Shown here: piece by piece, positions 1 through 64,000 of the stretch
Numbering within the stretch: position 1 is the stretch's first letter
Layout of the letters: each line of letters starts with the position of its first letter
From: Onthophagus taurus
Lineage: Eukaryota; Arthropoda; Insecta; Coleoptera; Scarabaeidae
DNA length: 64,000 bases
Direction of reading: 5' to 3'
NCBI RefSeq assembly: GCF_036711975.1
Contig: NC_091976.1
Coordinates: 5,828,001 to 5,892,000, forward strand
Position numbers and translations under genes: made by a program
The notes under the pieces: model-generated
Told to the model about the DNA's origin: nothing
Databases searched by the model: none
The model's input: the letters and a program-made list of their open reading frames with translations, nothing else

Positions 1-713
1 ATTCGGTGGTAAAAGGATGTATGTTTGAATAAATGAAGGTATGAATGTGTAAGGGAAAATATAAAATGTATTCAATAAAAATATCTTACCTCAGATCTTC
101 GAGGTTTAGTCAGAAAAACTTAGAAAAGTTTCAAAATACGGTTTAATCCGGAGTAATCCGATAATTGGACGTGCAAAAACGTTACCAATAAGTTGCACAA
201 CACGTAGATGAATCCCAAAAATTTGGATTAGGAACCAATCACCACGCGAAAAATTCAAAATGGCTTTACCAAAAATCCTAACTCTACGTGCGTACACGTA
301 CTGATCTGACTTGAAAAGAGGAAGAGAAAATCTTACACAGACGATAAATATCCTCAAAAATTCACAAAAAAATTGATACTTGCGCACAAGCAAGAATAAC
401 GAAAGAATTAACACCATCTTTTAGGGGAAACGAAGAAGTAAAATAAGTTTAGAGGAAAATAAATTGAAAAGGAAAAAGGAAAATTATGAAAGGAGATCTT
501 CGGAGAATTGTCGCTGAAAAAGAAAAATTAATTAAACAAAAATTCAACAAAATAAACAAAAATAAACAAAATAAATCATCGCGAAATTTATGCAACTCAA
601 AATACTCGATAACAAAATAAAATATCTAACCCAAAATAAAATTAAAACGAAGAATTAGGAAAGTAAAGGTTAAACACTCAAATGAAACATTAAGGAAAAA
701 TACAACCGTAACA
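1..713 (-). repeat. 3' LTR of the gypsy element, U3 part only
   Basis: This copy matches 7970-8682 at a constant offset of 7969. It ends at the same CA (plus strand, position 713) next to the polypurine tract. About 1.1 kb of it lies outside the window to the left, including the copies of the TATA-like and poly(A)-like sites. Confidence 0.92.
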
Positions 714-724
714 TTCCCCCCCTT
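714..724 (-). other. Polypurine tract next to the 3' LTR
   Basis: The minus strand reads AAGGGGGGAA immediately before the LTR start at 713. Such a purine run primes plus-strand DNA synthesis in LTR retroelements. Its position confirms the element's orientation and the LTR boundary. Confidence 0.75.
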
Positions 725-2149
725 ACTTCAAGAAAGTTTACCCAGTAAACTTTTATCAACCTAGGAACTATCTAGTTCCTCCTCATCAATCAAACTACAA
801 ACGGCTGTCTCCAAATTAGGGATAAAGAGAGGAAATCAAAACAAACAACCCAACCCCCAAATATAACAACAAGATTTCGGAACCATCCACCTGGTCCACC
901 ACTTGCCCAAAGCCACCAGGTCTTCGGCAAATCGGCCGGAAGGATAAGAATAAAAATAATAAGAAAAAAAATAATAAACAAAAGATTAGGGAGATTAATG
1001 TGGATTTGGCTACGTACGCGCAACGGCTACTCAAATCTCTTGCGTCCATAAACAAAAAAAAATGGAAATCACAAGATAGTATAAAAAGAGAAGATTAGAA
1101 AAAGAACAATTAACAGGCCTACCCGGATTTACAATTGACCGCAGTCTTCAAGACCGGTAAAGGCGAAGAGATACCTAGAGAAGGAAGAAATGAAAAAGAA
1201 AATTATACAAAACAATACGGCTTACAAGAGATCGAGCCACGGTCACACAACGCTCCAAACCACACACCGCAAACCAAAATCCGTAAAACAGAACTCTTCG
1301 TGAAGCGAAGATATTCCAAAAACAAAAAAAAACGACTCTAAAAGGACAACAAAAAAGGTTTATTACTACAATTAAGGATACAAAGTGGAAAAGGATTGGG
1401 AAAACAAAGAAGGGTTGATGGTCCGAACCCACCCCTTACAAAAATAAAACACCCCCACAATAGTAAACATAAATCCACCAAGTGGATTAACCAAAGACAA
1501 ACTACCAAATCAGAAAACGAGGATAAAGATGGATAAGGAAACCAAACTGTACTCGTAAGTACCAAAAAGCTGAAGGCTACAATAATTTTCGTCCCAAACA
1601 AAAACTCAACGGGGACTACGAGGTTACAAACGTGCTGTACGTGCATGGGGACAAGGCGTAAAATTTTTTAAAAGTTATAATAAGCAAACACGGAGGGATA
1701 TAAAAGGGGAATACTTAGGGCTGCACAAAACCCTTTACAAGTCTGAGTTGAAAATCAAACGAAAATAAAGAAATCTCAAAAGAAACTTCTTTAAATGACC
1801 CAAAATTCCTAAGAATAGCTTACAAGCGGGAATGGAAACATCCGGTCTTCTGGCGTATTATAAGGCCCCAACCAGGTGAGCCAAATCATACAGAAAAACA
1901 TACAAAAGTCTAACACCTAATACAATAAAAGAAAAGAAGGAATCTACCAAACTAATCCCGTAAGGCATAAAGTTATACAAAAAACTTCAACAAAAGATTG
2001 ACCGCAGAATCCCCGAAAGAAATACTAATAAAAAAAAAGAATCCAAAATAACTCCAAAAGAATCAAAACCAACGCGAATCAACCTAAAAGTGGTAACCTT
2101 CCTACTCAACAGGACAATCACAACCTACATAACCATCAAACAAAACAAT
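714..2149 (-). other. Gypsy 3' region without a recognisable gene
   Basis: About 1.4 kb lies between the pol stop and the polypurine tract. It holds only short frames (about 60-100 codons on the minus strand at 1646-1338, 1432-1175, 1055-816). None shows a signal peptide, cysteine pattern or membrane anchor typical of an envelope. It may be a long 3' untranslated region or an eroded third gene. Confidence 0.6.
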
Positions 2150-5100
2150 TCAATCCTCATTTTCTGGGACATTGGGAGAAGGTTTCAAATCCTTAGCATG
2201 CCAAACACCCTTGACAACACCACGTTCATCCCTCAACTCATACGTCCATGGAGACACTCTACGATGAATATAAAATGGTCCTACAAACTTAGGTGCGAGT
2301 TTCGCGCTATAAAACTTAGCGGCATCGGAAAGGACAAAGTTTCTACGCCAAACAGGTTGGTTTAACCAGTATTCAACATTACGTCGTCTAAGATTATAAC
2401 TATTTTTCGATCTTTCAGCAGCTCTCCGAATCCTGACCTGAACATCCTTAAATAATTCCTGAAATTGATGAGCACGGGCATTAACATCCAACACACCCTG
2501 ATTTGTATCTACCAACTGCTGAAAATCAGAACCACACAACACCATCTCACGACCATGGTTGACAAAATACGGAGTTACACCAGTGACCTCATGACGAGCG
2601 GTCCTAAGAGCACAAGCTATATGAGCAAGACGATCATCCCATACACGATGATTATCGGATACATAGGAAGCAAGCATTGTTTTAATAACACGATTCGTCC
2701 GTTCTATGGGATTAGCCTGAGGATGATAATGAGCATTAAACCGAATACGCACACCATAACGCTTCATCAGCTGACCAAATTCCCTACTACGCATCTGAAC
2801 ACCGTTGTCACATATGAGAACCTGCGGAGCACCATATAAAAGAAATACATTCTCCTCGATAAGTCGACAGATCGCCGGGGCAGTAGCACGTCGAAGGGGA
2901 AAACACAAAGTGAATTTACTAAAATAATCGCCTATGACCAAAATAAAGGCATGTCCACGATTTGACCTGGGGAGAGGACCTACTAAGTCTAAAGAAATCA
3001 TCCTCCAGGGACGGTCTACCTCGGGCTGAGTCGCAAACAACCCTGCCGGCCGTTTCTGCTCGGGTTTAACAGCCAGACAAGTCTCACATCGCCGAACATA
3101 AGAGGCAACATCCGAGCGCATTTTCGGCCAATAACACTTCTGAGCTAAACGAAAATAGGTTTTGTAAATCCCCAAATGACCAGAAGTAGGGGCATCATGA
3201 ACCGCTCGCAGCTTCTCTAACCTGTGTTCCTTAGGTATAACTAACTTCCAACTATCCCCACCATCCAAACCAGGAAACTTAGACTCAACATACTTATAGA
3301 GCTGACCGTCGGACACTCTCCAATTAGGAAATTTCAAAGGCTCACCTAAAACCGACTCATACACTCTTTTCCACCATTTGTCCTGAATCTGCTCAACCTG
3401 CACACAATCAACAATCGGAACTGCACGTGAAAGAGCATCGGGAACTACGTTATCCTTCCCCCTACGATGAATTATACGGAAGTCATACTGCTGTAATCTT
3501 ACTGCCCAACGCGCTAAACGACCTACCGGATCCCTGAGATTCTGAAGCCAAGCAAGGGAAGCGTGATCAGTGATAACCTGAAACTGAACACCTTCGAGAT
3601 AAGGACGCAACTTTTCGATAGCCCAAAGGACAGCGAGACACTCCCGTTCAGTCGTGGAATAATTACGCTCTGTACGCAAAAGGGACCGACTCAAATAACA
3701 CACAACATGTTCCTCATCATTGACAACCTGCGACAGAACCGCGCCAATACCGTAACCTGAAGCGTCAGTCTGAAGAATGAACGGCCGATCAAAGTCGGGG
3801 CAAGACAAAATAGGAGCAGAAATAAGTTTCTCCTTCAGAACTCGAAAAGAATCCTCACATTCCGGAGACCAGACAAATTTCCGGTTTTTCCTCAATAAAT
3901 CCGTGATGGGAGCTGTATAGGTGGAAAACTGGGGAACAAACTTCCGATACCAAGACATCATACCAAGGATTCGACGCACCTCTCTGACATTTTTAGGAAC
4001 AGGAAGCTCTATAATGGACTTAATCTTTTCCGGATCAACCTGAAGACCTCTACTGCTCACAACATAACCTAAGTACTTCAGTTCCGGGCGAACCCATTGA
4101 CATTTCTCACGACTCACCGTGAGCCCAGCAACCCGAAGTCGTCTCAAAACCTCCCGCAACGTCTCGACATGTTCCTGGAACGTCGACGTAACCACCACAA
4201 TATCGTCAAGATACACAAAAGCTCTCGGCTCCAAATCCGCTCCAATCACCTGATCAATAAGACGCTGCCAAGTAGCCGGCGCATTGTGGAGCCCAAACGG
4301 CATCCTCGTAAATTGGAAAAGACCCCTATTCGGAACAGTAAAAGCTGTAAATTTTTTGGAATTCTCGTCGACCGGAATTTGCCAGTAAGCAGACTTAATG
4401 TCCAGAGTGGATAGGTATTTCGCGTTTCTCAATTTATTTAGGGTGTCGGACACATATGGTATAGGGTAAGCATCACGCTCAGTGACGCCGTTGAGTCTAC
4501 GGAAATCAACACAAAAACGAAAACTACCATCTTTTTTTTTAACTAACAGGATTGGACTACTCCAGGGACTATCTGATGGCTCTACAACACCTAAATCCAA
4601 CATATTCTGAAGTTCCTCGTCAATGTGTCTCTGAACAATAGGATTTACAGGGTAGTAACGTTGTTTTATAGGTTCCGCGGAAGTACGAATCACATGTTTA
4701 ACCAAGCTGGTACATCCCAAACCATTCCTTTGGCCCTTAAAATGATCATTAAGCATGTCGTCGAGTTGTCGTCTCTGCTCGTCGCTAAGACTCGATAAAG
4801 AATCAGTACTTTGCGCTTCGATGGAATCACAAAACGTCCACTCTCCGCTACGCAAATCAGGAACTATACCCATGGCTCGCCAGAAATCAACACCTAACAC
4901 CAACTCATGTTCCACTCCAGGAACCACCAAGACATTCAAGATCCTCACTCTACCACGGAGTACAATCGGTAAAGAACAACTTCCCAACGACTCACATTTC
5001 TGACCATTAGCAACAGTACAGCAACCCCTTGCAGTATGCATCACTACTCCCACAGACTGTAAACGACTCCAACCAGATCTTCCCAAAATAGTACGCGACG

Positions 5101-5299
5101 CTCCACTATCCAACAATCCCTTAAACCCCTGACCTAAAATAACGACATCAAGATAAGGTCGCTCATCACCCCTTGCACTATCGACAATAAAACTCAAAAC
5201 ACTCTGCATACGGATATCAAGATCGGTCGATTTTGATGACTCATAGGAAGGACGACCATTCACTTCCGCCGATTCCCGTTTCCCGAACACGATGGACAA
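2150..5299 (-). CDS. pol: Pol polyprotein of the gypsy element: protease, RT, RNase H, integrase (1049 aa)
   Basis: The frame is intact. Domains in order: aspartic protease with DSGA at residues 64-67; reverse transcriptase at about 200-400 with YLDD at 363-366; RNase H starting at about 500 with the acidic residue in TDASGYGIG (512); integrase zinc finger with His 701, His 708, Cys 738 and Cys 741; integrase core with Asp 771, Asp 831 and Glu 866; and a GPF-type module at about 1000. This order, with RT before integrase, is that of Ty3/gypsy. The ATG at 5299 lies inside gag, so translation is probably by -1 frameshifting at 5284-5278, not from this ATG. All the catalytic residues I looked for are present, so the element may be active. 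Confidence 0.95.
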   Translation of the reverse strand: MSIVFGKRESAEVNGRPSYESSKSTDLDIRMQSVLSFIVDSARGDERPYLDVVILGQGFKGLLDSGASRTILGRSGWSRLQSVGVVMHTARGCCTVANGQKCESLGSCSLPIVLRGRVRILNVLVVPGVEHELVLGVDFWRAMGIVPDLRSGEWTFCDSIEAQSTDSLSSLSDEQRRQLDDMLNDHFKGQRNGLGCTSLVKHVIRTSAEPIKQRYYPVNPIVQRHIDEELQNMLDLGVVEPSDSPWSSPILLVKKKDGSFRFCVDFRRLNGVTERDAYPIPYVSDTLNKLRNAKYLSTLDIKSAYWQIPVDENSKKFTAFTVPNRGLFQFTRMPFGLHNAPATWQRLIDQVIGADLEPRAFVYLDDIVVVTSTFQEHVETLREVLRRLRVAGLTVSREKCQWVRPELKYLGYVVSSRGLQVDPEKIKSIIELPVPKNVREVRRILGMMSWYRKFVPQFSTYTAPITDLLRKNRKFVWSPECEDSFRVLKEKLISAPILSCPDFDRPFILQTDASGYGIGAVLSQVVNDEEHVVCYLSRSLLRTERNYSTTERECLAVLWAIEKLRPYLEGVQFQVITDHASLAWLQNLRDPVGRLARWAVRLQQYDFRIIHRRGKDNVVPDALSRAVPIVDCVQVEQIQDKWWKRVYESVLGEPLKFPNWRVSDGQLYKYVESKFPGLDGGDSWKLVIPKEHRLEKLRAVHDAPTSGHLGIYKTYFRLAQKCYWPKMRSDVASYVRRCETCLAVKPEQKRPAGLFATQPEVDRPWRMISLDLVGPLPRSNRGHAFILVIGDYFSKFTLCFPLRRATAPAICRLIEENVFLLYGAPQVLICDNGVQMRSREFGQLMKRYGVRIRFNAHYHPQANPIERTNRVIKTMLASYVSDNHRVWDDRLAHIACALRTARHEVTGVTPYFVNHGREMVLCGSDFQQLVDTNQGVLDVNARAHQFQELFKDVQVRIRRAAERSKNSYNLRRRNVEYWLNQPVWRRNFVLSDAAKFYSAKLAPKFVGPFYIHRRVSPWTYELRDERGVVKGVWHAKDLKPSPNVPENED

Positions 5300-6636
5300 C
5301 TCCTAATAGTAAAATCTAATTTTCCACACCCATAACACCTTTTCTGGAACCGTTCTGGACAAGAATTTTTCATATGACCCGCCTTACGACAGTTAAAACA
5401 AATAATGGATGAACGTGTTCTAACAGGCGATTGAATTGTCTCGCAGACCCTGTCGACCACTACAGTCGCCGAAGAACAACCCGGTGAAGAAATCACCTCC
5501 ATACAGGCCAAATCGGTCTCCATCACCTTGGATCTCGCCGGAGGGGGATGATAGGTTTCCACAACCGCACGCTTATACTCTAATTGTCTACAAACACGGC
5601 GAAGTTCGTCTAATGATTTCACCTCCACCATAGCCAAATGATGTTGATAATACGGAGCAAGGTTTTTCAGGATTAACCTCAGTTTCACGGACTCACGCAA
5701 CGCATGACCAGCCTGTTCCAACCGCTCGAAAAACACATTCATGACGGCTAAATACATGCCAATCGACTCACTCACACCTTGTGTACGTTGCCTAATTTCC
5801 TCGAAAAGTCGTTCCTCGTAATCGAAGGGCTGAAATTCCTCACGCAAAAGCTCGACCAATTCTTTCCAGTCGGAAACGCGCTTACGTGTAGACTGATACC
5901 ACACCAAGGCCCTGCCACTAAATAAATCATACGCAGAAGCGAACAATTCACCCGCACTAACATTCCTAGCCACTCGAAGCTCCTCCACCTGAGATAAAAA
6001 TGCACTGAGGGACAACCCCGAAGAAGAACCATCAAAAGTTAAACCCCATTTGGCCACCGGTATCGATTTCCTAGCTGGCGTAACCATCACACCAGAAGCA
6101 CCACCTGAAACGTTTCGAGAATCAGTATCGTCGTCGTCGGAACCAGAACCTTCAGAACTCGTTGGCAATTCAATCAGCGAGAGATCCAAGACCCCACCAA
6201 CCGCTGTCGTACTACGTACGGAAACCGCTTTCGCTCGAGAATCCAGATCCGCTCGAAGCTTATGAAATTTAACCAATAATTGAGTTCGAGATGTTTTCTC
6301 GGTGTTCAAGGCCGGACGTGATCGCTCAATCCGCCCAATGTAATGCACCAACTGAGCAGCTAACCTCCTGTAAGACGGCGAAGACTTAAGATCAGCGAAG
6401 TCAGCCACCAACGGTCTAATTTCATCGTAACCCTCATTAAGAGCCTGTAAATCAACATCAAAAGAAAACGGGTGAGCGGGGTAATCCATTTTCCGTCCAG
6501 TTTTCTCCAAGGAAATCATACTTCTCAGCACACCACGCATCTCTTTCACCGTGGCGACATCACTCACACCCCTTACAGCAAGCTCGTACGTTAACATAGA
6601 CTGAGTCAAACGGGAAATATCTAAGGGCTTTGCCAT
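5260..6636 (-). CDS. gag: Gag-like protein of the gypsy element (458 aa)
   Basis: Gag packages the element RNA in a cytoplasmic particle. The frame is open over 458 codons from the ATG at 6636, beginning MAKPLDISRL. A middle part at about residues 190-350 has the look of a retrotransposon gag capsid, including a YDLFSGRALVWYQSTR segment. Near the C-terminus there is a full CCHC zinc knuckle (CFNCRKAGHMKNSC). A second knuckle (CYGCGKLDFTIRSC) has Phe where His is expected, so it may not bind zinc. Codons 140-190 are Ser/Asp rich. The end overlaps pol by 40 bases and pol is in the -1 frame, with a slippery heptamer in the overlap. Assignment as Gag is firm by position and knuckle; the capsid part is inferred. 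Confidence 0.9.
   Translation of the reverse strand: MAKPLDISRLTQSMLTYELAVRGVSDVATVKEMRGVLRSMISLEKTGRKMDYPAHPFSFDVDLQALNEGYDEIRPLVADFADLKSSPSYRRLAAQLVHYIGRIERSRPALNTEKTSRTQLLVKFHKLRADLDSRAKAVSVRSTTAVGGVLDLSLIELPTSSEGSGSDDDDTDSRNVSGGASGVMVTPARKSIPVAKWGLTFDGSSSGLSLSAFLSQVEELRVARNVSAGELFASAYDLFSGRALVWYQSTRKRVSDWKELVELLREEFQPFDYEERLFEEIRQRTQGVSESIGMYLAVMNVFFERLEQAGHALRESVKLRLILKNLAPYYQHHLAMVEVKSLDELRRVCRQLEYKRAVVETYHPPPARSKVMETDLACMEVISSPGCSSATVVVDRVCETIQSPVRTRSSIICFNCRKAGHMKNSCPERFQKRCYGCGKLDFTIRSCPSCSGNGNRRK
5278..5284 (-). promoter_or_regulatory. Putative -1 ribosomal frameshift site (gag-pol)
   Basis: In the gag frame the minus strand reads tcG GGA AAC, a canonical X XXY YYZ heptamer. Slipping back one base puts ribosomes in the pol frame, which continues open from here. 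A weak hairpin (GGAAG paired with CTTCC) can form about ten bases downstream. Pol is in the -1 frame relative to gag, as required. The heptamer type is established in retroviruses; use here is inference. Confidence 0.7.
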
Positions 6637-6849
6637 GGCTCCTGTGTGAAAATGTTATTACAAACAAAAAAATAACGAAACCTCTACAAAGGAAAATCAA
6701 CAAATAGATTTCCGGTGCTTTCCCCGAAATACCAAAAGAACAATCGTCCACCTGAAAGAACGCTATCAAAAAAAAAAATTGTGCCTGCAAAAGTGGCCCA
6801 AATGGCCCCCAAAAAAAAAATGATATGGCCCCCAAAAAAAAATGATATG

Positions 6850-6867
6850 GCCCCACGTTGGGCGCCA
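6850..6867 (-). other. Primer binding site of the gypsy element
   Basis: The minus strand reads TGGCGCCCAACGTGGGGC just inside the LTR end. This matches the type of tRNA-primed start site common in insect gypsy-like elements. It fixes the inner LTR edge at 6873 rather than at an alternative TG near 7832. Between it and gag (6840-6640) is an untranslated leader with a short A-rich tandem duplication at about 6795-6850. Confidence 0.8.
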
Positions 6868-6872
6868 AAAAT

Positions 6873-8682
6873 TGTGACGACTTATGAACACAAAAAAAAG
6901 GAACGATATAGTCGATTAGCAGTTTAATAACTAACGCAGGTCCTCGGCCGGCCCAGTGAAGACGGGTAGGGTTATTTATAAGGCGCCACACAGTTAACCC
7001 TGCGTTGTCCACGAACTGTGACGTGAGGTGGTAAAATGATGCTATCGACACAAGTGGACACAAACACAAAAAAATAACAAAACACAAAAAAAATTCGAGA
7101 TATTTTAAGTTGCAAAAAAAAAATATTTATTCGGTAAAAAAAAAAATAATAATGTAAATAAAAAAAAAATATTATTATGATATACGTAAGTAAAGAAATG
7201 TTGTTGTCCAACGAACGTGAAGCAACAAAAAAAGAAACGAATTGTTGGCGTACCAAAAAAAAAAATTGTAATAAATGACCAAAACAACTACGCAAAAAGA
7301 AAATAATAAATTGAATTGAATTACGCGTACGACCCGTACCCCTGATATCAGTGTGGCGTCGAGAAAGAAAATAATAAAAAAAAAACTAATTCGTGAAACA
7401 AAAAAAAGTACGCCAAAATTTTACAATAAAAAAATTATTTTGTTTGATTAAACAGACAACAATACTGAATATTCTCAATCTATGATAATTTTATAATATA
7501 ATAAAATATATTTAATTAATTTAAATGATTTAGATTTTAATGAATTTAATTTAAATTGTACTAATTAATTGAACAAAAGCTCACCGGGAAGCGGTATATA
7601 ACAAAAAAAAAAAAACGTTTAGGTCTGACCTTGTCTTGACCACATGTAGACGATCCAAGCAAATTCTTCCAGCTCCAGCGACAATCTCCTCCGATTCAGG
7701 GAAAGGAAAACTTAATAGGTGGTGGCAATGCAACCTCGACCAAAATCCTCAAGGAAGAACCCCTCCGAAAAGGTAGAACTTCGAAAATGGATTGAAAATC
7801 TCACACAATAACCAAACTTCTGTCTCGAAAATGTTACAGAAAGGTTGCCAAACTTTATGCTCTTCAATTAAAACCTTAAATGAACACGAGGAAATTAGAA
7901 AAGAGAAAAAAAAAAGTAGAAAGGATGGAAAAATAAGATAAAAAAAAAATGATGATAATAGTTTAATTAATTCGGTGGTAAAAGGATGTATGTTTGAATA
8001 AATGAAGGTATGAATGTGTAAGGGAAAATATAAAATGTATTCAATAAAAATATCTTACCTCAGATCTTCGAGGTTTAGTCAGAAAAACTTAGAAAAGTTT
8101 CAAAATACGGTTTAATCCGGAGTAATCCGATAATTGGACGTGCAAAAACGTTACCAATAAGTTGCACAACACGTAGATGAATCCCAAAAATTTGGATTAG
8201 GAACCAATCACCACGCGAAAAATTCAAAATGGCTTTACCAAAAATCCTAACTCTACGTGCGTACACGTACTGATCTGACTTGAAAAGAGGAAGAGAAAAT
8301 CTTACACAGACGATAAATATCCTCAAAAATTCACAAAAAAATTGATACTTGCGCACAAGCAAGAATAACGAAAGAATTAACACCATCTTTTAGGGGAAAC
8401 GAAGAAGTAAAATAAGTTTAGAGGAAAATAAATTGAAAAGGAAAAAGGAAAATTATGAAAGGAGATCTTCGGAGAATTGTCGCTGAAAAAGAAAAATTAA
8501 TTAAACAAAAATTCAACAAAATAAACAAAAATAAACAAAATAAATCATCGCGAAATTTATGCAACTCAAAATACTCGATAACAAAATAAAATATCTAACC
8601 CAAAATAAAATTAAAACGAAGAATTAGGAAAGTAAAGGTTAAACACTCAAATGAAACATTAAGGAAAAATACAACCGTAACA
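6873..8682 (-). repeat. 5' LTR of the gypsy element (about 1.81 kb)
   Basis: On the minus strand the LTR starts TGTTACGG at 8682 and ends CGTCACA at 6873, giving short imperfect inverted ends of the usual TG...CA type. The inner boundary is set by the primer binding site five bases further in. A TATA-like TATAAATAA lies on the minus strand at about 6981-6972 and an ATTAAA poly(A)-like site at about 6930-6924. This implies a U3 of about 1.7 kb and a very short R-U5. The minus-strand 103-codon frame at 8386-8075 is also present in the other LTR, but it resembles no known protein. Long A runs on the plus strand are frequent. Confidence 0.85.
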
Positions 8683-9310
8683 ATTTATATGTAATAAATG
8701 TTTTCTCCCAGTTACAGTCATCTTGTATTATTTCAACAAATCATATCCATCATACCGTAATTTCCCTATTTACATTTTAACTTGTTAATGCTCCTTATCT
8801 GAGTGATATTTATTTATTCTACTAGTTTAATCAATATTCAGTACCCTTATTTTTAATACTTTTCTGGTGAAAAAATCAATAACTTTAGAAAAAAAGTATT
8901 CATCTATTTATTTATTTCTTCACTGATAAAATACATATTTTTTTCGTATTTATGTTTTCCATAATACACAAATCATTCTCCAACTTTTTTTGACAATCCC
9001 TAATTGTTATTGCTCTTTAGAATATTTTTATTTCACACAAACGAGGTGATCATAGCCGTATCATACTATCCTTTTGTGAATATTCGTTTCTCTCTCGAAC
9101 GAATTTATTCTGTTTTTATGCTATTGATTTATAGGTGGCATTATTTCACAATCAGCAAATAATATGCTACTACGTCATATTTAACAAGTTTAATACAAAG
9201 TGCGCCACCTCTGGAGAATATTATCAACTAAAAACGTGGAGTCAAATAAAAGCATTGGATGAGCTAACTATATACGCTATAAACAATGATATAACTAATA
9301 CTAGACTTTG
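8683..9310. other. AT-rich stretch, nothing recognised
   Basis: No frame of note and no repeat pairing was seen. It is the insertion-site side of the gypsy element. Confidence 0.5.
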
Positions 9311-9374
9311 AACTAGAAACATTCAGGCTTAGCCGTGCGTCTCGTAAGACGGGTAAACCGGAATGTTTCTAGTT
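9311..9374. repeat. Inverted repeat (hairpin) with a motif repeated nearby
   Basis: The arms AACTAGAAACATTC (9311-9324) and its complement (9361-9374) flank an inner GCTTAGCCGTGCG / GGTAAACC region. A related motif with ACGCACGGCTAAACCCGAAT occurs at about 9810. Copies of CTAGTTTTAGTT occur at about 9368, 9729 and 9940. This looks like the ends of a small decayed element spread over 9.3-10.0 kb; the family is not recognised. Confidence 0.5.
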
Positions 9375-10547
9375 TTAGGTCAATGCATAGTTTTGTGAAA
9401 ATCGCGACGTTCTTAACAGCATCAGACACACCTTGGTCAGATCGATTAATGCGATTCTCATCTCGACTACTAGAACCGTAAGATGCAGCTTGACTCCCGA
9501 ATGTATACATGGTGGATAAAATTGGTGAGAAACCTCCGTTAAAAATTGAAATTATTAAAAATGTTACATACAATTTCTACAGTCTTGACACAAGAATGCA
9601 CGTGTTTTGGGGCAAAAGTCCAAATAAGCGTCTTTCTAATAAACTTGTTGGTGTCAAATCATTATAGATTGATAAGATAGATAAAAAACGCACAGCATAA
9701 ACTAAATGTTTCTAATTCTAATATTACTTCTAGTTTTAGTTATTATTCAGTGTTAGATTATTGTACATTTTTATTGAATTAAATTTAGAACTAACACTAA
9801 CACTTCTGAACGCACGGCTAAACCCGAATCTCTCTAATTTTGTGTATGTTGATTTTAATTTTAGTTGTTATTCAAAGCTAAGTTGTATATTTTGAACACT
9901 TGGACCTGTTTCTGTAGAAGGTTATAATGCTAGTGTTAGTTCTAGTTTTAGTTCAATATAATTTATTGTGTAAATAATATCTTTTTCGCTCCCTATTGCA
10001 AGCGAGTGTTAGTTCTAATTTTTGTTGAATATAATACATTAATAATAATAAAAGTAGTAAATCTGCACATATCTGAGCATATGAAGCAAGTGGATTAAGT
10101 TATATGGATTTAATACAAAAAAGTAAATAATAAAATTCGGATAATAAATTTTAAATTTAATTAAACGCGTGTACTGGCAGGTTAAGGTCCACCACTATCA
10201 ACCAACTACTATCCGTGCCAAAAGTCAAGGCCTTTCACTTAAAAGATCGGTATCTTCTCAACCACTAGATGAAAAAAATTGCGGTAAAGTTCATTATAAT
10301 AACAGAATATTTCTACGTAACATATGCCGGTAACTTTGTCCACTTCGCGATTCTTTTTTTTTTTAAATTGTACGACGAAAATTCCAACATTGAACAGGTG
10401 ATGGTCTGATGTATTCTTAATGATGGGTATATTTTATTTTTCTGATATTCCATATAGTTTCGCAGAAAGTCGCGGTCTCTACGAGAATACCACGTAAGAC
10501 TTGAGAACGAGCAGACTGACGCATTCCAGGTGGAAAAGGACGTCAAG
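9375..10547. other. AT-rich non-coding stretch
   Basis: Apart from scattered copies of the CTAGTTTTAGTT-type motif I see no gene or element ends. Short frames here lack any domain. Confidence 0.4.
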
Positions 10548-10897
10548 CAAAATCAGTTTTTGACACTCAGGGACTTGTTTAAAATAATTGCTTACCATAG
10601 TTACCCATGGCTACTACTATTTTTATCATTAAACAACTTTGCAGTATTAAACTTTAAAATAATTTTTCTCGAAAATTATGTAACCAATATTAATAGTCAC
10701 TGTAGTATATTCAGATTACCATTTGAAAAAAGTATCGATGATGTCATAACTTGTTTAAAAATTTGGCGGAAAGAAGTTGAAAACGACACCAAAAAATTGC
10801 AACAAATTTAAATCTTTAGACCCGTTTCAGGGAGTTTTCCATAAACCGTTTATAATGATTTTATCGCCTATATCCATTACTTTACGGACACACTGTA
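10548..10897. repeat. Truncated copy of a long-TIR DNA element (same family as 34306-35082)
   Basis: The sequence from GACACTCAGGGACTTGTT to ACTTTACGGACACACTGTA matches the right half of the element at 34306-35082, and its last part matches that element's left arm in inverse. Only one end is present, so it is a one-sided relic. The 93-codon frame inside it is repeat sequence, not a gene. Confidence 0.7.
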
Positions 10898-11689
10898 TGG
10901 GGGAGAAGTGGGGATAATGGGACAAAGGAAACATGGAGACATTTTCAAATTATATAGGAAAACAAAGCAGAGTGTAGGCGACACTACTGAGAATCGACAT
11001 TGGTACTATAAAAATGACACTGCTTTTAGGTGTTTTATGGAGTTGATTGAAAATGGAGCTTATACCTTTTGTAAGTGTTAAAATATTTTTGATTTTTGGT
11101 TGCTTCTTGTGAATCAATAAAAACAAATACGTAGCTAGTTTTTTTGGTGGTTCAAAAGTGGATATTAAATGTTTGAGGGAAATAATAAAATAGTCTCTGC
11201 ATACAACTATTTTTGGAGTTTTTACTCCATAATGGTGTTTCAGGTCAGTTTGATTCGTGTAATGTCCCACCAAGTATAACAGTAGTATGATAAGTCTGAC
11301 AAACTACCAAGAGCCGTTATGTTAAAGTTTCTTTCTTGAATCTGCACCTTTCCAGAAAATTCCAAAACAGGAATTCGAAAGAATTCCACAGAGCTTCAGA
11401 TGATGAAGGGTAATTTTATTTTTTGACGTAGCAGTGAAGTTGAACCTTTGGACCAAGTGAAAGACAACAAAATAATAATGGTATCCAGACCTTTAAGTTT
11501 ATTGGTACTTTGTACAGATTCCTAGTATCTTTCCATTTTTTGATTATCTTCTCAGATTCTGTATCTTCTGCTTTGTTGCCAATCTAAAAATATAGTAGGA
11601 ATTAACCTATTGTTAGTAGAGATGACGCCGCGGAGGGGAAAAATTCTTACAATTAGATATATTTAGTGATTGTAATTTAATGAGTAAAC
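10898..11689. other. No gene recognised
   Basis: Short minus-strand frames (10950-11273) have no domain signature. No convincing repeat ends were found. Confidence 0.4.
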
Positions 11690-11694
11690 TTTTT

Positions 11695-11795
11695 TATAGT
11701 AATACCGGTATTAATACCGGTATCCCGGTTTTAAAAATTTTGAATACCGAATACCGGTATTGAGATTTCGGTCCGGTATTGCAAGCCCTAAGTGC
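11695..11795 (-). mobile_element. hAT-type element end
   Basis: Several ATACCGGTAT palindromes are followed by a terminus that reads on the minus strand TTAGGGCTTGCAATACCGG. A TAGGG/CAGGG start with subterminal ACCGG repeats is typical of hAT transposon ends. No transposase is visible next to it. The opposite end was not found. Confidence 0.5.
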
Positions 11796-11879
11796 CAGGT
11801 AAGAAAAGAAAATTGAAAATGAAATGAAAAAGAGAAATACAGTAAGGAAAAATCTAGTTTGGGAATTTTATTAAGACTA

Positions 11880-12050
11880 TTGATAATAATGCTGTTATTG
11901 AGCCAGAGAAGGAAGTTACCGACACTTATTCACTTTATGCTTTTGATACATCAATAGGAACTGAAATATTTTCGGCTAGTGGCGATGACGAAGAAGACTG
12001 GATCCTACAAAAAGCAGTTAAATTGGGCTCCATAATTTTTTACTATTCCT
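11880..12050 (+). pseudogene. Short coding-like remnant, family unknown
   Basis: One frame reads EPEKEVTDTYSLYAFDTS, then an acidic GDDEEDW stretch, before stops. The composition is protein-like, but it is too short to name. It may be a transposase scrap. Confidence 0.25.
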
Positions 12051-12449
12051 AGACCTAATATGATGCTAGGTCTAATAAAAAAATTCAAATTACTTCATCC
12101 GGCAGGTTATTGTAAACAACAACTGTGAATCGATAGCAGTGAGTTTTCTGCGAAAAAGTTCCAAAAATTATTCTTGTTTTGTTTTCCCATGTTGATATTA
12201 AACAATCAAATTGTTGAAGTTTTGGACCTTCCAAATCTAAGAACTGATATCATTTTATAGGAAAAATGTGAAACATCATAAGTTAAGATTTTCTGCACTA
12301 TTTGGCAATAAAACTGTTCACTTATTACTTGTTTTTTATTTCTAGTGACGTGAATAAAAAATTATTGAAAGTGACTGTATTAGTATTCCCACTTAAGGGG
12401 CAGGGGGCTGACACGATGTAGAAAATCAATAAATCAAGTTTGTAGTTCA

Positions 12450-12740
12450 GGGGTTGCAATGTTAGATGTCGCTGCCGTTGAATATTCGGGAATATTCGGC
12501 ATTGTTCGTCCTTGCCGAGGTGTAATAATTGAAATTATAATGGCTTATTTTTAAATTGTTATTATATATTAACCAATGAACGTATATACGGGAGAAATAT
12601 CATATATGTAATATTTAGTGTATTTATATCACTTTTCGGAAATAAACATTAAAGACAAAAAAAATTGGTACTTTTCTCAAAGCGGTATAGTCATACTTGT
12701 GTCTCGTTTTTATTAAAGTTTTACGTGTCGTTTGCTTTCT
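12450..12740 (+). repeat. Dispersed repeat, inverse copy at 60390-60660
   Basis: Shared blocks include CGGCATTGTTCGTCCTT, GAGGTgTAATAATTGAAATT and AGTCAtaCTTG. The order is preserved with small indels over nearly 300 bp. It has no coding capacity and no obvious inverted ends, so a SINE or a fragment of a larger element is possible. Confidence 0.6.
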
Positions 12741-12961
12741 GTACATTTTTGAGGTAAAGTGCATTTCAAGTGTGAAGTCAGTACAAGATTATTTAATACT
12801 TTCATTGCGTTATATATTATTCCCGTTGATATATTTCCGCTACAAAAAAAATTAACATAGAAAGATTTAAATTGTAGTGTGAATTTGTTTAGTGTAATTA
12901 TTACTTATAAGGAATAATTAGGGTAATTGGTATTAAATAAATAAGACAATGAAGAAAATTC

Positions 12962-14227
12962 ATGCTAAACATCCTAAAAATGACAAATTTCAAACCCAGT
13001 TTTACGGTCGTTAATTCAAGAGAATCTCTAATGGTATCATTTGACGTCACCAATCTTTATTCCAACATCCCAATAAAATTCACGTTGGACATAACCAGTA
13101 AACTTTTTCATTCTATCACTAATAACCCAGAAGAAATAGATCATTTCAATGAAATATTAAAACATATATGCACACAAAACTTTTGTACCATCAATAATAA
13201 CTACTACTATAATATAGCCGAAGGGTTACCTATGGTTATGCCATTATCTGGATTTCATACTGACATCTACCTCAACCAAATAGAAAACGAATTCATAATC
13301 AACAATAACAACGCTTTCTTCAACAACATCAAAAAATGGTTTCGTTATGTAGATGACATTTTTTGCATTTGGGAAGGTAATCTTGAAACTTTAAATTTAT
13401 TTCAGAAACAAATTAATAACATAAACGAAAAACTAAAATTTACTCTCGAAATTGAAAAACAAAAACAATTGAATTTCTTTGACTTTACTCTTCTAAACAA
13501 TAATAATAAAATTGAATATAACATTTTTACGTAAACTTTCAACACTACCCATAACGATACCTTTTGATTCTGCCCACCCTTTACCACATAGACTTGCTAA
13601 TTTTCGTTTTTTAATAAATAGAGCGTTCGATTATCCCTTAAAACCGAAACAAAGAAAAGTAGTACTAAAATACATTGAAAACCTTGCTAATGTCAATAGT
13701 TTCCCCCTCACCATAATCAATAAACTTATACATAAATATAAACTAAAAAGAGATCCTTTATATACTAAAAACAATATAGATACCATTCATAAATCCATAC
13801 CCTACAATAATTTAACTATTCAATCTAAAGCCATTTTCGCAAAATATATAACATTGGCTTTCTCCAACAGCCACACAATAAGCAAGGTTCTGTCCATTAC
13901 CATAATAAACAAGATTCCTTGCAGAGCAACGGAGTTTAATCTGTTGAATGTCACAATTGCAATGTTCAAACAATAATCAAAGAACACAAAATTGATAATA
14001 AGTCTAACATGTATAAACACAACATCGAAACAGGAAATAAAATCAATTACGATAACGTAAAACTCATCCATAAACAACCCAAAGGCTATAAATTGGATCT
14101 TCTTGAAATGTTAGAAATAAAAAGATACGATAGCTCGCCCGAATGTGAAAATCTAAATGATAAAACTTCATGTTATTATAAACCCTTGTTCAACTATTTA
14201 AATAAGACCTCAAACTCTAAAACCTGA
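12962..14227 (+). pseudogene. Penelope-like retroelement: reverse transcriptase and eroded GIY-YIG region
   Basis: The first frame (12962-13534) carries reverse transcriptase motifs in the Penelope style: VSFDVTNLYSNIP, then EGLPMVMPLSGFHTDIYLNQ, then the catalytic WFRYVDDIFCIW and LNFFDFTL. The protein continues in other frames (13512-13976 and 14009-14227), so there are at least two frameshifts. After the RT comes NKIPCRATEF... in one frame, which in the next frame reads TGVYKLNCHNC. This is the start of the GIY-YIG endonuclease seen in Penelope elements, but the YVGQT part is deleted. The 5' end of the RT is missing. It is an inactive copy. Confidence 0.8.
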
Positions 14228-14529
14228 TTTTGTTAAAAATGGTTCCCCTCCCTTTCTCATTCACTTTCCATCCGGTTTTATTATTTTAGGGTTGTAAGAC
14301 CGTTAAGACTCGTGTTGTTTTATTATTCGCATAACGTTGAAAATTTCCAGTGATTGATTTTTATTTTTCTGTTCATTTTGTGCTGTAATAGCAATGTTCG
14401 TTTTTATTTGTGATGTTTTTATATTACCCTTATATTGACAGTAAGTTTATTTTTAAGAGTTTTTTATGTTATTTCTTATACTTTTTATACATTTTTTAAT
14501 TGTGGTGTTCGTACTTGATTTAGATTCAC

Positions 14530-14556
14530 CTGATGATGAATATGATTATTCGAAAC
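14530..14556 (+). ncRNA. Hammerhead-core-like motif in the Penelope 3' tail
   Basis: CTGATGA (14530-14536), one extra T, a five-pair stem GAATA/TATTC with loop TGAT, then GAAAC (14552-14556). This is the arrangement of a hammerhead core (CUGANGA, stem II, GAAA). The extra T after CUGANGA departs from the consensus, and stems I and III could not be assigned. Penelope-like elements are known to carry hammerhead motifs. Activity is not shown. Confidence 0.4.
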
Positions 14557-15910
14557 CGGTTCTGATAAAAATTTTAATAAATTAAGCAAGTAAGAAGTTC
14601 TCCTTGTATTAAAAAATAAGTTAATATAAAATCATTTAATGAATTGCAACAAAAGACTGCCTTTAATCGTGTTTTTAAGTTTGTAAATTCACAGATTTTT
14701 TCTTAATATACATTATGTTTCATAATGAAATTTGAAAAACGTTTCTAAGAGGTAGTGATTGTTTTTCTCCCCAACTTCTACGCCACTTGAAAAAGTACAG
14801 TTTTGAGACTGCCATTTGAACCGTCAATGTTTTCTACACAAAAAAGGTACCGTAGGCCATGAGCTCTAAAGTTGACCGTTTTCTAGAAAGATCAACTTTT
14901 TTGTTGAAAAGCATGGTCAATTTTTTGAAATAAAAACTTTATTTTACAATTAAGGGGGCGGTTCAAAGCGTCCATTTTTATATACGCCGGGAGAGGTTAC
15001 GTAGATGTACATTCACGACTTAATGCTACATATTTATAAAAAAGTAAATACGTAGGCTTGAAGTACATATATTACTCTACGGAATGACATATTTAGTATT
15101 CTAAAATAATCATGACGCTGACAGAAATAAATTACGAAAGTTCGTCATAATAAGGGCTTAATACAAATCGTTCTCTAGAAGAGATTAGGGACTTAAACGA
15201 GGTGGCAAATATGTCATCTAATGCTTATGTATCTTAGGAACAGATTCCGTATTCGTAAAAGTGCAATAGCTGTGTGATTATTTCATGAATGTGTTTTTTC
15301 TGAAGATATGCGATTTTGTCACAATTTTTAGTCATTACGAAAAGGTGTAAAATGGGTTGCCTAAAATCGACAAAACAGTACTAAGTAAACCTTTGGCAAT
15401 TACTTTGTAGATGGCTTTAGGTACTAATTAAAAATTAAAAAAAAAATAAATATAAAAAATAATTAATTGCCAATAAAATGTTATAAAACGTATTATAAAT
15501 TGATTACTAATCTTGAGTTGGTAATAACATTTGTTCATGGCCAATTTCTCTTTTAACTACTGAGTAAATAAATATATATAACAAATAGAAGATTTGTAGG
15601 CAATTATGAATGAGTTGCTGATCACAGTCCTTCCGCCCTAATTTTTAGTGATTATATTAACACTGAGAAAGTAAGAAATAACACAGCAAATTGTTATCAA
15701 GATATAAGAACATAAATAATCTAAAGTAAAGTAATAATAATTTGTAATAGACATAGATAACAATAATACTATTTATTCACAAAAAAAAAACGGTTCTACA
15801 TTATAAAAAATAATAAAAATCAATAACAACTTTAATTCTATTTTACAATAAAAAAACCATCTTAGAATAACAATTTTTACAAAACTATTTCACAATAAAA
15901 AACCATCATA

Positions 15911-17076
15911 TACAGGGTGTTTCGGTGACTCGGGGAACAAATGTAACCACATATACTAGAGTGAAAATGATGACGATTCATGTAAAAAAAATTAGTAAAA
16001 GTCCTCAAATTGCAAAGATACAGGCCATCAAAGTTATGAAATTTTAACATATTTTTCTAAATATCTTAAACACTATTTATGGTAAAGCGTTGAAATTTGG
16101 TACAGCGTAAACTAACATCACGTAAAATCATTAGGCAATTTTTGAGTTGGATCGGTACGCGGGAACAATGCTATACAGGCTGTTCATAAAGTTTGTTTGC
16201 TCAGAACTTTTTTATCCTATCATTACCCTACATTTATTTTTGCATTTTCTAATAGTAAATTTAGTTTAGAAACTTTTATCACTCTTAGAGAATATTGATA
16301 AAAACCACCGTTTCCGTATTAAATGCAAAAATGTTAGGCTCCGAATTCAATAACACTAAAAAAAATAAATAAATAAATAATTTGAATTAGCAATGACAAG
16401 TGAAAATCGAACTGAGCTGTCATAACTATTATGTATGCAACATGTCCAAGTATAGATTTAGCTAAATCACATTTTTAATTTGTTTTAGTTGGTTTAATAA
16501 AAGAACTCAAAAACAATAAATTAAAAATCAACACTAACCGGAATAATAAAAAAAGTACGTAAAATAACAAGACAAGTAATAAAAAATACTAAAGGATGTT
16601 CAAAAACTTAGATTTCTTTTTTTTAGTAATAGCACTATTGAAATCGGAACCCAACATTTTTGGATTTAACACGAAAACGGTGATTTTTATGAATATTATC
16701 TAAGAGTAATAAAAGTTTCTAAACTAAATTTACTATTAGAAACTGCAAAAATAAACGTAGGGTTATGAAAGAATAAAAAAGTTCTGAGCAAACAAACTTT
16801 AGGAACAGCCGGTAAGCATTGTTCCTGCGGACCGATCCAACTCATAAATTGCCTAACAATTTTACACGACATTGATTTATACTGTACCAAATTTCAGCGC
16901 TTTACTGTAAATAGTGTTTAAGATATTTGGAAAAATGTGTTAAAATTTCCTAACTTTGATGGCCTGTATCTTTGAAATTTGCAGACTTTTACTATTTTTT
17001 TTTACATGAATCGTCATCATTTTCACTCTAGTATATGTGGTTAAATTTATTCCCCGAGTCACCGAAACACCCTGTA
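15911..17076. mobile_element. Fold-back MITE with TA target site (about 1.17 kb)
   Basis: The left end reads TACAGGGTGTTTCGGTGACT and the right end is its inverse, ending ACCCTGTA. The arms extend inwards about 400 bp each (to about 16330 and from about 16660), with about 330 bp of unique centre. TA flanks both ends, as for Tc1/mariner-type insertions. The short frame at 16696-16890 is arm sequence, not a gene. Confidence 0.85.
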
Positions 17077-17299
17077 TACAATATAATCAAGTGACGAATT
17101 CAGTAATGTTGTAAAATTAAATGCATGAATATTGTTGAAATATTAATCATTGACTGACGAAATAAAAACCGATTTTTTTATCACTTTTATGAACCCAAGA
17201 GGTTCGAATCGCCACCTTAAAGAAAATACTAAAGAGACAAAAAAGTACCACTAAAGTATGTGCTTATAACCCATATTTTTTTATGTTAATATTACATAG

Positions 17300-17612
17300 C
17301 GTTAAAAAGTTCTTATAAAATAAATCAAGGGGATGGTGAATTGCATCCCCTTAGAGGGTGCTAGGGAAGTTTAAGGTATGGTTGAAAATAAGGTATCAGC
17401 CAGTAGTACATACATACAAAAATTCAAATTCTATGGTTTACTTATACTCGAAATAAAAAATAAAATGTAAATTTTTGGCTCAACTTTGACAGCTCATAGC
17501 TCGAAAACAAAAGAGTTGGGACCCTATGTTTATATAAAAAACTTGTGTTATTTTGGCAAGTACTACATCCTAGTAAAGCTTCCCGATTAAAAACTGATCC
17601 ACCCTGTATATG
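17300..17612. repeat. Dispersed repeat ending CCACCCTGTATA
   Basis: This copy is nearly unbroken. Related copies are at 33733-33975 (inverse) and at 34085-34290 plus 35083-35115, where the repeat is split by another element. It contains the blocks GCATCCCCTTAGAG and ACTTGTGTTATTTTGGCAAG and has no coding capacity. Confidence 0.7.
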
Positions 17613-17839
17613 GCCAAAAATCTGATTCCTGTGGAATTGGGTCGAAAATGTTTATTATTGTTGTAATACATTGTTAATGTTGAGTTAGGATCTAATACTG
17701 GTAAAAAAAATTTGTGTTAACCAAAATTTAGGTAATAGAAACATTTGAATAAATAATTGAAAATAAAAATTAATTGTTTAAAAGTAAAAATGTTAAGTTA
17801 TGAAAATAACACCAACTATAACAATATTAATTAAATATT

Positions 17840-17843
<4 letters not shown>

Positions 17844-17878
<35 letters not shown>
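17844..17878. repeat. TA microsatellite
   Basis: An uninterrupted alternating TA run of more than 30 bases, followed at 17899 by an A run. Confidence 0.9.
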
Positions 17879-17882
<4 letters not shown>

Positions 17883-18417
17883 AATATTAACATTTCGCAA
17901 AAAAAAAAAAAAAAAGAACACCAAATAATATCGAGAATAGGCATCGCGTAAGGCTGAACCAGAATATATTCCTCAATGAATAAAATATTTCGACGGTAGG
18001 ATGACTAATTGTAAGCTGATATAAAAAAGCGTCGCTATGAATAACTGAATTGAACTCTCGACGACCTCTTTTAACCAACAGCGGAACTATACAAATTTTT
18101 TTTGCACTTTTGCTAATATCACGTGATTGAACGGCGACCTTAAACAAAATTTATCTAAACGTTAGAACAAGTAACAAAAGCAAGCGTTAGCTTCATAATT
18201 GCAAAATAAAAAATACGAAAAAATGATACAAAAGTGTCGTTTCAAAATTCTCTAAACCGTAAAGGTAACGCATTTCGCACATTTCAGCGTTTGTGTAAAA
18301 AATTGTATAATTTATTTTTAACAAGTAGGCTCTAAATTTTATAACAAAAGCTACCTCCTGTCTAAATAACAATTAGTTGGTACCTGCAAAAAATAAAGTT
18401 GTATTACCAAATTAAAA

Positions 18418-19458
18418 ATGAATTACACAAACGCTGAAATGTGCGAAATGCATTACCTTTACGGAATGGCGTGCGGTATTTCGGCAGAAGCAAGGCGGTT
18501 GTATCAAGAAAGACATCCTGATCGCCCAGTATCACACCATAACTTGTTTCTACAAATTCACCAACGACTATGGGAAAATGGAAGTTTTAAAAGGAATACT
18601 GGTGATAATGGGCGGCCTATGGAAGTTGCAAATCCCCTAGTAGAAGAGGCTGTTCTAAACGAAATTGATGAAAATCCGACCACAAGTACCAGAAAAATTG
18701 CTCACAACTTAAACCTATCTCACTCGACGGTTTGGAGAATTTTGAAAAGGCAACTTTTATATCCCTACCATATCCAAAGAGTACAAGCCTTATTGCCAAG
18801 AGAATTTCCGCCAAGATTGGCTTTTTGTACGTGGATGCAAGACAAAATAGCTCAAAATCGTGAGTTTGGAGCCGAAGTTCTGTTTACCGATGAAGCATCT
18901 TTCTCGAAGGACGGTATTTTCAATTTTCACAATAATCACATATAGGCAACAGAAAATCCACATGAAATTGCAGGAAGCCATCATCAGCAACAATTTTCCG
19001 TAAATGTTTGGGCTGTCATCGTCGGTGATCATTTGATAGGCGCACATTTTTTACCGAACAGATTAAATGGTGCAGATTATGGACAATTTCTAGAAGTACT
19101 GCCGGAACTGCTGAAAGATGTACCGCTTCAAGTAAGACAAAACATGTACTTTATGCATGATGGAGCTTTAGTTTGGTTCCTCGCCAATACTTGGACGACG
19201 AATACGCAGACCGTTGGATCGGTCGAGGAGGTCCGAACCCTTGGTCACCGCTATCTCCCGAACTTAATTGTTTAAATCTGTAAACCCTAGTCTACGCTAC
19301 TCCAGTAGAAAATGTTGACCAATTAAGAGAGCGCATTATTGCATTCTGTGACATAATTCGGAACACTCCGGGTATTTTCCTGCATGTTAGATAGTCAATG
19401 CGTCGAAGAATTGCTGCGTGCATTGAATCTATCGGCGGACATTTCCAACATTTAATTT
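18418..19458 (+). pseudogene. DUF4817-type transposase pseudogene (Tc1/mariner superfamily)
   Basis: The first frame begins MNYTNAEMCEMHYLYG, a helix-turn-helix region, then GRPMEVANPLVEEAV, STVWRILKRQ and a first catalytic block VLFTDEASF. A stop at 18943-18945 replaces the expected Trp. The same protein resumes as ATENPHEIAG...FSVNVWAVIVGDHLIG and reaches the second Asp in YFMHDGA near 19160. A frameshift follows; SPLSPELNCLNL and VDQLRERIIAF in another frame are the remains of the C-terminal part, ending near 19458. With at least one stop and one frameshift, it is inactive. Confidence 0.8.
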
Positions 19459-19745
19459 AATAACTGTGTATGATTTGTAATTGTTTTTCTTAATTATGCA
19501 ATTATGAAGTTAACTTTTGCTTTTGCTACTTATTCTAACGTTTTACTAAAATAAAATTTTTATTTCAAAAAATTAATCATTTATTCAACATAAAAGTAGA
19601 TTTTTCTCGAAAACAGTCAACTTTAGAGCTCATGACCTTCAGTACCTTTTTTGTGTAGAAAACATTGGCGGTTCAAATGAGCGTCTCAAAACTGTACTTT
19701 TTACAATGGCATAGAAATTGGGGAGAAAAACAACCCCTTCAAAAT

Positions 19746-20150
19746 CTGCACCAATTATGACTTTAAAAAAATTTTTTCTCGCACAAAACTTAGCTTATTA
19801 TTAGTAGAAAATAAGCTTACAAACGCTGTTTTCTGTACGATAAACGGTTCCGGAGATATTCGCAAAAATCGATTCTTTTTATTAAATTTCAACACCCTGT
19901 ATCTCGAAAATGGTGCATTTTAGAGGGTAAGTTGATAGAAACTTTTTTTCACTCTGTATGTCGTCAATAATTTACTGTAATTAAATCAATTTTTTCTTAT
20001 AGAAACAAGTCAAAATTCTTAAAAATCTGATTACTGTCTTCTTTCATTACAAAAATTCTTAAAGTATCATATAAGAAGAACTATAAAATTTTTAATAAAA
20101 CAAAAAATTCTCAAATGGCCTAACAAGTAATAATTCTCTCATAAATCTTC
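19746..20150. other. Non-coding, MITE-like scraps
   Basis: It contains CACCCTGTATCTCGAAAATGG-type sequence near 19900, seen at the ends of many fold-back MITEs, but no paired end was found. No gene is visible. Confidence 0.4.
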
Positions 20151-21310
20151 ATTTGCAGAAACGTGTGGAGGAATACTGTCCAACGAATGCATTGCCGTCC
20201 GGACAACGACGAATGTTCTATTTGCCAGGAACAGATAGTTTGCGGCGGCAATAGTTGGAGATATTGGGGCGATACGATCTTTTAGATCATTCATTCCACC
20301 AAGTTTTGACAAAAAGAGTACGTATTTGTGAACGCCATTTTTACCCAAGCCAATTTCAAGCCACATCGAGGGATAAATTGTCTCTTACACAACTTCCACA
20401 TCGTGTTGCGGATTCAGAAGACAATATTCATGCCAATACTCCGTCCAATAGTTCTTCCAATACTTGTTGTAATACTTCGTCAAATATTTACTTAAATACT
20501 TCTTCCAATTCTACCCCCAATGCTCTTTCCAATTCTACTCCCAATGTTTTCTGAATCCAATTTCTCGTCCGAGTGGTTATGAAGCTAAATATTTAATACA
20601 TTATAATTAACTACAGCCTGTTGTTAGTCGAATGAAATGAGAGTAAATAAGAATAAATAGCGAATTAACGAGGTATAATTTTCAGGTCGTACAACGCTTC
20701 GAGAAGTGGGCGCCAGTAGGAAGAGAAATCTTACTGATAAGGAGCAGAAGCTGTTCACGAGGTTGAAGAAGGCATGAGTATTTTGCGGTATCGTAGCAAA
20801 CATATTCGAAGCTTACATGTTCCCACGTAAACCCCACTAACCATCAGAAGATGAAAGTAAAGCTTGCAGCGCAAGTTTTTAGTAACTCCGTCCTTAATAT
20901 TCTGTCGAAAGCAGGCGTTATGGATGCTACGGGAACAGTGATATTTGTTAAGTTCATGAACGACCTCTTTGATTCTCTTAATTCTGTATTTACCTCTGCG
21001 AAACCTTTAGTATGCAAACTAACTAACAACTCAACATATTACATTTTGGGATGGTGCGAGGAGGAAGTTAAGTCAACTTAAATTTTTGTCCAATGGTAAG
21101 AGTGTGGAAACCTACGATCAAATTACTGTTAGCAACAATTGGTAATGTACGGTAATTCGCAAATCTTTAAGGCATAAAGGTTTTAAGTATCTTACTTTGA
21201 GATCTTTAAATCAAGATCCTTTAGAGAATCTTTTTAGTGTTGCTAAAGGATTATGTGGTGGTAATAGCCTTCAGCGTCACAGTTCGGGGGAGCTAAGGGG
21301 GAACATTAAG
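20150..21310 (+). pseudogene. P-type transposase remnant (THAP domain plus catalytic-region scraps)
   Basis: A probable splice acceptor (TTTGCAG) at 20152-20158 precedes a THAP-like DNA-binding segment: VRICERHFYPSQFQA, then LSLTQLPHRV in the frame at 20255. A low-complexity Asn/Ser/Thr run follows. At 20851 a second piece begins MKVKLAAQVFSNSVLN and continues FVKFMNDLFDSLNS; LRSLNQDPLENLF is seen near 21210. These are typical of P-element transposases and resemble the copies at 55.0-56.3 and 57.8-59.7 kb. Large internal parts are missing and frames are broken. Confidence 0.75.
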
Positions 21311-21499
21311 ACAAATACACCTTTTTAAATTACTCATTATATATTTTTTTTCCTTTTAGTTTATTGTAATGTAAACATTTATAATATTATACTAACGTTA
21401 TTACAATATATTATATTGTTTCAATGTACTTTTACAAGTAAAAGCAAATTATTTTTTCTATCAAATATCATCCCCGTTCAATTTGTGAAAAAATTTTAC

Positions 21500-24228
21500 A
21501 CCAAAAACGGATATGGAATTCTCACTGTTAAATTCCCTAAAAAAGGAAAAAACACATTCCGACCAACTTAAAAAAGAAATCGAACAAATAAAGGAGCCAC
21601 GCACTCAAGATGAAGCTACATGTGAGAAACAAATAGATGACCTGAAGGACATTACATATAGAAGGTTTAAAAACCCAACAAAATCTTAACTCTCCAGTAA
21701 CCACCAAAGTGGTGTATACCACAGACCAAGATGAGTTAGCTTTAGAGGCTGACTGGATCATAAAATCCTACTACCCCCACCAATATTAATTTATGATGTC
21801 AAATAATATGATGACATTTATAAATTACTTAAAACCGTAATTAAAGATGGATTTTTTACAAATGCGCTAAACAACGGCACAGTAAAACTGAATCTTAATT
21901 CGGAACAAAAATACAGAAAAACATCGAAGCTTGCTTACTGAAAAGAATTTGTCCTGGTCCACTTATGAAAATAAGCAAACCTAAAAAGATTTATGTATCT
22001 TTTTAGCTGTGATGTTCTTCCTTTATACATCTTGGATTTTATACCGTCAGAAGATATAAAAAGAATCCATGAAATAACAAATATATTAGGAATTCGTATC
22101 AAAATCGAAGAGTACAGAAAAGCAAAACAAATGCCCCAGTGCAAAAGGTGTCAAGGTTGGAGCCACATCAAAGCCTACTGCCCCAAACGTGAAACTGCAA
22201 AAAAAAACTGTAAGTACATTAATCGATAAAAAGACTGACAATAAATTAGATCTAATACTAGAAAAAATACTTCAAAAAGAAAAAATTATAAAAACATTAT
22301 ACGCACGTCTAGATTTCATTGAAAGTAACTTAAACCAAGGAGCGCTTCAAAAAAGAAATCAAAATGTCTAAAAAGCAGCAACCAAAAATAATGCTGTGGA
22401 ATTCTATTTATTATTATTATTATTATTGATACATGAGAATCGTATCATCAACCATTACAATATTTATCACACAATTCACCTGTTTATGCGGCTCGAGGTG
22501 GAATTGCAATTATCATTAAAAGTACTATTGACCACTATTTGAACAATACAGTTAGTACTGAACAACATCAAACTAGAGTGGTTTCAACTGCTAATGGCTT
22601 AATATCTGTAGCAGCAACGTACATACCGCCGAGATATAGTCTTAAAAGGGAAGATTATCAGAAAATTCTACATCTTGAAAACAAATTTATACTTGGAGGA
22701 GACTTTAATGCAAAATATATCTTGGGGTTCTCGCTTGACAAATACAAAAGGAAAAGAACTGAAACATGCAATAGAGGCCCTACATTGTGAGGTGCTCTCC
22801 ACTGGTAAATCAACTTACTTATACACCTTCAATTCGAAATAGTAATGGAAATTGGACTAGGAGCAATCAAGAAAAAGTTAATTTGTTTGAACATCTGAAA
22901 AAACTTTTACATCAGACAGTCCAACAACTATCTTAAATAGTGTTTCTAGCATAATTCGAAGTGATCAGCAGAGTAATATACCATGTGTAAGAATGAAAGA
23001 ACTGTATTATGAAATACAAAAACTAAATATAAAGAAATCAGTCGCACCAAAACGGGCGATTACAAAACTGTTACACATAATTAATGCTGCTTTTAAACAG
23101 AAATATTTCCCAAGTATATGGAAAGTTGCTGAAATAATAATGATACCAAAACCTGGTAAACCCCCCTACAGATGTTACATCATACAATCTCATTATTACC
23201 CTTACTATCAAAACTATTTGAAAAATTACTATTAAAAAGAGTAAAACCTGGCATTAATACCAACACATCAATTTGGGTTTCGGAATAGACATGCAACAAT
23301 AGACCAAATGCATAGAATAACAATTACTATTGAAATAACAATGAAAGAAAATAAAGTCTGCTCCGCTATATTTTTGGATGTTGCACAAGCTTTTGACAAA
23401 GTCTGGTAAGATGGTTTAAATTACAAACTAGACCAAATACTACCATCAACTATTAAAATCGTATCTTTCTGATTGATATTTTAGAGTAAAATACGAAAAC
23501 GCTTATTCACCACTAGCCCAAAACTGTACTTTACACATTCAACCATCCTCAGATACCAGAAACTTTAGCAGCTACAATCGCATATGACATAGCGATCTTC
23601 GCTGTTGCAGAAAATGAAGTAGTTGCAGTAAATAAGTTACAATTGGCCTTAAATTCAATAGAAAACTGGTCCAAACGATGTATAATAAAATTAAATACAA
23701 ATAAATCGACATACATAAACTTTACTTATAAGAAAGTAAATTATGTCCCAGGACACATAAATGACAATGTAGTCCTTTAAGCCGATACTACAAAATAGGT
23801 ATCTTGGTATGACGCTTGATGCTAAACTAAAATGTAAAGCTCACGTCAAAAAAAAACGTGAAGATCTTGATATCAAATTTAGACACCTATATTGGCTTAA
23901 TGGAAGAAAATCAAAAGTTGCTAATATACAAGCAAGTATTAAAACCAAAATGGACTTACGGAATCCAACTGTAGGAGAAATGCAAGTCTGATTCAAAGAT
24001 TCCAAAACAATGTGCTAAGGTGTATAGTGAATGCACCGTGGTATATAAGAAATACCGACCTCTATCACGACTTGCAAGTAGCATCGGTGTCATCAGAAAT
24101 TGCATCATTCGCATCTAAACATGCACGATCATCCCAACATCGAGGACATCCAGCTTCTCGACAACGAGGATGTCCTGTATCGCCTTCGGAGGATGAAGCC
24201 GTTCGATTTAGTAACCTAATGCCCTAAT
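21500..24228 (+). pseudogene. Jockey-type LINE, decayed (ORF1 knuckle, endonuclease, RT pieces)
   Basis: ORF1 survives near 21993-22229 with a zinc knuckle PQCKRCQGWSHIKAYC. The endonuclease is seen at about 22490-22850: ARGGIAIIIKST, VAATYIPPRYS and GGDFNAKY followed in another frame by SWGSRLTNTKG. RT pieces are at 22993-23235 (SVAPKRAITKLLHIINAAF, IIMIPKPGKPP) and near 23370 (AIFLDVAQAFDKVW). The C-terminal part is at 23809-24060 (MTLDAKLKCKAHVKKK, RCIVNAPWYIRN). Many frameshifts and stops make it inactive. A TTA/TTAT microsatellite lies at 22407-22427. Confidence 0.85.
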
Positions 24229-24229
24229 C

Positions 24230-24890
24230 CAGGGATGGCGAACCAATGGCACGTGGTCGACCCAATATTTTGGGCACGTCACTGATCACAAAATTCATTA
24301 TGATGCACTACGAAAAAGTGTGAAGTAGGTATTATATGACGAGCGAACGCGAGTGATCCCTACAATCCCTACAATCATGAGTTTTTATTGCTAATGACGC
24401 ATAGTTTGTTTATGGCTAACATTATAGTGAATATTTGATTCGAAGTTTATTTGAGTTTTATCTATGATTTTAAGTGTTATTTATGGCTAGTTCAGCAAAA
24501 AACAAAAAGTACAAGATAGAAAGAGTATCAGAGAATTTCAAACTTGGTGGACAGAGAAATATGCATGATTAGTCAAGGTGACAAGGCGGTGTGTGTTTTA
24601 TGTTCTGGAACATCGTCTGTGAAACGGCATTTTGAAACAAATCACAAATCCGTAAACAAATTTTCAGCGAGATTTTCTCAGTTCAAAGAACTATTGGAAA
24701 TACTCAAGCTTATTATGTACCATGATGTAACGTCATTGGATAAACTGAATTTGTCCCAATTGGAGTGGTTGGAAATTGAAGAATTTGAAATGCAGCTGAT
24801 TGATTTCCAGTCTAGTTCAATATGGATTCAAAATTCTTTATTCTTATTAATCTTTACAATGGTTGTTTTATTTAAAAAAAAAAATTAAAA
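24230..24890 (+). pseudogene. hAT element fragment with BED-like zinc-finger protein
   Basis: The left terminus CAGGGATGGCGAACCA at 24230 is a hAT-type end. From 24483 a protein reads MASSAKNKKYKIERVSENF, and after a frameshift WWTEKY, ISQGDKAVCVLC and SVKRHFETNHKS, a C2H2-type finger as in hAT-derived GTF2IRD2/ZBED-like proteins. The rest of the transposase is lost; the frame ends in an A-rich hairpin. The right terminus was not found. Confidence 0.7.
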
Positions 24891-24924
24891 AAAATAAAAT
24901 AAAACAACCATTGTAAAGATTAAC
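24843..24924. repeat. Short inverted repeat with A/T-rich loop
   Basis: Arms of about 30 bp (core TTAATCTTTACAATGGTTG and its complement) flank about 20 bases of A/T. One mismatch was seen. It would form a strong hairpin at the broken end of the hAT fragment. Confidence 0.85.
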
Positions 24925-25076
24925 AAGATTAACGTGATCTAAAAAATAAGAAAAAACATAAAATTAGAAACAATTTTAACATCATTTAATAACAAAGAAT
25001 TCAAGAAAGCATATGTAAAAGAAGATATGAATTCAGATTATGAAAATTAAGAATGAAACTGACGTGGCTATTGTTC

Positions 25077-25104
25077 CTGAAGATGACTAAAAAATAGTCG
25101 AAAC
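25077..25104 (+). ncRNA. Hammerhead-core-like motif, second copy
   Basis: CTGAAGA (25077-25083), an extra T, stem GACTA/TAGTC with an A5 loop, then GAAAC (25100-25104) and CGGTT. The layout, including the extra T and the following CCGGTT, is the same as at 14530. It suggests another Penelope-like 3' tail, although no RT is adjacent. Confidence 0.35.
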
Positions 25105-25515
25105 CGGTTGAGCCGAAAATAAAAAAATTCTACCCTTCTGAAAAGCAAAGTTTTTTATCCACATAAATATTCTAACAAGATGGGAAGTAATAATATTAAT
25201 AAAAACAATAATATCCTAAATGTGTGTTCAGCGTATCGTAGTGTGTTTTTGTGTTTTCATCTTAAAACGGTAAAAATATGACAATATTTATCTATATTAT
25301 GTGTAAAGTAGACTGGACCACTGGGAAAAGCGGCACAACATTATCTTATTGTAAATAATACATAAAGTAACTAATTAGTATGTATTCAGTAGGTGTTATA
25401 CAATCGTGCTATGCATAATATAAATAAAAATGATCCCTCAAAATTTTCCGTCTCACTGTACCCCCCTTACCCTTACTTATTGTTGAAAGAAGCAAGGCTC
25501 CATTTTACCAGTAAG
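25105..25515. other. Non-coding stretch
   Basis: No gene or repeat partner was seen; AT-rich. Confidence 0.4.
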
Positions 25516-25519
25516 TAAA

Positions 25520-25850
25520 TAAAGCTTAAATAAAATATTTTTTCTTTACTTTCACTGATTTATTTTGTTATATTTTTGTTTGACTAATTTCGCCTTAAAG
25601 GCATTCTCAGAGACTTTGTTTAGAATTTAAAATTCAATAAAATCTTGAAAAACATTGTATTTATTGTATTTTAAAATATAATGTGCTGTTTAAGATTTTT
25701 TCATCTAATTTCGGAATTAAATGTTATTTATAAATTTATTTTAAATTTTAAACAAAGTCTCTGAGGATGCCTTTAAGGCGAAATTAATCAGACAAAAATA
25801 TAACAAAATAAATCAGTGAAAGTACAAATATTTTATTTAAACCTTATAAA
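25520..25850. repeat. Inverted repeat pair with hammerhead-like cores
   Basis: About 110 bp at 25525-25640 is the inverse of 25735-25850, with about 100 bp between. Each arm carries a CTGAGGATG / GCCTTTAAGGC / GAAA block: 25761-25783 on plus (intact), and the arm at 25618-25587 on minus with one change in the core (CTGAGAA). This looks like two Penelope-like tails in opposite orientation, or a MITE formed from them. Confidence 0.7.
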
Positions 25851-25998
25851 ATAAACATTTTTCCATTCCCGCAAGGCCTATGCAAGAATGAGGCTTAATA
25901 AATAACTAATTTAGAGTTTATATAACAAATTGGAATAAAAACAAAAAAAATAAATAAAACAAATTTATTCATATTCAACTATTTATTAAATTACAATA

Positions 25999-27261
25999 TT
26001 ACTTCAGCCCTTTATTTTTCTTTAAATCCTCTTTTTTCTCAGAAACTTTTTTTTCCTCAACAGATTCATTCTGTTTTTGCATTTGACTTTTCGCAAGAAT
26101 CTCCAATTCGATTTTCTCCTCATTTTCAAAGAACCACAATTTAGTTTCGCGTTCTTGTAAATCTTTTTTGAGTGTTTCAACATCTAGTAATCGTTGTTCG
26201 GATCTAATCCTTTCATTCTGTTCCAAAAGCGACTTTTTCCTCTCTTCAATCCATTTATTATAAAGGTCACATTGATTAGAAATATCTCGTTCCCCCATTT
26301 TCCTTTCAGAATCTTTAACTCGCTGCTCCAAAAGAGTTTGTACATCTTCAGAATCTTGGGGAATTTCCACAATCAATTTCTTAATTTCATTGTCATCTGG
26401 GATTAGTTTTAAAATGTCAGAGTGGATTTTATCGAGTTTATTTGAGAAGTCTTTTGATTTATCAAGCTTTTCATATAAAATTAATCCAAGTAAATGTAAA
26501 GATTTTTCTAATACGCTTTCAGGATTTTTAGTGAATGTAATTAAAGTTTTTCCAATGATTTTGTTTGGTGCTGTAAGATCAAAATGATCATCATCAAAAG
26601 GATTTCTTAAATATTTAACTCGAATTTTAACTTCTTCTTCTGGTTCTTCAATTTTTTCAAGTTCAGGCCAACCTTTAGGGTCTTTTAGGTAGTTGTAACA
26701 ATTTAATAATCCCAAATTAATTGATAATGGACTCTCGAATTCTTCCTGTAACATTAAATTTGCTGCTACTCTTGCTCCATTCGCAAAAAGACCCTTTTTA
26801 TAATAATCAAACATTAATAAATTGGCAATATGGTAATCTAAGAAAATTCCGTAGTTTAACCGATCATCTAATACTCTTAACAACACTTCATCGTTATTTG
26901 TATTGTTTAAATATCTAATAACAGCGTGTGATGTTGAATTTAATGTATTTTGTGTATCGGCACTTAATCTTAATTTGTGAACTAAATCTAAGAGTTCCTC
27001 AATATAAGTATCTTCTTTTACGGCATTTGCGAATATATCTACATCTATCGCGCTGATTTTACCAGTTTTTGAGTGCCTTAATTCTAAATCTTGATAAAAA
27101 TCTTCAACATTAACTTTTTGTAAAATTGGATCTTTTAAACGATGCTCCCAATGTTCGCTACAAAAATACGCCTGCGATAAAAACTTTCGTACGGAAGGAA
27201 ATGATTTAATTTTATGCGTTTTTACAATTAAACTTGGGAAATTTCTTAAAAAAAGACTCAT
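25999..27261 (-). CDS. mRpS27: Mitochondrial ribosomal protein S27 (small subunit), 420 aa
   Basis: mRpS27 is a pentatricopeptide-like protein of the mitochondrial small ribosomal subunit, on the matrix side. The frame is a single exon of 420 codons. The first 30 residues are basic and free of acids, as expected of a mitochondrial targeting sequence. Family-like blocks are YFCSEHWEHRL (32-42) and NYGIFLDYHIANLLM (136-150) followed by ANLMLQEEFESP (167-178). The C-terminal third is highly charged, probably coiled coil at about 330-390, with a Lys/Glu-rich tail. A poly(A)-like AATAAA lies about 15-20 bases after the stop. The gene diverges from mRpL22 with 616 bp between the two start codons, including a tandem promoter duplication. 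I identify the family from memory of its conserved blocks; confidence is good but not absolute. Confidence 0.85.
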   Translation of the reverse strand: MSLFLRNFPSLIVKTHKIKSFPSVRKFLSQAYFCSEHWEHRLKDPILQKVNVEDFYQDLELRHSKTGKISAIDVDIFANAVKEDTYIEELLDLVHKLRLSADTQNTLNSTSHAVIRYLNNTNNDEVLLRVLDDRLNYGIFLDYHIANLLMFDYYKKGLFANGARVAANLMLQEEFESPLSINLGLLNCYNYLKDPKGWPELEKIEEPEEEVKIRVKYLRNPFDDDHFDLTAPNKIIGKTLITFTKNPESVLEKSLHLLGLILYEKLDKSKDFSNKLDKIHSDILKLIPDDNEIKKLIVEIPQDSEDVQTLLEQRVKDSERKMGERDISNQCDLYNKWIEERKKSLLEQNERIRSEQRLLDVETLKKDLQERETKLWFFENEEKIELEILAKSQMQKQNESVEEKKVSEKKEDLKKNKGLK

Positions 27262-27936
27262 TTTATATCGGCTTTTTTACAACATAACCTAATTTAAACG
27301 ATTTGATTAGACAAGATGTAGTAATGGATTGATGCCAACATGGGGTAAGTGAGATAACGTAATGAGAGCGATTTAGGTTAGAAAGAGATAAAAAAAGATG
27401 TTGGGGTCAATTTCTAATACACGTGAGATTTGATATGTGTCAAATTTATAACCTAACTTTTAGTATTCAATAATATCGGAAAACATTATAATAATGTTAA
27501 TATCTAAAATAATTAAAACTTCTTTAACGTTATTTTCACCTCAAATAAGTGTGAATAAGTGGGATAAAAACTTTCGTATTGAAGGAAATGATTTAATTTT
27601 GCATTTTTACAATTAACTTGGGAAATTTCTTAAAAACAGGCTCCCTTTTTATCAGCTTTATTACAACATAACCTAATTTGAACGAATTGATTTTACAAGA
27701 TGTAGTAATGGATTGATGCCAACATGGGGTAAGTGAGATAGCGTAATGAGAGTGATTTAGGTTAGAAAGAGATGAAAGATGATGTTGGGATCATTTTCTA
27801 ATACACGTGAGATTTGATATGAGTCGAATTTATAACCTAACTTTTAGTTCTCAATAATATCGAAAAACGTTATAATAATGTTAATATCTAAAATAATTAA
27901 AACTCCTTTAGCGTTATTTTCACCTCAAATAAGTGC
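27177..27936. repeat. Tandem duplication of the mRpS27/mRpL22 divergent promoter
   Basis: A unit of about 385 bp occurs twice (about 27177-27551 and 27563-27936). Each unit runs from the first codons of mRpS27 through the spacer to the first codons of mRpL22. In copy A (left) the mRpS27 start is used, and a truncated mRpL22 start ATG at 27495 leads only into a short frame. In copy B (right) the mRpL22 start at 27878 is used, and the mRpS27 start codon has changed to a non-start (CTCAT to CTCCC on plus). Each copy has thus kept one working side. Both contain the block GATGTAGTAATGGATTGATG. Confidence 0.9.
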
Positions 27937-28604
27937 TATTCATACAAGTTCGATTCTTTCTGCTTATAATCCAAATAAACCAAATAAATTTTTGAGATAC
28001 AATAAGATAGTTTATCCTCCTCAAGAAGAACATGAAGAACCTCGGCCGGCTGTAAGTGTTTCGAAATGTTTAAAAAAGATATCAAAGTATAGTTTTATCT
28101 CTTTAGTTTGTATGCCATCAAAGAACCAACATCAAATATAGTCCATGGAAAATGTGGTACATAGCATGTCTTGTACGAGGGATGACTGTTGATGAAGCTA
28201 TTAAACAATTAAAATTCGTTTTAAAAAAGGGGGCCAAAGATGTTAGAGAAACCATTGAGGAAGCCAGAGATTTAGCTATTAAGAGACATAATGTTGAATT
28301 TGGTAGTAATTTATGGGTTGGTAAGTTGGTTGGTGTAAATTCTTATTAATTATGAAATAATTTGTTTATTTGTGGTGTGTTAGCCGAATCTTTTGTGGGA
28401 AAAGGACCAGTTTTTAAAGGTGTAAGACGTCACGCCCGAGTGAGGCCTGGAATTGTCGAATATTTCCATTGCCACTATTTCGTACGATTAGAAGAGGGTA
28501 AACCACCCAAAAATTATTATTTACATGCTCCAAAAGAGCCACAAGAACAATTAGACGATTGGTTGAAGCAGATGAGGTCAAGAAAAATTATAAATTCTTT
28601 GTAA
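27878..28604 (+). CDS. mRpL22: Mitochondrial ribosomal protein L22 (uL22m), 3 exons, 202 aa
   Basis: uL22m lines the exit tunnel of the mitochondrial large subunit. The exons are 27878-28051 (58 codons, phase 0), 28107-28320 and 28384-28604, all with GT-AG introns of 55 and 63 bp. They join to one frame of 202 residues. Exon 1 has a Ser/Lys-rich targeting-type N-terminus, then YPPQEEHEEPRPA. Exon 2 reads FVCHQRTNIKYSPWKMWYI and then LVRGMTVDEAIKQL. Exon 3 carries the basic loop VFKGVRRHARVRPG and ends WLKQMRSRKIINSL. These are uL22m signatures. AATAAA lies at about 28620. The gene is divergent to mRpS27 and about 240 bp upstream of the ZFC3H1-like start codon. A partial inverted copy with introns sits at 32105-32510. 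Confidence 0.93.
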
Positions 28605-28847
28605 AATTTAATGTATTATAATAAAGTAAATGATTTAATGATTTAAATTGCGTTTTATTTAATTTAAATCTATTATTTATATTATTTACTTAAATAAATA
28701 AGATTTTTAAGGTTATTATTTCAAATTTCCCGCGATTTTAGTTTAAATATGTCAAAGGTTTGACAGTTGAAAAGAACCACCGCTATCTTCAGTTCAATTC
28801 ATTGTGAGGTTATCTCCATACGTGTTGCGTATTAATTTAGTGCGTAA

Positions 28848-31800
28848 ATGGAAACTATGGTAAAATCGGTGCCAGAGGAACCCGAAGAGGGCGAAATAAT
28901 CGATGACGAGAGCGACGAAGTAGTGGAGGACGTTTTCGAAGTGATTTCGGAAAGTTCGATACCGTGCTCTCCGCCCGTACTTGGAGTTGGTAAGTCCGTA
29001 TCGCATAGAGACTTATTACGTGCCGTTTCTTTGAGCAGCATTAGCGATTCCGATTCGGACGTACCTTCCGTAACATCCGATGCATCATCAAATCATTTTC
29101 GGGGTTCAAAACAACCCCGCCATCACCGTAAACGTAAAAGATCATCGGCGAGTTGCAAACGACGTAAACTTAAAAAGGGGTATCACGATTTCGACGTGGA
29201 TTTAAAAAAGCAATTTCAAAGGGCTATTCAAATCAATAATGAAGTTGAATTGCATGTTAATCCCTTGGAAAATCGATTAAAATCAATGTTGGGTGTTAAT
29301 AATCCCACTGATAAGGATAAGAAAGAGGATGAAGATGAGGAATTGGATAAATTGAGAGAATTAGCTCTGTTATCAAAAGAAAAAACGAATGAAAACGTTG
29401 AAGTTACTCCGGAGGAAGAAAATAAAGGTAAGGAGGAGGATGAAGAGTTAATTCAATTAAGGTTAGATGCATTAAAGTCTGCAATGATTAAAAAAGCAGC
29501 TGAGAGAAAAAAGAGAAAAGAAAATAAAGAAAATGATGTTAATAATGATAATAAAGAGGATGAAATTAAAGAAAACGATCAACCTCCCATTGAAAATTGG
29601 GGGCACAACACATCTATAGAAGAAGATGTGGATATAATGCGAGCAATGTTATTGGTATCCATGTCCAATAAAGTAATTCCAAAAAATCCACCAATTAACA
29701 AAAAGCCACCACAAAAAATAATCCAAATTAAACCAAAACCTGTTAAAAAATTAATAATAAACCTAAAAGATTCAGATGAATCCGATTCAGAAGAAAAAAA
29801 TAGTGAAAAAGACATCAAAATGGAAGTAAATAACACAAAAATCGAGGAGTTTTTGAAAACCCAACGAGCGGCTGTAGAAGAAAAATCAAAAAAAGATATT
29901 AATGAAGAGAAAGATACCTCGGGAGAAATACTTTTGGATAAATCAGTGGTGAAATTATTACCGAAATCTCAACAAAGAGAATATCAAATGTTGAAACAGA
30001 AATTGTTAAACGCAAAGAGGAAAAAATTAAGGAAAACTTCAACGAAATTGGTGACTAATAATAATATTAATGGTAATAAAGTGAACAATTGTGCGATACA
30101 AACGGTGAAAAGTGGTAGTAATGGAGTTACGAATGGTCCCAAGATTGATGGAAATAGGACGATTCTACAAAAAACTTTAGAAAACTTGCACGTGAAGAAA
30201 AGTGGAAGGTATAGCTTAGCAAATCCATCTTGGCTGGTTAGATGTGTGAGAAGTAAATCGTGAGATTGGCGATTTCGTGATGTCGACGACCAATGATCTA
30301 ACAATTTCGCTTGCTTCGATTTCTACAGGATGAGTCATCGCTATGCTTTTATACACGTTTGTATGTCTTACAAGGAAAGTATCCCTCACTGATTTCGTTG
30401 CAATTTGGTAGTTTTAAGTTCGTATAAACGGTATATACTCGCTTTTTAAATTAAAAAAACGAACTTTTTGACGCACAATGTCAAGCAGGTACCGGGCGAA
30501 AGGCCATACCTGTTCTGGTAAAAATAAGAAAAAAATTCCATATCTCTTAGCTAAGTGGTAATAGACATATTTTTGAAAATGTTAAAAATCGTTCCCATAT
30601 ATCATATCTTTAGGTAGGAGGGTCGGAAATGTTCGCTTGTTTTAATAATGATTATTAACTATGCTACTATAGAAGTCACAAATCAAACAACAAAAGTCGT
30701 TAGTTTTCCGAAAAAAATATTACTTTGATCTGGGTAAGGTTAAAAGAATTTATATCTGTTAAGTTTAACACACAATATCTAAAAAAAAAGTAGTACAGCA
30801 CCCTTGGCAAGTAATTTTATAAGATGGCTTGTTTAATCAAGTTTCCAAAATGGTACAACACTTGCCATTTTTCTTTTAAAAAATATAGTAATTTAGCACA
30901 CTATAAACAAAAATATTTTTATACATGCTGGCTGTTCCATAACGACGTACTGAAATAAACATATGTTATATTCAGAGCCCGGACAGTTTAGGAAAAGTGC
31001 GCCCCTCCACACGAAATGAATTCCATGACAACGACGTAAGTACGTTGTTGTCGCTTTTGACATCTTTTGATCACTAAGTTACTCTTCAAAATTGAATTTC
31101 GAAGAGCGATGAGCGTACCTTAGCGAAGAACTTGCTGTGCAACATTAATTAATGAATTAATAAAAATAATACAAAAATACGACTGAATTATTCATTTTTG
31201 GTTTTATTAAATTTATAATTAATAAATTAATTCATAATTTATTTCGTGACATAAGGTATGACTTATCCGACAGGTTCGCATCCTTCGATTGAATTTTGAG
31301 ACTGGAGTGGGAGGCGTTTTAGGATAACTTTCCTAAACTATCCGGGCTCTGGTTATATTAAATGGAATTATTTAGTTTTTATTGCGTATTCTGATTCTAC
31401 ACACAAAACCAAGTTGACTTTGATAAGACATGTTGATACCTAGAGCTGTTAGTTTTTGCCTTTCAAATCTGAATTTCTTGGCGATTGATCGAGCTAGAAA
31501 GTTAAAATTTGTGACAGTTGCTGCTTAGATATCCTTAAATAGAGTGCCATTTAAAATAACGTATGTTTATTTCGGTACGTCGTTATGGAACACCTGTAAG
31601 TATAAAAATATTTTCCGTTTATAGTATGATAAATTTCCTACAACTTTTGTTTAAGGAAGAACTGCGTATCTCGGCTCCTTAATGCCATTCATGTACTTTG
31701 TCGCTTGTAGGACACCTGTATAAATATTAGTGATCGGCCCATACCGATATAAATATCGGTAAATAAATATATTAACTGTTTTATATAAGTATTTGAAAGT

Positions 31801-34800
31801 AGAAACCCATTCAAAAATTTTTTTTTATAATAAAGCAACTATAAATTATTTCTTTTTAATTTTTATTAATTGTTGATCAATGAAAAAAACACGTGCATGA
31901 CACTAATAATCAAAATTTAATTTCTTTAAATTGCGATGCTAAAATATCAAACTTTCGCCACGTTCAGGTAGCAATTTGTTTCTTTTATTACAATAAATAT
32001 TTCCTGCATCAGAAAAAATTTGCTCGCTAAAAACACTTGCAGCTGGAGCAGATAAAAAGATGTCTGCCCGATTTTTTAGTTTAGGCGAGATAAAACTTTT
32101 TTTTAAACTGGTCCTTTTCCCACAAAAGATTCGGCTAACACACCACAAATAAACAAATTATTTCATAATTAATAAGAATTTACACCAACCAACTTACCAA
32201 CCCATAAATTACTACCAAATTCAACATTATGTCTCTTAATAGCCAATTCTCTGGCTTCCTCAATGGTTTCTCTAAATCTTTGGCCCCCTTTTTTAAAACG
32301 AATTTTAATTGTTTAATAGCTTCATCAACAGTCATTCCTCGTACAAGACATGCTATGTACCACATTTTCAATGGACTATATTTGATGTTGGTTCTTTGAT
32401 GGCATACAAACTAAAGAGATAAAACTATACTTAATTGATATCTTTTTTAAACATTTCGAAACACTTACAGCCGGCCGAGGTTCTTCATGTTCTTCTTGAG
32501 GAGGATAAACGGTTTTTAATACACTGTTTCTTTTGTGCAATTTTAATAAAAAGATCAAGGGGATTTAGGCGAATTTAGGCCAGAGAATGAGGAGGCCACG
32601 TAATCGAACAAAGACTCCCAATTCATCTTTCGGGATATTCTGTATTCAATCCCGTACAGGACAATGCATAATGAGCTGGGCAACCATCTTGTTGAAACCA
32701 CATTTCTCTATAGATATTGAGTGGCACATCTAGCAATGTTGTTAAATTATTTTGGAGGAAATACAAATAACATACGACAGTATGAATTTTTTAAATAACT
32801 TGTTTTTTGCAGAAAAACAGGCAATAATATTTTTTAGGAAAAGAAGAATGGCAAGTGTTATACCATTTTGGAATCTTGACTAAACAGGCCATCTTTTAAA
32901 ATAACTTGCCAAGGGTGCTGTACTACTCCTTTTTTTTAGAAATCGTGTGTCAAACTTAATAGACAAAAATTCTTTCAACCTTAACTCAATCAAACTAATA
33001 TTTTTTTTGCAAAACTAACGACTTTTGTTGTTTGATTTGTGACTTCTATAGTAGCATGATTCATAAGGAATACATTATTAAAAAAATCACTATTGAATTG
33101 CAAAGATTCATAACATAACATTTTCAAAAATATGTCTATTACCACATAGGTAAGAGACATGGAATTTTTTTCTTATTTTTACCAGAACAGGTATTGGTTG
33201 CCCTTTCCCCGGTGCTCGCTTAATGTTGAATTTGGGGCCCTGTATATCTGAGGGCTGAGGGGGTAAACTACCTTTAGTTTTTTAGAATAATTTAAAAATT
33301 ACCCTGTCGATTTTGGCGGCGTCAAGTACCCTTATAGTATGTTTAAATACAGGGTATGTATGGATAGTATATAGTGTGTCCCGTATCTTCCGCATCAGAG
33401 CATTATACGGTTGTAGGATACATTATTCTAAAGCGATCTTTCTAATAACATTTTTTCGAAATGTTATTAGAAAGTTTATTTCTCTTTCCGTGTCGAATCT
33501 ATTGGTGAGTACACGTGAGAAACGTGCTATGATCGGCGCGGCGGACGGGTCGAGGGTTGGGCCGATTACCTGTGTCTGATTTACGATCTGCTATTGGTGG
33601 AAAAATAGTTCGTTTAAATAGTTCCCGTTATTATAAACATTACGGAAAAATTTTATTAGAAAGATCGCTTCAAAATAATGTATCCTACAACCTTATAATG
33701 CTCTGATGCGGAAGATACGGGACACTCTGACCACCTGTATAGGTGGTTCAGACTTTAATCGGGAAACTTTACTAGGACGTAGTACTTGCCAAAATAACAC
33801 AAGTTTTTTTATATAAACATAGGGTTGAAACTCTCTTGTTTTTGAGCGACCAAAGTTGAGTCAAAAATTTACATTTAATTTTTTTTCGGCTATAAGTAAA
33901 CCGTAGAATTTGTAAATTTGTACGTTTACTGGTGACCTTATTTTCAAGCATACCTTAATTTTTTATAAGAACTTTTTAATACCATGACACAATTTTTTTT
34001 TAATTATATTTTAATATTATTTTAGTTTAATATTCTATTTTTTTTTACGCGAAAACTATTATCTTTAAGGAACTCATATTTTCTTATTTTATAAAAAATT
34101 CATAAAGGTTGTGAATTTCATCCCCTTAGAGAGCGCTATTGAAGCTTAAGGTATACTTGAAAATAAAGTTTTAACCAGTAGTAAAAACGTACAAAGTTTC
34201 AAATTCTACGGTTTACTTATAGCTGAAATAAAATATAAAATGTTAATGTTTGGCTCAAATTTAGAAAAGTTGCGACTCTATTTTTATATACATACTATTT
34301 TTATATAGTATGTCCGTAAAGTAGGGAATATAGGCGATAAAATCATTATAAATGGTTTATGGAAAATACCCTGAAACAGGTCTAAAGATTTAAATTTTTT
34401 CAAACTTTTGGTGGAGATTTCAAATTTTCTAAACGAGTTAAGTATAACGTTATCGATATTTTTTTCAAATGGCAATCCCCTATTTTTATTACGGAATATG
34501 AAAGAGGATTTTTCTCTAAATCTACTACAGTCAATATTAATATTGGTTACACAAGAAAATTTTCTATTCAATGACGCAAATATACGGAGCAATTTGAAAA
34601 ACAAAATTTGATAATCGCGTGAAATTGAAGATGGCATTGCAAAAAATGTATTTATAGCATGAATCTGAATGTAAATGACAGAATTACAGCTTGGGGAGTT
34701 TTTTTATGTGACAGCCTGTATTAATAAAGTCTTTTAATAGTTTATCAGTATACTTTGGCTAATGAGTTGGCGACCAGGATTTGTTGCATTAAGAATTAAA

Positions 34801-37800
34801 TCAGAGTTTGACACTCAGGGAATTGTTGAAAATCATTGGTTACCGTAGTTACTCATGGCTACTGCTATTTTTATCATTTAAACAACTTTGAAGTAATTAG
34901 ACTTTAAAGTACATCTTTCATATTCCGTAATAAAAATGGGGGATTATCATTTTACACCAAATAGAAATCTACACCAAATAGTTGCAAAAAATTTGAAACT
35001 TTAGATCCATTTCAGGGATTTTTCCATAAACCGTTTTTAATGATTTTAACGTCTATATCTGCTACTTTACGGACATACTGTACATATAAAAAACTTGTGT
35101 TATTTTGGCAAGTTTGGTCATTTAACGTCGTCGTTAAATATCGACTTTATGAAAAAAGTTATTATATAAAAGTTGTTTAACATTTTATTTTCCATAATAA
35201 GACACCATACAATTGTTTTTATGTCAGAAAACAAATGAGTAACGAATAATACTTGAATTTTTTTAAATAGCAATGTTCTGTTTCGTTAGGCCCATTTGAA
35301 AGAAATTTTTTCTCTTTTCGATGACTGTATGTACTTTTTGATGACTGTTTCGATGTAATATCTTAGTACCCTTAATACCGGAAAATTTTTCAAAAAAATT
35401 TAAATCTGTTTATTAAGTTAGTTTTACTAATAACACGAATCTAGAATATCTGAGAAAATGTCTCAGATTAATGACTCAAATTAATAATTTTTTAATTTCT
35501 TACACCATGATTAATATAATTACAAAATTTTTTAATTAATTACAATACATTTTTTTAACGATGAAAATACGTAGTAGATACATCATTTTATCTCTTTCAC
35601 TTTGATTATCATTAATATATCTTCTTTGTATATCCTTTTTTCGGACTAGCTTGTAACAGTTTTGTTTTTCGTTGTTTGATTTTATTTTTGTTTGAATTTT
35701 CGTAGTTTATGCGTGCGCCATGAGGTGTTTGCCCATATAAGGTAAAAATTTGTTTCTCGAGTTCTGATTGGTCGAGTTGTTATTCTTCTTGGGGAAGCGA
35801 GTGCGTCTCATCCCTATCGTTCAGACGCTAGTGCGTAACGTATCGTTTTAGTTAGAGGGTTAAAAAAGAAAGTTGTTTGTTCAGCACCTTATTGTTGGAT
35901 TTGGAGGCTTCTTTTCATTACGTTTTATACGGATTTGGGTTCACGATCTAATTTTTGGTTTGGAGTAACCAACGGTTTTTCCGAATTTTTTACGCTGGAA
36001 AACTTTATCGTAAAGCCGATTAATATCTAAAGGTATGTTAAGTTTTTTTTTTTCATCGACGGTCGCATAAATATTATCTAATTTTTTAGGCTTCTTCTTT
36101 TTCTCCTTTTTCATGTTTCTTTTATTCCGATTTATTTAATTTGGTCTTCGAGAGAAGTCCAACGGCGTGTGACCTTGAAAGCCATTTCGGTAACAAATTG
36201 ACACGTGGTGCAGTCCTTGTTGAGCACAGCTGATAGTTTCGACGTGAATGTTGGATGATTTGTTTCCGTTCTGTAAGAAGATTGGAGTTTTGTTCTTGGA
36301 ATAAGTGTTGATGAGTTCGGAATCAGGAAAATTTAAACAGATAAGATCTTTTCTATTTTTTTTTGTTAATGACACCAATGTAATTTAAAATCAGTCGCCT
36401 ATTTCGATTTTTATTATTAATCTTGATTTTTTTAAGTGTTATTGTATTCGGGATCGCAATATTTTTTATTATTTAAAATTCTCTGTCCAGTCTGTGTAGC
36501 ATATGGTCCTGGGAATTTGAGAGTCTCACGATATTTTCGATATTCTTTGGTTTCAATCTCTCTTTAAAATGAGAAAGACCCTCCTTTGTCGTATTTAAAT
36601 TTTCCATGGTAATCGATCAATGTTGTGTTTTCTAATCGATTCTGAACACATTTTGTAAAATTTACGGCCAATTTGTCGGATCTAGCGGAAAAAAACCACA
36701 TCGTTTAACAGGTTGACTGCCACAACTATTTTTGTTATGTTGCCAAAATTATTTTGTGTACCTTATGTGGTACATGATTCAATTTCTTTTTCGAATTAAT
36801 GAGTATCGTTGTGGGTACTCAAGCAATAAATGTAAATATACCTCATGGCCTCAAGACCAATACTTAAAACAAAGTACAGTAGGTTTCATAAACTAACGTA
36901 TGTGTACTATAAACTGTCTGTGTGAAACTTAAAACTGTTTCTAATACTTTCTGACAAAGTAGTCGAACGTAAGTAGAAGTGGTTCAATTCTGTCAACCAT
37001 TTTCGTATTGCTTCGTGTGTAATTGCACGTGATTTTGACACAGCTTCGGGCTCCCGAAAGACAATAGTTTGTCGTCTACAAAATGCCTTAAACCACTTAT
37101 CCCCAGGCTTGCCGTCTTTGAAAGGTTCTCGTTTTTTGTATGTATTTACAATGTGTTGAATCGATTTGAACAATTCTTCCTTCTTTAAGGGGAATTCTGT
37201 CATGAATAAATGCTTTAGCCACAAAGATAATTTTTTCCTCTTCTTGACTGAGAATGGTAGGTAGCTCCATAATCAAAGGCCTCATTTTTATTCAGTTCTA
37301 AGCCTGTCTATTAGGCTAGTTTTAGGAATTTGAAAATTTCGGGAAGCTTCTCATATTCCCATACCATTAAGAATTGCGTCAATAGCATCTATTAAAGATG
37401 TTTCTGAATATCACTCTTGGGAACTCTTTTTTTGGTTTTGAATACTTTGAATCAACGAGATTTGACTAGAGAGAACAATCTTCTTAAAACTGTCTATGAT
37501 TTTGAATATTTCTTTTTTAAGCAATTTTTCGTATTTTAAGGCTTCATTGAAAGAAACGGTAAAACTGTTCTATTTCAAATTGTGTCTGTACAGATTCTAA
37601 TAAAACACGATTGCAATACTTTTCTATGCTTATTTATGAAACACGTCATGCTTAGTAAAAATCTAGGGTTACTTACTTCAAACCTTCAACTCGGTATGTA
37701 TTTTTCTCAGCTGATAAAGCAGGGCAGTACTACCATCACTATTTACGCAATTACTTGTAATTTGAGTGATAGACACTGGCAACTAATAATTATTGACAGG

Positions 37801-40800
37801 CATTTTAAAAGGGAAATTTTACTACTCTTTTATTTTTTAAATTTATGGTTGCAGGTGGTCCTTAGGCGTATTAACCCTATGTTGTTTTCGTGTAGCTACT
37901 CGAATCAGTACACTTTACATTTTTTTGTTTTGTATGGTCAGTACACGTGGGATTAATTAATTTGGGTTTTTTTGCGGTTGTTACAGGTTAATTAACTACC
38001 ATATTATTGCATCAATTATTACGTTAATATTATTAATATTAATTTTAGATTGGTCAATAGATTTTCATTCGATTTATATTTTGATTATAAGAAACAACTC
38101 TTTGTTCAAACGTAACGGATGTTAACTAAGAAACGGTGGACAGCAAACGTGGAAAGTTAATTATGTATTTCACTTGTATAAATTATTAATTTTAATCAAT
38201 TTATTAATTTTATGCATAATGATGACAATTAACAATTCGACCCAAATGATTATTTACATACAGGGTGATTTACATAAGAACCGACACAGAGCAGGGACAT
38301 GTAGAGGACAATAAATTAAGATGATTTAAAGTAACTTACCTCTATACTAAGTTGTACACCTCAGAAGTTATAGGTCTTCAAAGTTGGGTCTTAAATTTTT
38401 AAAAAGTTCAATATCTTCGTAATAAATTAAGCTAGAAAAACCAAATTTGGCATACGTTATGAGTGTACCAAGGGTATTAATTGGTAGCAAATTGAACTCA
38501 ATTGAGGCATTTCATAGGGTTGATTAAGGGCGATGGTACCCTAAATTTTGACAGATCTTTTTAACCTTTTGACGGATTTAATACATTACTACTTCATTTA
38601 ATATAGAATTTAATTCTAAAACTTTTCTTACTCTTATTATTTTTTAAAAAACTTTGTCGTTTTCATAACTAAAGACACTTATTTCGTAATCTTATTTAAA
38701 ATAAGCGAAAATTCAGTAGTCGGCTATGAAATTGTACGTCAAACTTGACAAATAGGTTATAAAATTATTTGACAACAAGGTTTTATAACCTATGTGTCAA
38801 GTTTGACGTACAATTTCACAGCCGACTACTGAATTTTCGATGATTTTAAGTAACATTACGAAATAAGTGTCTTTAGGTATTTGAGTTTTTTATGAAAATG
38901 ACAATGTTTTTTAAAAAATAATAAGAGTAAAAAAAGTTTTAGAATTAAATTCCACATGAAATGAGGTAATAATGTATTAAATCCACCAAAAGGTTAAAAA
39001 AATCTGCCAAAATTTAGGGTACCATCACCCTTAATAAACCCTTTGAAATGCCTTAATTGGTGTCAATTTGCTACCAATTAATACCTTCGGTACACTCGTA
39101 ACATATACCAACTTTGGTTTTTCTAGCTTAATGTATTACGAAGATATTCAATGTTTTAAAAATTTAAGACCCAACTTTGAACGTCTATAACTCCTCAGGG
39201 GTACAACTTAGTATAGAGATAATTTGCGTTAAATCATCGTAATTTATTGTCCTCTACATGTCCCTGCTCTGTGTCGGTTCTTATGTGAATCACCCTGTAT
39301 ATCAATTAAGATCATGACAATGTCAAAACTGCTGTCATCATCGACGTGAAATTACTCAGGAATTATCGAATTTTAAGATGGGTTTTCTCTAAATAGTAGG
39401 ATTGAACAAAACGCTATACAGCACACGTGGGAAACTAATATTTTCCACTAACTTGTATGTCTTTCCACATGAGCCGAAGGCGAATTATAAATTATTAAGT
39501 TATTATCTGACATACGTATTAATGAAAAATCATAGTTTCCTCACTTGTACTGTAATATACCATGTCCTGCTGACAAAAACATGTCGTTTTGACGGTTGCT
39601 ACTACTACGCAGAAGTTCTTTCAAAAGTACTACTTAACGTATTAAGAAATCATAGTGATAAATTGCACCAAAATCGACAAGCAATACTCTCGAAAATTGA
39701 GGGTAGTTAACCCCAGCCACCCCTAAATGTCGTATACTCCCTATACATAGTACATGTTTTTATTTCCGGGTGGTCGAACATAGGCTTTACAATTCATATA
39801 ATCTTCCATTAGTCGACCACAGTGGACAATTAACAGTGGAGTGTTAGTGTACCTAACGTTTGCTAGTCGTCGACCGCTTCTTAAAATACGTAAAAATTGC
39901 TTAAAAAAGAAATATTCAAAATCATAAACATACAACTAATTTATGATTTTCTTCAAAATATTGTTTAAAAGTGTATTAGTTTATTATTTATCACATCAAT
40001 CTTACGGCAGAGGGTTATCTATTTTATCCCGTAACTGCGCAGGGTATGGTCAGAGGCAAATGAAAAAAGCACGTAATTAATGTATTGAAACCTACTATAA
40101 GGGTACTTAATGCCGTTAAAATCGAGTGGCATTAGGATGGTTTTTGAATTATTCCCAAAAGCTGGGGATAGTTTACCTGTGGTCAGATACATGTGTAATA
40201 TGAATAAAAAGCTCCTTAAAAATGATTGAAATGATTTGACGATCAGTTTACCTTTACCACATTTCTAGATGATAGCAAATTTTCGCGGTAGCAAATTACA
40301 ACGAAATCGGTGAGGGACAGTTCTGACAATACCTTGTCTGTCATATGCATTAACCTCCGCCCCCAACCTCTCACAATTTAAAATAATAACTTTACATTCA
40401 GTAAATCTATTTATCAATTAGTTTTAGGCTTTAGAAAATATTATAAATAAAATCAAATGAAAACTCGGAAGCTGTTTACAAATACAAACATTCCATGTAT
40501 ATCAATAGGACAGTTTCTAACGTGTTATGGTTCATCCAGAAAAAAGCAAAGCCACAGAATACCTTCTGTGGCGAAGCGTGCGATGTTTCCAGATCGTTGT
40601 CGTCGACCGTGTATAGTGCTCGCCAAAAATTTAGTACATCGTAATATTACATTTTTGCGGATATGCAAAATAACAATTAAGCCGTTTGAACATTATAAAT
40701 ATTATTACATTAACTCTATAGTAATTCTAGCTGTTTAAATTTTTGTATTTATTAGGCTAATTTTTTTTATAGTCTATAGCTGTTTCTTGCATCCTAGTTT

Positions 40801-43800
40801 CCATTTTCTTTCTATTTCGCCAGTCAATTTCCACTCTCCATGACCGCCTTGGTCTTCTTCCTCGTTTTCTTCGATTTGGCGATATATCCTATATTATCAT
40901 TTTCTTTGGCCATCTTTTATTCGTCATCCGTTGAACATGTCTGAACCATCTTACTCTGCTTACTTATATGATTTCCAGTATGCTAATCTGAATCCCATTT
41001 CTTTTACGATTGTCCGTATTCTTCACTCGACTAATTTTTTTTTCTGGCAGCACCTCCTCTAGTAGGGTGTTTATTCTTGATTTGCTTCTTTCATTCATGG
41101 TCCATAGTTGGGAACCATACGTGTCTATACTTTTCACTCTCTCTCTCACGGTAGCATCAAAACCCGGGGTGGGCCTTCACTGATTTTGCAATTTGTCTCC
41201 CTCACAGCATAACCAGAAAGGACGCTGGCGTCGATTCCTCTCTTTAACCTCGATTTAAATTCCCCCATCTTTACGAATCAAAGTCGATCAATCACTAAGT
41301 TGCTCTGAAAATAATATAAACACGAGTTTAATTGCAAGAAAAAGGTAATAATAAAACTTATTTACTATTCGCGATTTTTTGGAACTCGACAAAAAAAAAT
41401 TTTAAACACTTTTGTTCTACAATCTCTCATTATACAACAACATACATCAAATACATCAAACCAATAGCACAAGTTGTAAACGTAAGCGTTTAAGCACAAG
41501 TGAGGTTATCTGATAATAACAACTCCTAAAACATGGTGTCGTAAATTAGATTTAGCGGGATACCCGAAGTGTCATTTCTGATTATTCTGTGTCGATACGC
41601 GATCTTGAGGCGGTTGATTTTTAATTAACATCATAAAAACTAATTAACTAATGTTTGATTGTAGGGTATTACTGAATTCGTATTTTCTTAACTCTATTAG
41701 AAAATGTTACACAAGTGTCCCGTATCTTCCGCACCAGAACATGATACGGTTGTAGAATACATTATTCTGAAGCGATCTTTCTAATAAAATTTTGCCGAAA
41801 TGTTTATAATAACAGCACGGAAACTGTTTAAAGTCGTCCAATAGCGATTCAACAAAAGTTTAGGGAAACGCCAGTAGCTTCGACACGGAAAGCGAAATAA
41901 AGTTCTTCCGCTATTGAAGTGAATCGCTATTGGACGACTTTAAACATTTCGGAAAAATTTTATTAGAAAGATCGCTTCAGAATAATGTATCCTACAACCG
42001 TATAATGCTCTTATGCGGAAGATACGGGATAACTTGCATAGGATGTCCCGTTTAAAACAACAAAGTTGACCAATTTTTATAATTAGATGGGGGCGATTAC
42101 TTATGAAGCGTATCATATATTTTGAATAACGTAGGGGCGATACTGCACCCTTGTTGGCTGCCTTTGGAAACAGGGTGATTCTCAACCTATATGCATAAAT
42201 TTGGGGATTTCTTCCAAGGGCAATAAGATACTGTTCTTGGATTTATTTTTTTTTGTGAAAAGTTGGAAAAAAAATATTACTACTATTTCTTTTTATTATT
42301 GCTAAGTAATCTTTAATACATTTTGAAAGCATACATACATTTTTTGCGCAAAAGTTATACAAATATATAGTAAATATAACTGTAAACTTTTTCCCGAGTG
42401 AGACTCGGGCTTACACAATTTCTAACTAAAAAACTTTTACTACAATTTCTTTCACCTATTAGTTGTTATTTGTCATTAGGAATAAATCCCCAAGTTTATG
42501 CGTATATATATAGATATTATAGGTTAAGAATCACCCTTATAATATCTACAGATATTCTGTTATTGTTTTTTATAACAACTGTCATGTTTTGATACAGGCT
42601 TTAGTTCCATCTATACAGTGTGTTTGATTTTAGTTGTCACCACAGATATCTCGACCATTGTTGGATATATGACAAACTGTTATAGAAGGATAGTTGCTCG
42701 ATATTATTGAGTACTCTATTAACTATCATATTGAAAAAAAAACACAATTGACCATCTGTGTTAGATACAGCGAATACATTCGTAATTTTGAATGGAACGT
42801 GCTATTTACAACGATGCTTAGATCAGAGCTTTATTGTGACAGCATCTGTCAGGTGACCAGTATCTAAAATGATTGAGTAACTTTCTACGTGATTTACGTT
42901 ATCTACTGTATCTTACGGTATATTATCTACGATAGATAACAGAATATTAAGTGCGAAGTTACATTCCTTCTATAACATTTTATCATATCTCCAACAGTAA
43001 TCGAGATATCTGCTAACAGCTAAAATCAAACACACTGTATAGATATTTACTAATTCTGTCGGGTTAAGATCTGTAAGTAAAGTTCTTATGTGTTGTAAAT
43101 AGGACGTTTTATTCTTCATTGTTTGTTGTGATATGGAACATTATCTATTACTAACATGCTGTTTTCTGGAAAATTAGGTAGTAGTTATTAGATCAGTCAT
43201 TTCTTATAATAGGGCCGTTAAGATCAATCGATTAGAAAGACCGTCTTTCAAAAAATCGTTAATCTAAATTAAATTAGACGGATTAGTAACGTTTTCACCT
43301 TCGAAAATTGTTTAATTTTTGCAATAATTAATGTAAAAGTTTAAAATTTCCCACCCCCGTCTCCAGATGACGTTTTTAAGTAAGAGGAAAGAAATCACAG
43401 ACGTTACTTTCGTTTTGTTCCGTTTTCATCTAGCGCATAAGATTCGTAGCATTGTCTCTCTCCGGCAGTTTTTTTGATTTTTATACCCTCCAATCGTACG
43501 CTCAAATCTGAGCGACTTACTTTGGAGTTCGCACTCTGTAGTTTCTAACTTTATTATTTTCTTTTTGTAAAAATAGCCTCAGAATAAAAAATTAAAGAAT
43601 ATAGGGTCAATTAATTTTAAAGAACTTTCGAATAAGCCAATAAAAAAAATACTTAACCTCTCTATTGTCGAAAGATCAGCGTGCTGGAATTATCATCCAA
43701 GTTTTTTTCATGGGGGTAGAACGAATGTAGATATGTTTCATCCATATAAATAAAAGGCCGTACCGCATCTTTATTCTTGTTCATGCCTCAAGAAAATACA

Positions 43801-46800
43801 ACGCAAATTTGCAATCTCCTTCCTTTTCATCAATACCTTCCTATTTGTTTTCGTCTTCCATCAGCAATATCCCATATGAAATACTTACACGAATACTTTT
43901 GTTGGGCACTGTATACGACACGCATTCCGTGAAATATGATAGAGAAATAAGTTCCGTAGGTTTCGCCTACTGTTTGCTATGGCGCATCTGGCTTTCACGG
44001 CCAAGATGGATTTGCGAAGTTACATTTAAATATAATAGAATTTTTATTTATATGCAGTCGATTCCGCTTAATTGAGACGCATCGGTACCGGGTCATTTTT
44101 GCCTAATAGAGCGAAGTACGTCTAAAATAACATAAAATTATTTTCCAAAATATTTTGGTTAAATGAATGTAAATATGCAGCATACAAAACAAACTAGTAA
44201 AAACATGTATATTTTAATTAAAATAATAATTGAATATAAACACAAAAAAACAAAACTTTAACAATTTTGCACTTGTACGAAATCCGCACACATAAAGTTT
44301 CCTGTTTGTCATAACTCATAACATAGTAAAACTTCATCTATTCTTGAAAATTGTTCGCCATTTGTAACAGATTCGTGTAATGCATGATCATTTTTGTCAA
44401 CGGTGAAGGTTTCGGTACCTCAACGCTTTAAAACCGCATAGTGCAAAGCTGTCAGCAGTAAACTGTATTGCCTGCAGAATGGAAATTTTCGCACTTATCT
44501 TTGTAGCTGTTGAAACAAAGATTTTTATTTTTTTTTTGCAGTCACTATAGCGTTGTTTCAGATTTGTGTTTCTTCCAAAACCTTTCATAGTTTAATTAGA
44601 GTATTGGTTTCATAGTTTAGACAATCTTATCATATATTGGTCTATGCACGATCACCTGCGTGAAATCCGCTTTGTTCTTTTGCTTTCTGTTTTTCATATT
44701 CTCGTTCTATTATATCTTTTACAATTCTTCCACATAATCGACTAAATGTGGCTGTAACCGTTATGCCCCGATAATTCTCACATTTCTACTTATCCCCGTT
44801 TTTAAGGGACGTTTTGACGTTTTTTAACATCAACCGTATGGCTTATTATAGTAATTAGTTTATCTATTCGCTTCTTTACTAATTCAGCTTTAATGTTTTT
44901 CGCTCCACTAACCTTCCTCTTCTTTAATCTATTAATTGATTCTCTAAATGTCTAAGCTTCTTTACAACATCTTATATACATGTAGCATTATAGATGACGT
45001 CTGCACAGAAATCTTTCAAAAAAGTCTTTCATTATCGGCGCTTCCTTTTTTCACCGCGTCCTTTCTTAAATTTGATGTTGTGTTTTGCTTTCCATGGAAA
45101 TAACCATCCATCTGTTGCTTTAAATTCGTTGTGTTCTAGTTTTATCGCAATCTCTTCTGATTACACCTTTGCCCACTAAGTACGGAAAACCATTTATTCA
45201 ACAGACTTTGTGCGATCTTTCTTTTCTGTCCATTTTCACCTAGGTCGTCTTCTTCTAGTAATAGACGAGCTAGAGTAGATTTCGGTATATCAAAAATTTC
45301 TCCGATAGACGGGCATATCGCTTTAGCACTGGTTCAATCGAACGTAGAGGCCATAAAAATACAACGATTGATGTCACTACATATTGTACCATGTCTGATA
45401 AATTACAATCGGTTTTCTCGACCCAAAAAAATCATTTTGGCGGATCTTTGTCTCGATTAAGCGGAAAGCTGTCCTAATTAATCGATTAAAATATACAGAA
45501 ATTACATAGGATACCGGTTTTTTTAAATTTGCCCTAAATAAGCGGCTGTTCCGATTAATCGGCGTTCCAATTAATCGGAATCGACTGTATTTATAAATTG
45601 CTTAGATTTAAATGAGTCATTTAATACTCCTTAATGCATGCATATTTATGAAAATTAGTATAATACATGGTAAGTCTTAGAAATGTATAAATAATATTTA
45701 CAAAGTGTTTATAAAATTTTCTTTATATTTATATGATTAATTTTTGTGCTTTTATTTTATTAATTATTGATAACTTTATATTTAAAAGAAGAGTATCTAG
45801 CAAAGAAATAATAAATCGATAAATTAGATTATTCTGATAAGATTTGAGCCAATATTTTCCAAACTAATTTCAAAAAATATGAATTAATATTTCATTTTCT
45901 TGAATATCATCAAATATTTCAAACATCCGTGTGTCTGGTTCAAAAACCTCGATTTTTTTCCCTTACTTAACTTCAAAAGTTGCCAAAAATGCCATTTTTC
46001 TTGTACATAACCTTAGATATCTCAAAATCCTGACTTCATGGTCCAATTCTGAGCTCGAATTATGAGTTTACGAAAATTGCTGCTGTTTTCATTATCCAGA
46101 TCCCCAGCTTTTCAATTATTTGCGTTCTCAATCCGCCCATCTTTCACATTTAATGAGGTGTACTCAGCGTCATCTCTTTCATTATAGTACATGTACTGTT
46201 TGGCGTAGTATCTTTTGTGCAATATGTTTTAAAATATCTGTGTAAATTAACCAACTGCACCAACTTTATTGAGCTTTACCAGTACAGTGGACTCGCGATA
46301 ATGTGAACAGAATAAAACTGAGCCTGTTCCACCGAATTTTTTGTCCACCTTAAAGAATGTCTTTTCTTTTATTTAACTAGGTTGAGTTACAGTTCTTGAG
46401 ACATCTGAGATTTTTAGCTAATTATCTAGGTTGATCTAGCACTGCTAATATTTTAGATTTTTTATTTATCATTGAACAAGCGCTTGATTTTGCAATACCG
46501 TGCTTTCTACCTAACGCAGACACACTTACTCCTTTCTTTAATTATCTTAGACTTTTCGTAGAGAGATAAACGTTTACTTTTAATTTTAGCAATTTTTAAC
46601 AAAACTCACTAGCAGCGATGCTTTCATCTTCACTATCACACAGTAGCTTTTATAACAAGACTTCATCTTGTGTGCCATTCCCTTAGCGTGTATTCTGTTA
46701 ATACGTTCTTGTGGTGATGCTCCTCTATGACTTCTATAATTTCACAACAATATTAATGTATTAGTTATAGTTAACTGTTTGAGTCTCAAGTTGATTTTGT

Positions 46801-48001
46801 GTCAAAAAATCCCAGTACATTTCTAGCACTGTGGACAACTAGCGGTGCTGTCAACCACTTAAAGCAAGAGTGGTGAGATTTAGTGGGATTTTTCAATACC
46901 CTTTGGTATCCAAACGGTTAAATATAGCTAAACTATACTTTTTTATTCTACATATTTTATTTATTTTTCTGTACCGATTTGAATGCAACGGTATCATCAT
47001 CATCGGGAAAACATATTACAATATCAAATTTGTGATAAACATAAAGCTACTAATATCTTAAAAATTATCATTACAATTTCTTCAAATACAATCAATATGA
47101 TTTTTTTACAAATTATCAATATTTGGTTAAATAAAAAGTGTTTATTTAAAAATTATATTTTTATACATTTTTATGACTCACCTTGTCTTGTAAAATGCAC
47201 AAAAAATCTTTTGAGCTGCAAATTTAGATTCCAGATGAAAGGTAAGTACAAGGCGCTGGGACCTCTACTTCAAAAAGTGAACCAGGCGAGTCTCGACCGT
47301 CAACGTTGTGAGGTGACGATCAAAACGTTACTGGGCGAACTACAAAAGGCTCGAGATAAACTCCACGTTACGCAACAAAACTACTCCAATCTACTGGTCA
47401 AGTTAAAAAAGGCGAAAAACGCAATAGATCGAGGGTTTGTCAATAAAAATATATACATAATAACAATTCAAAATATTCAAACCATTTTAACTACCACAAA
47501 AAAATGGGTTCAATGAAGATTTTTTTAGTGCTGCTTTAAGAAAAACGAAAGAAACTTTTGAAACGAAAGTGAAAGTTTTGGAGGAGAATAAAACTTCAAC
47601 ACCGATTAAAAATGTTAATAGTGCCAAAAGTACTGATAAAGTGACTGCAAATGGTGCGGAATTAATAGAAATTGATGTTAGTACGATTAATATAAGCGCT
47701 CCCACTGGAAATAGGGAGCAAGTTAATCAGGAAGTTGAAATGGAGATGGAAAAGGAAATTAAAAAAGATCCCGAAGAACATATTAAATATGTATCTCCAT
47801 TAGATACTAATAATAGGTACTTATGAATCGCTTGATGTTTAAAATATTATAAATGACGTTAACATGTCAAAATTGATATTAAAAATTATTATTTTTAGCG
47901 AGCAGGTATATGATCCCTTAATAATGTATTGTCCTTTTGAGTTGTTTGGAGTGTGTAAAGATCCAGAGTGCCAATTTAATCATTGTTCATCCAAGTTGTG
48001 A
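28848..48001 (+). CDS. ZFC3H1-like protein (zf-C3H1 domain), 4 exons, 652 aa
   Basis: ZFC3H1 proteins act in the nucleus, linking poly(A) RNA to the exosome. Reconstructed exons: 28848-30208 (453 codons plus 2 bases), 47228-47434, 47529-47816 and 47899-48001; the phases agree at every join and introns are GT-AG. Exon 1 begins METMVKSVPEEPEEGEIIDD, is Ser/Glu/Lys rich, has a basic nuclear-type RHHRKRKR patch at about 91-98 and EEDEELIQLRLDALKSAM near 195-212. Exons 2-3 form a coiled coil (YKALGPLLQKV, LLGELQKARDKL). Exon 4 has YCPFELFGVCKDPECQFNH, matching the CX7CX4CX3H putative zinc finger of ZFC3H1. The stop follows five codons later; vertebrate proteins continue far beyond with HAT-type repeats. 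The stop lies within a possible splice donor (GTGAGG at 47997), so further exons outside the window are possible. Intron 1 is about 17 kb and full of transposons. Confidence 0.75.
30888..31640. mobile_element. Fold-back element containing a hAT MITE
   Basis: The inverted ends share GTTCCATAACGACGTAC (30934 onward and the inverse ending near 31592), and the pairing extends outwards to about 30888 and 31640. The inner part is split by the hAT MITE at 30973-31351, which inserted later. Confidence 0.75.
30973..31351. mobile_element. Non-autonomous hAT MITE with exact 8-bp target duplication
   Basis: The ends are CAGAGCCCGGACAGTTTAGG at 30973 and the near-perfect inverse (TTTCCTAAACTATCCGGGCTCTG, shortened here to its last part CCGGGCTCTG) ending at 31351. 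GTTATATT flanks both sides (30965-30972 and 31352-31359). The terminal CAGAG and the 8-bp duplication identify hAT. It encodes nothing. Confidence 0.92.
31727..32148 (-). pseudogene. hAT transposase C-terminal fragment fused to the mRpL22 piece
   Basis: The minus frame from 32148 reads first through mRpL22 exon 3 sequence in a wrong frame (MWCVSRIFCGKRTS). Near 32105 it switches to a hAT dimerisation domain: LSAPAASVFSEQIFSDAGNI, then NKRNKLLPE. The element's 3' end seems to be at about 31727, where GTGATCGGCCCATACCGAT resembles a hAT end with subterminal repeats. Only the last part of the transposase survives. Confidence 0.7.
32105..32510 (-). pseudogene. Inverted partial copy of mRpL22 (exon 1 end, intron 1, exon 2, intron 2, start of exon 3)
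   Basis: This segment matches about 28010-28420 in inverse orientation and includes both introns, so it arose from DNA and not from mRNA. I count fewer than ten differences by eye: a base lost in exon 2 (frameshift after GAKD), TGG changed to TTG before MWYIACLV, a small insertion in intron 1 and three clustered changes near the end of exon 2. It cannot make uL22m. It lies inside the intron of the next gene and in opposite orientation to mRpL22. Confidence 0.93.
32520..32750 (-). pseudogene. DUF4817-type transposase fragment
   Basis: On minus one frame reads LDVPLNIYREMWFQQDGCPA, then LNTEYPER, WPPHSLA and, after a stop, RLNPLDLF. The second catalytic Asp (QQDG) and the motif before the third acidic residue are recognisable. 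It ends abruptly where the mRpL22 fragment begins at 32510. Confidence 0.65.
33245..33360. repeat. Dispersed repeat shared with 40085-40190 (inverse)
   Basis: Both copies share AAGTACCCTTATAGTA, a CGATTTT segment and GGGTAAACTA-like sequence at the same spacing. The family is not recognised. Confidence 0.55.
33376..33727. mobile_element. MITE with GTGTCCCGTATCTTCCGC ends, copy 1
   Basis: The left and right arms are inverse (CCCGTATCTTCCGCATCAGA; GATCTTTCTAATAA). The centre contains GGCGCGGCGGAC and GATTTACGATC. Other copies are at 41714-42030 and 63718-63925. The 88-codon frame here is not a gene. Confidence 0.85.
33733..33975. repeat. Dispersed repeat, inverse copy of 17300-17612
   Basis: It shares ACTTGCCAAAATAACACAAG and the CGGTTTACTTATA-type block in inverse orientation with the 17.3 kb copy. 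Confidence 0.65.
34085..35115. repeat. Dispersed repeat (17.3 kb family) split by a DNA element
   Basis: The left part (34085-34290) and the right part (35083-35115, ACTTGTGTTATTTTGGCAAG) together match the unbroken copy at 17300-17612. The missing join is exactly where the element at 34306-35082 sits, so it is a filled site. Confidence 0.75.
34306..35082. mobile_element. DNA element with long inverted repeats ending TAGTATGTCCGTAAAGTA
   Basis: The left end reads TAGTATGTCCGTAAAGTA and the right end reads TACTTTACGGACATACTGTA. The arms pair over more than 200 bp (shared GGTTTATGGAAAA and CTGAAAC blocks). It is nested in a second repeat with TATA-type flanks. The 10548-10897 relic belongs to the same family. 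No transposase is encoded. Confidence 0.8.
35116..36660. other. No gene recognised; a less AT-rich segment at 35640-36140
   Basis: Most of it is simple AT-rich sequence. Around 35700-36030 the composition is richer in GC, with an AAAG|GTATGT donor-like site at about 36030. An untranslated exon or a solo LTR is possible, but no LTR partner or coding frame supports either. Confidence 0.3.
36703..36725 (+). mobile_element. piggyBac-like terminus, single end
   Basis: TTAACAGGTTGACTGCCACA resembles the TTAA-anchored ends of piggyBac-like elements and the 92-bp MITE at 57720. No opposite end was found nearby. Confidence 0.35.
36907..37440 (-). pseudogene. pogo-type transposase N-terminal fragment (psq HTH and CENPB-like domain)
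   Basis: Reading minus from about 37420, a helix-turn-helix appears: ETSLIDAIDAILNGMGI, a stop, then EASRNFQIPKTSLIDRL. It is followed by ELPTILSQEEEKII and, after a frameshift, by IQHIVNTYKKREPF, PGDKWFKAFCRRQ and EAIRKWLTEL. This is the pipsqueak/CENPB-type DNA-binding half of a pogo/Tigger transposase. The catalytic domain is absent. Confidence 0.7.
37445..38258. other. Non-coding stretch with uncharacterised frame
   Basis: A 124-codon plus frame at 37582-37956 has no domain, and its composition is like the surrounding sequence. Nothing else is recognised. Confidence 0.35.
38259..39299. mobile_element. Near-complete palindrome: fold-back MITE with arms of about 500 bp
   Basis: The ends are TACAGGGTGATTTACATAAG and its inverse ending ACCCTGTA, with TA flanks. 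The arms run almost to the middle near 38770, with only a few bases of loop next to GACAAATAGGTTATAAAA / GGTTTTATAACCTATGTGTC. Divergence between arms is low by eye. No coding capacity. Confidence 0.9.
39300..40745. other. No gene recognised; contains the 40085-40190 repeat
   Basis: A 102-codon plus frame (39402-39710) and a 93-codon frame (40457-40738) show no known motif. 40085-40190 is the inverse of 33245-33360. The block at 40283-40320 resembles sequence at about 30380-30415, so the stretch is probably old transposon sequence. Confidence 0.4.
40750..41160 (-). pseudogene. LINE reverse transcriptase C-terminal fragment
   Basis: On minus, YGSQLWTMNERSKSRIN is followed in broken frames by RNGIQISILEI, VQTC, then KKTRKKTKAV / RRPRRSWRVEIDWRN. 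This is the typical tail of RTE- or CR1-like LINE proteins. Several frameshifts. Confidence 0.6.
41161..41713. other. No gene recognised
   Basis: AT-rich intronic sequence without paired repeats that I could detect. Confidence 0.35.
41714..42030. mobile_element. MITE with GTGTCCCGTATCTTCCGC ends, copy 2
   Basis: AGTGTCCCGTATCTTCCGC at the left and GCGGAAGATACGGGA at the right are inverse, with matching GATCTTTCTAATAAAATTTT blocks inside. The centre carries a separate short inverted repeat (TCGCTATTGGACGACTTTAA and inverse). Confidence 0.85.
42172..42537. mobile_element. Small MITE with AGGGTGATTCT ends
   Basis: AGGGTGATTCTCAACCTATA at the left pairs with TAGGTTAAGAATCACCCT at the right; the arms also share AAATCCCCAA. 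It is about 365 bp and encodes nothing. Confidence 0.7.
42614..43039. mobile_element. MITE with TACAGTGTGTTTGATTTTAG ends
   Basis: The left end TACAGTGTGTTTGATTTTAG is inverse to the right end AAATCAAACACACTGTA. The inner arms share GATATCTCGA and TATAACA blocks. It is about 426 bp. Confidence 0.85.
43040..44054. other. No gene recognised
   Basis: Intronic sequence; the 88-codon frame at 43809-44075 has no domain. No paired repeats were seen. Confidence 0.4.
44055..45587 (-). mobile_element. pogo/Tigger-like element, decayed
   Basis: The ends are CAGTCGATTCCGCTTAATTG (left) and the inverse of CAGTCGATTCCGATTAATTG (right), the type seen in pogo/Tigger elements. Reading minus from about 45420, broken frames show SLSEKFLIYRNLL-like HTH sequence, RKIAQSLLNKWF and KATDGWLFPWKAKHNIKFKK, a CENPB-type DNA-binding domain. 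The catalytic domain is not seen. A LINE fragment (44620-44830) lies inside. Confidence 0.7.
44620..44830 (-). pseudogene. LINE reverse transcriptase fragment inside the pogo element
   Basis: On minus, broken frames read ENYRGITVTATFSRLCGRIV and KEQSGFHAGDRA, matching the RT motif region (RGIT... QSGFR.GRS) of RTE-like LINEs. It may belong to the same family as the tail at 40750-41160. Confidence 0.55.
46283..46620 (-). pseudogene. pogo-type element end with HTH scrap
   Basis: TACAGTGGACTCGCGATAAT at 46283 is a Tigger-like terminus. On minus, SLSTKSLRIIKE followed by a stop-broken ARYCKIKRLFND resembles the HTH of pogo transposases. The rest is lost. Confidence 0.5.
46621..47227. other. Intron end before ZFC3H1-like exon 2
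   Basis: Nothing is recognised before the exon. The frame beginning at 46983 runs into exon 2 by chance; the acceptor at 47226-47227 fixes the exon start. Confidence 0.5.
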
Positions 48002-48354
48002 GGTTTAAAGGTTGATTTGTTTTATACAATACTAAAGGTAACAAATAATTACACGAAAAAAGCAAGTTTGTACCTGATTTGTACTTTATTAAAAAAAATA
48101 ATTGATGTCAGTTTCAGATTTAATATGTGTCTGTGTTTAAAAACGGTAAATGCTCATTTTAATTTTATTTTTCATAAACAAGCCAAAGTAGCAATATTTT
48201 TAAGTAAATAAATATTGTAATTAGTATTTGTAAGTAGGCGAAATTAATGTAATTATTTTTTTACTATATTGAAAAATTTAATTATAATTTAAAAAATATC
48301 ATAATCAAGTGATAGGATATGTTATGCCATCTTTTTTGAAGTCTTAATAAGTTA

Positions 48355-48362
48355 AAATAAAA
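48355..48362 (+). terminator. Poly(A)-signal-like site after the ZFC3H1-like gene
   Basis: AATAAA at about 48357 is the first good candidate after the exon 4 stop and would give a 3' UTR of about 370 bases. It supports exon 4 being terminal, but does not prove it. Confidence 0.35.
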
Positions 48363-48439
48363 TTTGTTTAAGTTTATTTGATTGTGGTTTTATTATAATT
48401 ATGTTCCTAAATTTTATTAACACTGTTTTTCACCTTATG

Positions 48440-48510
48440 CTTATTTTTCGTCCTTCGGAGGGGACGTTAAGCCGTCGGTCCCGGTAACCAATCATTCATC
48501 TTTGGTTATC
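48440..48510 (+). repeat. LINE-tail-like sequence
   Basis: CTTCGGAGGGGACGTTAAGC followed by CGTCGGTCCCGGT resembles a 3' tail common among insect LINEs, as I remember it. No LINE coding sequence is adjacent. Confidence 0.4.
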
Positions 48511-48654
48511 GTCAATCACATACATTTGTTGTGTATCTATCGTTATTCTTCTCTTCATGTGCAATTTGTTTGATCAACGATATTTGCTGGATAAGCATCA
48601 GAAGTTTTTTTTTGGATGGAAGCCACAACGGAGAAGTTACTATTACAATAAGCT

Positions 48655-50625
48655 TTTCTTAAAACAATCTCATTATGTTGTTCAAAGTTATTAGATCTTT
48701 ATTCATGTATGGCTGCGAAACATTCATTGAGATAACGAAAAAAATAGCCCTTTTTTAACTAAAGGAATGTTTGGAAAAATCACTTACATTAACAGTCACA
48801 TGATTCAGTTTCATGCTAAATGCCTGAATTATCTAATGCCAAAGAAATAGCGAACGTCAGTTGACTTCGCGCTGCCCTGGTGATTCAGGAATGTGACATG
48901 AGACTGGATGATGTGAGCTAGTTTCAGCGTTGAAACCCGTTTTGATGAGATTCGGAATTGGGGTAGTTGAGCACAATTCTCGAAACCTTCACTTATTTAT
49001 TAACGACATAAACGTATGTGAACCTCTTCAAAGTTATTGGATCTTCATCCACGTATTGCTGCAAAAGATTCACTGAGATAACGAAAAAAATAATCCATAC
49101 TTTAACTAAAGGAATATTTGGAAAAAGCACTTTTATTAACAGTCCCATAATTCAGTTTCATGCCAAATGCTTGAATTATCTAATGCCAAAAAATTAGCTA
49201 ATGTCAGTTAAGTTCGCGCTGCCCTGGTGATTCAGGATTGTGATATGAGACTGGATGATGTGAGCTAGTTTCAGCGTTGAAACTCGTTTTGATACGATTC
49301 GGAGTTGGGTTGGTTGAGCACAATTTTCGAAACCTTCAGTTACTTATTAACGACAAATGTATGTGAACCTCTTCAAAGTTATTGGATTTTTATCCACGTA
49401 TTGCTGCAAAAGATTCACTGCGATAACGAAAAAAAATCCATTTTTGAACTAAAGGAAACTTTGGAAACAGCACTTTATTGACAGTCATATAATTCAGTTT
49501 CATGCCAAATGCCTGAATTATCTGATGCCAAAGAAATTGCGAACGTCAGTTGACTTGGCGCTGCCCTGGTGATACAGGAACGTGTCATGAGACTGGATGA
49601 TGCTAGCTAGTTTCAGCGTTGAAATCCGTTTTGATGAGATTCCGATTTATGTTAATTGAGCACAATTCTCGAAACCTTCACTTATTTATTAACGACATAA
49701 ATGTATGTGAACCTCTTCAAAGTTATTGGATCTTTATCCACGTATTGCTGCAATAGATTCACTGAGATAATGAAAACAATAATAATTTTTTAACTAAAGG
49801 AAAGTTTGGAAACAGCACCTCATTGACAGTCACATAATTCAGTTTCATGCCAAATGCCTGAATTATCCAATGCCAAAGAAATTGCGAACGTCAGTTGACT
49901 TCGCGCTGCCCTGGTGATTCAGGAACGTGACATGAGACTGGATGATGCGAGCTAGTTTCAGCGTTGAAACCTGTTTTGATGAGATTCCGAGTTGGGCTAA
50001 TTGAGCACAATTCTCGAAACCTTCACTTATTTATTAACGACATACATATATGTGAACGTCTTCAAAGTTATTGGATCTTTACCCATATAATGCTGCAAAA
50101 GATTCACTGAGATAACGAAAACAATAATAATTTTTTAACTAAAGGAAAGTTTGGAAACAGCACCTTATTGACAGTCACATAATTCAGTTTCATGCCAAAT
50201 GCCTGAATTATCCAATGCCAAAGAAATTGCGAACGTCAGTTGACTTCGCGCTGCTGTGGTGATTCAGGAACGTGGCATGAGACTGGATGATGCGAGCTAG
50301 TTTCAGCGTTGAAACCCGTTTTGATGAGATTCCGATTTGGGTTAATTGAGCACAATTCTCGGAACCTTCACTTATTTATTAACGACATAAATGTATGTGA
50401 ACCTCTTCAAAGTTATTGGATCTTTATCCACGTATTGCTGCAAAAGATTCACTAAGATAACGAAATAACTAAACATGTTTTAACTAAAAGAAAGTTTGGA
50501 AACAGCACCTTATTGACAGTCACATAATTCAGTGTCATGCCAAATGCCTGAATTATCTAATGCCAAAGAAATAGCGAACGTCAGTTGACCTCGCGCTGGA
50601 TGATGCAAGCTATACGCTATATTTA
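48655..50625. repeat. Satellite array, about 5.7 units of about 345 bp
   Basis: The marker GAGCACAATTCTCGAAACC recurs at about 48968, 49316, 49658, 50003 and 50348, i.e. every 342-348 bp. Each unit also holds TCACTGAGATAACGAAA, CGCGCTGCCCTGGTGATTCA and GAGCTAGTTTCAGCGTTGAA. Units differ by scattered substitutions and small indels. The last unit is cut inside the CGCGCTG region. No coding frame is kept across units. Confidence 0.95.
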
Positions 50626-50785
50626 AAAATAAAAAAATGTAAACTTGTAATATGCTGTTAAGTGCGATGTGATTAGTTTCTATAGTAAAGTTTCATCCCA
50701 GTAAAAAATGACTTAACTTTGTAATTGAACAAATTATGGCCAATATCTCCTTAGAAGATATAGAATATTTGATTTCATATGGTTT

Positions 50786-51145
50786 CTAGATTCTAGCAAC
50801 GAACTGAATTGATTCTTCTTCATTTACCTTTTGTAACAATTCTCCAGCAATAGTATAATCGGATGCATCACATTTCAAGAGAACCTGTATCGAAAAATCG
50901 GGTTTAAATAACAAAACTTTATTAATAAAAATCTTCTTAATGTTCTGGAACGCTTCTTTTTCCTCTTTTTTCCATCTCCAAATTAAATTTTTCTTCAGTA
51001 ACCTTACTAAGGGTAAACTAAGGGGTATAAATCTGTGATAATAATTTAGATGTCCTAAAAATCCTCTCATATCTCTTATTTTTCGTGGTCTCGGAAGATT
51101 ATTAATCTGAGCTTTAATTCCTTGTTCGTTAAGGCGGAAGGCCAC
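50786..51145 (-). pseudogene. Ty3/gypsy RT-RNase H fragment
   Basis: The frame reads LPRPRKIRDMRGFLGHLNYY, RFIPLSLPLVRLLKK, WKKEEKEAFQNIKK and LLKCDASDYTIAGELLQ. This is the end of a gypsy RT and the start of RNase H, from a different family than the element at 1-8682. Nothing on either side continues it. Confidence 0.8.
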
Positions 51146-51737
51146 TGTGACGGCCGAAAAAATTAGTGATATTCGGGAATTTTTTTGACCGGAAAAATAA
51201 ATGAATATCAGGATCGTTTTTTTTATATTATTAAGTGTACATCCAACAATATTTACATAAATTTTTATTAAAAAATATTAAATAGTCTTGTAGATATCAG
51301 CGTTGCCGTAGAGCCTGAAAAAAAATTCCCCCTCCATGGTCGCATCGATTTCTCGAAAATGGGTTATCTGAAAAAAAAATACCCAACGGTATTATCATCT
51401 ACATGAATGTAGTTATCGTTGTACGTAGCTGCTTTTTTTTATTTTGATTTTTCACAAAATGGCGACCGATTGAATATTTTTTCATTTTTCGACCGTTTTT
51501 TTTTTTGTTTTCAAAAAGCTTTAAACATAGTAGGAACTAAATTTTTTTAAATCGGCTACGCTTAACCTCAGGCACTGCAAAGACGAACAAAACAAAACAA
51601 AAATATTCAAAATCGGTTAATAATTGTCCGAGTTATCGATGCGATCAGTTTGAAAAAAATCGGTTCGATAAAAACGTGTTTAAAGTTTTCAGTCCATTTT
51701 CTTCTTTATCAAATCGTATCTTTTAAAATTTACATAC

Positions 51738-53500
51738 CTATATTATACTGTCGAGTCCTGGACCATATGACGGTTCTTCCTCTTCATCTCTAGGGGTCTT
51801 CAATTTCTTAATTTTTTCATTGACCTTTTCCATGCGATCCTCAGCAGCTTTAATCCGGTTAAAGTTACGGTCGGTGCAGTAAGAATAGAGGGTTGATCCA
51901 ATTTTGATGCCCAGTAAGTCCATTATGTTTAAGGTTGCCAGTGCACCTTCATTAAATGTTATTGCTGAAATATATAAAGCTGTTTCAACAATAACTGAAC
52001 AAGTAGAATTAGATTTCGGTGCGATTTGCCACACTAAAGCATTAAAGCTCTCGTTATTATTTTGGGTGAATCCACCAACACATCTTTCTAATAATCGAGA
52101 GTCCGAGAGGTCTTAAATAATAAATTGGTAATAATAGTTCGGCAATATCTTCAGGAAGTGGTGGTTTCTCAATAAACGACTCCAAGCTGTTTGTCGATAC
52201 AGCTTTTTGAAACTTACAACAAGAATCGGCTCCTTCAGGGCAGAGAAAATGTTGGGGATTTTCAGATGACGAGAATTTATGGTAAAACGTTTGCCAAATA
52301 GCATTATACATGTCGTCAATATTTGTCACATTGCGACGTATTGCTAAACCATAGTATTTAGTTAACTCATTAATTAATTTATGTGTTAATCGACCTTTCC
52401 CACCCAAAGTTTTTCCTGCCGTAGTTCGTTGTTTTTTGATAGCCCTGAGTCGGCTCCCCTTTCTTTTTTGGACAGGGTTGGTACATTCTTTTTTAACGAT
52501 CATTACATCTCCGTATGGTTTTGCATCGCAAATATTTTTATACGTTTTTGTATCACCATCTCCAATGTAATTTATATATTTCACGTTATGTAAAGATTCA
52601 GATCTTTGAAACATTTCTTTTATTCCTTCGACCTCCATTTGACCCGATGAATTATTGTGATTTATTCTACACACTTCAGAATGCTTCTGTAACCAGTCAT
52701 CATGTTCAATAGTACCTTTCTGTGGATTCATTTGTGCACATGATTTACAGAAGCTTGATCTCATTGTAACGTCCACAATTTTTCCAGTGTAGTAACCAAT
52801 TACAGAAGAAATACCAAATAAAGATTTATATCCTCGTTTCTTCCAGCTTCCATCTCCAGATAACGAAATTCCCGGAATAATTTCGGAGTTCAATTGTTTT
52901 GAGGTTTCTTCCACTTCTTCTTTTGCAGCTTTGCTCAGAACAATATCGCAACAAGTTTTTGCTGCATCCCTGATCTGTTTCACTACACGATCGTAAAAAC
53001 TGTGAAACATTGGCCGTGGTAAATCCATCAAGGCACAAAATCTTTGCGCACCGACTAACCCAACACCAATTAGCCTTATAGCAAAGATAAAACGACGATT
53101 TATTTCATACGCATTATCAATGAGAGGGCATGAATCAATTGAAACTGGATCACATTTTCCACAGCTCACAACAAGCTTGAAACCTAGTCCTCTGACACTT
53201 CGTTCAGTAAAATTAATATCTCCACCGCATTTTTTTACACGATATATAATTACTAAGCACTGCAAAAACACTAAAAAAGTTCAAAATTTTATAATTAATA
53301 TTTAAATTCACATCACATTCAGTGTCTTGCGAAATTTTTCTTTTTGAAGAACTCACACGCCGTTTGGAACCGATATCTTCATTTTTTTCTATTTCGTATC
53401 TATTGCGCGGCCGATTAAGTTTTCTCCCGTTTCTGGATGGTCTACTTTTACAGCTTTTATAACTCTTACTACTTTTACGATCCATTTTTTGATACAACAC
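51738..53500 (-). pseudogene. Mutator-like transposase, frameshifted
   Basis: Three minus frames form one protein. 53500-53213 gives a basic N-terminus (MDRKSSKSYKSCKSRPSRNG, then RKISQDTECDVN). 53271-52057 gives the core, with GGDINFTERSVRGLGFKLVV, a CX2C pair, SLSGDGSWKKRGYKSLFGIS with a likely first catalytic Asp, and YINYIGDGDTKTY with a second. After a frameshift near 52085 the last frame (to 51738) follows RCVGGFTQNNNESFNALVW, whose Glu may be the third, and ends in a charged tail. I recognise a Mutator-like transposase domain found in many insect repeats. Two frameshifts suggest a recently dead copy. No inverted ends were identified. Confidence 0.7.
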
Positions 53501-53736
53501 AAAATATTTTTAAAAATAAGTTAAAATCAGAGAAGCCACGTGCGCTCACTAAGAAACTTCAGAAATGACTGTGCGTCTATCGAACTTCTAGGTACGCAAA
53601 ACGATAGAAAGAGCTATTATATTGTGAACCTTGTACAAACTTGTACAAACTCGCTTTATATAACAAAAGAAATTCGAAGAAAAACCCTATTCTCATTGGG
53701 ACGCCAAGCGAAAAACGGTCGGTCTACCTGCTCTCA

Positions 53737-53963
53737 CTAACATGACTGTAACTCAGGCAATTTTTGAAATTTAAACCTGAAATTTTGTACACATATTTTT
53801 AAATATATACTATCACGATCGGACTGATAAAATAGGATGTTGATCTTTTTATTATCTGTTGATCTATTAATTAATTCTTGGAAAACATCTGGTGGGATGC
53901 TGTTAATAACCCTTTCAATTTCTTCCTTCAATTGGTGTATTATTTGTGGTTTGCTCGCGTACA
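53737..53963 (-). pseudogene. mariner transposase C-terminal fragment fused to LINE sequence
   Basis: From about 53963 downwards the minus frame reads VYASKPQIIHQLKEEIERVI, matching the C-terminal part of mariner-type transposases. The frame comes in without a break from the LINE ORF2 (54342-53964), so the two are joined by a deletion or insertion. Confidence 0.6.
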
Positions 53964-54602
53964 CTTTTGATTTCACAATGGTGGTATCATGTTGTGGGCT
54001 ACCATCATACTCTGCAATACCTACTCGCCGGTCCGAGTCTGAGGCCTGAACCCTTTTAAGACGAGAGACTTCGTTTCCAAAGGTGACGTCTTCGCAGAAT
54101 CTCCTCCACGACCCTCTCTTCTTTCGACGAACACTTTTTTTAAACTCCGATAGTTTGCCTTTGTAGCAGTTCCAATCAGAATCTAATCTCGAGCTTTTGG
54201 CTTTATTGAAGGTTGCTCTGACCTCCCTCTTAAGGTCGCTGAGCTCAGTGCACCACCACAGAGTGGCACGTCCTGAATCAGCTTCCAGAGGGAGTGGACA
54301 AGCCTTTGTACACGCAATTGTCAGGGAATCTGTCAAGACCAATGATCGTTCCTCAACATCCTGATAACACCGATTTGAACTTGTTCACGTCAGTGTTCCT
54401 GGGGTTCCGCTTCAGGCTTTTCCCGATTTAGCGTCCTCTGCCAGACTCATCAACTCCTCAACTCCTCAGAAGTGGCCTGGCCCTCGAACGGAAGGTAAAC
54501 TGAAGCCAATGTGATATCCGTATCGCTACGATTGACGGTACAACGAATTCTAACAGTCGTTACGTCCCCTCCTGTATGCAGTGGCAGCAGAAAGGCTTGG
54601 AC

Positions 54603-56642
54603 ACAGTATAAACATAAGCAGTAGTTTCACATCGTGTCGGCGCTTTGAGTTATGTGCCGAAAACCGATCTTTGCGCAAGGTTACGCGCAGTAGTGTGGAC
54701 GGTGGTTTAAATTGTAACTAAAATTTAATTTCAAACGATTAATTTATTATACACATTATTTTATTTTGATAATTACGCTTATATCGTAACTTTATGATTT
54801 TCTTAATTGTAAATCTCAATTATTATTAAATTGATGTTAAATTATATTCTGATTACTAAATTGGTTATTAGAAGTCGAAATTTTTAGTTGAAAAAAATCT
54901 ATTAAATAATTTAAATCAAAAAAATATTCAGTTTTAAAATATTGTAGATATTAAACATTATTCAGACATTATAATAACAGAAATGTTTATTCTAAATATA
55001 TATATTACAAATGTTTTAGAATTACAATTTTTTAGTTTTTACTACTACTTCCTTGACTTTTTAAATTTCTATTAACAAATTTTAGGGTAAAATATAATCT
55101 AATTCTTACAAGAAAGGTTAATAAATAATTAATAGGAAAATTGGGACATGGTGGTTCAAATTGTAATAAAATCAGTTGGGACTTTATTTGTGACCCTACA
55201 CAATTACTTATGGCCACTTGAGGAAAAATGTCACAAAATTTTGCTTCCAATATTTTAATGTAATGTATAAAATTTTCTGATGGCATAAACAAATTACCAA
55301 ATTGGTCATTTTCTTTATTAGTATACGCCTTAAAATATGAGAACATGGTGCTATTTTTTAATTGAATATTTTCATGCCCATAAACCTGACAAACTTGACA
55401 AGAATGTTTTACTAAACATTTTTTAATAATGTATCCAGCAATATATGTCAAGGCATTTTCTTGTGGTAGTTCGATCTTGTGATAATCACTGGAATCAATA
55501 GCCAACACTTTGGTAAAAACCGATTCCTTTGGCATCAAAATATTTGTGTTTCTTGATATTTGTTGGGGTTTTAAATTCATTAAAACCACATCTAAATCTT
55601 CTATGCAATTAGCTTTCTCGGCAAATTGGAAAAAATTTAAACAAAATAATTTTTTAAAAGCCCTGTTAAACTGGATAGGCGTTGGATTTATCGAATTGCC
55701 ACCTTGTTGACGAACTGACCCAAAAAAGTTTTCCAGGGCATCCTGATTAAGACGCCTAGTCCGTAAATGGTTGATTCCCTTCTGTTTTGTTATGGTCCAT
55801 AACTCCTTTATCGAATTTATGGTAATTTGCCAGCCATTTATAAAATTCATTCGATTTGTTACATTGATGCCATTATTTAACACTTTAAGATTTTTAAAAT
55901 ATTCTACCATATCATTTAAGATTTTAATTTGATCAGCATTTGCTGTGAACGGTCTGTTATAAATTTTTGGACTGTTGAATGTCTGAGAATTTAAAATATC
56001 AAATAAATTGTCCATTCTGGAAATGAAAGCTGCTGTGGCCATTGCATCTCCAGTGAAATAATTCAGCGCGATGTAAGTATTTAATCCAGCAGCAACAGAT
56101 GCACTGAATATTTGCGCTGCCAATTTCACACGCATTTTTTGGAAATTATTTGGATTAATATGTTCATTCGTGAGCCGTGGAGCCTGTCTAAATGTCTGTT
56201 GCTTATCTTGATTGTAGAACCTCTCAACATATTTTTTATCAGTAACTCCTTCTTCAACAACAAAATTATATTTAAAAAAGTTGTTCCTTGTAGATTTTAA
56301 CAGGTGAGGGGTATCAAATATATAAAACACTTTCTTGCCATTTACTTCAAAAAAAATTACTAAATTTAATTTAAATTAAATTCAAATATTAAAATTAAAT
56401 TTACTTTTGAATTTTTAATGGTTTACTCTGTTTGCGATGTTACTATAAATAATTTAATATTTATTTTAATAATTATTTTCCATGTTCCATAGGTATTTTT
56501 AGGTTAGTTCTGTTTGATTTGTTGTCAACAAACCGTTAATTCATATTTTTACCGTTCATGCGATACTGCGCACAACTATGCGCAAGGAACGTTTTACATC
56601 CAGCGTTTAGCGAGGTGAAACTATTGCTTATGTTTATACTGT
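54603..56642 (-). mobile_element. P-type DNA transposon, internally deleted, with target duplication
   Basis: The terminal inverted repeats are ACAGTATAAACATAAGCA (54603) and its inverse ending GTTTATACTGT (56642). GGCTTGGAC occurs on both sides (54594-54602 and 56643-56651), an 8-9 bp target duplication as expected for P elements. It is inserted in the endonuclease region of a LINE. The element is 2040 bp and carries only the C-terminal two-thirds of a transposase. Confidence 0.93.
55032..56330 (-). CDS. P-type transposase, N-terminally truncated (432 aa)
   Basis: The frame begins MFYIFDTPHLLKSTRNNFFK, preceded in frame by EVNGKK, so the ATG is internal to the original protein. It continues MRVKLAAQIFSASVAAGLNT, FISRMDNLFDILNSQ, LRTRRLNQDALENFFGSVRQ and a CX2C block (CQVCQVYGHEN). 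These are typical of the RNase H-like and C-terminal regions of P-element transposases. The THAP domain and first catalytic region are missing, so the copy is non-autonomous, although the remaining frame is uninterrupted. Confidence 0.85.
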   Translation of the reverse strand: MFYIFDTPHLLKSTRNNFFKYNFVVEEGVTDKKYVERFYNQDKQQTFRQAPRLTNEHINPNNFQKMRVKLAAQIFSASVAAGLNTYIALNYFTGDAMATAAFISRMDNLFDILNSQTFNSPKIYNRPFTANADQIKILNDMVEYFKNLKVLNNGINVTNRMNFINGWQITINSIKELWTITKQKGINHLRTRRLNQDALENFFGSVRQQGGNSINPTPIQFNRAFKKLFCLNFFQFAEKANCIEDLDVVLMNLKPQQISRNTNILMPKESVFTKVLAIDSSDYHKIELPQENALTYIAGYIIKKCLVKHSCQVCQVYGHENIQLKNSTMFSYFKAYTNKENDQFGNLFMPSENFIHYIKILEAKFCDIFPQVAISNCVGSQIKSQLILLQFEPPCPNFPINYLLTFLVRIRLYFTLKFVNRNLKSQGSSSKN

Positions 56643-57719
56643 GGCTTGGACGTGTCTAAGCACGTAAATGGCTGTTCTTATTTTGTCACTACCAAGACAG
56701 CTGAAAAGAGAGCCTTTAAGTCCACTGAATCCTCGAACGCCGGATTTAAAACTCCAAAGTTCTTGGATCAGTGCTATCGCGTTAGTATTCATATCTAAGT
56801 GACGACAGAGGGTGGCAGTTGCAGCCCTGTTGTGATGCAGGTTGCACTGAACCACCCTCAATTCGTTCCCAGAAGTTAATACACCACCTTCGCAAGGATC
56901 CATTACTTTGGTGGGATGGTAACCGTAGCCGAAGCTATTTTACGAGGGGGCGTTTCCAAAATGGATTCGTCTAGCACCTCTGACGAAGCCTGGGGTCTTC
57001 GGGTCGTCATCTAGGTTGGCGAGAGTAGCCTCGTCCACCTCTTCGGGTGGAGGCACCTTTGTTTCCATCCTTATCCCCTCTGCCTCTTTAAAACTCGTTC
57101 TCGGACCCTTACTAGCCGTTTTACCCTGCGCAGGTTCCTGCCTCTTTCTCTTGGATTTCCTCAAAGAGGGTTCCGTGGAAGTGGCGGATCTCTACCGCTT
57201 AGGTTGCCCTCAACCTGTCCCTGGGTGCGAGCGTCAACCTTCCCGCTATGTTGCGGTTGGTGATCCCTGCTCCCCGTCGGTGGCTTGTAGGGGGTCCACC
57301 AACTGGACCCTTCAGCGGAGTTTCGGACAGGGGCTATTTTCCTCGCCTTTCTTCTCCTTTTGGCTTCCGACCCCGGCACCCTATGCTTGTGTCGCCGATG
57401 GTGGATTTCAGTGAAGCCCTGCCCATCGGACGGTCCAGCTATAGGGGTGGAGTCCGCCACCGGTGTCGAGGTTGCGCCATTATCGCTGATCCCTTTCGAT
57501 AGCTCAACGTTTCAACGCTTCGCGACCGACCTAACACAATGACAGGCGGCCCGCGTGGGGAAAGTGATAAAGGAACGTAATAAAACACGTTAACCAAAAA
57601 ACTGGGCCACTTAAAAATGTAAAAATGGCGTGTGAACACAGTTGTTCCGCCAGATGGCGTCAAAAAGGGGTATATATACATAGATGCCATGTTGAAGAAT
57701 TAAGAACTATGATGAAATT

Positions 57720-57811
57720 TTAACACGTTGACTGCCGTGTGTATCAAAACTGGTACACACTTCTGTAGTGTAGTAATGCGCGTGATATACCCGCGGCAGT
57801 TAACGTGTTAA
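57720..57811. mobile_element. 92-bp palindromic MITE
   Basis: TTAACACGTTGACTGCCG at the left pairs with CGGCAGTTAACGTGTTAA at the right. Flanks TGAAATTTT occur on both sides (57712-57720 and 57812-57820). The ends look piggyBac-like, but the flanking repeat is longer than TTAA, so the class is uncertain. Confidence 0.7.
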
Positions 57812-57828
57812 TGAAATTTTCAACTGTC

Positions 57829-59720
57829 TCATTCACAGTATTTGAGAAGTAACTTTTTGTTGCAAAGATTTTGATTTAAAGATCTCAAAGTGAGAAACTT
57901 GAAACCCTTATCCCTTAGAGAATCCCATAAGTACCTCACATTACTAATTGTTGCTAACAGTAGTTTGATTGTTGGAGGATTTCCTACACACTTACCACTG
58001 GACAAACATTTGATTTGTCTTAACTTTCTACTGGCAGCAACCCAAAATTGAAGATGTTGTGAGCTGCTAGTTAGCTTGCATGCTAAAGGTTTTGCAGAAG
58101 TAAATACAGAATTCAGCGAGTGAAATAGGTCGTTGATAAACTTTACAAATATCGCTGTTCCCGCAGCATCCATAACGGCTGCTTTCGACAGAATGTGGAG
58201 GAGGGAAGCAGTGGAGTTACTGAACACTTGCGCTGCAAGGTTTACTTTCATCTTTTGCCGATTGGTGGGGTTTACGTGAACATACGTAAGCTTGGTAGCT
58301 TTGAATATGCCACTATTCCCATCCAACGCGTACAGCCGATGAATGTCACTCCACTTAGCCGTTTTCCCTTCGAATACAATATCTTTGGTCATCAAATTAT
58401 TGCTCATGCTTTTCAGCATATGAGGGACATCAAAAAGATGAATAATTTGATGACCATCAATATTATATACGAATTGATCACCCTTCTTACCACATTCTGC
58501 TGAAAGGCTACGCAAGGCAGCTACATTCCAGGAGCCACCATCGCATACAGATGCTACGATGCGAAAATCCGTATGTTTATGAACGGCTCGTATAACTTCT
58601 TTGATCAGTGATTTTAATATATACTGATTCGCGGCTTTGTGGGTAAAATAGAAAGCAACAGGTTGCTTCCATTTTCTCGCCAAACCACGAATCATAAATA
58701 CCAAAACATGATCTGAAAGTTTTTGACTCCTTTCTGTTCCCACATCTACAAACCCTTCAACATGCCTTCAACATTATTTTCAGTTACCTTCAAATTCAAA
58801 TTCTTTCCAGTGTCCATCTCATTAAACATAAGTGTGCAGAAACGGTCACGGAGAGCCATTTTAGTTGAAACACTCTTCAGATAGGTAAGTAAATTTAGGT
58901 TGATTCCGCTGGTCAGTTAGAAAGTTGCAAGGGATCGTCTTAATGTTCTTGTAGACGGTAGGCAAAAGATCTTTTGCAGGTATCGGTAGGAGCGGGGACC
59001 GTGTTTGAAAATGGAGAGAAATTGGGCTTTCTCTTCTAAGATATAACGGCGTTTTTTTTTTTTTTTGATACATGGAAATTTCGAAGGAGTGAAAGAATAA
59101 AAACACGGAGAGGTTTAGGTAGGGTATGTATTTGTTGGATATTGGTTAAGTTAGATGGGGAAAAGGGATTTAGATAATTTTTTTGGGATTGGGACAAATA
59201 CTGTATGCGCTTCCTCCGATAACGCAAGGCATTTTCCGCCTTCTTTAATCTCGTAAGCAGCTTCCGCTCCTTCGGGGTAACTTTACATGCTCGTGTTGTT
59301 CGATCTGAAAATGACATTAATACGAAATTGTATTTAATTACTAAATTGTACTTAATTAAATATTTACCTTTGCACTTCCTCGACTTAGGAGTCTCCAATT
59401 CAGAAGACATGCAGGGAATGGATTTACCGGATGGAGGATTGACAGGAGAATCGGGAATGTCTTCTAAATTTTCAACACGTCGAGGTAGTTGTTGTGCAGA
59501 CAACTTCTTTCGTGCTGGTGTTTGAAATTGGTTGGTCTCGAAGTGCCGCTCACACACACGAAACCTTCTCCCATGTAACTGACCATACGTACAGTCCACA
59601 AGATCCGGCCTCCCCATTCTTTCCAACCATTGCCGCCGCAGATCATCTGATCTTGGAAAGCAGAACAGTTGTCGATCTTTGGACGGCAGAACACACAACA
59701 CTGTAGATTAGGATTTATTA
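57829..59720 (-). pseudogene. P-type transposase pseudogene with THAP domain
   Basis: A splice-acceptor-like CTACAG at about 59708-59703 precedes the THAP domain in the frame 59701-59036: LFCFPRSDDLRRQWLERMG, RRFRVCERHFETNQFQT, LSAQQLPRRV. A basic coiled region follows. After breaks, the frame at 58743-57829 reads MGTERSQKLSDHVLVFMIRG, ASVCDGGSWNVAAL with a likely catalytic Asp, DVPHMLKSMSNN, MKVNLAAQVFSNS and LTLRSLNQN, where the expected DPLENFF is deleted. The 3' end is lost at the MITE. It is related to the 20.2-21.3 kb remnant. Confidence 0.8.
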
Positions 59721-60389
59721 AACATTTAAAATATAAATTTCTAAAATAATAAGCATTAAATAATACTTTTAGAACTTGTTAAGAACTTAACATCAAGATT
59801 TTTTTAGTTACTTAATTTATTTTACTTATTTAAATTTAATTATTACTATGTGAATATAACAACCAAAAAAAAGTTATTATTAATTGCTTATGTTGAATCT
59901 GGTTGAATTGTATGATTCTGGTCATGATTTATAAATTACAAGGTTAAGAACTTATACATAATTATTTGTTTAATAATTATTTCCTAATAAAAAAAATTAA
60001 TAAGATTTTAACTTTTCATTTATTTACAAACAAATAATATTTATTGTAACCCTATATTCTCTGGAGTAAATGAAGTGGCCTAACCATTTCAAAATATTTT
60101 ATTTATATAACCATTAATTACTCGAATTAGCTAAAAGCATAATCACATAAATCAATCATAAATCAATAAATCATAATCGCTAAAATCACATAAATTAAAT
60201 ATCTACTAATCTTTCTAAGTTAATTTTTATTATATTATGACCATGTGACGGGATTATAATTATATATTTGCTAGGATAATCTTATACTTACTGCGATTGC
60301 AGGCATGATTACACACAGATATATAATTATAGACAGTGATATAATATATGTAAACGTAGTTTCACTAAAACTCACTAAAACTTCAGCTA
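59721..60389. other. AT-rich stretch, nothing recognised
   Basis: No frames or paired repeats of note. Confidence 0.45.
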
Positions 60390-60660
60390 AAACGAAGTGA
60401 AGTGAAGCACACGTCAAGCAAGAGCTATGACTAATACCGCCATGACGATTCTACGATTTCTTTTTCTTGATATTTATTCTCAAAAAGTCATATAAATACA
60501 GGATAATTACATATGTAATTTTTTTCTCATATATACATTACTTAGGTAACATATAACAATTTATAAAATAAGTGATTTAAAATTTCAATTATTAAACCTC
60601 GGGAAGGACGAACAATGCCGAAAGACCGACGGTAGCGCCACCCGTAGTTGCGACAGGGAA
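60390..60660 (-). repeat. Dispersed repeat, inverse copy of 12450-12740
   Basis: It contains GGACGAACAATGCCGAAAGA and GGTAGCGCCACC in inverse orientation to the 12.5 kb copy. Lengths and order match. Confidence 0.6.
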
Positions 60661-60876
60661 CTACATACTTGGATAAATTTATTCCTATGTCGTGTCACCC
60701 CCCTGACTCTGTTATACCTGTTGGTTATACATGCAAGGCTAAAACCATCATGCAAACCCTAAGGCAGCGATGCACAGACTTATTAAGACTAGGGGCCACT
60801 CGGGCAAATCATGAACTAATGGCGGGCCGGCAGAAGTATAGGTAATTAAAGACAATAAAGAATTGATAATAATGTA

Positions 60877-63549
60877 TTAACCTTTAATTGGAGACGTGCA
60901 TGTGGAGGGATGTGCGTGGTGACGTTGGGTCCTAGGGACCCATGTCTTTTTAAGAGCCTTTGGTATATTTTTCTTTTAGTTTGCCGTTTTATGCTTCACT
61001 TCATACCTTACTTAATTAGAAAAGTGGATTCTGCTCATTTTATTACTATTAACAAGGGCGGTATTAAATAAACAGTAATAGCCTACAAAAAAAGGTATTA
61101 TTTTATTCTTAGAGAAAGAAATACAAATAAACTAAATAAGGATCACATCTATGATGTCTATATTGTTTAACATATATATGATAACAAAGTAAAATTAAAA
61201 ATGGCACTCTAGGTTCTATTTTCACAATTTCTGCAGAGCATGTCCGAACATTGTAGACAAATGGGATGTTTACAGTCCTTGCAGTAATATGATGTCTTTC
61301 TATCCACATTTTTTGGGCACATGTAGCACCGTTTGCGCTTGGAACGCTCTACAGTATTTTCTACAGCTGCTAGAGGTAGTGTTTCAGGAGCATCAGGTCC
61401 TAAAATCCGATTGATCGTTATCCGAAGTTGGGATGGTAACCTATCATTATATGTACGACGTTTCAGTTCGGGTAGTATCAGCTCTTTTGCCAATTGCTTG
61501 ATAAAATCTAACCGACTGATTTGTTTTCTATTTGGTAAACAGTTGTATAAAATATATGAGTTAACGGAAGACATGTTAATCATTGCGTAAAAAACTGCCA
61601 TAGGCCATCTACGAGTTCTGCGATTGACGGAATAATTCGCACATTTTTTATCTAAACTGTCTACTCCGCCTTTAGTCATGTTATATAACGCTATTATTTC
61701 GGGCTTCCTTGTTTCTTGATCAATGCCAGATGTTTGATGCATAGAAGAAAGTGCAATAACAACCTTGGATTTTTTGGGTACATGAGAAACCAAAGTCATA
61801 TTTCCGTGAAACCCGTACAACGTTGAGCCCACGGTGCGTCTTCTATTTGATAAAAATGCAATCGGTATATCCCTTTTATTCTTTCGCATTGTGCCCACAT
61901 ACGTTAATTTTCTCTTTGTAAGTTCATTTACAAGTTCAACCGATGTAAACCAATTGTCGGCTGTAACATTTCTATTGGAGCCATAAATTGGATGTGCAAG
62001 TCGAAGAACAGCTTGGGTCGGTTTATTTAGAGTCAATAAGTTTGTATCCAATCCCCTACCATCTGAATTTCTCCCACTGTATATGTATGCATTATAGCAG
62101 TAATTATTTCTGGCGTCGGTAAGTATCATCACTTTTATGCCATATTTATTCGGTTTGTTTGGGATGTACATTTTGAAACTGCAGCGACCCCTAAATCCTA
62201 CTAGCATTTCGTCTACACAGACATATTCTCCCAAAATATAGTTATCTTGAAAGTTTGACACTAGTTTTTCGAAACACCAAGATATAGGTGCTGCAGCATT
62301 ATCTTTTCTTCTTTGCTGTCTTGTGTTTGAATCATCGAATCGAAGACATGCTAATAACGTCAATATCCGCTTCAGTGACATCGTACAGCGAAATAAATCA
62401 CGGCCAGTACCATCTGTCGCAAACAGTGAACTCAAATCTTCATGTCCTGACTTGAAGACCCCACTATACAAGAGCAACCCTAATAGCGCTTGAAATTCGA
62501 TCTCATCCACATTTCGGATTTCTATGCGAGTTGTACCTTGAAATTTTTCGCGATTGGCTTCTAACTTTTGGTTTGTTTTGGAAATTATTTCTTGGGAGAG
62601 TTCTTGTGAGAATAGACAATTCCAAATATCGGAGATACTTGAAGAATCCTGAACATTTTTTACAGGTCCTCTGACGCCTGGTAGTTTTATGGTTACTTTA
62701 TTAGAGGCGGACACTCTTATTGTTCTTTTTTTCTCTTGTGTGGCCCACTTCAATCTATTTTTCCCATAAAAATATTTAACGCGGCTCTCTTTTCGGTTAC
62801 TTTTTTCACTTTCATCGTTTAGTAATTGTACGTTTCGTACAGGTACTGCGCAGGTATCATCTATATCACTGTCACCTTGTTCAGAGTCAGAGTTATGGCA
62901 ACTTTTAGAGTAGTGATCACTAGGACAATCGTCTATATCACTTGCATTTTCGTCCACTTCAGGAAGTTCAAAATCAGGAAATCTTGGATCATCCGGTCTC
63001 GTAGATTCGAGATAACGTTTCGTGGCCATTGTTTTTTAATTTATGTTCTTTGATAATATTTTCTATTTACAATTAGTTAAATGCACCCGGATACCCCAAC
63101 AATGACTTTTCATAAAGTATCTTCAGATTATATTCAGAAATTGAATAGTTTAGACAAAGATGATGCTTACAGTAAGGACGCTTAAAATCAACTGTTATAA
63201 ATATAAATATAATTATAAATATAATTGTATGCACAGTAAATCGTTTTTTTTTTCTAAGCCTACTTGGATAATTTTGAAACGAAGCCTATTTGGATTTTTT
63301 AGTCAACATCTACCTTAAATTTTTTTTTTTTTTAACGTTTACGACGACGTCGGGTCCCTGGGACCCATGAGTCGCTGTCGTGGGCTCAATACACGCCGTA
63401 AACAATTAAAACATTACCGACTGAGTAAGTTGCTATGTTTTAGGAAGGTATTGAAGAGTTAGGTCTGAAAGTGTTTGTATATGTTGTTCAGCAACCAAAA
63501 TTAACAGGCACGGGTCCCAGAGACCCATACGTCACCAGTTAAAGGTTAA
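60877..63549 (-). mobile_element. piggyBac element, apparently intact (2.67 kb)
   Basis: TTAA flanks both ends (60877-60880 and 63546-63549). The inverted ends are CCTTTAATTGGAGACG and the inverse of CCTTTAACTGGTGACG. GGGTCC...GGACCC palindromes occur close to the left end (about 60927) and twice near the right end (about 63352 and 63513). One long transposase frame fills the centre. No stop or frameshift was seen, so the copy could be active. Confidence 0.93.
61209..63029 (-). CDS. piggyBac transposase (606 aa)
   Basis: The enzyme cuts and pastes the element at TTAA sites in the nucleus. The frame is open over 606 codons from the ATG at 63029. An acidic, Ser/Asp-rich N-terminus (about 20-75) precedes the DDE_Tnp_1_7-type core. 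The catalytic aspartates are probably Asp 273 (CVDEMLVGFRGR), Asp 358 (TADNWFTS) and Asp 457 (MTKGGVDSLDK). The C-terminus holds a cysteine-rich domain (CYMCPKNVDRKTSYYCKDCK, then CLQCSDMLCRNC) that in this family binds DNA ends. Length and domain order are as in active piggyBac transposases. It is flanked by the element's own ends at distances of about 330 and 520 bp. Confidence 0.95.
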   Translation of the reverse strand: MATKRYLESTRPDDPRFPDFELPEVDENASDIDDCPSDHYSKSCHNSDSEQGDSDIDDTCAVPVRNVQLLNDESEKSNRKESRVKYFYGKNRLKWATQEKKRTIRVSASNKVTIKLPGVRGPVKNVQDSSSISDIWNCLFSQELSQEIISKTNQKLEANREKFQGTTRIEIRNVDEIEFQALLGLLLYSGVFKSGHEDLSSLFATDGTGRDLFRCTMSLKRILTLLACLRFDDSNTRQQRRKDNAAAPISWCFEKLVSNFQDNYILGEYVCVDEMLVGFRGRCSFKMYIPNKPNKYGIKVMILTDARNNYCYNAYIYSGRNSDGRGLDTNLLTLNKPTQAVLRLAHPIYGSNRNVTADNWFTSVELVNELTKRKLTYVGTMRKNKRDIPIAFLSNRRRTVGSTLYGFHGNMTLVSHVPKKSKVVIALSSMHQTSGIDQETRKPEIIALYNMTKGGVDSLDKKCANYSVNRRTRRWPMAVFYAMINMSSVNSYILYNCLPNRKQISRLDFIKQLAKELILPELKRRTYNDRLPSQLRITINRILGPDAPETLPLAAVENTVERSKRKRCYMCPKNVDRKTSYYCKDCKHPICLQCSDMLCRNCENRT

Positions 63550-63717
63550 AATTGAAAAAGAATTTATTAATTTGAAGCGTGGCACTGCATAGTACTTACA
63601 ATGTTTTTTATATTTGGCTCAAATTTACTTGTAGCAACACGTAAAACTGTTTCCAAACTATCATTTGCAAGGCGGTTTCGATTTTTTGTTTTATTATTAT
63701 TTAGTATTGAAAAAGTT

Positions 63718-63925
63718 TGTATACGGTTGTAGGATACATTATTCTGAAGCGATCTTTCTAATAAAATTTTTCCGAAATGTTTATAATAACCGCAGGAGAA
63801 CGGTTTTAAGATCACCAATGGCGTGTTAGTAAACGCCGAAGGGAACGCCTTCGGAGATCGTAAATCTCACTCAGGCAATCGATCACACCCCCGGTCGGTC
63901 CGCCGCGCCCAGCCCAACCCAACCC
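63718..63925. mobile_element. MITE with GTGTCCCGTATCTTCCGC ends, copy 3 (partial)
   Basis: From ATACGGTTGTAGGATACATT it follows copies 1 and 2 (GATCTTTCTAATAAAATTTT, CCGAAATGTTTATAATAACM). Its centre GATCGTAAATC...GTCCGCCGCGCC is the inverse of the centre in copy 1. A CCCAA tandem run lies at 63910-63931. The terminal CCCGTATC part is missing on the left, and the right arm is not seen before the window ends. Confidence 0.7.
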
Positions 63926-64000
63926 AACCCAGTTTATGTATAAATTTAATAATATATTGCAAGAATGAAATTGCTTTCCAACATAAGGTTTGGTGATACG

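Follow-up and report, generated by a model that had tools for sequence, protein, structure and literature searches.

The window analysed here, a stretch of 64,000 nucleotides of the genome of Onthophagus taurus, contains the ribosomal protein gene mRpL22 and, in reverse orientation within the first intron of the next gene, a second copy of part of it, which raises the question whether this copy acts as a built-in antisense source for mRpL22, as the original prediction proposed, or is a remnant of DNA repair. The copy is very probably a partial, unspliced mRpL22 pseudogene, functionless and decaying, that was left by local templated repair inside a dead mariner-like element, i.e., an ordinary repair scar. 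The features that bear on this question are listed in Table 1.

Table 1. Positions (in the window) of mRpL22, its neighbour, the inverted copy and the surrounding transposon pieces
Feature	Positions	Strand	Basis
mRpL22 (uL22m) gene, with a 202-aa open frame in coding exons 27878-28051, 28107-28320, 28384-28604	27878..28604	+	PF00237, protein search
Copied part of mRpL22, from the end of exon 1 through both introns and exon 2 to the start of exon 3	28010..28413	+	Alignment, BLASTN
ZFC3H1-like gene, 652-aa NCBI model; coding exons 28848-30208, 47228-47435, 47530-47814, 47897-48001	28848..48001	+	Joined exons
Intron 1 of the ZFC3H1-like gene, contains the mRpL22 copy	30209..47227	+	Gene model
Left terminal inverted repeat of the old mariner-like element, truncated at both ends	30476..30886		Family comparison
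TE2, second element with a TA target; left end missing, right end (...GGACACCTGTA) kept	30887..31720		Family comparison
hAT-type MITE nested in TE2, with the 8-bp target duplication GTTATATT on either side	30973..31351		Sequence
hAT transposon 3' end, including the transposase C-terminal dimerisation domain; stops at the mRpL22 copy	31729..32104	-	PF05699
Inverted unspliced mRpL22 copy; a 1-nt deletion shifts its frame, and Trp72 has become Leu	32105..32510	-	Alignment, genome search
Right part of the same mariner-like element: transposase remnant (minus strand) and right terminal inverted repeat, ends at TA	32507..33246		Family comparison

The inverted segment and the genes around it

The presence of an inverted mRpL22 piece was borne out by local alignment with the reverse complement: positions 32105-32510 on the minus strand are a reverse copy of 28010-28413 on the plus strand, both introns included, with four substitutions at 403 paired sites (gene positions 28147, 28181, 28271 and 28274) and two indels, a 3-nt insertion and a 1-nt deletion in the copy. 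The longest perfect run was 139 nt, and BLASTN gave 98.0% identity over 407 columns (bit score 693); judged from these comparisons, chance as the cause of the match can be excluded. The extent had been given as exons 1-3, which holds for exon 2 as a whole (214 nt), whereas exon 1 is represented only by its last 42 of 174 nt and exon 3 only by the first 30 of 221 coding nt, with a coding part of 286 of the 609 nt of mRpL22.

Regarding the source gene, the translation agreed with the O. taurus record (P0001) at 201 of 202 residues, the Pfam family Ribosomal_L22 (PF00237) was matched in a scan run on that record, and this gene was the only full mRpL22 copy found by protein search of the genome. 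The same search yielded five matches, of which three fall in the gene and two in the inverted copy. A DNA search across all 33 contigs of the assembly (290.8 Mb) placed the segment at two sites only, the gene and the copy, which rules out a dispersed repeat. A processed pseudogene was likewise rejected, as both introns lie inside the copy, which must therefore derive from DNA. With parental introns kept and a frame that is disabled and incomplete, the copy has the properties of an unprocessed duplicated pseudogene. The lost Trp72 is Trp in 10 of 12 aligned proteins and Phe in the other two. An in-frame fusion with the hAT transposase was considered because the copy directly precedes the hAT end in sense orientation, but the frames differ, and on its sequence the copy gives no apparent sign of protein use. 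An Rfam scan of positions 27000-34000 gave no match to an RNA family.

The position of the neighbouring gene agreed with the original prediction: the ATG of the ZFC3H1-like gene lies 243 bp past the mRpL22 stop codon on the same strand. Its four joined exons reproduce the 652-aa O. taurus protein of NCBI (P0121) exactly and intron 1 has GT and AG ends, which places the copy inside this 17.0-kb intron. A zf-C3H1 domain near the end of the protein scored 19.5 bits (E 8e-4), below the Pfam cut-off of 20.9, and the relative from Oryctes passes the cut-off with 21.1 bits, so that 'ZFC3H1-like' appears a reasonable, provisional name. The databases list this gene as 'putative autophagy-related protein 11' (NCBI) and its Tribolium relative as 'DNA mismatch repair protein Msh3'; both names are ill-suited to the zf-C3H1-like end and may be misnamings.

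An assembly error had been named as one way in which the inverted copy could prove spurious; nothing was found in favour of it. According to the available text of its description (PMC10942260), the published assembly of 290.0 Mb was built from PacBio HiFi reads (86.6x, read N50 13.8 kb) and Omni-C data, and this read N50 exceeds the whole 4.5-kb inverted structure. Given the six differences between copy and source, their different flanks, a joint between the hAT and mRpL22 pieces that is unique in the genome, and the long reads, an artefact has next to no probability.

A patch within an old mariner-like element

As comparison with related loci showed, the copy is one piece of a patch that has taken the place of about 400 bp within a mariner-like transposon, itself old, broken and a member of a repeated family. 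Members of this family have a TA target, a transposase remnant and long terminal inverted repeats (about 610 bp). As a Pfam search gave no match for the 55-aa remnant, the label 'mariner-like' is presumptive, its basis being the TA target, the length of the inverted repeats and a sequence motif. The comparison set consisted of 29 loci (L034-L062); family copy counts are lower bounds, as 40 of 538 and 40 of 277 candidates were scored in the genome search.

In all 29 loci, homology to the right half begins at 32507-32512. On the left, 28 loci have a match that stops at 30880-30890 (exactly at 30886 in 27), L046 being without a left match. Matches crossing either limit of the patch were not found among the 29 family loci. 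The two limits lie about 400 bp apart in complete members (1097 and 1497 in L041), compared with 1620 bp of other DNA between them here. The left end of the element is without the terminal bases and the TA that are present in five family copies compared, and its left repeat has also lost the inner part.

From left to right, the patch consists of TE2 with its nested MITE, the hAT 3' end and the mRpL22 piece. TE2 is without its left 75-90 bases. The hAT 3' end matched its Pfam domain with an E-value of 7e-7 and was 94% identical to the C6 copy L063 over 31894-32067. Regarding the inner junctions, natural transposon ends occur at the contact between TE2 and hAT only; the left junction of the patch falls within an A-rich run that the two sides share; the right joint has one base in common with the mRpL22 source. 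A 61-bp query across the hAT/mRpL22 joint found matches only here in the genome search, and in a pattern search the 27 bases beside the joint matched only three retrieved loci, all of which correspond to this one.

Age and origin of the copy

The host element differs from the family majority sequence at 53 of 725 positions in the right half (7.3%) and at 43 of 385 in the left half (11.2%), compared with 2.2-5.8% for the family members examined (ten in the right half, six in the left), whereas between the mRpL22 copy and its source 1.0% of the paired sites differ. The contrast between host and copy was significant for both halves together (Fisher p 1.5e-9) and for the right half alone (p 5.5e-7). 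On this ground the copy looks younger than the element that holds it, although part of the divergence of the host may predate the insertion and the low divergence of the copy could stem from gene conversion between the arms instead of youth.

An old patch whose mRpL22 copy has stayed source-like through gene conversion between the inverted arms is an unlikely alternative, for which residue 116 (exon 28107-28320) can be adduced: both the window gene and the copy have ATT (Ile), P0001 has Val, and the 11 other beetle proteins have Val in eight cases and Leu, Ile and Ala in one each. The shared Ile hints at a polymorphism or at a trace of conversion; the former might predate the copy, a single site proves little, and the frameshift and the change of Trp to Leu have been converted in neither direction. 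At residue 113 the window gene has Asp, whereas Glu stands in the copy and in 7 of the 11 other beetle proteins; the Glu of the copy may represent an older state kept there or a chance arrival. The two residues point in opposite ways, and neither decides between gene conversion and a young copy.

That the piece was instead taken up and carried by an active mariner-like or hAT element, by a Pack-type capture, would agree with its location inside an element with terminal inverted repeats and directly beside a hAT transposase end. Such a capture is nevertheless judged decidedly improbable, considering that a single copy was found in the genome, 4 kb from the source, that the piece is far less diverged than the element, that the left end of the element is eroded, and that the hAT reading frame is not continuous with that of mRpL22. 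Capture followed by spread was dropped as the main reading on account of the single copy, the unique joint and the younger piece; since neither the piece nor the joint occurs elsewhere in the genome, no spread by the element is visible. The Pack-TYPE transposons of plants, as characterised in the available part of PMC8903248, resemble the locus in that host coding DNA lies inside a non-autonomous DNA transposon. A Pack-TYPE origin would entail a fragment between intact terminal inverted repeats with a target duplication, and several fragment-bearing copies or capture at insertion; the mRpL22 piece, in contrast, lies in an element whose left repeat is damaged, was found once, is younger than its element and gives no sign of movement.

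A local and late origin of the copy, by templated repair inside the dead element, is the most likely one, since the host has diverged so much further from its family than the copy from its source. A break would have arisen inside the already dead mariner-like element, and repair synthesis would have switched template to the nearby mRpL22 gene and then returned, leaving the reversed 405-bp copy 4 kb from its source. In one repair or in a series, the element would have lost about 400 bp of its middle and gained TE2, the hAT end and the mRpL22 piece; the TE2 and hAT pieces may have been brought by earlier transposition, with deletions afterwards, or they may have come together with the mRpL22 join. 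The patchwork, the loss of about 400 bp, the restriction of the sequence to two genomic sites, the lower divergence of the copy and its disabled frame are observations. We infer that break repair with a template switch caused the join, that a single event may account for all pieces, and that the copy is presumably without function.

The size of the copy would better suit a larger template switch of the replication type, and such a switch would be needed because the templated insertions of the fly study cited next are far shorter than 405 bp. In the available text on Drosophila end joining (PMC2895639), insertions mix several templates, in direct and in reverse-complement orientation, and the templated insertions given there measure a few to tens of nucleotides. 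Among known classes of sequence, a duplicated partial pseudogene formed by local inverted duplication or template switch is similar to the copy in its retained introns, partial extent, disabled frame, proximity to the source and patchwork joints; the mRpL22 copy differs in lying wholly in the gap of an old transposon, together with two further transposon pieces.

Antisense potential and other features of the window

The geometry on which the proposed antisense function was based is present, as the ZFC3H1-like pre-mRNA would include a near-perfect mRpL22 antisense stretch of about 405 nt; control of mRpL22, by contrast, was not supported, the arms belonging to separate gene models, and the antisense being intronic and set in transposon debris. 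The antisense orientation of the copy follows simply from its inversion. Under such control, the ZFC3H1-like pre-mRNA or a self-folded read-through transcript would pair with mRpL22 RNA and lead to dicing or blocked expression, to which the length of the antisense, its 139-nt perfect run and transcription of both genes from the same strand would be favourable. The arms lie 3.7 kb apart, however, and between them are an AATAAA signal at 28620, followed by a second at 28693, and an initiator-like TCAGT at 28789, TCAGT being an arthropod initiator motif. For the two arms to form a hairpin, transcription would have to continue beyond the AATAAA at 28620 and beyond the point where the next gene apparently starts. 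In addition, the antisense arm is in a 17-kb intron and thus probably nuclear and short-lived, and Dicer-2 acts mainly in the cytoplasm; the copy is moreover single and its frame broken. Because the arms fall into two gene models, with a polyadenylation-type signal and an initiator-like site between them, and the antisense is intronic, this control is rated very unlikely.

A precedent in its favour is hp58 of Drosophila simulans, described in the available text of PMC10317233 among hairpin RNAs that were born beside their progenitor gene from an inverted fragment. In both loci an inverted piece of a coding gene lies close to the gene it came from, one gene away in hp58 and in the next gene here. 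In the same source (PMC10317233), the hairpin RNA loci have both arms within a primary transcript, and hp58 is a hairpin with an inverted repeat whose siRNAs are complementary to the target; the ZFC3H1-like gene model, in contrast, includes one arm only, the other belonging to mRpL22. There is a small chance that the copy is an early step toward a hairpin RNA. The stronger proposal, that break repair in a dead transposon has put antisense of an essential gene into an active neighbouring unit and that read-through or pairing in trans already gives some mRpL22 endo-siRNA, has but a slight probability. A literature search (titles and abstract openings, with few subscription papers covered) yielded analogues but no report of this locus, and no paper on siRNA or small RNA sequencing in Onthophagus was found.

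As a regulator of mRpL22, the copy offers nothing to report yet. The locus is of interest because it illustrates how an inverted piece of a gene may come to lie in the intron of a neighbour through repair in a dead transposon resident there, and inverted fragments of this kind are raw material from which hairpin RNAs can arise. The arms, which are 99% alike, together with the DNA between them (28010-32510), take in the mRpL22 end as well as exon 1 of the ZFC3H1-like gene; if the arms recombined, 28414-32104 would be expected to be inverted and both genes broken.

Upstream of mRpL22, positions 27176-27551 and 27563-27935 form a tandem duplication of the promoter shared by mRpS27 and mRpL22 (344 of 373 aligned positions identical). 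mRpS27 (25999-27261, minus strand) is arranged head-to-head with mRpL22, each gene has its own promoter copy, and first-exon relics of both genes lie between the two copies. Elsewhere in the window, long open transposase frames were found on the minus strand at 61209-63029 and 52057-53271; a 606-aa frame matched DDE_Tnp_1_7 (E 2e-73) and is presumably of the piggyBac type, and a Mutator-like frame was matched with an E-value of 2e-60. Two further long open frames on the minus strand, within 2150-6636, look to us like the gag and pol of an LTR retrotransposon.
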